From assembly GCF_052324685.1 (NCBI RefSeq), contig NW_027506910.1, positions 135,660 through 199,659 of the forward strand: a stretch of DNA of 64,000 nt, written 5' to 3'. The notes beneath the pieces are model-generated. The model was not told the origin of the DNA. It made no database searches and was given only the letters and a program-made list of their open reading frames with translations. The position numbers and the translations under genes were made by a program. Positions 1 to 64,000 of the stretch are shown piece by piece. This stretch comes from Brachyhypopomus gauderio (Eukaryota; Chordata; Actinopteri; Gymnotiformes; Hypopomidae). Position 1 is the first letter of the stretch. Every line of letters starts with the position of its first letter.

Positions 1-3000
1 CAGAGAGTTTGCTCATCTCACATTAGCGTAATTTCCCGGTTTCTTTCTGGAGCACGCTCCGTTTGGAGGTTGTATAATGTTTGATCAGTTTATTGATCAT
101 GGGGTACACCACAGGTATTCAGACCCACAAATCTAAACCCATTACAGGATTTTGTAATAACTTGTAGTTAATCAAACAGCTTTTTGAAACTGGTGGCCAT
201 CACAACATTGTCCGAAGTAAAAGGAAGGTGGATATTCTGTAATATAGACCAGGAAGACCATGATCTGAATAGCGCAAAGTTACAATGTGATCAACGGCCT
301 GGGCTTGCAGGCCTCTGGGCTGGTAACTGTGACTTGAATACCTCTGGAGTTGATAAAGCATACAGGGATACACACAGGTGTCTGGTATTTTCTGGACTAA
401 CATTTGTATCCATCTTGTTCCGAGAACTCTTGGAGGTTAATGTGTGGCTTCATTTACGATCTGATTAATGACGCACGCAGACGTAGCTGTTTTAATCATC
501 TGCTCAAGATTTTACACTCAACCAACTAATTATGAGGCTCATTGCAGAGAAAGGGGATGAAGGTTTGCAATACTTCAGGTTTTTCACTTTCAATTTGCAG
601 CCTTGAAAATCTTCATTGAGTGCTTCAGGTGTTGAATAAAATATTACATTTAAGTTGAGGCCCTCAGCATTCAGTCGCTTCAAAAAACAGACATCACAGT
701 TTAGGAACCGAAAACCTTTAAACCACCTCCACAATCATTTGGGCAGCCTCACACACGCTTTAAAGCTGAACACCACACAATCTTTCTTAGAGGCGAAACA
801 ATTCGTGGTGGTGTATCAAGGACGTGGTTTAACTGTTTACATTCAGAAAGGGACGATTACCCCCAAAATGTCACAACACAAGAAACAGTTTGATGGGTGC
901 TAAAAAACACCACCAAAACAGAATAAAAACACAGCTACACACCTACTTGTATTATAATGTTTGTCTGGCTATCTTGCCAACCAGGTTGATTATATTGAAT
1001 TACAACGTTGCCTGTCTCTAATGTACACAGTAGACTAGTCCTGCCCCACCTATGACCTAGTGAATGGTCAGCCCTATTAATGATCAGAAGGATGAACAGT
1101 AAAGATGTCAGTTTAATGCGTTGGAAGATGTGCATAATGATGGTAAATTTATGTCGGCTGCACATTAAAGTAACCTTGTTGTGTTTTACCCATTTTTCGC
1201 CGCACCGGGAAATATCCATTCAATAGCTGGGAAATAAAGGGAGAATCAGAAACAAAACATGAGGGCCAAGACAAACAAACACAGCTGCGACGGGCCCGTC
1301 TCGGTCAAACACGCAAGATATTCAACACAAAACACAACACCGAGTACATTATGAACAACATTCGGCGCCTCGCGCCAGCAAAAGGGCTCGCGCCAGCTAC
1401 ACGGCTCGCGCGAGCTTACCGACACCACAGCCGATTAGCCGAGCTAGTTAGCTAGCTAGCTACTCATCTGGTCGCCTGCTCCGTTTTGTTCAAATTGTAA
1501 CGCAGATTTGTAGCGACATTTCTTTTTTTTTCTTTCTTTCTTGCTTTTATCGACCGGTTAACCATACACGTTTACGGACGTTAAATCGACCCGCTAGCCG
1601 TGTAGCGTTAGATAACGTTGCACTCGAGTGAGCTCGCGAGCTAGCGCGAGCCCAGCGCGGGTCAACACGGGATGACACAATAGCTAGCTGGCTACATGCT
1701 ACCACTCGCAGCCCGTGACTACACAGCGTTTCACTGTCCAGCACAGACTAAACTAATATTAATGAACCAGTCACCCGTCTGTACTATGGTGCGTAAAGGC
1801 ACGTTAAACCATCATACGCGCATTGTACGTTATTTAAGGAAATAAACGTTTTTATTTACCTCTCGTTAGCTACCGTCCGGCACAAAGGAACCAGAGGTTT
1901 GTATAGCAGTTAGAAAGCAGCCAACCAGATAATCCCATCACACTGAATGGGGCGGGGACAACATTGTGAAGGCAGTGGTTGGTTGAAATTCCTATCGATC
2001 ATATTGGTGGGCAGGGTCATGGCGTTTACACCAAAGTTGAGAAATACTATTATTCCAAATTCACACCTTTTTAAAAAACATATTTAAATAACTTGGTTGA
2101 CTGTAGTTCACTGTTAAGGAGTCTTTTGTCGATAGCTTGCAATTACAAGCAGTTCATAAATATTACATCGATTTAATAGCTATATCATACGTAAGGCAGA
2201 CGCACAATGGCTAAACATTTATTGCATTTATTACAATATAGACAATGGAAACGGAAATTGTCTGTCTTCTAATAGGTTTATCTTATATCGACAAATATTT
2301 TTTAAGCGCTAAAGTAATTTTCGTAAATCTCTTGAATGGAAACGTGACCAATGACCTCTTGAATAATTTCTGAAGAGCCCGATTTATAGTATTGAAGTGT
2401 CTGCGTGAATTGTGTTGCTTGATCGTGGGATCGTGGTCTGTATTGATAAACAGAGGCTATTATAAACCAATAATTATTAGTTATTATTTTAACCCATTCT
2501 CATCTCAGCGAGGAACCACAGACCACAATGTTACGCAAGTTTAGTGTAGAGTCAAATAAAGCAAGGCGGCGCAAGAGCGATAGAAGAACAGGAAGTTGCG
2601 ACGTGTTTCAGGTGGTTCCACAGGTAGAATAAACCTGCTCCCACTGCTCGATAACCACCTTTATAAACAGAGAAAATACTGAAATAAGTTGTTGATACTT
2701 TCTTGGACCGTTTGGTGAAGCCCTTGAAGTGGTGGACAGGTGAGGTGTGATGTGAGCTTTCTGGTTACGTTACTGAACCGCTGTCGTTGGTAATTGCGCC
2801 GAGAAAGTTTCAAATGTGTTAAGTCTTAACATGACATATTTTGCTAATGTTGTTGTTTTTTTTACATAACTAATACTTGGGCCATATGTGTCTGGAAACG
2901 AGTACAAACGTAATATTACGTTGGTAACATTTAAAGTAACATGGGAAACATCAAAATTGAGCGATTTGGGCATTTGAGTGTTCAGCGTAGCATCTATAGT

Positions 3001-3164
3001 CACAAAATACAGAGCACAGAAATCACACAGTTAATCACTGAAAAACATCTCAGCACTCAACTGAAGTAGTTTTTATCCTCTACAGGATGATAGTCACATA
3101 TAATGTATTTATTTGCCAGTCGTTATTAAAGCACGTTTCCCGTGCACGTATCTCCTAGTTCAAC
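1..3164. other. Intergenic region without a recognisable gene; possible promoter-like patch
   Basis: No open frame here resembles a known protein or joins into an exon chain. Around 1240-1900 the sequence is richer in CpG and carries several GCTAGC-type and CTCGCG-type motifs, which could be a promoter or noncoding first exon of a gene running off the left edge; this is only a composition impression. The stretch 2000-3160 is AT-rich and I see nothing in it apart from the probable tmem30a 5' flank. Confidence 0.35.
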
Positions 3165-4567
3165 ATGAAGGCCGAGAGTGAGACGAGCAACAGGCCGGAC
3201 AACACGGCGTTCACGCAGCAGCGCCTCCCCGCCTGGCAGCCCATCCTTTCCGCCGGCATCGTCATCCCCGGCTTCACCCTGATCGGAGCCGCCTTCATCG
3301 GCATCGGGGTCGCACTCTTCGTCACGTCGCAGAAGATCACAGTCCTTGAAGTGAGGGGGGAGCCTTTTAATCTCAATCCGCTTTACCACTGCTTCAAATT
3401 ATATATCAAAACACCGACTGAACTACGTGTTGGCCATGACATGCACACATTTTTAATTACTAGTTCAGTGCTCATCATATGGCTTGATCTGGACTATTGG
3501 ATTTCTAAAACTTTCTTAAGGTTTGGTTGTCTTGTTCGTCTGCTGTTTTTAACTTATTTAAACCAATGCACAACATGCATTATACATGTCCTAAGTGTTC
3601 ATATGAATGCATGTAACTCAAAACCCTGTGTTGTGGAGTGTACAAGTGATGGAATACCATCAAATATGAATGTAACTTGTGTTCTTTGTGTCACAGACAG
3701 ACTACACAGGTGCTAAACCAACCGACTCATGCTTCCAGTGCACTGGATATGCTGTAGAGAATTGCGTGTGTTATGTTAATTTCTCCGTATCGAGCCTGTT
3801 TCAGGTACCATCCTTTTGTTTATTCTGTTGTTCACACTTTGTGGAGTCCTGTGCCCAGTAACCAGATGTGTATCCTTCTGTTTTCAGGGGCCAGTTTTCT
3901 TCTATTATGGACTCTCCAATTATTATCAGAACTTCAGAACTTATGGAGTGTCTAAAGATGGTTACCAACTGTCAGGAGATACCTATTACTTCCTGGTAAA
4001 GATCATGATCTTGATTAAATAACAATGTGAATCTTTAAAAAGCAGTGTCAATTAAAACGGCATTGTCCAGGAAAAGTGTCCTTTAATTTTGTCTGATGGC
4101 ACTTTTCTAATTGTTCATTTGAAAATATGTATTTCCCTTTTATTTATTTATTTTTTGTCCAAATACAGAATCCACAATCCACCTGCTCTCCCTATCAGTA
4201 TGATTCCAACAACATGCCAATCGTTCCCTGTGGATCTATAGCCAACAGCATGTTCAATGGTATCCACCACAACACTAATTGATTTTTCTGCCTTATGATC
4301 TTTTGTTCCCCCGCAGCCTCTCATCATGTTGCTTTGCACATTTTCTTAAAATTACTCTTGGAGTTTCCTTGTTCTTGGGACATGCTGTCTTCTCCCACAG
4401 TCCAAAAACAGAGGTTGGGTAAAAATCAGCAACCTATAAAAGTGTGTGTGTGTGTGTGTGTGACTGGGACTGCTCTCTCTCTCACACACACCCACCGGGA
4501 TGTGTGTGTGTGTGAGTGTGACTGGGACTGCACTCTCTCTCTCACACACACCCACCGGGATGTGTGT

Positions 4568-4598
<31 letters not shown>

Positions 4599-4657
4599 TT
4601 GTTCTCTCTTCTTCTCTAAACACAACTCCCCCCTGAGCTGGGTGTATGCTGCCTAGC

Positions 4658-4715
<58 letters not shown>

Positions 4716-6691
4716 TAACTGTATGCCTCCTGCCCCTGATGACTGGTGCTCTGTCGTGGGTGTTATCTTCTCTCCCCTTCCTGTGCCCCATGGGGGCAGG
4801 TTTCCGGGTGAGCGGACACCATGTGCAATTGGCTGCTGCTTATCACTACTGTAATTGTAATGCTTCCTGGGGTTCTGAGCAAGGCACTACATAATTGTAA
4901 ATCCACCCATCCAACTTTTTAGTTAAGAAACAAAATTTGGCCAATCTTCCCATTATCCTCAACACTGATTAGTGGGCACAAGCCTCTCTCACCTGTTGGT
5001 TATTTTAGCATTGCTCCAGTGCAAAGACAAAATCTGCACCAAGGACAAACTTGATATGTTCACTTCAGATCAACTACTTGTGCAGTTATGTAGTTGCAGT
5101 TATGTAGCAGTCTGTTTTTATTTTATTTCCCTTGTTTATTGTTTACTGAAACTGCCCGTTTTAATCATGTCCTTCTTTTGTGAAAAGACACTTTCAAGCT
5201 GTATCAGATTGTCAATGGTGGGATGAAGCAAGTTCCACTTGATAGAAAAGGAATCGCGTGGTGGACGGACTACAACATCAAGTATGGCAATCCCGCACCT
5301 GTCAACGGCTCCTTTGCCAAAGCCTTCACTGGTAATTTCCCATTCAGTTACATTTTTCCAAATAAACATTGCAACACTTTTTATTAAGTGACCCAAATGG
5401 TCAGGCTACTCAGACAACCTGTATTGCATTGTTTTAATTGAACTGATTTATTGGCTTTTACTAGAAGTATGAAGGTACAGGGTACTATTTACAGTCTGGC
5501 TCAACAAGAGGGAGCCTGTATGTGCGTTAAAGATATATGGCTAGAATCGGGCTACAGCCTTCCCCAGAACAGGAGCCACTGCTGGACTCTCTAATGCAGG
5601 AAGCAGTGAACTGTGTGTAGAGGAAGTGAACACTCAATCTGTCTCCCAGGTACAGTGAAACCTATGAACTGGTCAGTACCAGCATATGACCTGGACCCCA
5701 CCGACCAGGCCAACAATGGTTTCCTGAACCAAAACTTCCTGGTATGGATGAGACAGGCAGCCTTGCCTAACTTCCAGAAGCTGTATGCGCGAATCACTGA
5801 AGGGGATTACTCCCAAGGTCTTCCTGCTGGGAACTACTCATTGGTGATAAACTACAGTATCCTTCTAACAGCTGACCACAGTTCGGCTCACTTAGAGTCT
5901 GTCCTCGTCCATAAATAGTGGTTGGGCTACACAGTTATGTTGGATGGGGGGTATCCATTTTCATGCTTTCTACTTCTTACATATTCAGTGTTTTCTATGG
6001 CCAGTTTCAGAAAGCTGTTCCTGTACTGTGGGCTATTTTCTAGTACTGTTGTCTGGCTCTGTGTGCTTGTTCCTGCTCTGTTTGTCTGTGGCAGGGTTAT
6101 CTGGGTAAGCGCCTCACAATCAGGTTTGGCTGGTTGGGTGTGTTCTGACTGGAGGAGGAATGGAGACTAAGGTGGAGTGAGAATGTGGTGGAGAGAGAGA
6201 CCATGTATTTGTGTGTGCGTGCTTTGAATATGTTAACTTTTCCTATTCAAACAGGCTAAATCAGGCAATTTATTCAAAAGGTCAGTTTCAGTGTGACCAA
6301 ACATGTTTTAGAGGTCACTGCAGACTTAAAGCTCCTAAAACAATTAATAATTGTACCACTGGTTAATGCTGCATATGTGTGTGTGTGTGTGTGTGTGCTT
6401 CTGTGCACGCGCACACATTTTTGAGCATGAAAGTCAGCCTCCGTAAAATAGTTATTATACAGATGGAGAATATGCTGTTTTTGATCCTTAACCCATTATG
6501 CAGGCTACCAAGTGATGAGTTTTGGGGGAACTAAGAAGGTGATATTCAGCAATGTCTCCTGGATGGGAGGCAAGAATCAGTTCCTGGGCATCGCCTATCT
6601 GGTTATAGGTTCCCTCTGCATCGTCATGGCAATAGTCATGCTCATTGTTTACGCAAAATACAAGTTCACGGACGATGACGACGATATATAG
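3165..6691 (+). CDS. tmem30a: Cell cycle control protein 50A (CDC50/TMEM30 family), P4-ATPase flippase beta subunit
   Basis: Seven coding exons join in phase: 3165-3350, 3697-3804, 3888-3995, 4169-4259, 5188-5331, 5650-5856 and 6504-6691, giving 343 aa (the human protein is about 361). Each junction has GT/AG borders. The N-terminal cytosolic part contains the family motif [11 protein letters not shown], followed by a membrane segment at about residues 28-55. A cysteine-bearing extracellular domain follows, with [17 protein letters not shown] and [15 protein letters not shown]. The second membrane segment ([20 protein letters not shown]) lies near the C-terminus, which ends in an acidic DDDDDI tail. 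In the family this subunit escorts P4-ATPases such as ATP8A and ATP11 from the ER and supports phospholipid flipping to the cytosolic leaflet. The start codon is the first ATG of the exon and the N-terminus matches the family. The family call is firm; the exact fish paralogue is not resolved. Confidence 0.93.
4441..4710. repeat. TG/CA microsatellite and 59-bp minisatellite in tmem30a intron 4
   Basis: Two and a part copies of a roughly 59-bp unit (a TG run, then GACTGGGACTGC, a CT run, a CA run and CCCACCGGGAT) are followed by a G run near 4582-4598 and a (GT)n run at about 4661-4708. All lie within intron 4 (4260-5187). Confidence 0.85.
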
Positions 6692-8240
6692 TACTGTTGT
6701 GCTTCAGATCATCGTATGGATGGAAGATCAGGGACCTTCACCCACAGGAGCCAGAACCCTCAGACCTTTCCCCAACCCTCAGACCATCCTGGCTGGAATA
6801 GTTTGGCTTGATTTCTGATTTCTTCACCCGCAGCAATCTACAATCTTCCTGCTTGCCACAGGTGTGAAGCTGGAATCAAGCAGAGTTGCAGCCTGGCACT
6901 GGAGAGAAAATGTTACTGTGAACTAAGACATCAGCAGGGATCCATAATAGAAACTTGACTAGAGATTACATCTATTCACACAAAGGAAAACAATATAAAT
7001 GAATTAAGAGTGCAAGTCTATGCAAGTCATGGTTTTAGTCTTGGATTGCATATATGAACATCAATTGATGACAAAAAAAGGAATTTTATACAGATTATCG
7101 TTACTCCGGTTTCTTATCACTGCATTTGTTCACAATTTTCTCTTCCCTGTTCTCAAATCCAGGTACTATGTTTAAATGATCAGTAGTCAGGGGCGCATGT
7201 GACCTGCTCACCTCATGGTTCACCAGACCCAGCTTAAGTGCTTTAACAGAGGTTTGAAACAGGAGCTCTGTGTTGTGTTTTTAAAAATGTCACTCCTGTC
7301 AAAAACCTTACCTGGTATCATTTTTAAATCAACACCCCCTCTCTTGCAGAAAACATTTATTGTATGAAATGAATTTTCATTGCTGAGTTTTGTGTATTAT
7401 TCGTGACTCCTCTTTCTGTCACATCAGCCAAAGGACTCTCCTATTTACAAAGAGAAATAAAGTAAATGAAACCCTTCTAAGCACATATCACTGGGTACTG
7501 GCATGCCTATTGTCCTTAAGACAAATAGCAAATTAATGTATGTATGTGTAGGTGATGTATATTATTTTGCTGTAATTATTTCACTTTGACACAGACTGCT
7601 CTGGTGCCTGTCAGAGACATGGTTGTATCTGAATCAGGCGTCTCTGTGAGAAGATCTTTCGAGCACTGTTATTGCAGTTTCACTTTTTAGGACACTGTGT
7701 CAGGGTGTTTAAAAACAGGACAAGTCATGTGTTTCTGTACATTTGGGAAGTGTATGTTTGTTGCTTAACTATCTATATATTGGTAATTAAAGTTCAGTTG
7801 GTTGGAGAATATTCACAGCCACCAATAGATTTTATTTTTTATTTTTATTTTTTTTAATAATTCATGCGTTTTTTGACCTTCCACACTACAATCTTAATAT
7901 GATCGCTATGACTTGACTGGTGTGAACTTTCAGAATGTATACATGTATTAAGACTACAGTTTTGGGTGGTAAATTTTTTTTTCCCATTCTAAAATTATAT
8001 ATAAATTTATTTTGAAATCTGAACTTTTATTACAGTTGAGGTTGTCGATATTTATGAGCCACTAGCAAGATAATTTTCCTGCTCAATAAATGGCCTGAAA
8101 TGTGCTGATGTCATAAGAGATTCTTATTCGTGATCTCACAGACACATTCACACACGTACACAGACAGCAGCCCAAGTGGAACCCTGGTGTGCTGCGCCTT
8201 CTGGTCTGCTTCTCACTCTTGTGTGCTGTGGTCAGGTTTG
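6692..8240 (+). other. tmem30a 3' UTR and downstream spacer
   Basis: A canonical AATAAA lies at 7456-7461, about 765 bases after the tmem30a stop, and is the likely polyadenylation signal. The rest up to 8240 is AT-rich; I see no other gene. Confidence 0.55.
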
Positions 8241-9147
8241 ATGTGGACCTTTTCCATGTGGCCCTTTGGGACTCCCCAGGCGTCTGAGGTCTCCAGCCTG
8301 TCCAGCTGGGTGACGCTAGGACTGGACTTCACCCAGGACAAGTTCAGAGCTTTAATGCAGAGCGACAGAGATGGGAGCTTTTACTCATCTATAGAAGAAC
8401 TGCTACCCTACCTGTTGGTGTTTCTACTGGGCTTTGGTATTCTCTACCTCTGCAAGATTTACCACAGAAAACAACATGCCAAACAACTAGTAAGTCTTGT
8501 TTTGCTTGTAGATTATTCTTCCTTCTTATAAAAAGAAAGTCACATGTCACAGTAGGTATATTAGTACCTTCTAGTTCACGGTTTGATTCACACCATGGCA
8601 TGGACCCCACGGTTCGGTATGAATTCGATATGGTGGGGGGGGGCTCAAAAACAATTTTTGAGAAGACCAAAAATAAGTTTTCCAGTACGCAAAAGATCTC
8701 AAGAAGATCATCTGCATCTGCAAAATAATGCAGTACAGGGAAAATGCTACAGGGGAAGAGTATGCTTAAGGTTGAAAGTTTATTAGTGTGTGTCTTGTAG
8801 AAGGGGCACGCTGTTCAGACTCTACGTCTGAGCTGTGTTGCAGAGCTCACCTTGATGTCTGTGTAAGACTGTGCTGTCGGTAACGTTCAACTGATCTCCT
8901 CATGTCACAGCTGAGGGTCGAGATGCGCGACATTGCGATGATCCTCGTGCGACAGGTGCAGCAGACTGTGGCCCTCCAACAGATGCTGCTGGTTCGGTTG
9001 GAGCGGGTGGAGGCCCTGCTCCCCACCCTGGAGGAGGAGAAGAGGAGCCTTCAGGAGGATTCATGCCTTCAGGAGGCTTCCTGCCTTCAGGAGGAGGCTG
9101 CAGGGTCCTGCTGCCCCCAGGCCAGCGAAGTCTCCAAGCCTATTTAG
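8241..9147 (+). CDS. Unrecognised small single-pass membrane protein with helical/coiled-coil tail
   Basis: I do not recognise this protein. Two exons, 8241-8489 and 8911-9147, join in phase through a clean GTAAGT donor and CACAG acceptor and give 161 aa. Residues 1-55 are polar with tryptophans near the start (MWTFSMWPFG). A strong membrane segment, LLPYLLVFLLGFGILYLC, is followed by basic KIYHRKQHAKQ. The second exon continues as a charged, heptad-like helix (VEMRDIAMILVRQVQQTVAL and on to VEALLPTLEEEKRSL) and ends in short repeats of LQE(D/E). Basic residues after the membrane segment suggest that the coiled tail is cytosolic. An AATAAA at 9198-9203, 50 bases past the stop, supports a real 3' end. 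In-frame ATGs also occur upstream at 8130 and downstream at 8256, so the start is uncertain. It sits between tmem30a and mrpl42 on the same strand. Confidence 0.62.
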
Positions 9148-10460
9148 GGTTTCCATGGAGACCACGCACTAAACTGGATCTCTGGACCTGCTTTTAAAAT
9201 AAAGATCCTGCAAAACAGAGTAAAATACTGCCTGACCAAATTCTTTTCTTTTTGTTTATCTTTTTATATGTTTGTATATATTTTTTCTGACACTGTTGTG
9301 GGAATATGTACCTGATAGGTCATCACAGTGCATAAAGTTAGCATTGAAGCTAAATCATGTAGCTGAACTCCTGACCCTCACACCTTGATTTAGTGTGGCT
9401 ATCCAAACACTCATATAGAGAAACCAATGGGGCATTTGAACATTTGAATGACAGCTGGGTTTATTCATAACAGTTTATTCATAAGGTATTCTAACATTCT
9501 AACAGCAGGTATTGCGAGCTTGTACTCCCTGCTGGAGGCCTTGTTTCACCTCGCGTGTTTTTGTCAGCCTTTATTCTCACTTCTTTGTGGATTAAAAATA
9601 GATGCCAGCAAAAAGAGGCTGGCTTATTTTTGTTTAACAGACAACCTTTTATGACCACAGCAGTTTATAGACCAGTGTTAATTATATTGTAATGGGCAGA
9701 AAGCTTGAAAATGACAGCCTGGCAGATCTATGCGTTGCCAGAGTGACGAGTGTAGTGGTTTTGTGCCGCATTCCTGCCTGCTGTGTCTCTTATGGAGCGA
9801 TGGAGGAATACCCCTGGAAACCAGGCAATAACCAGCTCAGTTCAGCAATATAAATATAATACTATAATATCGACAAATATGGAGTCAAACGAATACAGAA
9901 CCTCAAATAAATCATTACATAAATGTTAAAATGTCTAAGATAAAGACATAAAAGTTGATCAGCTGATGTAGCCTATACTATACTATATATGCTGCATAGT
10001 TCACAATTCAACTACTATATACTATATTATATATGCTGCATAGTTCATAATTTAACTACTGTATACTATACTATATATGCTGCATACTTCATAATTCAAA
10101 TACTGCATACTATACTATGTTTGCTGCATACTTCATAATTCAACTACTACTGTATACTAGACTATGTATGCTGCATACTTCATAATTCAACTACTGTATA
10201 CTATACTATATATGCTGCATACTTTATAATTCAACTACTATATACTATACTATGTATGCTGCATAGTTCATAATACAATGCTGACGCAAAGTGTCGCTAT
10301 TCGGCCGCTGTAGCTCGCAGAATCTCTCTGACCGTAACGGCAAAGTGAACAAGCTCTCGGAACAGTTATCCTACTTTCCGGAAGAGGGCGCCAGCGCAGC
10401 GAAGACGCGAACAGCCCAAAACGTAACGAAGAAGAAGCCTGTCCGCTAGCGCAAGGAAAC
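9148..10460. other. Intergenic spacer with tandem repeat before mrpl42
   Basis: After the AATAAA at 9198 the region is AT-rich with no gene I can support. It ends in the 44-bp tandem array described separately and a short GC-rich stretch (about 10280-10460) that is the likely mrpl42 promoter. Confidence 0.5.
9975..10275. repeat. Tandem array of about seven 44-bp units
   Basis: The unit has the core ATATGCTGCATA followed by CTTCATAATTCAACTACTG and is repeated about seven times with small differences. It ends less than 200 bases before the mrpl42 start codon. Confidence 0.85.
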
Positions 10461-12302
10461 ATGGCGCCGTGGGGTCGTGTCCGTTGGCTTTCTTGTGCTC
10501 TTACTTGCGTTCGGTGCAGTAGACATTTAAGCCAAATCAAGGGTAGGTGCGGTAGAAATTTAAGTCAAGGCATTCTTAACTATGTTAACTCCGCGTAGGG
10601 GATCCGTGAGACATTTGTGGGGCAGCTACAGTCGATCGCTGACGTTTGCTCGTTAGGGATATGTATCTAGCTGGGTGTTTATTTGGCTGCGCTCTTATTG
10701 CTGTTATTTGCTTGTTGTATGAGCTAAACTATTTTATAATGTAGTTAAAGCTTAATGCTGTGGTCTTCTTTTACACTTTTCTCCAGTCGCGTTGCCAAAT
10801 AATTCCACATCAGCTCAACAAGTAAAGCATTTTGTTAAAAACAGGTAAGAATGGTTGGACTTGGGTTTGAGTCTTCTTTTAAGTACTGTACTGTATTTGA
10901 GCTCTTAGGGGTGACCAGATCCCCTGCCTTAGCTGAGCAGACCAGCAGAAAACGTAGAGATCAGAAGGATATATTGGAAGTAGGCCTTAAATGTGAAGTG
11001 GAATTCTTTCTAGTTTGTAACTTTCTAGTTTGTAACTAAACGATCAGTGCTTCTGTTATATTGGGATTCAGAATAAAACATTTTCTGCTCATCCAATCTT
11101 GTATGTCTTTAACGGTCATTTTTGTTTAGCTGTGGTGTCGGATAGGTGTGTATCCGTGTAAACAGAATTGCCTTTTAATGACCCACCTTGGCTCACCTAC
11201 ACACACTAGTCTGACAATAACTACCAGGTCTCCTCTTTTTATCCAGTAACGTGGACCTCGGCGTGACACGTGATGGCAAAACTATAGTGTGTTTCCATCC
11301 TGCTCCAAGCATTTCCTATGACCTGACCAAGGTGAGTGCCAACTCGTAGATGTTTTTACACTAGCAGGTGTTTTACTGACTGCTTGATGTGGAGCGGAAA
11401 TTTACTTGGTAACAGGTGACGCAGGGCTTAGTGGAACTGTAATGATGACTCTCACCCTCTCTCACACACACATAATATTCTGATACTTTTTTTTAAAAAA
11501 TACCAGAGTAGGAATATAATGATCAAAATAAGACATGCTTCTCAAAAATAAATAGCCTACATATTTAAAATGTCATTCAATTTAGGATTTGCCCATTTGC
11601 AGGAGTTGTATAGTTCCTACAATGCCTTCAAATGCGCCTCAGCCCCAAATCAGTAACGACTGTGATGCGGAGTCACAGATTATACATCAGATTGTTTCCT
11701 CAGCATAAATATAAGATTCGGGGTACTCAGTGTAGTGTACTATATTATCCACATTCCACACCACACTTTCACCAAGCGCTCACCTAAGTGTGTTAACACC
11801 TGTGTGTGGTACAGCCCGTCCCAAGACCGGACCCCATCACTGAATCTGCAGAGACGCATGATGTAGTGCTGAAGTCTCGTCTCAGTAGTGCCGTTTTAAA
11901 GGATAAAAAAGGTCCCACTATGGAGGAGCTTAGCAAGATGTTCTACACCACCAAACACTGCTGGTACCCTGTTGGAGAGTAAGTACTTCTCTAAATGTTT
12001 GCGTTTCTATACGTTTCTAAACGAGACACGGTGTGCTGTGTTCTTTGAGCTCCTTTATACTTGTAGGTTGTGGGTTTGGGTGTGTTTAGAGTTCACAGGT
12101 TGGGGTAGTTTTCCCTCCAGCACTTTTAGCCAGTGAAAACTTGAGATTGATGTGTTTGGTGAAGAACTGTGTACAATAGTTGTGAAAATGTTTTCCCTCA
12201 AATCAGAAGCTTGAAAAGGCTTACACTGGTTCTGTTTTCTCTTTCTCTCTTTTCAGATATCATAAAAGACGCAGGAACAAAAATCCACCCAAAGACAGAT
12301 AG
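10461..12302 (+). CDS. mrpl42: Mitochondrial large ribosomal subunit protein mL42
   Basis: Five exons join in phase: 10461-10542, 10787-10844, 11247-11331, 11815-11978 and 12257-12302, giving 144 aa (the human protein is 142). The conserved core is plain to see: DGKTIVCFHP, then KPVPRPDP, ETHDVVLKSRL, LSKMFYTTKHCWYPVGEYH and the family C-terminus NPPKDR. The first 20 or so residues (MAPWGRVRWLSCALTCVRC) are basic and hydrophobic without acids, as expected of a mitochondrial targeting peptide. The product is a structural component of the mitoribosome large subunit. AATAAA at 12351-12356 marks the 3' end. The start is the first ATG after a GC-rich upstream stretch. Confidence 0.95.
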
Positions 12303-12415
12303 ATTTATTGGACAAATGTCCATTGTTGAACCTGATAGATATGCATAAAAAATAAATTAAACTGCTGAATTTATGGGAAAGAGTTGATATTTATTTCACT
12401 GAAATAATTTACAAA

Positions 12416-13260
12416 CACTATTTTGCCAAAAGTATTCGCTCACCTTCCTTGACTCAGAAATGAGCTTAAGTGACATCCCATTCCTAATCCATAGGGTTCA
12501 ATATGATGTTGGTCCACCCTTTGCAGCTAGAACAGCTTCAAGTCTTCTGGGAAGGCTGTCCACAAAGTTTAGTAGAGTGTTTATGGGGATTTTTGACCGT
12601 TTGTGTGATCACATACTGACGTTGGACGAGAAGGCCTGGCTCTCAGTCTCCGCTCTAATTTATCCCAAAGCTGTTCTATCAGGTTGAGGTCAGGACTGTG
12701 CCGTCCACTCAAGTTTATCCACACCAGACTCTGCCATCCATGTCTTTAGGACCTTGCTTTGTGCCCTGGTGTACAGTCATGTTGGAAGAGAGGAAGGGGC
12801 CATTTCCAAACTGTTCCCACAAAGTCGGGAGCATGGAATTGTCCAAAATGCCTTGGTATGCTGAATCATTCAGAGTTCCTTTCAATGGATCTAAGGGGAA
12901 AAACAACCCATACCATAATCCTCAATCCACCAAACTTTACGTTTGAAACACTGCAGTCAGACAAGTACTGTTCTCCGCCAAACCCAGACTTGTCCATCAG
13001 ATTGCCAAATAGAGAAGTGCGATTTGTCAGTCCAGAAAACACGCCTCCACCGTTCTAGAGTCCAGTGGCGGCGTGCTTTACACCACTGCATCTGACGCTT
13101 TGCATTGCACTTGGTGATGTATGGCTTGGATGCAGCTGCTTGACCATGGAAACCCATTCCATGAAGTTCTCTGTGCACTGTTCTTGAGCTAATCTGAAGG
13201 CCACTTACAGATGTGTTTAATTTGCAGATGGAACACATATGTTATGTCCTCCAATTATAT
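12416..13260 (-). mobile_element. Decayed Tc1/mariner-type DNA transposon
   Basis: Read on the minus strand, about 13240-12960 encodes a Tc1-type transposase middle part (SGLQISSRTVHRELHGMGF, WCKARRHWTLERW, FWTDKSHFSIW) and the frame then continues in pieces to about 12450 (GGLRIMVWVVFPL, HDCTPGHKA). The tail at 12416-12446 (CACTATTTTGCCAAAAGTAT) looks like its terminal repeat. Stops and frameshifts interrupt the frame and the transposase N-terminus and other end are missing, so it is a truncated, dead copy lying just downstream of mrpl42. Confidence 0.8.
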
Positions 13261-13366
13261 TCATGACATTCTGACCTGGCTGACATCTATACAAATCCCC
13301 CAGTGTGATGAAAATGTGTATGTTCTTTATTTAAAGCTGGTGAATGTCTGACCTTGTTTTAACAGA

Positions 13367-13738
13367 TATGGAAATTACACAAGATGACATCATACAACTG
13401 ATATACACAGTGGCAGAGAATGAAGAATTATTGGTAGTAGTGAAGGATGCGTTCAGTGGGCTCTTCATAGGGTTGGTCTCTGCTGCTGTCGGAATGCTAT
13501 TTGGTGGTATTTCTGGATTGGTTCTATAGGTAAGTTGGATCATGTATGCGTCTACATATTAAATCATGAACTCACTGTTTTGAGCAGGTGCTGTTTTAGG
13601 AGGAGTTCTGGAGTACAGTGCATTGGTTGGTTTTACAGTGCACATCTTGTAATATCAACACTGTCCATGTGCCTCGCTGATGATGTCTTGCCAGAAGAAG
13701 CAAGAAGCAAACGAGACAAAGGGACCATATACAGATAA
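13367..13738 (+). pseudogene. C19orf12-like gene fragment, probably broken
   Basis: An exon-like block at 13367-13529 has a TTTTAACAG acceptor and a GTAAGT donor. It encodes MEITQDDIIQLIYTVAENE and then a glycine-rich hydrophobic stretch (GLFIGLVSAAVGMLFGGISG). This order, a short polar start and then a glycine-zipper-like membrane hairpin, resembles C19orf12, a mitochondrial/ER membrane protein. A second block near 13588-13650 (GAVLGGVLEYSALVGFTVHI) would continue the hairpin. An in-frame TAG abuts the first donor, the phases of the two blocks disagree, and a stop follows the second block, so I read this as a broken copy. It lies between two dead Tc1-type elements. The family match rests on pattern and may be wrong. 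Confidence 0.45.
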
Positions 13739-13862
13739 ACATGCCCATTCAAACATGTAAACACCAGTACACATGGACATGAATGGACATAAACACACAC
13801 AGACATGCCCCCCAAGGGAGGAGTCGGGGTCTGTACTGTGACAGCAGCATAATATAGACCTG

Positions 13863-15115
<1,253 letters not shown>

Positions 15116-17399
15116 AAATGGTCTATGGTAACTGTGCTTATGTCTGTGTCCCAGAGAGCATCTGTGTCCCCTCTGCTTCATCCTTTCAGTTTAACAGGAA
15201 ATAAAACAGTTGGGTTGAGACTAGAAACACACCTTGTTGTGTGAGTGATTTGATTGGCTTGAAATATTACGCTGCTTCCTTAAATTGTCAGGGCTGAGCC
15301 CTGTTGTGTAGCATAGGAGTTTTAATTCTCTCTGATATAGGAACTGTACTTAATACTGTATTCGGTTTGCTGGCAACGTAAGGTAAGAGTATACTATATA
15401 ATCAGTTGAAAATGCTGCATGATGAAAGTGTTTTGGCTATCGAACATGGGCGGTCACCAAGCGGTATTTACACCTGCCGGTCTGGCTGAAGGTTGATTCC
15501 TGTCCTATTTTTAGAACGGTAGAGCTTAATTAATCGCTATTACTGAAATAATGTCATTTAAAATGCCAATCGCAGCAATTTCCTGTAGGAGAGGTGGTGG
15601 AGGAGCTGGATGGAGCAGTTGGGTGAAGCAGTTAGGTGGATCCATATGTAGTGTCATGGTTTTCCTCCATTTCCCCCACAGATGACTGGGATTTGTTTCT
15701 TGTTGGAAATCCCTACAGTTTTAATATCTAGTTTGGTTGTGAATGTATCTGTGCTTTGAAATGTCAAATCAATTCAAATTAAATCAAATCAGATTTATTG
15801 TCACATCATCAGAGTACAAGAACACCGATGAGTGGAAAAACATGTTTTTGCACAAAATGCAGTCATTTTACATGTTTCTATAATGCTTACATTTTCTATA
15901 CACACAAGGTTATCCAATAACAAAATTCTGAATCATATTTGTCTTATTTACAAATGCTTGCACACAGCATGTCAAAAATGAAAACCTAAGGTTCAAAACA
16001 TTAAATATTGTATAAAATGCAAAGTTCTGCAAAAACAAAGGCAGCTGAAAAGTTATTACTGTAATACATATCAATGAAATAAAATGAAGTACAGTAATGT
16101 ACCGGGTCAGAGAGGAGCAAATATATCAATTTGTTCTGCAATCTCAAGTGCTGGTTTGGTCTTTCACAAATGTCAGATTGGTTATAACATTGACCTTCTT
16201 TCGTTTTTGAACGATCTCTATCAGCAACTGGTTCCAGAAGCAGAAAGGGAACAGGTGGGAGGAAACACGAGGACATTTGTGATGGGACAATGTAGCATTC
16301 TGTCATTCTCATGTCATCACAAACTGGTTTATAGACCATCCAAGAGTGATGTCCCTTTTCCTCCCGCCCATCTCGCCTTTCCTCAACCCCACTAAGGAAC
16401 TTTTTTCAGTCTAGAGGTGGAAGGTGTATGATCATCGGCCCCATGACCAAATGTCCCTCCTGGATGCAATGGATCCCGGCTGCAGAGACATTTCAGCTGA
16501 AGACTGCCAGGAGTGAATAAGGCATACCATTTTTTGGGTTATGCTACAATTTACAGTAATGTCCCTAATACAGTAAAATACAGACATGTATAAAGTATTA
16601 GAGACCCATACTTGAGTAAAAGTACAAGTACTCTATCAGAAAATTGACTTGAATAGAAGTTGAAGTGTTCTTTAAAAACTTTACTTAAGTGGAAGTACAG
16701 AAGTATTCAGCATTTTTTTAAGTATTGCAAGTAGTTTATAAAAAAAATTATTACTCAAGTACTGAAAGTAAAAAGTACAAGTATCTGCGTTAACGTGCTT
16801 TGATAATGTGATACTCTTATCGGGCGATATAAAAAATATCATAAAATATTTCATCGTAAGGTTTGTTGGTAATGCTCCATCAAATAATGATTTACAGCTC
16901 AAAGGTAGTTTACAGAATCTCAACATGTGTCTTGTTTAAATGAGGTGGTCAGTTATACCTACTGATCCAAGCCATCAACAATAAACATGCACTCCTCATT
17001 ACCAATACAACATTGCACAGGAAATGCCTTAATTTAAATAAACAATTCCTTAAATTGTTTAAATTGTTTTAAAACTCGAGTTTAATGATCTGTCATTTTC
17101 CTGATATTCAGACAATGCACGCAATAAGGATAATCTGGCACTTTTACCTCACCTAGACACCTCACACTTAAGTTACACAGAGCCACCTACACAGGTTAAG
17201 TAGTTAACTAACTAGTTATCTGGTATGAGTGATCATTGAATATTTCATCCTTTACCCTAGTAGTGTTTTATAATTACACTGCGGGCTGCACAATCTTTTG
17301 AAAAGACAATTTGCTGACCGATTAAAGATTATCTAAAGGCTAATGTCGACAACACCAGGCTTCTACTTGGACAGCTATTGTGCCTTCAGCTATTAGAAT
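15116..17399. other. Intergenic region with repeat fragments, no gene
   Basis: No coding region is supportable. About 15757-15845 (CAGATTTATTGTCACATCAT) looks like the 3' tail of a fish LINE. About 16581-16800 carries the run of ACTTGAGTAAAAGTACAAGT-like sequence typical of hAT/Tol2-type ends, starting CAGACATGTATAAAGTA. The rest is AT-rich and unassigned. Confidence 0.45.
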
Positions 17400-17479
17400 G
17401 AATCCGCGCTGCTTCTGTCGCCTGTTCAGAGGAGGAGTGACCACAGGGAGGACGCATTGTTGCTGACAGCACCTACAAC

Positions 17480-20400
17480 ATGGTAAGTTATTTAACTCGG
17501 GTTCATATTGTCACACACGTATTCCTACATCGATGTTTTTCATTCTTGTTTTCTTCCTGCTTTGCTCCTGCTCCTGTCAGATTAGTCTGTTGCTAAAATA
17601 GCTGTTGACGGTAGTCTGTGTTATCAGCACTAATCTCTTTGGAATCTGTTGGTTGAGGATCTTTGACGCCACGCTGCTGGTTCATGTAGGCGGGATGGGG
17701 GTAATACATTTAGCAAAATGCAAAAATGTTTGTAGCATGAGACTAAAAATATCTCTTTTTTTATCCCGTGTAAACCAGCAAGTTTAGGATTATTGTTTTT
17801 AGGGGTGGGTATCACCACTGATTTCCCAGTTTGATTCGATTCCGATTCACAAGGTCCCGATTCAATTAGATTTTCGATTCAATTCAATATCGATTCTTGT
17901 AGGGAAATTTCAGTTGCAATAAAAAGTGTAGTTTGAATGTGAAATGTTGTAATGATACACGGAACACTCAAACTTTATTAAAATGTATTGCAGCAATGAA
18001 ACATTTATGAACGTAGTTCTCAATATTGTAAACAAGGTCCAATAACTAAGATTTATTCATGACTGCTTTCTGACATCTTGGAGATTGTCAAATTTTTTTG
18101 CAAGAAATGGAGCTGATCAACATGTTGAGGAGTGAGACAGCTCCTTTGTGCAGTAACAGTATTGCCAGCTGTTGAGAAAACTTCACAGCTTACTTGACGC
18201 GTCACGACCGACGTGAGGGTCCGCACACCGAAAACGACGTAATATCGGTGGCTCCGCCCCTTATGGAAAGACCTCTCAATTTTTTGAAACTTTGCGTGCC
18301 GCGCCTCAGCGCAATGAACAAAGTCATGTTTGCAGGGTTCATAAACCTAAACAAGGCGGAATTAAAGCACGTCACGCGATATAAAACGCGAGACGTTAAA
18401 ACGGTACGCATATGCGGGGAAAATTAGTCAATTCTAAAGATCGATCTCAGGTTTAATAAATTGATATTGAATCATTCAAATGAAGATCGATTTGAATTGA
18501 AAAATTGATTTTTTTAAACACACCCCTAACTGTTTTAGACATAAAAACAAAGACACAGTCTGACAGTTTTCATAGAATTCTGAGAGATTGGTCTGTATTC
18601 AGAAATTGCTATACTTTTTTATTTATTTATTATTATTACATTGTTATATATTTAGTACAGAATATTCATTATTTCCAGTACAATTTATACAATTTCTAAT
18701 AGCCAAGGAACTATGGAACTATGTTTTTTTGTAACGTGAAATTATAACTTAATATATATAATCATAACATAAATTTTCAATGGTAAATTTACCCTACCAC
18801 ATCCCAATATTAGAATAAAATAGGGTTACATCATCATTGCTTCCTTCCAGATGGGGGGGGGGGGGGGGGGGCAATTTTTATGAAATTGGTTTTCTTTGTT
18901 TATTAATGGTCAATCGTGACTGGGCGGACTTATAACTCTCCACTTATTATGTCATTTTGAGCATTTATGGACTAAGTATGGGGCAGTTTAAATAAGATTG
19001 CATCAACGTTAACCTCTCATTCCTTAGAACTTTTTATAAATGACTGAATGCCATTATCTCTCCTTGCAGTCACCCTGCCTACCGACTAGTCTGTGTTAAT
19101 TATGCATACTGTTACGGAACAGCTCCAGACCCTTGCCTGTGGGCGTGCCGTTACGTTGTCTGCGTGTCGTTATGTCCATGTGTGACGGGTAGGACCCGTC
19201 TAATGGCATTCAGTTCCCCTCCAGACCGTTTAGTGGCAACACCCACAGTGTCGGGGGTTGACGTTCGTCATGCGCAGTACGGCAGTAGCGACGTAATTCG
19301 CTGATTGGTCGTGCCTTTATATTCTGCCAGCCCTGCGGAAGAATGATTTGGTGTTTGGTGTGGTGCATATCGGTGGTTTGAGCTCGGCGCTGTGTCTGGA
19401 TTCTATTGAGTAAGTTCACCTTCGTGATTGGCGGTATTGCTAAGGTTGTATATTACTAAACTGAGGTGTTGGTTAATGTTTTATAGATCGAAAGCTGTTC
19501 CAGAGAGTTTTAGAAGAGCACATTTTTAATACAGTGTCAAGAGACTTTATGAATTGGGGAAACAAGACGGTCGTAACAAGCCTGACGCGTTCTAGGTTGG
19601 TATGCTGGGAATTTGTAGTGTCTGTAAATGTAATTATTAGATTTATTCATACTGATATAATTTTTATTTCATTAGACACGAATTCCTAGCAGAGGAATAC
19701 CATAGCACTACCTGCTGACAACAGACCGGTCCCAGTGAACAAGTGTTTGAAGTTACATCAGCACCAGTCGCTGTTTTGTTATATTGGTTTTTTTTTTTTG
19801 TGTCCGCTTGTTTGTCCTTTGTATGGTACAATTTTATTGTATTGGCCATCATTTCTGCCCTGTATTCTGATGTCAATTGGTGTCGTTGTATCATGAGCCT
19901 TGAGTAATCTCACTTCCTAAGTGAGATTGGAAGCTGACGGAAGAGTATATTTTTAACTAGAATAAATAATTGTAGCTTTTATTCTGTGACATTTAATAAC
20001 TTGGATAGTAATGTTGTTTTTTCGTTCTTTGTTTATTTTCTCCAAAGGTGCTGTTGGTGGAATGCGGTACAGTGTGGGGGTTGTGTGATAGTTTGCAGTG
20101 GTTGTGTGGGGTTATTTGACTTTATTAGAGTGTGGTGGTTTTATTGCACATAATAACTTGCTGTGAACTATTGGTCCATGTTTTAGGGTGAAGCCCTCCA
20201 CCGGAGTTGTGTGCCCACCACAGTAGCCTGGAGATTGTTTGTTATTTTTATTTTAAAATAAACATTGTTATTGTTGCCCTCTACTTGGTCGCCGTCTCTG
20301 CTCATTCAGTTGAGACCCCTGCGAGTGGGGAAGGGTTGCCCAAGTGATTGGGGGTGTATATCGGGGTGAGGTGGTTTTGCCAGGTTGCTGTGATTGTCCT

Positions 20401-23400
20401 GGGCTAAATTGGTACACCTCATTGCCTGTGTTACATTATTGGCGTAGTCAGGCAGGATCCTTTTCAGGGACGGCGTCAATTAAGTGGCGGGCAACATACT
20501 ATTTGTTTCCTAATTTTTTTTAAAAAAAAAAACAGCGACTGGTTGAATCCTGGGAAGGTACGTAGGGTTTTAGCTTCTGTGTTCGGAGGTGTAAGACATA
20601 CATTTTTACCGTCTCTAAATTTGTTTTGGTTATCTGTGCCAGGAGTAGACCCCATGGAGGATTGGGAGGAACAGATCAGGACTCTGACAGAGCAGGTTCA
20701 GAAGCTGCAGGCGGACAATGCTAGTCTTCACCAGAGAGTGTCAGGAGAACCAAGGACGTCAGGTCAGTCATCACAGAGTAGGGAATCTGATCCTTTGTCC
20801 ACCCCAGCACAAGTCACAGAACGTTATGTTTATGTGCCCCGTGAGCGCAAGTGCCCACGGTTCTCTGGTAATGTTGCACACGATCAGGTACCCGTAGAGG
20901 AGTGGGTAGAAGAGGCACGGCAGTGTTTAAGTACTAGATATATGACTCAATTAGAGCAAGCATCGTTTTTATATGATTTATTAGATGGGGAAGCCAAGTT
21001 AGAAATAAAGTTCCGCCCCGCGGTAGATCGGAGTGATCCGGAACGTGTTTTGCAGATTTTATTGGAGACTTTTGGATGTTTGCAATCTCATATAGAAGCA
21101 CAGAAGCAATTCTTTCAACGGCGCCAGCGTGAGGGGGAAACGTTGCGAGAGTTCTCCCATGCTTTGTTGTCATTAATGGAAGTGGTGAAGCGGAAGAGTC
21201 CAGGGTCTGCTACTAATGCTGATATTTTGGTTAGAGATCAGTTTATAGAATATGTGAAGGATGGTATGCTCCGTCGAGAGTTGAAACGGTTGGTTCGCAG
21301 TGATCCTAACATATCCTTCTTGACTATTCGTGGGGAAGCACAGCGCTGGGTGGCCGAAGGGGAGCGTGGGGCTACTGCACGTAGTAGGGCGTTTTCCTGT
21401 GACTCTCAATGGGAAGCTGGGTGTGATACACAGGTGGTTAATGCCACAGTTTCCTCTAGTGAAATGGCTGAGGTAAAAGAGTGTTTACGTAAACAGCAAA
21501 GTCAGCTGGATGCTATCTTAGCACAGTTAGCTAACCACCCACCATTAAGGGCTGGGACTAATAACCAGCAGACTAAGCGGTTGAGATTTGAATCTGATGG
21601 TAGGCCAATTTGCAGACAGTGTAATAGGCCAGGACATATAGCCAGATATTGTCCTGGGTCAGAGGGATGGCAGGCCACCCCAGTGAGAGAGAGACTGGGA
21701 GGTGGAAGGGTAGTAGTGTCATCCAACACCCAAGGGCAGCCACAGGGAAACTAATTCCCGCCAGTATGGAGAGCCACATGCTGGATGAGGGTTGTCGGGG
21801 CTCGGGAGCCGGTGGGTCTGATGGTATTGGTCCTAGATTGGTGGGGCAATGTCCAGTAGTTAATGTCCTAGTAGATGGAGTAGTAGTACCATCCCTTTTG
21901 GACACCGGATCCATGGTGACTACCATTACAGAACGTTTTTTTTTCGCACACTTTCAGCCTAGAGTGCAGGAGCGGCTTCAGTATTGCAGGGGGTTGCGTC
22001 TTAAAGCTGCAAACGGGTTGGATATTCCATACTGTGGTTATGTAGAGCTGGATGTAGAAGTGTTGGGAAAGCGCTTACCTGGCATGGGCATCCTGGTAGT
22101 AAAAGATTCAGGGGATGCACTTACTCAGCAGAAAAAGGGGCTAGTCCCAGGGGTGTTAGGCATGAATGTATTGACCAGCTGCTACAGAGAATTGTTTAGT
22201 CAGCATGGAGATCGGTTGTTTCAGTCCCCAGTATTGCGGGCCGCAGCGCCAGGGTGGATGCCAGCCCTCTCTGAGTGCCAAGCTTTAGAATATGTTTCTA
22301 GTTCCGGTCATATAGGTTCAGCTGTCACCCCGAGGGGTCCTGCGGTGCGGATCCCTGCTGGCACTTTGAAACTGGTTCCGGCCACGTGTCGTCAAGATCT
22401 GGCATCTTGTGTGCGTACAGTCTTACTGGAAGCTTCAGGCCAAGGACAGGATCTTCCTCCAGGATTGTTGGTCCCTAGTGCGCTTTTGCCTGTGGAGAAG
22501 GGTAGTCTGGTGGTTCCAGTAGTTAATGTTGGTCATCAAGACCAGTGGTTAAAGCCGAGGGTTGCCTTAGGGCAGCTTAGTATGGCTAGCGTGTGTCCAG
22601 CACAGTACCCCCTTTCTTTCACTGAACAAGAAGATAGTGAGGGTCCAATAGCCTATATTCAGTCAGTGGGAGTACAATGTACATCACTGGTAGATTTAGG
22701 TGAAGTCTGTTGGCCTAATTTAAAGTCTGAGGAACAGCAAGAGGCTAAAGCATTGCTTGAACAGTATGCAACAGTGTTCAGCCATGAGACAGGGGATTTG
22801 GGGTGTACAACTCTTGTTGAGCATGAAATACCACTGGTGGATGATGTCCCAGTCCGACAGCGATACCGCAGGCTTCCCCCGTCACAATATGACTTGGTAA
22901 AGGCGCATATACAAGAGCTGGTAGAGTGTGGGATAGCCAAACCGAGTTGTAGCCCCTACTCATCTCCAATTGTGGTTGTTCAGAAGAAAGACGGTTCTAT
23001 ACGCTTGTGCGTTGATTATCGACAGCTTAATGCAAAGACTCGTAAAGACGCATTTCCTCTCCCTAGGATTGAGGAGTCATTGGATGCACTGGTTGGAGCA
23101 AAGTTTTTTTCAACTTTAGATCTAGCTAGTGGATATAATCAGGTCCCAGTAGCTGCTAAGGATCAGGCTAAGACTGCTTTTTGTACCCCGTTTGGATTAT
23201 TCGAATTCCAACGTATGCCATTTGGATTGTGTAATGCCCCAGGGACTTTTCAAAGGTTGATGGAGAGGATTTTTGGGGACCAGCGGTTCCAGTCTCTTTT
23301 ACTGTATTTGGATGATGTGGTGGTGTTTTCTTCCACATTTGTAGAGCACATGGAGCGGTTGAGGCTGGTTTTGGAACGGTTGCACCAGAATGGTCTCAAA

Positions 23401-26400
23401 CTGAAATTGAACAAATGCCATTTTTTTCAGACTGAAGTAAGATATTTAGGACATGTAGTCTCAGCAGCAGGCGTCTCCACGGATCCAGACAAGATTGCAG
23501 TAGTAGCTGAGTGGAAGGTGCCATCTACTCTGTTTCAGCTCCGTTCATTTTTGGGATTTGCATCATATTATCGCCGCTTTGTAGAGGGGTTTGCCAAGCA
23601 TGCTGCACCCTTGCATAGGCTGGTTACTAAACTGCAGCCAAAGAAGGGGCTAAAGCGACAGTTGGGGTCAGTTCAGGATTATTGGAATGCAGACTGTGAA
23701 CAAGCCTTTGCTTCCCTCAAGGCTAAGTTAGTGACTGCTCCCGTGTTGGGATATGCCGATTTCTCTGCACCATTTGTTCTTGAGGTGGATGCTAGCTCCC
23801 TAGGGTTAGGGGCAGTATTGTCACAGGAATGTGCAGAGGGGAGGAGACCGATTGCTTATGCAAGTCGAGGACTAAGGCCTACGGAGCGAAATATGAACAA
23901 CTACAGTGCCATGAAGTTGGAGCTGCTAGCATTGAAGTGGGCGGTAACTGAAAAATTTAGAGAATATCTCTTGGGAAATTCTTTTACTGTTTACACCGAC
24001 AACAACCCATTGTGCTACCTGCAGACTGCGAAGCTGGGCGCAGTGGAGCAGCGTTGGGCTGCCCAGTTGGCATTGTTTGACTTCAAGGTCATCTATCGTG
24101 CTGGTGCGACCAATAAGAATGCTGACGCCTTGTCGAGGTTGCCACTGCCCCCATCCCCAAGCAGTATGGATGAGGTGGCTGGTGGAATCGCTGTCCCACG
24201 AGGGTGTCAGGCATTGGGTGTGGCTGTTGCCTCCATGGAACCCATAGATGCGGTTCCGACTAGGAGTAAAGGAGATTTGGCCGCATTACAAGGGGAGGAT
24301 GCAGTGATAAAAAGTTTTCTGTGGTACTGGCGGCAAGGAAGGTTTCCCACGAAGATGGAGAGAGCCCAGTTAGGTGGACGGGTTTTAGAGTTGCTGCGTC
24401 AGTGGAACCGTGTTCGAGACAAGGAAGGGGTTTTGTATCGAGTAACTAGGAGTCCAGTCGGTGTAGGGGAGCGTTTACAGCTGCTGCTACCCCAGGTGCT
24501 GCATGCAGAAGTGCTTACTTCACTCCACGATAATCATGGTCACCAAGGGACAGAGCGGACTGTAACCCTTATACAAACAAGGTGCTATTGGCCGTGGATG
24601 CGCCGGGATATAGAGAAATGGTGTAATGAGTGTGGCCGGTGCATAGCAGCTAAAGCCGTACGGCCCAAGGTAAGAACTTTTTTGGGGAGCCTATTGGCTT
24701 CACAGCCATTAGACATAGTGGCTATTGATTTCACTGTATTGGAGAAATCTAGTGACGGTCGAGAGAATGTGCTGATTGTCACGGATGTATTTTCAAAGTT
24801 TGCCCAGGCCTATCCAACACGAGATCAGAAGGCAAGCACAGTGGTGCAGACCCTTGTGGAAAAATGGTTCTACACATATGGGGTACCAAAGAGAATCCAT
24901 TCTGATCAGGGGAGAAGTTTTGAAGGGGCATTGCTGAAACAGCTGTGTCAGTTGTATGGCATTGAGAAGAGTCGGTCTAGCCCCTACCATCCGGAGGGGA
25001 ACGGTCAGTGCGAGCGATTCAATAGAACACTGCATGACTTGTTAAGGACATTGCCCCCGTGTGAGAAAAGACGATGGCCGCAACACCTGTCTACAGTGGT
25101 GTTTGCTTATAACACCACTGTGCATCAATCTACGAAACATTCTCCCTATGAGCTGATGTTTGCTCGAGAGCCTCATCTCCCCATAGATTCATTGCTGGGG
25201 GGTGAACCGGAACCTGGTGAGGTGGAGGAATTGGGAGACTGGGTACAAGAACATCGGGAGAGATTGGCAGGCGTGTTCTCTCACGCCGAAAAGCAGCTGA
25301 AGGCCGCTGCTGCTTATAGAGCAAGGCATACTCACCCCCTTCCTATTGTTCCACCTGGTACAAGAGTGTATAGACGTAATCACCCTAGAGGGCGTCATAA
25401 GATTCAGGACGAATGGGGCCCAGAGATATATGAGGTTGTGCAGTGTCTAGACGAAGTGGGGACACTGTACAAAGTTAGGCGAAGCGATGGTCCTTTTTTA
25501 GAGTTGAACATCCACCGGTCAGAGTTGCGCCCCCTTCCTGTCACCAGTGTGGAGCCAGAGAGGAGGCTTCCAGTTGGCATCGGGGTGTGGCCAAGGTCAG
25601 TGGAGGTGGATCCTATGGAAGATGTGCAGGTAGTTGAAGAGTTGCCAGAGGTTTTGGCGATTCCTCAAGCAGCCTTGCCTCAAGAGACTGAGGTAAGGTC
25701 AGTGCAGGCCCCATTTGGACTGTCGGATGTGGATGTTCCAGAGGCACCACAGGGGTTATCAGGAATAGATAGTTTGGTGGAAGGGGTGCTGTTTGATTTG
25801 CCCACAGTACCATCCGAGGGAAGTAGACAGCCAGTTGGGGAGGTGGCTCCTGTGGTGGAATTAACATCCGAGCCAGTTAGAAGGTCTCATAGGGGTACAG
25901 CAGGCCACCATACAAATCCTTTCCATTTACCAAGGTCAGTAGCAAGACCGAACAATGTTGAGGAAGAGGAGGTTACAGCTCGGTTAGCACTAGTGTCCGC
26001 TCATACTGTTTTCAGGCCATGGCAGTAAGGTTGCCCACGGGACGTGGACAAACTTGTGGGGGGGTAGATGTGACGGGTAGGACCCGTCTAATGGCATTCA
26101 GTTCCCCTCCAGACCGTTTAGTGGCAACACCCACAGTGTCGGGGGTTGACGTTCGTCATGCGCAGTACGGCAGTAGCGACGTAATTCGCTGATTGGTCGT
26201 GCCTTTATATTCTGCCAGCCCTGCGGAAGAATGATTTGGTGTTTGGTGTGGTGCATATCGGTGGTTTGAGCTCGGCGCTGTGTCTGGATTCTATTGAGTA
26301 AGTTCACCTTCGTGATTGGCGGTATTGCTAAGGTTGTATATTACTAAACTGAGGTGTTGGTTAATGTTTTATAGATCGAAAGCTGTTCCAGAGAGTTTTA

Positions 26401-28237
26401 GAAGAGCACATTTTTAATACAGTGTCAAGAGACTTTATGAATTGGGGAAACAAGACGGTCGTAACAAGCCTGACGCGTTCTAGGTTGGTATGCTGGGAAT
26501 TTGTAGTGTCTGTAAATGTAATTATTAGATTTATTCATACTGATATAATTTTTATTTCATTAGACACGAATTCCTAGCAGAGGAATACCATAGCACTACC
26601 TGCTGACAACAGACCGGTCCCAGTGAACAAGTGTTTGAAGTTACATCAGCACCAGTCGCTGTTTTGTTATATTGGTTTTTTTTTTTGTGTCCGCTTGTTT
26701 GTCCTTTGTATGGTACAATTTTATTGTATTGGCCATCATTTCTGCCCTGTATTCTGATGTCAATTGGTGTCGTTGTATCATGAGCCTTGAGTAATCTCAC
26801 TTCCTAAGTGAGATTGGAAGCTGACGGAAGAGTATATTTTTAACTAGAATAAATAATTGTAGCTTTTATTCTGTGACATTTAATAACTTGGATAGTAATG
26901 TTGTTTTTTCGTTCTTTGTTTATTTTCTCCAAAGGTGCTGTTGGTGGAATGCGGTACAGTGTGGGGGTTGTGTGATAGTTTGCAGTGGTTGTGTGGGGTT
27001 ATTTGACTTTATTAGAGTGTGGTGGTTTTATTGCACATAATAACTTGCTGTGAACTATTGGTCCATGTTTTAGGGTGAAGCCCTCCACCGGAGTTGTGTG
27101 CCCACCACAGTAGCCTGGAGATTGTTTGTTATTTTTATTTTAAAATAAACATTGTTATTGTTGCCCTCTACTTGGTCGCCGTCTCTGCTCATTCAGTTGA
27201 GACCCCTGCGAGTGGGGAAGGGTTGCCCAAGTGATTGGGGGTGTATATCGGGGTGAGGTGGTTTTGCCAGGTTGCTGTGATTGTCCTGGGCTAAATTGGT
27301 ACACCTCATTGCCTGTGTTACACATGTTTGTACTTCCGTGGGTGTGGGTTGTCTGTGAGCGTGTTCGTTAGTTACACCTGTGCCTTGTCTCGAGGTCACG
27401 TGGGTCTGTGTAAATCACCTATTTAATGTGCGTTCGCGCAGTGTCGTGTGCTCGTCTTTGTCTAAAGTTCATGCCTGTGCAAGCCTCCGCATTTGCGTGC
27501 TTGCACCATCCGTGCTGGGCTTTGCGTTGCGTGAGTGAAAATAAATGTTCTGTGTGCACCGTAAGACGCTGGTCGTGTCTCCTCCTTCCTCCAGCACCAC
27601 AGCGTCACACATACTCTCTTTCAGAATGCCCGGCGAGGTTAAATAGTTAACTCAAGCTCAACAGTAACGGTGTATCTGCTGTAATCCAACAGGCTGGTAA
27701 GATTCAGGCACTGAGTCTGGAGGAGAGAGAGCAGCTCTTGTCTGTGATCCACAATGCCGAGTGGGTGGAGGTGGTGGGCAGAGATGCTATCTATAAGGAG
27801 TTCGTCTTTAAAGACTTTAACCAGGTGAGGATCACTGCATACATTGTTCTTGTGAAACGTCTCCCATGAACATCTATAGGAAATTATGTCATATTGTATC
27901 TTAGGCCTTCGGGTTCATGTCAAGAGTGGCACTACAGGCCGAGAAGATGGACCATCATCCTGAGTGGTTCAATGTTTACAATAAGGTACATGAGTCCTTG
28001 GAAACAAAATGTTACATGTCTGTGCTCATTTTTGGCATGTGCTCAGAGGTTATCTGATATGTAATGGAGAGAGTAGTTGAATAGCGTATCAACACTTGAG
28101 TAGTTGAACAGTATATCTTCTGTTATGGTCTTTCTTTCCACCAGGTTCAGATCACTCTAAGCACACATGATTGTGGAGGCCTTTCCCAGCATGATATCAC
28201 ACTTGCTACTTTCATTGACCAGGTCTCCATTTTCTGA
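17480..28237 (+). CDS. pcbd1: Pterin-4a-carbinolamine dehydratase / DCoH
   Basis: Four coding exons: 17480-17482 (ATG only), 27693-27824, 27905-27985 and 28145-28237, together 102 aa (human PCBD1 is 104). Exon 1 ends ATG|GTAAGT and exon 2 begins GCTGGTAAG, giving MAGKIQ, the PCBD1 start. The conserved active-site region is present: [56 protein letters not shown]. The enzyme dehydrates 4a-hydroxy-tetrahydropterin to recycle BH4 for aromatic amino acid hydroxylases, and the protein also acts as a dimerisation cofactor of HNF1. Some residues ([15 protein letters not shown]) recall PCBD2, so the paralogue is less certain than the family. The C-terminus ends QVSIF rather than the usual short AA/SL tail. 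Intron 1 is 10.2 kb, mostly transposon sequence; introns 2 and 3 are 80 and 159 bases. Confidence 0.88.
17800..18528. mobile_element. hAT-type nonautonomous DNA element
   Basis: The ends are an inverted TAGGGGTG (17800) and CACCCCTA (18521-18528). Flanking 8-base direct repeats ATTGTTTT (17792-17799) and ACTGTTTT (18529-18536) differ at one base, the 8-bp target duplication expected of hAT. Subterminal runs of GATTCGATT and GAATTGAAAAATTGATT lie at the two ends. No transposase frame is visible. It sits in pcbd1 intron 1. Confidence 0.8.
20543..21754 (+). CDS. Ty3/gypsy Gag-like frame
   Basis: A 403-codon frame at most. The natural start may be the internal ATG near 20654, which opens a heptad-like helix ([17 protein letters not shown]). 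A capsid-type helical domain follows in the middle, and one CCHC zinc knuckle ([14 protein letters not shown]) lies near the C-terminus, the usual nucleic-acid-binding motif of Gag. It overlaps the pol frame that follows, an arrangement the family commonly handles by frameshifting or read-through. Confidence 0.85.
   Translation: MNPGKVRRVLASVFGGVRHTFLPSLNLFWLSVPGVDPMEDWEEQIRTLTEQVQKLQADNASLHQRVSGEPRTSGQSSQSRESDPLSTPAQVTERYVYVPRERKCPRFSGNVAHDQVPVEEWVEEARQCLSTRYMTQLEQASFLYDLLDGEAKLEIKFRPAVDRSDPERVLQILLETFGCLQSHIEAQKQFFQRRQREGETLREFSHALLSLMEVVKRKSPGSATNADILVRDQFIEYVKDGMLRRELKRLVRSDPNISFLTIRGEAQRWVAEGERGATARSRAFSCDSQWEAGCDTQVVNATVSSSEMAEVKECLRKQQSQLDAILAQLANHPPLRAGTNNQQTKRLRFESDGRPICRQCNRPGHIARYCPGSEGWQATPVRERLGGGRVVVSSNTQGQPQGN
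21649..26028 (+). CDS. Ty3/gypsy Pol frame: protease, reverse transcriptase, RNase H, integrase
   Basis: Domains in order: aspartic protease ([11 protein letters not shown]), reverse transcriptase (with the YLDDVVVF catalytic motif), RNase H ([17 protein letters not shown] and [10 protein letters not shown]), integrase zinc-binding domain (a histidine pair, then CNECGRC) and integrase catalytic core ([27 protein letters not shown]). The gypsy order RT-RNase H-integrase separates it from copia. About 250 residues of low-complexity, proline- and valine-rich tail follow the integrase. The frame looks continuous. Confidence 0.93.
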   Translation: MSWVRGMAGHPSERETGRWKGSSVIQHPRAATGKLIPASMESHMLDEGCRGSGAGGSDGIGPRLVGQCPVVNVLVDGVVVPSLLDTGSMVTTITERFFFAHFQPRVQERLQYCRGLRLKAANGLDIPYCGYVELDVEVLGKRLPGMGILVVKDSGDALTQQKKGLVPGVLGMNVLTSCYRELFSQHGDRLFQSPVLRAAAPGWMPALSECQALEYVSSSGHIGSAVTPRGPAVRIPAGTLKLVPATCRQDLASCVRTVLLEASGQGQDLPPGLLVPSALLPVEKGSLVVPVVNVGHQDQWLKPRVALGQLSMASVCPAQYPLSFTEQEDSEGPIAYIQSVGVQCTSLVDLGEVCWPNLKSEEQQEAKALLEQYATVFSHETGDLGCTTLVEHEIPLVDDVPVRQRYRRLPPSQYDLVKAHIQELVECGIAKPSCSPYSSPIVVVQKKDGSIRLCVDYRQLNAKTRKDAFPLPRIEESLDALVGAKFFSTLDLASGYNQVPVAAKDQAKTAFCTPFGLFEFQRMPFGLCNAPGTFQRLMERIFGDQRFQSLLLYLDDVVVFSSTFVEHMERLRLVLERLHQNGLKLKLNKCHFFQTEVRYLGHVVSAAGVSTDPDKIAVVAEWKVPSTLFQLRSFLGFASYYRRFVEGFAKHAAPLHRLVTKLQPKKGLKRQLGSVQDYWNADCEQAFASLKAKLVTAPVLGYADFSAPFVLEVDASSLGLGAVLSQECAEGRRPIAYASRGLRPTERNMNNYSAMKLELLALKWAVTEKFREYLLGNSFTVYTDNNPLCYLQTAKLGAVEQRWAAQLALFDFKVIYRAGATNKNADALSRLPLPPSPSSMDEVAGGIAVPRGCQALGVAVASMEPIDAVPTRSKGDLAALQGEDAVIKSFLWYWRQGRFPTKMERAQLGGRVLELLRQWNRVRDKEGVLYRVTRSPVGVGERLQLLLPQVLHAEVLTSLHDNHGHQGTERTVTLIQTRCYWPWMRRDIEKWCNECGRCIAAKAVRPKVRTFLGSLLASQPLDIVAIDFTVLEKSSDGRENVLIVTDVFSKFAQAYPTRDQKASTVVQTLVEKWFYTYGVPKRIHSDQGRSFEGALLKQLCQLYGIEKSRSSPYHPEGNGQCERFNRTLHDLLRTLPPCEKRRWPQHLSTVVFAYNTTVHQSTKHSPYELMFAREPHLPIDSLLGGEPEPGEVEELGDWVQEHRERLAGVFSHAEKQLKAAAAYRARHTHPLPIVPPGTRVYRRNHPRGRHKIQDEWGPEIYEVVQCLDEVGTLYKVRRSDGPFLELNIHRSELRPLPVTSVEPERRLPVGIGVWPRSVEVDPMEDVQVVEELPEVLAIPQAALPQETEVRSVQAPFGLSDVDVPEAPQGLSGIDSLVEGVLFDLPTVPSEGSRQPVGEVAPVVELTSEPVRRSHRGTAGHHTNPFHLPRSVARPNNVEEEEVTARLALVSAHTVFRPWQ

Positions 28238-29192
28238 AACAAACTCGTCTTCTTCCCTCTCGTGATAAATCGACCTGCCAATAAATTGCCTTGACTGGAA
28301 CTGGACCAAACTTGTGAAATTGTCGTCACAGACAAACAGACTTTTCTTGAGATGCAGGGTCCATATTCGTAATAAATTGGAAAATGAATAATGTCTATAA
28401 CCATAATTTCTGTCATGGACAGTGTCAGGAAAACATTCTGCTTTAAATGCACCAATATTCACACAGTGCACATATATACCACACATAAAGCCAAGAGAGC
28501 CTATACCAAATATATATCTTTCCACTGTACACCATACACATATACAGTATAAGACAAAAATATTTTACTTATGTTAACCTGTTAATATACATTTTAATAT
28601 GCATTGTATTTATTTCCTTTCTAAGCTTTAGGCACACAAATGCCTAAACACAAAATGTTTACACCATATGCACATATGCTTAAATTAAATATACCCCTGC
28701 AAACTCACAATACAAAGCAAGAGAGTATATAACATGCATGTTCTGACTTCAACTGTACATAATCTATATCTTTTTATCTGTACTCTCATTAACCTCTTTT
28801 ACAAACTGGGTTATTAACCCTTACTCTGCCGTTCCACATACTCTAAAGGTGTTATCAGTGGTGTTTATGGACACAATCAATGAGAGATGATCTAATGTTT
28901 TTGAATTACAATAATGAATGGTTACTGGAACAAAACATCTACATGGATTTAGCAAGGGTGTATCAAATATTGCCTAAAATTGAATACATAACCTGGAGGA
29001 GAAGTTATGGCCAGTTGACACCTCTGTGAATCACCCCTGATCTTGGGTGTAGTCTAAAATCCATGCCCAAAATACAGGTTTTATTTTGAGAAGGGAGAGT
29101 CAGTGACACATAAAAACACTGGCTATAAAGTTTATTCACACATTTGTACTGTATCTTCTTCTGCAGTGTTAAGAAGTGAAGCAGGTTGTCCA
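28238..29192. other. pcbd1 3' flank and spacer between convergent genes
   Basis: AT-rich sequence between the pcbd1 stop and the kinase stop on the opposite strand. It must hold both 3' UTRs; I see no separate gene. Confidence 0.5.
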
Positions 29193-34622
<5,430 letters not shown>

Positions 34623-35355
34623 TTATATACCCTCATCTGTTGTGCCGTCGTTATGACGACAGAGCAGGTATTATGACGTCATGTGGAATTGTGTCAATAT
34701 TTTATTTATTTATTTATTTTTATTGAAGTAAAAAAAAAAAACAATTACAACAAAAATGGCATCAAGATAATGTACTTTTGAACGTAGACCATAACAGGTT
34801 ATTACAATATATTAAAATTAACGGCGTTCGTTAATTTGATACTCTTATCGGGCGATATAAAAATGATCGCCGTTAATCTATTCTTAAAGTTGGGTTGGGA
34901 ACTGGGTCAAAATGGGTAAGCAAACTATGATGACTTTCAACTTGATAGTTTAGTTCGGCTGTATTCCTAACCAAATTGCACAGTAGGGGCGAGGACGAGT
35001 TTTCAAACCTGTGAATTACAAATCGTTCGTGTGTTTACATGGATGCCGCCACGAAGTCGCCAGGTTTGCTTCATGGAAAATTCATTTTTAGGAACGTAAA
35101 GTGTTACCGGAGCGGAGCTCGGAGCGGTCGTTTTCTGCATGGTCCTAGTGCTAGATTCGTCGCTATTTAAATATTTCTTTTTAACCGTTAAAACTGCAGA
35201 GGACCAAAACCGGCGTTTGAAAAAGTACCCCCCAAATTACGTCCGTGAGGTTAAATGTACTAAATGTTAGCTTACATTTCAAATATCATGTTTAGCTGAA
35301 TAAACATGCTATCAACCCCTTTTAATGTACAGTATGTAGGCTTACAAATTCATGT
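34623..35355. other. Spacer upstream of the kinase gene
   Basis: It contains an A-rich tract (34729-34741) and a repeat fragment near 34810-34880 that shares a stretch of more than 20 bases (GATACTCTTATCGGGCGATA) with 16810. I see no gene. The kinase-gene promoter should lie here. Confidence 0.45.
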
Positions 35356-36060
35356 TTAACCCTCTAAGTTACTAGCCACTAGATACCCTGTCACCTGCAC
35401 TGCTGAATACAATGCTGTGGCCCAACCTGTGTAAATGTGTTTAGAGAATGACACAACATAGATTAATTAAAATGTATATATTTAAATTTAATTTAAAAAA
35501 CAATCTTTTGAAGATACATTGTTGGTGTATGTAAATACTGGCAGCAGATTTGTTTTGAGAAATTGATGTTTGTGAAATCTGTTTGTGAAAATTTGTGTTC
35601 ATCTGAAGTTACATTAGGTATTCTAGATTTTGAAGTTTAGATACTTTATTGATCACAAAGCTGTGTTCTTCACATTTAGCCATGCACTTTGCAAATGCAA
35701 GTTAAAACTCCACTATGCAAAAAATAGACCAGATATTAACAAGATGCTGAAACACTGCCACCTTCTCTGGGCCTGAGATAATTTAAGATACTTTGCCACT
35801 ATCACAGTACATCTTAAATGATCTCAGAACCAGAGAATATCTGATATCAGGCCTTATTCTAGTTACCAACGGTGCTGATGGAAGTCTATTTTCCTGCAGA
35901 GTTCAACTCCAGCCTTCACATAACCTGTGATCTTGCTAACAAGGTCTACTCAAAATTGACCCAAAGTTGTTTGGGCGGCTCAGATGTTGTCAGGAAATGT
36001 GATCTGCAAGAACGTAAATATACAAGAACAGAACTGTAGTAACTTTTTGTATGTTTGTGT

Positions 36061-36896
36061 CACTAGGGTCAGAGCAGACCAGGGATGTGAAAATGTGGAT
36101 ATAGCTAGATGGATGTTCATGGTCCGTGGCTGTGGCAGCTTCATGTCAGGCAAAAGTGTTCATAATCAAAGGTATCACCACCTTATACATAAATGTAAAA
36201 GGCACCCAAGTATAAACTGTTTATATATACACATTTGTTTGTACCAGTTGTATTGCTCAGAGCTGTGATCATGCATGTTGACCTCACTGGGAATAAAAGC
36301 TTGCTATATGTATGTGTGTGTTAAACAGAACGTCTGTGGAGAGACCTGTGGGTGGCTGTCACTAGCACCTACTACAATGTGCTCCACAGTCTGGAGGAAG
36401 GATTGCTGGATCCTGCTGACAGCAGTCACCTGTTTGCTGCAAAGAACGTCTTCTTGCCCCGGCTCCGAGAAGACCTACAAAGTTTTTCTGCGACATGGGA
36501 CAACCACCCACTTCGCACTGAACAAAATCTAAACCCCAACCAACTGTGGGAAACGGGCTGCATCCAGAATCCTGTCCCCTCACCAGACTGTTCTGAGGTA
36601 TCTTCAGTATAATCATTATGGTTTTAATTTTTGTGTTGGCAACTGACTGCTGTGTTAAAACTGTCACTATAAAAAAAACCTGAATGCTTCTTCTTTATAG
36701 GGCCTCTTTGATCTTGAGACTGAATGCCAACAGGGGGCGCTGGTGGCAGGGATCATGTTGCCATCGGTCACTTGTCCTCTCAACAGGCCTAGAAGACCTT
36801 GCTGGAGTGATTAACCCCTGTGGGCCATCACAAAACCATGGCCAAGACATTTACATCTCAGTCTTGAATAATGTTTTGCATGGAAACACAGTGTAA
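36061..36896 (+). pseudogene. Integrase-like (DDE core) gene remnant, arm A
   Basis: Exon-like blocks at 36066-36171 ([15 protein letters not shown] and [11 protein letters not shown]), about 36330-36598 (ERLWRDLWVAV, LPRLREDLQSF, HPLRTEQNL) and about 36701-36896. This is the integrase core domain found in many fish genes of unknown role: the D of RADQG and the E of ERLWRD fit two acids of the DDE triad. The upstream part with the first catalytic acid is not seen. The frame runs toward the centre of the inverted repeat, tail to tail with the HECT-like remnant. It looks like an incomplete, decayed copy. Confidence 0.65.
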
Positions 36897-37265
36897 ATGT
36901 GAATGTGACAAACTGTTTAACTAAACGTTTTAGTAGTATAACAGTATTTAAGTGAATAGTTAATAAAAAGAATAAGCAAAGAGACAGTTGTCTGCAAAAA
37001 TACTTCAGTATTTTAATGTATTAGTCTTACAAAATTGAGCATAAAATGACTGACAGCTGGTACTGCTCATATTTGAACAATTTCATTTGTTATTCTTTGT
37101 TTTTTTTTTACAATTTAATCTGAACAATTTATTTTATATACAGAGGCAAAATATATTTTTTAGTTTTGCCTAATATTCTAACCCTGTTTACACCCATTTC
37201 AGTTCAAGAACTAATTGATGAGCTAGGGAAACTAAATATGCAGTGGTCATCCAGGACCAGGGTTT

Positions 37266-37604
37266 TGTAATGCTGGGTGTGGGTGGAAGGAGGAGACACG
37301 GATCCTTGCTTTTGCAGCCAATGTCACTGCTTTATTCAACATAAGCGCAAGACAGCGCACACAGAAACACCTACACATACACGTAACGTGGAGAATCAGA
37401 CAACGACAAGCACAAGACACTGCGCGAACGCACATTAAATAGACAGACAACATGAGCCCCGAGTGATTACGAGACGATCCACAGGTGGGACGGATGAACA
37501 CACACAAACAAACCACACCCACGAGAATCCACTGACGCAGACGGCAAGACGCAGACGACGTAAACACACGCCCACAGGGAAGGGTCCGGAGCTGTTCCGT
37601 GACA
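37266..37604 (-). mobile_element. Solo LTR (family S, copy 3), inverted, in arm A
   Basis: On the minus strand it begins TGTCACGGAACAGC and ends CAGCATTACA, with the same TATTTAATGTGCG and a nearby AATAAA. Flanks GGTTT (37261-37265) and AGTTT (37605-37609) are a one-mismatch 5-base duplication. Arm B, near 44635-44645, keeps the unoccupied site (reverse complement GGGTTTAGC). Confidence 0.87.
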
Positions 37605-37809
37605 AGTTTAGCTTACAATGATACCAAATGGTTATTGTACTCTACTGAACTGTGGCAATACAACAGAGGTTTTAAACACTGGTTTACGTCAACAATGTCA
37701 CACAGTTGTTTTACCCTCTTATTATTGTTTTAACGACATGAATACAATAGAACAGAGTAGGGCTTGTATCCCTGATAGTAACTGTGTTGCTAAAAGCTAG
37801 AATGGGAAG

Positions 37810-39540
37810 TTAGATCCTGTAGAATCCTGCCCCATATCTTATTGAAATCAACATATTTTTCTGAAACTCATCAAAATTGTTATGATGAGCTGTAGGGAAG
37901 GTAATGGTGTTTGTACATGCACTCACAACTGGATAGCACACAGTATGGTGTGGCATGCGGTCTAGGCAAGAATGGTCAAAACGGATTGCTATTCTAAATC
38001 TTTGTCGCTCTGACAGAAGCAGGTGCCTGTGGGATTGTCCTGTAAGCCGCAGCACGTCAGGGACAGTCAGCTTCTTTTGGCCTTCAGGATCAGCATCTTA
38101 TAAAACATTATACAAGTGAAATCAATTGATCAAACCAGTTACCACCATATGCATTCCTGCAAATCTAACAGCCCCCAATCCCTACCTTAAATACCTCTAT
38201 TAATAAATGCAGAAATGTGGAAATGCATAACTAAATGTAAAAATACAGAAATAAATGTAGAAATAAGTTTAGCACAAATAACAGTTGTATGAAAATGCAC
38301 ACAACATTAAAGACATTTATTTAAACATATAGGAGGATATACTAAGTATAGTCACATTCTATGCATAGCCTCTGCAATCACTAAGCTAAATGTCTTTAGC
38401 ATGAATGAGAGGAGGTGCATACCCTCAAGGTCAATCAGGAAATCTTGAAAGTAGTTAAGGATCTCCCTTTCTTTCAAATGCTTTACAGTACCACCATCAC
38501 TCACTTTTGGTGCAAGACTTGAAAGAATGTAGTGATGATCCATCTATACAAAGAGCAGGAAACAGGAAAGCAGGAAAGCAAAATGGAGTCAAAAACAATG
38601 TTATCTGCAGATGACTAAACAATCAGAAACCACCCTGGTGTTGGTGTTTATCTCTCTACATATATCAGAAAAGCAGAAACCAGTGCTCAAATGTCTACAG
38701 TTCAATTATCAAAGTACTGGGGGGCTCTTGGTTGTGTTTCATTCATGTTTTGGTGAGTGATCACTGCCTAACAATCCTGCCCAATTTTCACTGCCACAGT
38801 AACAAAGAATGCTTGTGAAACATGTTACAGTCTACCTTCTCCACATTGCCAATCACAAAAAGACCACGGTAATGCTCCTGGTTTTTCTCAAAGATGTTCA
38901 CAAAGTTATAGACATCTAGACCTTCTCGTATCTGCCTCAGCACCGCAAGTCTTTTCATGGTTGCATGCAGCAGAATCACCCTGAGCATGGACATGAAAAT
39001 GACAAGGAGAATATTAAAAGTAAAAATGTATACTACAGAATATACAGAAATTCCTGTAAGTGTTACAGTGTTCAGTGGTTCTAAAATCAGTCAAATTATT
39101 TTGATTTAGGAAATGGACGCCCTAAGACCTACTTGTGAAACACAGCCTTGCATTATAACACATACCTAATAATGCTCGATTTGCTCTCAACATTTATTTG
39201 ACCAGTGTAGCTACAACTGATGATTTCTTCAATGCAAGACGTAATGCTTCCTCAACCTGCAGTTCAGTTAATTTTTCCACAAACTATTAAAACTCCAACA
39301 AAATTTGTGCTACTGAAATAAAATAAAGGAATAAACAGGAACAAACCCTTCATCAGTGGGGACAACTCCAAGTTATGTACATTGTCTTTGGTTACAGTCA
39401 TCAGCTCACCAGTCTCCAAGAAGTAATAGCACCATTCCTGCAGGACACAAGGAGCTGGAGCTCCCTGAGCAAGGCTTACTGCAAAGACTTCTCCTGCAAC
39501 TTTATTAATATAAAAAACAAACAACATCTAAAACCTTACG
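37810..39540 (-). pseudogene. HECT-like E3 ubiquitin ligase gene remnant, arm A
   Basis: Minus-strand exon-like blocks: about 39515-39340 (FAVSLAQGAPAPCVLQEWCY and LETGELMTV), about 39255-39190, 38980-38836 (ILLHATMKRLAVLRQIREGL), 38543-38423 (LKEREILNYFQDFLIDLEG) and 38096-37810 (LRLTGQSHRHLLLSERQRF, then VVSACTNTITFPTAHHNNF). The last block matches the C-lobe end of HECT-type domains in G2E3-like fish proteins; the Cys in SACTN sits where the catalytic Cys of STCFN lies. Such proteins are numerous in fish. The N-lobe start is absent from this arm, and the copy looks broken. Confidence 0.65.
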
Positions 39541-39602
39541 GAAAAACATCTATAGCAAAAATTCTCTTTTCAGAACACGGATCAGTTACAGAACACAGGA
39601 TC

Positions 39603-40036
39603 CAGGGTTGCCAACTTTTGACGTTCGCTTGGAGTGAGATTTTAACCTGGAGCCGGTGGCGAGTGTACGAGTGTATTTTGTTGAGCGGGGGGGGGGGTGA
39701 TGATCTAAGCAGTGCTCAGTTTCTGTGAATGAAACATGAAAAACATGGATGTCAGTGTTCAAATCAGGATGAACAATGCCTTTGACTTTGGCGAACGAAA
39801 GTTGTTGAGCGGGGGGGGGTGACGAACGTAAAATGGACACAGATTCAGTGTTATATCGCTGGTGGATGGCGCCAGAGCTAGCGAACTAGTAACGTATTGA
39901 ATCATATATGTGGTTCTGAGGTAAATAAACTGGATATTTTTTTTCGGCGTGAGATATCGGAAGTGTGGCGTGAGAGCGTGTGAAAACGGTCAAATGCGTG
40001 TGTCTCACGCTCAATGCGTGAGAGTTGGCAACCCTG
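39603..40036. mobile_element. MITE-like element with CAGGGTTGCCAAC ends at the inner edge of arm A
   Basis: The inverted ends are CAGGGTTGCCAACTTTT and, on the other side, AGAGTTGGCAACCCTG, 434 bases in all. A GTTGAGCGGGGGGGGGTGA motif occurs twice inside. There is no coding capacity. Arm A stops matching arm B within a base or two of its left end. No clear target duplication is visible. Confidence 0.65.
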
Positions 40037-41353
40037 TATCTAGGTTAACTAGCTAGATAGGTTAACTAACTAGGTTAGCTAACTAATTCCGAAGCTGACT
40101 AGTGACAAGCTGCATTTTATTAAGCACACAGTGGGTTTGATCTGTGTTTTGAGTCTGAGACGTGTGTTTTTAACCAGCTATCAGATAGCTCCACAAACAA
40201 TGTCATCACCGTTTACATAGTTAACTACCGTTACCTTTCTCCTTGAAAAAACGCCGTATGTCCACTTTCACCGTCAGCTACCTGCAACCAGAGCCGTATA
40301 GGGGGTGGGGGTGGGCCACGGGGGTGGGCTCTCCTCCGCGCCCGAAAAACCAGCAAGCTGATTGGCTGTTTCTCCTGAAAGGCGGAACTTTATCCTTGAA
40401 GCGGCACTATGATTGGCGTTAAGAGATTTCCTATTCTCACAGCAGCATTGGCCTCCTCATTAATAGTACAGCTGAGCGAAAAAATTCGGGACTACTCGAT
40501 AACACAGGTCTGCCACATAAAAATTGTTTAAAATTTAATAAGTGATTTTTATAGTATTTTCAACGCTGATTTCGGCAAAATTAGTGAAAAAATTCCATCA
40601 CGTACAGTTATTTCACAAACTGCTTGTCTAGTTTTAGCTTTTTCGATATTTTTTATAAATAGTTCAGTACTCTAGTAAGTTTGAATTTTGGTTTTTAAGA
40701 TCTCCACAAACTGTTATTTAGCCTGATAGCGGACTACTGGTGGATGTTGAAGAGAGATGATCCTGAACGAGTCCACAGCCGGAAAAGCAATAAAAGAAGC
40801 TTCGACAGAAGTGTGTGGCGAACGTAACACTCGTGACGGAGTGTTTTTTCAATAGCCCTGAAATATATGCTACGGTTTTGTTTTGGTCCGTATCCAGTTA
40901 ATCAGGAATGAGATTGGGTCCGGATCCGGACCACGGTCCGCCAGTTGAGTACCCCTGCCTTAAAGGTTACCTTCCTTGGCGAGCCTGGGATCGACACAGG
41001 AGCCTTGCGTGTTGAATTCCTGACTGGTGAGATTTTCTGTTTAATCTAGAACAATACAGCTAAATTGTTTGGAAGTGACAGTGGTAAAATATAAAATAGC
41101 ATACATTTTTTGTGTGTTCTTAAAGGACATGCGAAATTTTGTTTTAGAGATGATTTCCGGTATAGAAGACAGGCTGATTGAAGGGCAGCAAGGAAAAGAA
41201 AAAATACCCAAGTATTCAGTAAATGATCTCTACAGTGGTATTTTCAGGTATGTGATGCAATATGATTTTTGTTTATTTTAACACTGATGGTGTAAGTCGC
41301 TTCACATCACTGTTGCCACTTGGCATTCCTTTTTATGGCATCTAAGTAATTCT
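40037..41353 (+). other. Central spacer of the inverted repeat, with HECT-like 5' exons
   Basis: The left half (40037-40960) is noncoding and ends in GTTGAGTACCCCTG, typical of a hAT element end. Two exon-like blocks follow on the plus strand: about 40964-41026 (VTFLGEPGIDTGALRVEFL, matching the HECT N-lobe motif GEPGxDxGGxxREF) and 41126-41247 (FVLEMISGIEDRLIEGQQG, IPKYSVNDLYSG). They belong to the HECT-like gene that continues into arm B, so arm B's copy is more complete at its 5' end than arm A's. Confidence 0.6.
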
Positions 41354-41475
41354 TGGATCCTGTGTTCTGTAACTGATCCGTGTTCTGAAAAGAGAATTTT
41401 TGCTATAGATGTTTTTCCGTAAGGCTTTAGATGTTGTTTGTTTTTTATATTCATAAAGTTGCAGGAGAAGTCTTT

Positions 41476-43207
41476 TGGTTTCAGGCAAAGCACTAAAATT
41501 ATGTGCGGACCAATTAGCAGGTGTATTTCTGGACATTTTTAACATCTCCCTACAGCAGGCTGTAGTCCTCGTCTGCCTTAAATCATCTGTCATTGTACCA
41601 GTGCCTAAAAAGTCTGCAATAACTTGTCTCAATGACTACCCACCAGTTGCTCTGACCCCTGTGATTGCAAAATGCTTTGAGAGACTCATCCTGAAACATA
41701 TTGGGGACAGTATTCCACTCAGTTTGGACAAACACCAGTTTGCCTACAGGGGGAATCGTTCCACAGAGGATGCCGTCTCCATCGCACTCCACACAGGCCT
41801 GTCTCACCTGGAGCAACCTGACACATATGTCAGGATGTTATTCATCGACTATAGCTCTGCGTTCAACACAATAATCCCTCATAAGCTGGTGGCCAAACTC
41901 TGCAATCTAGGACTGTCCCCCTCACTGTGCTCATGGATCAAAGACTTTCTCACTAACAGACCACAAGTGGTGAGAATAGGGGACCACGCATCGTCCCAAA
42001 TCATTTTAAACACTGGTACACCGCAGGGCTGTGTGCTCAGTCCAGTCCTCTTCACACTTTTCACCCATGACTGCACCCCCATCCACGCCTCCAACACATT
42101 TGTGAAGTACGCTGACGACACCGTAGTGATAGGCTGCATCTCCAACAACGATGAAGCTCACTACAGAGAGGAGATTCAGCACCTGGCACGGTGGTGCTCA
42201 GACAACAACCTAGCTCTGAACACCACCAAAACTAAAGAAATCATCATGGACTACCGCACAGTTAAAAGAACATGCACACGCCCCTCTACTCCTAGACGGA
42301 GATGAAGTGGAATGTGTGCACAGCATTAAATACCTCGGACTCCACATCACAGCTGATCTCACCTGGTCTCTAAATACCTCACACCTCATAAAGAAGGCCC
42401 ATCAGAGACTCTTCTTTCTGAGGAAACTAAAGCAGTCTGGACTCACCCCACAACTGCTTGTGAACTTTTACACCAGCACAATCGAGAGCGTCCTCTGTCT
42501 CTGCATGACTGTATGGTACTCCAGCTGTACAGCACAAGAGAGGAAGGACCTGACCCGGGTACAGCGCCAGAACAGCACAGAGGATCATAGGGAGTACACT
42601 CACAGATCTGGACTCTGTGTATGCTGGCCGCCTTCATAAAAAAGCCAGCAACATGATCAAGGACCCCACCCACCCAGGACACCATCTCTTTATTCCTCTA
42701 CCTTCAGGACGAAGATACAGGACAATAATAACCCGGACAAACAGGCTGAGGAACAGTTTCTTTCCCAGAGCTGTAACATCCATCACTCCCACTGCAAACC
42801 CAAACCTTTAGGACCTATTGCACTACACTATTAATATAAGCACTATTGCACTATTTCTCATTTGCAACTTTGCACCCAAAACTTGTATCACTGCTATTAA
42901 TATTTTTTGTTTAGTTATAATACTTTTAACACTATACATAATGTAAATACACTATGTTATACCATGCCACATAATCAAAACAGTCATACCATCATGCCAT
43001 AATTGCCTCACCTACACCATGTTGCTGATACAAACCAGTATCAGTATCTGTCCCGACAGACTAGTTGAAATGTTTTTATGTATATATGTTGTCTCGCACT
43101 GTTTCTATTTTAATCTTGTTATGTGACCAAGAGGTACCCCTCAGAATCTCGTTGTATCATGTTCAATGACAATAAATTCTACTCTACTCTACTCTACTCT
43201 ACTCTAC
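41476..43207 (+). mobile_element. 5'-truncated LINE, Rex1/Babar-like
   Basis: Reverse transcriptase of the CR1/Rex1 group: [64 protein letters not shown] and the YADDTVV catalytic box, through about 42305. There the frame shifts and continues with IKYLGLHITADLTWS and RLFFLRKLKQSGL, then a 3' UTR ending CAATGACAATAAATT and an (ACTCT)n tail. TCTTT lies on both sides (41471-41475 and 43208-43212) and arm A keeps the unoccupied site. The endonuclease part is missing. I am less sure of the clade than of the class. Confidence 0.85.
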
Positions 43208-43584
43208 TCTTTGCAGTAAGCCTTGCTCAGGGAGCTCCATCTCCTTGTGTCCTGCAGGAATGGTGCTATTACTTCTTGGAGACTGGTGAGCTGATGACTG
43301 TAACCAAAGACAATGTACATAACTTGGAGTTGTCCCCACTGATAAAAAAGGGTTTGTTCCTGTTTATTCCTTTATTTTATTTCAGTAGCACAAATTTTGT
43401 TGGCGTTTTAATAGTTTGTGGAAAAATTAACTGAACTGCAGGTTGAGGAAGCAGAAGACCTTACGTCTTGCATTGAAGAAATCATTAGTTATGGCTACAC
43501 TGGTCAAATAAATGTTGAGAGCAAATCGAGCATTATTAGATATGTGTTATAATGCAAGGCTGTGTTTCACAAGTATCCTTAGGG

Positions 43585-43858
43585 CAGGGCTATTCAACTG
43601 GCGCCCTGCGGGCCAGAACCGGCCCTTTAATGAATTTGTACCGGCCCGCGGCCCATATCTCATCATAAATAATAATAAATATTTGATAAACCGCCGTAAA
43701 AATTTTACGACACTGTGTCGTAATTTACGTTCGGATTTACGTTCACCACACTCCTCCCCCCCATGACAGTATTGGTATAGGTCTGAAAATTGTCTGGCCC
43801 ACAGGTCAGAGCTCTCTGCCAAATCTGGCCCACAGAAAAATATAGTTGAATAGCCCTG
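43585..43858. mobile_element. hAT-type MITE in arm B
   Basis: It begins CAGGGCTATTCAACTGGCG and ends GTTGAATAGCCCTG. Flanks CCTTAGGG (43577-43584) and CACTAGGG (43859-43866) are an imperfect 8-base duplication. Arm A has a single TCTTAGGG here, the unoccupied site. The internal CCGGCCCGCGGCCC is typical of this fish hAT group. Confidence 0.8.
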
Positions 43859-45004
43859 CACTAGGGCGTCCATTTCCTAAATCAAAATAATTTGACTGAT
43901 TTTAGAACCACTGATGTAAGGCACACAGCTGTAACACTTACAGGAATTTCTGTCTATTCTGTAGTATACATTTTTACTTTTAATATTCTTCTTGTCATTT
44001 TCATATCCATGCTCAGGGCGATTCTGTTGCATGCAACCATGAAAAGACTTCCGGTAAGGATTGGGGGCTGTTAGATTTGCAGGAATGCATATGGTGATAA
44101 CTGGTTTGATCAATTGATTTCACTTGTATTATGTTTTATAAGATGCTGATCCTGAAGGCCAAAAGAAGCTGACTGTCCCTGACGTGCTGCAGCTGCGGCT
44201 TACAGGACAATCCCACAGGCACCTGCTTCTGTCAGAGCGACAAAGATTTAGAATAGCAATCCGTTTTGACCATTCTTGCCTAGACCGCATGCCACACCAT
44301 ACTGTGTGCTATCCAGTTGTGAGTGCATGTACAAACACCATTACCTTCCCTACAGCTCATCATAACAATTTTGATGAGTTTCAGAAAAATATGTTGATTT
44401 CAATAAGATATGGGGCAGGATTCTACAGGATCTAACTTCCCATTCTAGCTTTTAGCAACACAGTTACTATCAGGGATACAAGCCCTACTCTGTTCTATTG
44501 TATTCATGTCGTTAAAACAATAATAAGAGGGTAAAACAACTGTGTGACATTGTTGACGTAAACCAGTGTTTAAAACCTCTGTTGTATTGCCACAGTTCAG
44601 TAGAGTACAATAACCATTTGGTATCATTGTAAGCTAAACCCTGGTCCTGGATGACCACTGCATATTTAGTTTCCATAGCTCATCAATTAGTTCTTGAACT
44701 GAAATGGGTGTAAACAGGGTTAGAATATTAGGCAAAACTAAAAAATATATTTTGCCTCTGTATATAAAATAAATTGTTCAGATTAAATTGTAAAAAAAAA
44801 ACAAAGAATAACAAATGAAATTGTTCAAATATGAGCAGTACCAGCTGTCAGTCATTTTATGCTCAATTTTGTAAGACTAATACATTAAAATATTGAAGTA
44901 TTTTTGCAGACAACTGTCTCTTTGCTTATTCTTTTTATTAACTATTCACTTAAATACTGTTGTACTACTAAAACTTTTAGTTAAACAGTTTGTCACATTC
45001 ACAT

Positions 45005-45850
45005 TTACACTGTGTTTCCATGCAAAACATAATTCAAGACTGAGATGTAAATGTCTTGGCCATGGTTTTGTGATGGCCCACAGGGGTTAATCACTCCAGC
45101 AAGGTCTTCTAGGCCAGTTGAGAGGACAAGTGACCGATGGCAACATGATCCCTGCCGCCAGCGCCCCCTGTTGGCATTCAGTCTCAAGATCAAAGAGGCC
45201 CTATAAAGAAGAAGCATTCAGGTTTATTATAGTGACAGTTTTAACACAGCAGTCAGTTGCCAACACAAAAATTAAAACCATAATGATTATACTGAAGATA
45301 CCTCAGAACAGTCTGGTGAGGGGACAGGATTCTGGATGCAGCCCGTTTCCCACAGTTGGTTGGGGGTTTAGATTTTGCTCAGTGCGAAGTGGGTGGTTGT
45401 CCCATGTCGCAGAAAAACTTTGTAGGTCTTCTCGGAGCCGGGGCAAGAAGACATTCTTTGCAGCAAACAGGTGACTGCTGTCAGCAGGATCCAGCAATCC
45501 TTCTTCCTCCAGACTGTGGAGCACATTGTAGTAGGTGCTAGTGACAGCCACCCACAGGTCTCTCCACAGACGCTCTGTTCTGTTTAACACACATACATAT
45601 AGCAAGCTTTTATGCCCAGTGAGGTCAACATGCATGATCACAGCTCTGAGCAATACAACTGGTACAAACAAATGTGTATATATAAACAGTTTATACTTGG
45701 GTGCCTTTTACATTTATGTATAAGGTGGTGATACATTTGATTATGAACACTTTTGCCTGACATGAAGCTGCCACAGCCACGAACCATGAACATCCATCTA
45801 GCTATATCCACATTTTCACATCCCTGGTCTGCTCTGGCCCTAGTCACACA
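45005..45850 (-). pseudogene. Integrase-like (DDE core) gene remnant, arm B
   Basis: The mirror image of the arm A copy: [15 protein letters not shown] near 45830, then ERLWRDLWVAV through HPLRTEQNL (about 45575-45330) and the LILRLNANRGRW block (about 45200-45010). It is nearly identical to arm A in the parts I compared. It too looks incomplete. Confidence 0.65.
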
Positions 45851-46553
45851 AACATACAAAAAGTTACTACAGTTCTGTTCTTGGATATTTACATTCTTGC
45901 AGATCACATTTCCTGACAACATCTGAGCCGGCCAAACAACTTTGGGTCAATTTTGAGTAGACCTTGTTAGCAAGATCACAGGTTATGTGAAAGCTGGAGT
46001 TGAACTCTGCAGGAAAATAGACTTCCATCAGCACCGTTGGTAACTAGAATAAGGCCTGATATCAGATATTCTCTGGCTCTGAGATCATTTAAGATGTACT
46101 GTGATAGTGGAAAAGTATCTTAAATTATCTCAGGCCCAGAGAAGGTGGCAGTGTTTCAGCATCTTGTTAATATCTGGTCTATTTTTTGCATAGTGGAGTT
46201 TTAACTTGCATTTGCAAAGTGCATGGCTAAATGTGAAGAACACAGCTTTGTGATCAATAAAGTATCTAAACTTCAAAATCTAGAATACCTAATGTAACTT
46301 CAGATGAACACAAATTTTCACAAACATCAGATTTCACAAATATCAATTTCTTAAAACAAATCTGCTGCCAGTATTCACATACACCAACAATGTATCTTCA
46401 AAAGATTGTTTTTTAAATTAAATTTAAATATATACATTTTAATTAATCTATGTTGTGTCATTCTCTAAACACATTTACACAGGTTGGGCCACAGCATTGT
46501 ATTCAGCAGTGCAGGTGACAGGGTATCTAGTGGCTAGTAACTTAGAGGGTTAA

Positions 46554-47514
46554 CTGAATAGTCAAAAAACTTGTTTCTATGAGAAGATTTTCAGTTTTGA
46601 GGATGCAAATATCATTCAAATAAGCTACTTTTGCATTTTAATATTTTTATACAATCATCCATTTCATAAAATAAACATTTCAAACATAGTTTTGCTTTCT
46701 TCTACTTTGAGTGTGGGTAGCCCCTTTCATGATTTTTTCCCCTACTATAGTATCCTATAGTTGGTCCACTTTAAGTGGTCAAATGTAATATGCAATAAAG
46801 CTATCACAAACCTATTTGGAACACCATGATTCTCCACTGACTGGGGCAGTAGATGCCTTGTTTTTTGTGGCTGCTCCTAGGTACATGATCTATATGAACA
46901 GAACACAGCATAGTTAAATTAAATATTAAAAATGAGGTTATATCAATGTGCTTGTTAGTACACAGTCAAGTCAGAATATTATGACAACACCTTGTATCTA
47001 TACCCTTTGTGGATCAGTTCCACAGATCATATAGGAGCCCTTTGTAGCTCTGCCATATCACACTGTAGTATATTTGTTCTGGGGTGGGACGCGATTAAAA
47101 AAATGATCAAATTAATTAGAAGCTTTGTAATTAATTATTCGAAATTAATCGCATTTTAATCACATTTCAGTATTTAAAATGAGAAATATTAATTTGAAAG
47201 TTTGAATGATGAATGAATCAATGAACATAAGCATAAACTTCAACATCTTGTTTATTTTTCCACCAGTCTACTACACAGACCAATAGATGAGTGCAGAAAA
47301 CAGAGTAAACAGTTTTCAGAACACTGGAAATTCTGACCAAATATTTTTAATTTTGGGAGTTTTGCTCCAGGATATTGGAAGAATAAGAATAACTGAAGTA
47401 AATCAGAAGACGTTTTTTAATACCATTTAAGATGGTAGCCTTTTTCTTTAATTTCCCAGGCCTCTGCCACAGCCATAAAGTCCTCTGCACAGGCATCTCC
47501 ATAGTGCCTAGAAG
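46554..47514. other. Spacer right of the inverted repeat
   Basis: AT-rich, no gene seen. About 47085-47170 (GACGCGATTAAAAAAATGAT, GAAATTAATCGCATTTTAAT) resembles a common fish hAT-type repeat. Confidence 0.4.
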
Positions 47515-48562
<1,048 letters not shown>

Positions 48563-51500
48563 ATCTGTAATCATGGAATATGACCAGATAATGAACATAT
48601 TTATCCAACATCTCTTTTATAATGAACATATTTATCCCTTTTCTCTTTCGTAATTGATCACTTTTAGGCAAGGGTTATTTAGCAGTTCATCATGGCAGAG
48701 ATTCTGAGTGCTGTGTGAAGAATGTAAGAGACGTTTTGCAGCTTTACTATAACTGCTTTTACAAAGACATCCCACGTCTGGGAATGTACGCTTACACCCA
48801 GTCTCATCCACTGGCATTTACCCAAAAAAACAATAACTTTAATTCCATATTTTTTATATTAGTAAGGGGGGGAGACAAAAGACATTGAATGAGAACAGTC
48901 CAGGTTAAAATCCAGACAGCAATTCGTCAAAGAGGCGGTGGTAGAAGGAACGGTGCTGGAGACGAGGTGAGCAATAAACAGTCCAGATCAAAATGTGCAT
49001 GTGCTGCACCTGTGTCCTGCATCACGCCCTTGTTTGTCTGTGTATGTTTGCTTAACTGTGTTATTTATCAGTGTTGTTTTGCAAAGCAGGTTACTGAGGA
49101 AAGGTACTGAGAAACAAGGTCGTTTATTTGAAATCAAAAGTAAAGACGCTCACAGGGACAAAGACCGACAAAGACAACATACACAAGAGTTAACACACAC
49201 ACACTAGGGCGTGATAGATGACACAGGTGTAGCATGTGTCAGACAGATAGAGATTGAAGATCTGAAGGTGTGAGGGGGGACAGCAACGTGGAGAAGATGT
49301 GAGAGGTGTGGAGGAGAAAGAATGTGGATGACCTTGAATGTGAGCAAATGGATTTTGTAATTGATGAGGAACTTGACCGGGTGCCATTGGAGCTGTTGCA
49401 GGACAGGAGTGATGATACAGGACAGGAGTGATGTGATACAGGACAGGAGTGATGTGGTGCAGGACAGGAGTGATGATACAGGACAGGAGTGATGTGGTGC
49501 AGGACAGGAGTGATGTGGTGCAGGACAGGAGTGATGTGGTGCAGGACAGGAGTGATGTGATAGGACAGGAGTGATGTGGTGCAGGACAGGAGTGATGTGG
49601 TGCAGGACAGGAGTGATGTGATACAGGACAGGAGTGATGATACAGGACAGGAGTGATGTGGTGTGTTGAGGGGGTTCTGGTGATGATACAGGACAGGAGT
49701 GATGTGGTGCAGGACAGGAGTGATGATACAGGACAGGAGTGATGTGGTGCAGGACAGGAGTGATGATACAGGACAGGAGTGATGATACAGGACAGGAGTG
49801 ATGTGGTGCAGGACAGGAGTGATGTGGTGCAGGACAGGAGTGATGTGGTGTGTTGAGGGGGTTCTGGTGATGATACAGGCAGCAGAGTTCTGGACCAATT
49901 GAGGCTTATGGGGAGACTTGTGAATACGATCAAAAAGGAGGAGTTGCATTAATCAAGGCGGGAGGTAACGAGAGTGTGAAGGAGGACAGCAGTGGAATGG
50001 GGAGTAAGGGAGGCATGAAGATGGTTGACATTACGCAGGTGGACCGGGTGAAGTTATTGATATTTGATTTAAATGAAAGTAGATTTTGTACCAATGAGAA
50101 GAACCTCAGTTTAATCACAAGTACATTTGAAGAAAACCAGGATTTTTCTGCCAACCAGTGAGTGAGGGAAGAGGTGGAAGGTTGGAGGAGGGTGTACAGT
50201 AGAGCTGGGTGTCATCTGCATACCAGTGAAAGTGCACTCAGGTCAAGAAGCATGAGGATGGAGAGTAAACCATCAGTTGCCATAAGGAGGTCATTGGTGG
50301 TTTTTGGTGAGAGCAGTTTCAGTGCTGTGGAGGGGGCAGAAACCAGACTGGACCCGTTCATAGAGGTTGTTACGGGATAAATAAGTGTGAAGTTGAGTTG
50401 CTGTAGAGGTTGTATTAAGTTCCGATGTCTTTAGCTGTGTATGTGGCACCTATGTCATTTAAAAACAAAGGCAGCTCTTTTCAGGCGGTGCACACCATGC
50501 CTGCTTTGGCATTACACTGGGGGATCAGGAACTGTCAGCTCTCCACACAAATTCTGTCCCCCCTGGTCTCTCATTTAGGGCTTAGCTACAAGGCTAATAA
50601 ATACACACTATTCATTGATCATTAAAATCAAGTTTGAAGGGTGTTCTACTTCACAATGGTAATGAATACGCATCTGTGCCAGTGGTTTTACTTTTCTTGG
50701 AAACAACAAGCACAGGGATTACAGGCTTTATGTTGAGACAGTGAACCCGAGAACAGGGATTATGGACTTTATGTTGGGACAATGCTGAAGAACTCCCACA
50801 CACTGGGGAGTAAAACCTCTCACACCTAAATGTCGCTCGGATTTCTCCAGACTGCAAGTAGATTCCGTTTGAGACTTTTGCACGTCATGGTGCCAATCCT
50901 GATATTATATATGTTGGTTTTATCAGAATGCAAAAAGAGAAAAAGACAAATTTGAGACAGCATCTTATCCACCTTACAACAAAACAATCGGGATGAAAGG
51001 GTGAAGGTCACGACTAGCAGAACGCATGTGATTATATTCCAACATTGTTTATTTATCTGCCATTTATGGCTGTAAGACCAGCATTATCTCATATCAAAGC
51101 AATAATAAACTTTTCACCATTCTAAAAAAATGTGGCCAAATATATTTGTTTCATGTACAAACTAGACCTAGACAAATCTAATATGCCTTTTTCTCCAGCA
51201 GGCTGAACTACTGCACATTGGCCGATATATAATGCCGATATCATTATGTTTTTTTGCATCTTATAAAACGCAACCATATAATAACAACAAATGAGACATA
51301 GATTGAACTTAAATGAAAATGTAACACTAACGTTGTCTCACATTGTTTTTCTAATTCGTTTATTTCTTCAGCCATCAGGTTGCTGAACATCGATGGTGAA
51401 TTATCATAAGGAGTTCTGTGACACCTGCACTTTATGGAGTTTGTGAAATGTTGCACTTACTGGGTCTCAGATATAATGACTATAGAATGTTTTATGTGTG

Positions 51501-53364
51501 GTTTGTTTGTCTGGTACAGGAAGACCGCTAAACAGAATTGACCCCTTGGGTATAAATAAAGTTGTCTGAGTCTGTGTCTGCAGTGCACCGTATCTGCACC
51601 ATGTAGTGCACTATGTAGGACGCATTGTAATTGAGATGAAGCTATTTCAGTGCTAACAGCACCCCCTTGCGGTGAAGTCGGTTACAAGTCAGGTCTCATG
51701 TAAAAATTAAACTATTGCATTTTATTTTGTTAATTTTAAATAACAAAGTATATAATATCTACATTCAGAAAGATGTTGTGATCCCTACACCACTGTCTTC
51801 ATTGTAATTAGTAATGAGGGCTGGATTAAATCTAGTCCTACGGGACTAATTTGCAGAGCCAATTAGTAAGCAACAACTGTGCTGAGTCCTGAGTGAGCAA
51901 ATACGTATTTAAAATAACCTGTAGATAGATACCTGTAGAGGCATCCTGCAATCAGAAGCAAAGAAATGACTGTATTCTCTGTAGTTGCAGAAAAACGTTT
52001 TTTAAGAATATTGCGATAACTGGTAGGATTGCGTTAAAAGTTCTAATGATCTCATGCTTGTTTGCTTGTTCTTCATCTTCTGTGAATTATGCTTCATTCC
52101 TCTCCCTCTTTCTAGTCTTTAATTTCATTACCACGCAGTTTGTGACCGGAAACATGAATGTATGATAGCTGTCTGTGGGGGATAGCCGTCTCATCCCTTT
52201 CTTATCCTTCTTTAATACACTATAATAATCAGAAAACAGCTTTGCTTCTGGTGATCATGGCATTTGTTTTATGTGGACTTGACATTTGTTTTTCTTTTTT
52301 GAATAAATATTTAAAAGGTAATCCAGAAGTAATGGAAATAAATCAGATTACGTTACTTTAATATAGCATTCATTTTGAATAGGTTACAGAGACACTTTTT
52401 AACAGAATAACACTAAAATTCAGTTTCGGATAAAGTGGGACGTGGTCCTGCAGGAAAGAACCTGGCAAAGAAACGTATGGTGAATCACGTATGGCGACGT
52501 ATGGTGAATCAAAGTCACGTCTCCAAAAGCTGAGACGCTTGTTCAAATACATTGCGTCACGTGTACGCTTGGCCCAGTTCCAGAACACATTAAGAATGAC
52601 GCGATAAAACTTGAAATTCCAGGATGCGACATCCTCCTTTCACGAGGGAGGATGATTTTATGTTAAAGAACTGTTCTCTATACAATTGTATATAAGCAGT
52701 ATATATAGTATACACTATATATATATTTCACCCAGTTTAAATTTAAACAGGGGCACAAAGCAACATAAAGAAAGTGCATTATAATAAACAGTGCACGTGC
52801 ATCCCAACGCATCAGCGGTAACAACAAAATCCTTGTCCCAGTTCCACAGAAAATGAAAGGTCTCAAGGAAATTCATGATTCAGGAATTTCCCGTTTTTCC
52901 ATCAGTACCATGATGAACAATCTATGAAGCAGCAAAACACTTGGACGGTTTACTAACAGGCTGTTGCTCGACACTTTTTTTTCTATTTCCTTCTTCTACC
53001 ACTATGTAAAAATCATCATATGTGTGTTTGTCGAAGAAAACGAAAGTAACACACTTGCAGTCTCCCTATCACCTCACCAAAGGAGTCAGCCACACCTTGA
53101 CTGCCCCGCACCAGTTGACCTCTCCGGAGGACGAGTCTAAATGTCCGAGCAGCCACACATAGTCTGTGTTGCACCAATGTGAGGCTCGCTTCGATCCATC
53201 AAGGACACACTGAAAAGCCCTGCAGCCTACGTGGAGGAGATGAGGGGCGGAACGCTTAAGACCACTTTAATGGCAGGCGGCGAGTAGCGGAAGGCACGAG
53301 CGCCCTTCACGCGCCCGAGTCACGTTCTTTAAACTCGGCGCCGCTCGCGCCGCGTTCAAGAGAA
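48563..53364. other. Gene-poor region with minisatellite and retroposon fragments
   Basis: No host gene is supportable. About 48890-50400 looks like one unclassified interspersed repeat (GAGCTGGGTGTCATCTGCAT is a common fish repeat phrase) containing the 21-bp minisatellite. About 51360-51575 is a LINE-type 3' end (GCCATCAGGTTGCTGAAC, then TATAAATAAAGTTGTCTGAG). From about 53090 the sequence turns GC-rich and is the likely mtmr9 promoter. Confidence 0.45.
49384..49880. repeat. Minisatellite of a 15-24 bp GGACAGGAGTGATG unit
   Basis: The core GGACAGGAGTGATG occurs more than 20 times, with linkers GATACA, TGATACA or TGGTGCA. A longer segment (TGTTGAGGGGGTTCTGGTGA) occurs twice, at about 49662 and 49850, so there is a higher-order period of roughly 190 bases. 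Open frames here (HHSCPVSSLLSC) are repeat artefacts. Confidence 0.93.
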
Positions 53365-54526
53365 ATGGAGTTCTCCGACCATATCAAGACGGCCAACGTT
53401 GAAGACGTTGTCCTGAAGCTACCTCTCCACCCGACGGTCAAAGGGACGCTGTGCGTTACTGCCCACCATCTCTTGTTCTCCGAGCGAAAGGAGGAGGGTT
53501 CTTCACAACTTCTGCTGCTTCTCAGGAACATAGACGCCATCGAAAAGAGGTGAGTGGGGGGCACCTGTTAACGAAAGTTGGAAACAAATACTGTTTTATG
53601 TTTGTCTTCATTTATTAATTAAAAAATTCAGCAATAGGTTCTGTTTGCGCGCCTCTCGTGTCTGCGTCTTTAATTTGCTGTAACTGGCTTTTCACTTTTC
53701 AAGTTTCTCGTGAAGCTTAAAGACCTAAAATATTCTAACACGTTGCATTAAACAGTGAATACAAATATTAATAAAATAGCAGCGAGGTAGTATTTGTCTT
53801 GGCTTGCTTTTTCAAAGAATGATTAACTACAACCAGGTAACACTCTGTATGTGAACTGACTGCTGTGGGCCTGCTTTAACTGTGAGGGTGGCACAGTGCC
53901 ACCGGACCAGTGAACTCCATCCCAAATAAGTGTTGTGTATCAGATCTTTAACCCTGTGCACTAATGCCACTTTCACCCCTCTCTGTCCATGTTAGTGTTG
54001 AGAATCTACTAGGATACCCCCAGTGCCCCAGCGCGGCCCCCTACCAAAGGTTTGACCCAAAACTAAACCGCATCTGTGTCCCTGAGAGTTCGTGCCTCGT
54101 ACTAAACCACGTCTGTGTCCCTGAGAGTTCGTGCTGCAGCGTTTCACACAGGCCTTGACCTTTCGTGCTGGCCTGGGTCAGTATTAAAGAGGAGCGTCTG
54201 GCCCGTGCAGTGCTGCACTGCTTGCTTGTGTTGTTGGACCGATGTGTGTTTCTGTCCACAGCTGTCGTGTGTTTACAGACTGAGACACATGCGGAGCGTT
54301 CTGTTTCCATGGCTCCCAGAACCTGCTATGAAGGCATGTGTCTCCCCATGTCTGGATACGGTGGTTACAGATACCTGTCTCCTGCTCTGTGCTTAGAATT
54401 GCCAAACAAGGTCTTCCTGCTTCTCCATATATGTGTGCAGGCTGAGTCAAGGCTGTGCTGAACTGGCCACAACACGCTGCGTTTTCGTTGTGAGGAAACA
54501 AAAGTTGTGATGGTGCAGATATGATG

Positions 54527-54600
<74 letters not shown>

Positions 54601-54668
54601 TGCGTGTGTGCGCGCGCTTCACTGGCCTTTTCTGCTTCCTCATAAGTTTCTCAACTTCATCTGAAATA

Positions 54669-54735
<67 letters not shown>

Positions 54736-55082
54736 TGTACTTAATATGCTAGAATGTCAGAGCCATCTGGGTCATCTGGTACAATCGTTATCAAGTGCAA
54801 AGATCTGCGCATTCTCCAGCTCGATATTCCCGGCATGGAACAGTGCCTCAACATCGCCAGCTCCATAGAGGTCAGACTGGAATCAGGCAGAATTCACTTT
54901 GCTGTTCACGTCACAGCTAATAGCTCCTGAAGTTTGTAATGAGCATGTAACTTTGCCCTGTTTGACAAAGTGTCCTTCATTAATTTCCTATAATATTGTA
55001 ATTTTAAAGTCTACTTTTAGTTAAATCAATGCAGATCGACCACAACTGCCACAGTGTACTAAAGTGATCTGTTAAGCCTGGG

Positions 55083-55162
<80 letters not shown>

Positions 55163-56733
55163 TATTCTTTAGGCTCTTTCCTCCTTGGAGACTGTGACAG
55201 AAATGTACCCGTTTTTCCACCGCCCTCGAGAACTCAGTCTGAATGACCCCTGGGGCTTGTCCTCTCCACAGCAGGACTACACACAAACACAGAGACTGGT
55301 GAGTTCATCTACAGTACACACACACACAAAAACACACACACACGTATGCACAGACATATTCACGGAGTTAGAGGCAGTTACAAACATACACACATGCAGA
55401 TACTGGCCAGTCTAAGACATGATTTCCAACTCCTAAAGGAAGACAAACAGGAAGCAGTTTGCTTGGCACAGGAAGTGAATGAATTCTGGTGTGGGCCATG
55501 TGTGAGACCAAGTGTGACATTATCACAGGAAGAGAGGCATTGTGTGAGCATCAGCACACACTGCTAAGCCTGGCCACCTCTTTGTGCTGAATGTTTTTGG
55601 GATTTTTCTTGCCGACAGAGAAACGTCTTTAGGGAATCATCCTCTGTTAGGGCTGCAGAAAGGATTGGCTCTTTATGTGTCTATCTCTCTCATTCCTCTT
55701 TATTCACTCTCTTTTTGTCCTTTGTCCATGTTTCTCTCTACTCAATGTTTTCTCACTCCATTTTATTGTTTCTTTCTCATCTTTGACGCTAATAAGTAGT
55801 TTTATCCTGAACCTGCACGCCGATCGTGTTCTGTTCTTGTGCCGTGAGCCCGGGCCGCCGCCCTGTGTGTTTCTGTTGTGCAGTGGGACAGATGGAGGCT
55901 GAGTGAGGTGAACAGGGACTTCTCCGCGTGCCCGTCGTACCCGCGTGCCGTGATCGTTCCCCGCGCCGTCGACGACGACACTCTATTGAAGGTGGCACGC
56001 TTCCGACAGGGAGGGAGGTTCCCTGTGCTCTGCTACTCTCACCATAGCAACGGCAAGGTGAGGACGAGGGGCGGGGCCACCGTCTGTGTGTCCCCATGGG
56101 CCGAAACAAACAGACCAGAGGACTAATTAAACTGACACTGCAAAGTAAGGGAACTGACTAAAACCACCTCCAAGGTGATTCTGCGAAGCAGCCAGCCAAT
56201 GACGGGAGCCAACAGGAAGAGGTGTAGGGAAGATGAGCTCCTCCTCCTGGCAGCAATTGACGAATCGGAGAGGGGCTACATCATAGACACGCGCTCCGCC
56301 CAGCAAGCGCAACAGGCCAGAATGGGAGGGGGAGGGTTTGAGTCCAAATCCTACTACAGTCCCTGGAGGAGACTGCACAGACACATGGAGAGGTACATGG
56401 CAGCTTTACTAGCCACACAAGTGTGTGTGTGTGTGTGTGTCTGCATGTATCTCCTTGTTTATGTGTGTGTGTGTGCGCACACAACAGTATAACTGATGTT
56501 AATTCAGATGTTACCTAGAAATGTTCGTGTTGCTAATCCTGAAGGAAAGCAAATATTGACCCAGTAAGACTGGCGTCCATTCTTTCTTAGCTACACTGGT
56601 ATTATGCACATTTCCTTGATTTAGCGGTTATATAATTATATAATAACATACATGTTGCATGTACATAATTCATTAACATTGTAGCCATTAATATGCTAGG
56701 GGCAAATAGTGATCAGTATTGATAAGTTTCACA

Positions 56734-56802
<69 letters not shown>

Positions 56803-56859
56803 TGCGCGTGTGTGTGTGTGCACGCGTGTGTCCGTGTGTGTGTGTGCGTGCGTGTGTGC

Positions 56860-56893
<34 letters not shown>

Positions 56894-59144
56894 ATGCGCG
56901 CACGTGCGTGCGCGTGTGTGTGTGTGTGCGTGTGTGCGTGTGTGTGTGTGTGTGCGTGTGTGTGTGTGTGCGTGTGTGCGTGTGTGTGTGTGTGTGCGTG
57001 CGTGTGTGCGTGTGTGTGTGTGTGTGTGCGTGTGTGTGTGTGCGTGCGTGCGTGTGTGTGTGTGTGTGCACGCCTGTGTCCGTGTGTGTCTTCAGAGGTA
57101 AAGTTTTGCAGGAGAGTTTAATTAAGCTGGTGGAAGCGTGTGGCGACTCCTCCCACAATATGGACCGCTGGCTGAGTAAGCTGGAGAACTCCAAGTGGCT
57201 GTCGCACGTTCACAGCGCCCTGTCCACCGCCGGCCTGGTGGCAGAGTGTGTGGAGAGGTGAGCGCTATCTGGGATCCGTTGCTCTGGTCTGGAAGGTGCT
57301 GCTCTCAGCTGCTTACATGTGTTTACTGACTGTTTGCTTGAATCCTATTTCTTAAGCGATGTGTCGTTATTGCGGTAGAGTAGAGAAACTCACGTCTTTT
57401 TCGTGGGATATTATTCATGTCTGGGCTCTTTTATTTGCATCTGGTCCTTGCTTTTGTCAGTACTCTACTTTAAGGCTGGCCAAACCTTTTAGTGCAGTGG
57501 GACATACATGAACAAGATAAGACAAGAAGAAAACCATACGTCAAATGGATCTCTCAATCAATCAATCAAATAAAGTTTATTTGTATAGCGCTTTTAACAA
57601 CTCAAGTTGTCGCAAAGCAGCTTTACAGGGTTTACAAGGTTAACAATACTATGGGTCCAGAACCCTAATGAGCAAGCCAAAGGCGACAGTGGCGAGGAAA
57701 AACTCCCTATGATGGTGAGGAATAGGAAGAAACCTCGGGAGAACCAAGACTCAAAAGGGAACCCATCCTCCATTGGGCGGCCCGTTAACACACAAATACA
57801 CAAGTCACACATAATTCACACAATCAGACTAGGTAAAAGGTAGAATTGAAAGTTCTGGGTTTTGATATTGTCACTGTAAATGTCCGTTGATGAATGCCAG
57901 GCTTTTATTCCGTGTCGGAGCAGTGATGCTGGTATTGTAGGCTCCGACTGCAGTGTTACTCCCCAGATGAACCCCGGTATCAGCACATCCACCGGCAGCC
58001 AGACCATCCCCCAGGTGCCTGCAGGTGCCTGTATCCAATCGTCTTGGGTAGAGCCATGCAAGAAGATAGATAATACAGACTGAGTGGACATGAATTTAAA
58101 CCACCGTTGATTTAAATGTACGTAGCTCACGTGCCAGTGATCAGCATGTGGCTCCGGCAGACTAATCTATAGCAGCATAACTAAAGGGAGAGGTTCAGAG
58201 GTGACCACAGGCATGAGGGCTCACTGAGACATTGCTTTCCAGTCAAGTCATAGTCACAAATAGAGTGATGCCAAGACACAGCTGGATGACAGCATCAACA
58301 TCTCAGATCACCAGAAATCTCAACGTCTGGGGGCCCCCAAGCCCCTACACCTTACAAGGGGAATTTTAGCTGAAGGCTTGACTAAACAGGTGAGTCTTAA
58401 GTCTAGATTTAAAGATTGGAACTGTGTCAGAGTCTCGGATTGGAGCTGGAAGGCTATTCCATAATTGAGGGGCTTTAAAAGAGAAAGCTCTGCCTCCGGC
58501 TGTAGTTTTACTAATTTTTGGAACTACGAGAAATCCAGCATTTTGGGAGCGCAAAGGGCGAGATGGGTTGTAGTAATCAATGAGTTCACTCAGATATTGT
58601 GGGGCAAGATCGTCTCCAAGAGACGATCTAACATCTTGCTCTGTGACTCATGGCACTGGTCTTAAATGTTTTTTTTTCCTTGTTTGTTTGTTGTTTGTGC
58701 GTAGGGATGGTCACTCGGTGCTAGTTCATGGTTTTGAGGGGACAGATACCACATTGCTCGTGACCTCATTGGCTCAGCTCATTCTTGACCCCGCCTCCAG
58801 AACATTCAGAGGCTTCCTCCAGCTGTTGGAGAGAGAGTGGGTACAGGTGAGGACTTGTGTCTCTGCTTAATAGATTCTTAACACCTATGAATTATACAGT
58901 AATAATCAATGTCTTTTATTATCCATCCATCATTGTGTGATACGTGTAGTAACTGGGCGTGTACACCCTTCTCCTGTGTGTGTGTGTGGGTGGGTGTGTG
59001 AATGCGTGTGGGTGTGTGTGTGTGTGTGTGCGTGTGTGTGCATGTGTGTGTGTGTGTGTGCGCGTGTGTGTGTGTGTGTGCGCCTGTGTGTGTGTGTGTG
59101 TGCGTGCGTGCGCGCGTGTGCGTGCGTGTGTGTGTGTGTGTGCG

Positions 59145-59180
<36 letters not shown>

Positions 59181-59192
59181 TGTGTGTGTGCG

Positions 59193-59244
<52 letters not shown>

Positions 59245-60544
59245 CGTGCGCGTGTGCGTGTGTGTGTCCATGTGGCAGGCGGGCCACCCCTTCCTCCAGC
59301 GCTGTGCCCGCTCCGCCCTCTCCCACGCCCGCCTGAGGCAGGAGTGTCCGTCCTTCCTGCTGCTGCTGGACGCCGTGTGGCAGCTGGGACGTCAGTTCCC
59401 GCTGGCGCTGGAGTTCAGCGAGACGCTGCTGCTCCGTCTGGCGCGGGAAGCCTACGCCTCCGACTACGGCACCTTCCTCTGCAGCAGCGAGCAGGAACGG
59501 TCAGCCACTAGAGGGCGCTGCTCTCGGGAGTCTCACGGGATACTCTCCGTTATCTCACATTTAACAGTTTGACTGCTTATCTGCATCTATGCTTATTTTT
59601 TGATTGATTGTTTCATAATATTCTCATTATAAAACTATGATTTTCCATCAGCTAAATACAATTGGTAATTTCTGATAAACTAGCATGTGGAAACTTGTTA
59701 CTGGGAGTCTAAATTTCCTCTCTGTCCCTCTCCCACTCTCTGCTTGTCTGAAGATGTTCCTTGCAGGTGAAGGAAAAGACTCACTGTTTGTTCCAGTTCC
59801 TGTTACGGTGGGGAGAGAAAGAGAAGTACCTTAATCCACTTTACGAAGCCACAGATCTGGCTATCTGGCCTTCAGTGCATCCCCAGTCCCTCCAGCTGTG
59901 GACCGGTGAGTCCTTTAAACTTCACGTATTCACTCTCTTTATCTGTTGTTACTGTTATAATTGGTATGACATGTGAACTGGGAATAAAGACTGAAGTAAG
60001 TGTATGACCACATATAAGTGTATGAACACATATAAGTTTATGAACACATATAAGTGTATGTGGTAATTGTTACATTTGAATGCCAGCGTGATAGATTCAG
60101 ATATTGTATTTTGCTATATGAAATGTTGATATTACATTTTGCGTTTTCTTAGACATTCTTCTTATAATTATAGATGTTATTTCTTAGATTTTAAGTTTGC
60201 CGTTGTGCCTAACTGAAGTTACACAACATTTGTGATGAAACTATTTTGTGGTGAGGACACCACATGTTTGTTCCTTTACACATCGGCTAACTATGAAGTC
60301 TGTAAGCTCCTTCAGGTTGTCTGAAGCAGGCATTTCCTGTTTCTCCATGGCTTTGTGTACAGGCCTGTTCCTCAGGTGGACTGAGCATGCCCAGATCATG
60401 GACGAGGCTCGAGAAGAGGTCTGGACTCTAGTGAAAGAACACAAGGAGACAAGTAGACCTGACGGATGTACACACACAGCTCCTTCTCCGCCTGACTCCG
60501 TCACCAGCGTGGGGAACCTCATGGATGAGTTAACTGTATTCTGA
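53365..60544 (+). CDS. mtmr9: Myotubularin-related protein 9 (inactive phosphatase)
   Basis: Ten exons join in phase: 53365-53549, 54753-54870, 55173-55298, 55884-56057, 56175-56392, 57096-57257, 58705-58846, 59279-59499, 59754-59905 and 60363-60544. They give 559 aa (human 549). Residues 1-110 are the PH-GRAM domain (MEFSDHIKT, then [20 protein letters not shown]). The myotubularin phosphatase-like domain follows: [51 protein letters not shown]. The HCX5R catalytic signature is replaced by HGFEGTDT at residues 336-343, so the Cys and Arg are gone, as known for MTMR9. The C-terminal helical part mediates pairing in the family. MTMR9 binds MTMR6, MTMR7 or MTMR8 and raises their 3-phosphatase activity on PI3P and PI(3,5)P2. 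The start fits the family N-terminus; GC-rich promoter sequence lies immediately upstream. Confidence 0.95.
54531..54739. repeat. Two (TG)n runs in mtmr9 intron 1
   Basis: TG repeats at about 54531-54604 and 54669-54739; the second ends about 12 bases before the exon 2 acceptor at 54752. Confidence 0.97.
55085..55160. repeat. (TG)n run ending just before mtmr9 exon 3
   Basis: About 76 bases of uninterrupted TG repeats followed by ATTATTCTTTAG and exon 3. Confidence 0.98.
56736..57088. repeat. Long TG/CG-interrupted run ending just before mtmr9 exon 6
   Basis: About 350 bases of TG repeats with CG interruptions, ending within 10 bases of the TCTTCAG acceptor. Its open frames (runs of His-Thr or Cys-Val) are artefacts. 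Confidence 0.97.
57545..58660 (-). mobile_element. 3' end of a LINE, minus orientation, in mtmr9 intron 6
   Basis: On the minus strand, 58554-58366 encodes a LINE-type C-terminal tail ([20 protein letters not shown], then [15 protein letters not shown]) ending in a stop. A 3' UTR follows, ending AAAAGCGCTATACAAATAAA and a TTGATTGA repeat. The 5' part is absent. Confidence 0.7.
58975..59268. repeat. Long TG/CG-interrupted run ending just before mtmr9 exon 8
   Basis: About 290 bases of TG repeats with CG, CA and CC interruptions, ending about 10 bases before the ATGTGGCAG acceptor at 59278. Confidence 0.97.
59983..59988 (+). promoter_or_regulatory. Possible intronic polyadenylation signal in mtmr9 intron 9
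   Basis: AATAAA lies 78 bases past the exon 9 donor. If exon 9 were not spliced, the frame would run on to a stop at 59976, just before this signal, giving a shorter protein without the last 60 residues. Confidence 0.3.
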
Positions 60545-63500
60545 GGTCAATATAGGTCAATACAGGAGGGCTTTCGGTTCTTCCCTCTTCAAAATTAATG
60601 TCAGCACTCTGGCAGCGATAGTTGGTGTGCTGAGGTCCCAGGAATAGGAACTGACCTGCTGAAATGAAAGTGGTTTTAAGTTTGTGGAACTGTACAGTGT
60701 TAGATAATAATACAAGGACAGTAGAGTATCCTTTTGACCAGGATGTATTTTTCTGATCAAAAAGGACATCAGAAGAGATACGTTTTACAGAATGACTTTA
60801 GGCCCTATTGTGGGTTTGTGAAAAGTAACTACTGTAAACAGAATTAACTATATATTTTTTCTTGAAAACTCATTTAAATTTTCATTGATTCATTTCAATA
60901 TAAATTAAAATGTTGTTTTCACAGGATCATTCACAAAACCAGTCAAAAGGGAGACTTTTTTATTTCAGCTAAATCTAGCTGGTTGTTATAGCCTATTTAT
61001 GTCCACTTAAGCAAAACCTGGGACCCCTGATGTTTTAATCCAAACATTAACAGAACAGCTTTCATTAATGAACAGCTTTCATAATTTTGCTACTGGTTTG
61101 TTAAACACTGTGTTTTAAAGTAGCTCGTAATAATGCATTCGCTATGTAGAATGTATTTTGTTTCCTTTTGGAATGTTATTTCAAATATAATTTTATTTAT
61201 GGTGCAGCTTCCTTGCTTTATTTGATTGAATGGTATCATTTTGATCTGACTGTTAATATACATTAAGAGGTTTGTTAACAGGTTACCTAACATGTTTACT
61301 AGCAGTTTCGATGCCAACTTTTGTGGCAGTGCCCCAAGAGACACTAAAAAATCAAGAAATACAACAGCAAGTTTGCACTCTTGTTGCGCATTGATTGTTG
61401 TACAGTGTTGAAAAGAAAGATCTCTCACTGAACCGCCTAATACCTAAAACTACACTTCCCACCAATATTTTTATATGGCATGTTTACCGCTTGGCCAAGG
61501 ACCAATAGGAAGGCAGGCTCAATTAAAACAGTTAAACAACGGTTATGTTGTGTTAATTCTAATGCTCTTAATCTTAATAAACTTTCATAGAAATGTTCAG
61601 ACGATTAAGAAACTTGCGTGATATTATAACTGTTATTACATCAGTTTAGCAGTGATACTAAAAAAACTTTTAAAACGAACCGGCGATATTCACATTTCCA
61701 AGCAAATTTCAGCATTTCCTAACACTTAGCTACATTCATATTTTTCAATTCCAAACTATTTTAACTTAGTTTTTTCAGTTAATCAAGTGTCTTCATTAGA
61801 ATACTCTGCCATCGTGTAGTTTGTAAGTTAAAAGTTGCTATTTTAATGAACTGACAGAAGCGCTTGTAGTTTCTTGATCTCACAACGCCAAAGTCGACGA
61901 TTCGGAACATGACTTGGTAACCGGACTGACGAGTCCTTATCACAGACGAGTGATGCATCATTTCGGGTTGGCTGTCAAACTGCGTCAACATTTAAAATTT
62001 AGTGTTTTAGAGTAATTGACGGTTTAATCTCAAAGGCTTTGCATTGGTGATCTCAAGCGGAAGTATGGGAAAGAAAACGTGATTCTCGTTTGACATCGAG
62101 ACCCCTAGTGGACGTTTTCAGCCCGGGTATGGCAGTCCTCTGAGATGTATGCAGCCTTTATAAAGTGTCTAAACACAGTATTATCAGAGAGCTCAGCGTA
62201 TTTTATATTTTAACTTGGTAATTGGTACTTATGACAGTTGCATAACACTGCATTTTTGTTAAACACTATTGTTTTACTGTTATTCCAAATAAATGCTTAT
62301 TTCCCTCTCCCTCCTTTTCTCCCTCTCTCTTCCTCTCTCCTCTTTCTTTCTCACTCTGCATCTCGACCCCTTGCCATGCTCACCTCCTGTGTTCTACACC
62401 ACCCGACCCGCGAGGGTGGTGAAGACCCCTTCACGCATGCTAACATGCCGGACTACAATAACTTACGTGAGCTGGTGTATAACCGCATACCCACATCTGC
62501 CTGATGCACTTCAGTGCAGAAAAGAGAATTTTCCTCTGTGTTCTCCTTGTCTTTTCTCATCTCTTTCCTGTCCTCTCATCTCCCCTCTCCTCTTGTATCT
62601 CCTCCCCTCTGCTCCTCTCTCCTCTCCTGGGGAGTTGTACCTGGAATCACATCTGACTGACCTAGAAATTAAAACACTACTAACACGGACAACAGGACAT
62701 CTTGGTAGGCGTCATCTTCAGCCTGCTTTGCAGCCTGTTCTGAAGTTTCAATAAAGCTGTTTCCCAGAGGGCTAGTGTGGCATGCTCGTGGTCTACCCGC
62801 AAGAATTTGGTATACTGATGGCAGGATGTGGCTTTGATGCAGAAGAAGTGATGAAGTGGAAATCAACGTGCACACTCCTTCCCCTTTCACTCTCAGCAGC
62901 CTGTTTCATAGACCAATATGAAGATAACAAAGATAAAGCAAAGTTTCATGCTTTGCTCAAGCAGGGTGAATCCTTCAGCGTACGACATGCCTAAACGTAG
63001 TTGCTTGTGCACGTGAGGGACGGACTGTTGTTTTGGTGGGTCCCCTACGCTGGGCACAGGATGATAAGCAGTTTGCTAAAAGGAGAACCAATGAAGGAAC
63101 AACCAAATAGCAACCGTTGTGGTTTGAAATGGTGAAAAAACCTTTACAAGATATTTTACCATTGCAATCCTAGGTCTGCTTTTGTGGAAAACTGTTCAAC
63201 TTACCATGTTACTGTAACATTCAGAGGTACAAAATATTACCCATAGCATATGTTGCTGACATCTAGAAGTGCACTGTACAACATTTTTTGCTTCTCAACA
63301 TCGTTTCATGAGATTACATGCAAACAAGAAACTATGCGGAGATATATAATTTCCTGCAGGATAACTCATTGTATATGGTCGACTGGTAAACATGGTGGGC
63401 CATGTTTATCCTTACTGCAAACATGACACAAATAAGATTGTTATGCATACTTCATTTGGACACAAAATACAACTTAGGCACAATGGCTCAAATAAGCATT

Positions 63501-64000
63501 GATGTCTACTGGAAAGTGCTGATATTTCAAAGTGGAATATTTTGAAGGGTCAATTAAGTTTGTAATATAAATGTGTGCAGTCTAAATACTTTATAACTGC
63601 ACTTCTGGTGTTCTGAGTGAGTACATGATTACTCTTCTATATACAAAAGATTATGTTTATTCTATATGGCTATTTATGGATATGGCAAGAGGAATTAGTC
63701 TTACATTAACTGCTATTGATAGCTAGATAACTAATAACAAATTAGTTAATTTTAGTGAATTCCTCTCAAAACTTGAGTTCAATAGTAAAACAAAATGATT
63801 GTATTTATCTTTAATGTAAGTGTAATGTGAGTCATGGGTGTCTAGTTGCATATAGTGTTCAATCAAGTTCCCTGTCTGATGTGTCACGTTTCTCTGGATA
63901 AACACCAAATGGTGCCCAACACTTCATCAATCTTTCACTTAAAGATTCCACACTTTCAAAGTGTTTCCATGTCCTTGTATTCTAGCGTCTCTATTGCTCT
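60545..64000. other. mtmr9 3' flank and unassigned sequence
   Basis: I see no gene I can support. A short frame at 62395-62504 (PDYNNLRELVYNRIPTSA, then a stop) and another at 62782-62994 look more protein-like than chance, but neither matches a family I know nor joins to partners. The stretch 63000-64000 is AT-rich and empty as far as I can see. Confidence 0.4.

What the first reader, a model, noticed from the sequence alone, without database searches (positions are those of the whole stretch)
35356..46553. TTAA-bounded giant inverted repeat, a candidate transposon with 4-5 kb ends
Two arms of several kb are reverse complements, and similarity ends on both outer sides exactly at TTAA followed inward by CCCTCTAAG. 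A TTAA target duplication plus CCC termini is the signature of piggyBac-type insertion. If real, the whole 11.2 kb block is one insertion with unusually long inverted ends. It would carry an integrase-like and a HECT-like gene in each arm.
Basis: partly seen in the sequence, partly recalled or inferred. Interest (0 to 1): 0.85.

Follow-up and report, generated by a model that had tools for sequence, protein, structure and literature searches.

The report
Inverted duplication of a dead transposon
An electric-fish chromosome carries two mirror-image copies of a decayed jumping gene; the matching four-letter borders that made the pair look like one giant transposon fall inside one of its genes, so this is most likely a DNA-copying accident rather than a new mobile element.

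Summary
The palindrome is real: arms 35356-39604 and 41354-46553 differ by 1.1-1.4% substitutions, carry private insertions, and both end at TTAA-CCCTCTAAG. Each arm holds exons of an integrase (Pfam rva_4) and a HECT gene. They resemble an IS3EU-type element: a complete relative on C11 has ~1-kb TIRs, TATGGGG..CCCCATA termini and a 6-bp duplication.

TTAA is not the family's end. The two other close copies found (C10, C1) continue through it, and the next upstream integrase exon lies 258-336 bp outside the right border, so TTAA sits in an intron.

I favour one replication-type inverted duplication with TTAAC microhomology and a partly templated 40-base insert. A TTAA-transposase hop is a minority rival; the genome search for piggyBac transposases did not complete. 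A related element on C6 forms a second giant palindrome (5.2-kb arms, 99.8%) whose left border is not at TTAA.

The parts
35356..39604 (+). left arm of the palindrome (integrase reads inward +, HECT 3' exons read outward -)
41354..46553 (-). right arm, reverse complement of left arm
39605..41353 (.). spacer; holds a MITE-like element 39603-40037 (CAGGGTTGCCAAC inverted ends) and upstream HECT-like exons 40963-41025 and 41117-41248 (+)
36062..36881 (+). integrase (rva_4) exons of left arm: 36062-36184, 36328-36600, 36728-36881
45020..45844 (-). integrase exons of right arm: 45722-45841, 45327-45584, 45020-45118
46811..46889 (-). next upstream integrase exon (P0105 residues 247-277, in two frameshifted pieces), OUTSIDE the right border: shows that TTAA is intronic
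37813..38982 (-). HECT 3' exons of left arm (37813-38097 and 38830-38982 aligned)
44015..44432 (+). HECT 3' exons of right arm (44015-44056 fragment, 44142-44432)
41476..43207 (+). LINE insertion (RVT_1) private to the right arm
37267..37605 (.). SINE-like insertion private to the left arm
34818..35355 (+). X: left part of a high-copy repeat, ends at the TTAA
46550..46560 (+). TTAACTGAATA: TTAA plus the 7 bases that follow it in other X copies
46561..46593 (+). remaining 33 bases of the 40-base insert relative to C1/C10, source unknown
46594..47080 (+). C: continuation of the integrase gene region; of the matches scored, only C10 and C1 also hold it
47081..47514 (+). high-copy interspersed repeat
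28816..34817 (-). protein-kinase-C-like gene remnant (28816-32793) and a downstream piece D1 (34333-34817), shared with C10 and (D1) C1

Best explanation
The 11.2-kb block is an inverted duplication inside an old, truncated IS3EU-type DNA transposon (integrase plus HECT gene), itself lying in a segmental duplication next to a PKC-like gene. Shown: the palindrome; its integrase/HECT content; the continuation of the integrase gene past the TTAA; the shared divergence of arm and right flank from C10; and X-repeat sequence at both edges. Inferred: during one replication-based repair event, synthesis passed from the X repeat into the element at a TTAAC microhomology (deleting the flank C on the left), copied inward, folded back to copy the element outward, slipped at the same TTAA into X for 7 bases (CTGAATA), added 33 more bases, and returned to its template exactly where it had left it. 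The TTAA borders are template-switch sites, not transposon ends.
For: C10 and C1 copies align through the TTAA into window 46594-47452 and 46590-47514. The integrase exon for residues 247-277 lies beyond the TTAA in C10 (E 6e-11), C1 (2e-9) and the window (1.6e-4, frameshifted); E-values are for the small set of loci searched. Arm and flank C have similar divergence: from C10 3.3-3.4% and 3.5%, from C1 4.0-4.2% and 3.6%, with the arms 1.1% apart. The D1|X junction is derived: in 5 of 5 distant D1 copies read plus C10 and C1, D1 continues ATAGAATATAA instead. Left junction overlap TTAAC; CTGAATA at right as in X. A related element at C6 is inverted-duplicated with a left border not at TTAA.
Against: The junction also satisfies what a TTAA target duplication in X would look like, with CCC ends. 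The 33-base filler has no identified source. A return to the template at exactly the TTAA is a further coincidence for the copying model. Only three loci of this subfamily were found, so the ancestral state of the 40 bases is inferred, not seen. A second internal TTAACC breakpoint exists in a related copy (C1:43.9 Mb), which might hint that such sites are preferred breakpoints.
Confidence: 0.7

Rival explanations
1. The palindrome, once formed (with flank C on both sides), was cut at both TTAAs by a piggyBac-like transposase acting on its identical cryptic CCCTCTAAG ends and re-inserted nearby into the X repeat at TTAA; the donor gap was repaired with loss of the left C and the rest of X, joined by a 33-base filler to C exactly at the donor TTAA.
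For: It accounts for all junctions in one event.
Against: The borders lie in an intron of an IS3EU-type integrase gene, so no piggyBac end is expected there; the outer 100 bases were found only at the two arms, C10 and C1; none of 10 translated frames scanned (of the 102 listed) matched a piggyBac transposase.
Confidence: 0.13
2. Two independent small events at one TTAA: a deletion between the TTAA in X and the TTAA of the left arm (TTAAC microhomology), and an unrelated 40-base indel on the right; the CTGAATA match to X is chance.
For: Needs only ordinary deletions and insertions; no similarity to X at the junction beyond 11 bases.
Against: A 7-base match has chance 1 in 16384 at equal base frequencies; of 2680 TTAA sites counted in the stretches read (both strands, overlapping families), 1 is followed by CTGAATA, and the window's right junction is itself in that set.
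Confidence: 0.12
3. One reading: a genuine TTAA transposon with 4-5-kb terminal inverted repeats.
For: TTAA-CCC edges and TTAA on both sides.
Against: Other copies run through the edge; the integrase gene crosses it; no inverted partner of the terminus in the stretches read at C10 (29.4 kb) or C1 (18.7 kb).
Confidence: 0.03

Closest known systems
IS3EU superfamily of DNA transposons (passages read in PMC10045372 and PMC12730594)
   Same: Relatives at C11, C6 and C1:43.9 Mb share the terminus TATGGGG (4 ends read); C11 has both ends, TATGGGG..CCCCATA (TA..TA, fits TAYGG..CCRTA), a 6-bp target duplication (CGAATC), ~1-kb TIRs and an integrase-type transposase convergent with a second gene.
   Different: The second gene is a HECT ubiquitin-ligase gene (alpha-kinase and TET/JBP genes in the fungal families of the passages read); the window copy has lost both termini and its first integrase exons. 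Placement rests on one complete copy, not on a tree.
piggyBac
   Same: TTAA at both edges followed by CCC; X repeat shows TTAA at the site.
   Different: Edges are intronic; no piggyBac transposase seen in the frames scanned; 11 kb versus 1.37-3.52 kb in the bee survey PMC10140906 (passages read).
Inverted duplications made by template switching (MMBIR/fold-back; recalled, no call)
   Same: Inverted copies with a spacer, microhomology and short inserts at junctions.
   Different: Not shown experimentally; breakpoints partly obscured by later insertions.

Membership tests
piggyBac | TTAA target duplication | tested here: inconclusive
   TTAA on both sides within an X repeat whose other copies have one TTAA there, but X similarity stops 7 bases to the right, and C1/C10 show the TTAA (TTAG in C10) is internal
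piggyBac | element ends at the TTAA in other copies | tested here: not met
   C10 and C1 continue through it
piggyBac | DDE_Tnp_1_7 transposase | tested here: inconclusive
   10 frames of the 102 listed were scanned without such a match; a genome search for PF13843 did not complete
IS3EU | rve-like integrase as transposase | tested here: met
   PF24764 (rva_4, Integrase core domain) in both arms; homolog P0119 also reaches PF00665 rve at 32.3 bits, just under its cut-off of 32.6. HTH matches in homologs are below cut-off
IS3EU | TA..TA termini and 6-bp duplication | tested here: not met
   Not met in the window copy: no TATGGGGTC-type end in the window, C10 or C1 stretches (the copy is truncated). 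Met in relative C11: TATGGGG..CCCCATA, CGAATC. So the window block is a fragment, not a complete member
IS3EU | phylogenetic placement with Repbase IS3EU transposases | not tested
   Repbase sequences not available here

The most novel reading that the evidence does not exclude
Inverted duplication turned non-terminal DNA into a new TTAA-mobilised unit: two identical cryptic TTAA-CCC ends inside a dead IS3EU-type gene were recognised by a TTAA-specific transposase and the 11.2-kb palindrome hopped into the X repeat, i.e. birth of a transposon by palindrome formation.
Probability: 0.1. Interest if true: 0.75.

Novelty: new member of a known kind. Interest (0 to 1): 0.3.

Why it matters
It corrects an attractive misreading: TTAA-CCC edges and an apparent TTAA duplication can be imitated by a rearrangement whose breakpoint lies in an intron of another transposon. 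The by-product is a HECT-carrying IS3EU-type element in a knifefish with readable ends, and two giant palindromes of its integrase side (window and C6), which could serve to study how long inverted duplications arise in vertebrate chromosomes.

Tried and rejected
Assembly mirror artefact: set aside, the arms have private insertions and 1.1-1.4% divergence. TTAACCAATC as terminus of the related family (my own first reading): rejected after fetching further flanks; the C6 right end, both C11 ends and the left end at C1:43.9 Mb continue 433-441 bases to TATGGGG. C and D as one larger element: D proved to be PKC-like gene DNA; A (window 57572-58427) matches an insertion within the C10 and C1 copies and was set aside as an interspersed repeat (its copy number was not searched). 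X similarity in the right flank beyond 11 bases: with 5 of the 6 X copies (L052 left out), scores were within shuffles except L051 (reached by 1 and 4 of 200 shuffles), whose best alignment starts 362 bases into the flank, away from the junction. PDB search with an integrase homolog: no match. Copies at C19 and C2:28.5 Mb: 9.9 kb each read, no usable ends. Pfam did not call HECT in the joined window exons; the protein search did. Literature searches: listings only, used to find the three papers of which passages were read.
Full report
Setting. The window is G000:C66:135660-199659 of a 796.5-Mb assembly. Contig lengths equal those given for Brachyhypopomus gauderio proteins found by homology (C6 34,476,401; C14 23,980,762), so the source is very probably this electric knifefish.

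Observation. The inverted repeat is real: left arm 35356-39604 against right arm 46553-41354, five collinear pieces, 44 mismatches over 3204 columns. Private insertions in each arm make an assembly mirror very unlikely. Both outer edges read TTAACCCTCTAAG. On four shared segments the arms differ at 27 of 2475 positions, and from the C10 and C1 copies by 3.3-4.2%; C10 and C1 differ by 2.0%. So the two arms are each other's closest relatives.

Gene content. Both arms hold exons of an integrase of Pfam family PF24764, rva_4. They also hold exons of a HECT-like gene; among its 40 relatives found (E down to 2.5e-112) many are named 'HECT domain-containing' or 'G2/M phase-specific E3 ubiquitin-protein ligase' and several carry Pfam HECT. 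Pfam itself gave no hit for the joined window exons, but did for the corresponding gene of a relative (E 4.4e-8). Integrase and HECT are convergent. In Austrofundulus limnaeus a related integrase (LOC106510817, P0215) and a related HECT-like protein (LOC106510815, P0131) are listed on contigs of the same length, 28,673 bases, so probably one contig.

What family. One search gave 29 matches to the outer right-arm segment, most of them single integrase exons at other loci. Of the loci read, G000:C11:24.52-24.54 Mb is complete: inverted ends of 1018 columns at 98%, termini TATGGGG..CCCCATA, and CGAATC directly repeated on both sides. C1:43.9 Mb (left end) and C6 (right end) share the TATGGGG terminus. 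TA..TA termini with usually 6-bp duplications are those of IS3EU (passages of PMC10045372), and TAYGG..CCRTA with 6 bp is reported for fungal IS3EU (passages of PMC12730594). A full-text search found no held paper with both 'IS3EU' and 'HECT'. The assignment rests on one complete copy; no IS3EU reference sequence was available for a tree.

TTAA is not the end. The outer 100 bases were found only at the two arms, C10:696.9 kb and C1:23.55 Mb (the tool warns that it skips very common words). In both of the latter, similarity runs through the TTAA into window 46594-47452 and 46590-47514, and no inverted partner of the terminus is found in the stretches read. Integrase homologs place an upstream exon (P0105 residues 247-277) beyond the TTAA: C10 E 6e-11, C1 2e-9, window 46889-46811 1.6e-4 in two frameshifted pieces (small search set); the next exon (277-318) lies inside the arms. 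The TTAA is thus in an intron. Arm and flank C are similarly diverged (from C10 3.3-3.4% and 3.5%; from C1 4.0-4.2% and 3.6%), so their adjacency is ancestral.

What the TTAA edges are. Left of the block lies X (34818-35355), part of a repeat; the query D1+X had 2872 first-look candidates, D1 alone 451. In 6 of 6 fetched copies X continues CATGT-TTAA-CTGAA, in 5 of them CTGAATA. Right of the block the window reads TTAA-CTGAATA and then leaves X. Of 40 matches scored to the joined flanks (1065 candidates; the 39 other than the window all lie on contig C1), 38 match exactly through TTAACTGAATA and stop, and one runs 3 bases further at 98%. This looks like a TTAA target duplication. But 33 bases later the right flank is C, starting exactly at the base that follows TTAA in C1, so the window has 40 bases that C1 lacks (36 if the last four, TTCA, are aligned with TTAA). 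The D1|X junction is also derived: in 5 of 5 distant D1 copies read and in C10 and C1, D1 continues ATAGAATATAA.

Reading. One copying event with switches at TTAA explains the left junction (TTAAC shared by X and the arm), the loss of C on the left, the palindrome, and the 7 X-like bases on the right. A TTAA-transposase hop of an already formed palindrome with faulty donor repair also explains them, but requires piggyBac-like recognition of intronic sequence. Two unrelated events require a 1-in-16384 match; of 2680 TTAA sites counted, 1 is followed by CTGAATA, and the window junction is in that set.

Parallel case. C6 holds a second giant palindrome of the related element: arms 6523788-6529011 and 6537283-6542496, 5224 columns at 99.77%, integrase in each arm, left border 141 bases outside the internal TTAA. 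It was read because one search showed an inverted integrase pair there. C10, C1:23.55 Mb, C11 and C1:43.9 Mb showed no such palindrome in the stretches read, nor did 9.9 kb at C19; C2:28.5 Mb was not compared with itself. So 2 of 7 self-compared loci, one of them picked for it, are inverted duplications of the integrase side, and TTAA borders are not a rule. Whether the long TIRs promote this, for example by switching between ends during gap repair, is a guess.

Noticed in passing
window 19181-27322: Nearly intact Ty3/gypsy-type LTR retrotransposon: 1255-bp LTRs 99.92% identical, RT, RNase H and integrase in a 1459-aa ORF, CATG on both sides: a recent insertion.
   Followed up: partly
G000:C6:6523788-6542496 (L039, L040, L044, L045): Second giant palindrome with integrase in both 5.2-kb arms at 99.77% identity, related element family.
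   Followed up: partly
window 28816-32793; matches to D1 on C7 27.0-27.2 Mb, C1 48.9-49.2 Mb, C21 5.49-5.68 Mb, C17: PKC-like gene remnant; the piece D1 beside it recurs in closely spaced groups on several chromosomes, suggesting tandem arrays of a duplicated gene region. Whether the kinase gene is in them was not checked.
   Followed up: no
G000:C140:164885-285884: X repeat copies recur, many at 6-8-kb spacing, suggesting a tandem array.
   Followed up: no
window 33425-34106: 30-bp GC-rich minisatellite, 22 copies, between the PKC-like remnant and D1.
   Followed up: no
G000:C1:43.9 Mb (L042 and L043 reverse complement, position 14602): The HECT-side end of this IS3EU-type copy is truncated exactly at an internal TTAACC, a second TTAA breakpoint among these elements.
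   Followed up: partly
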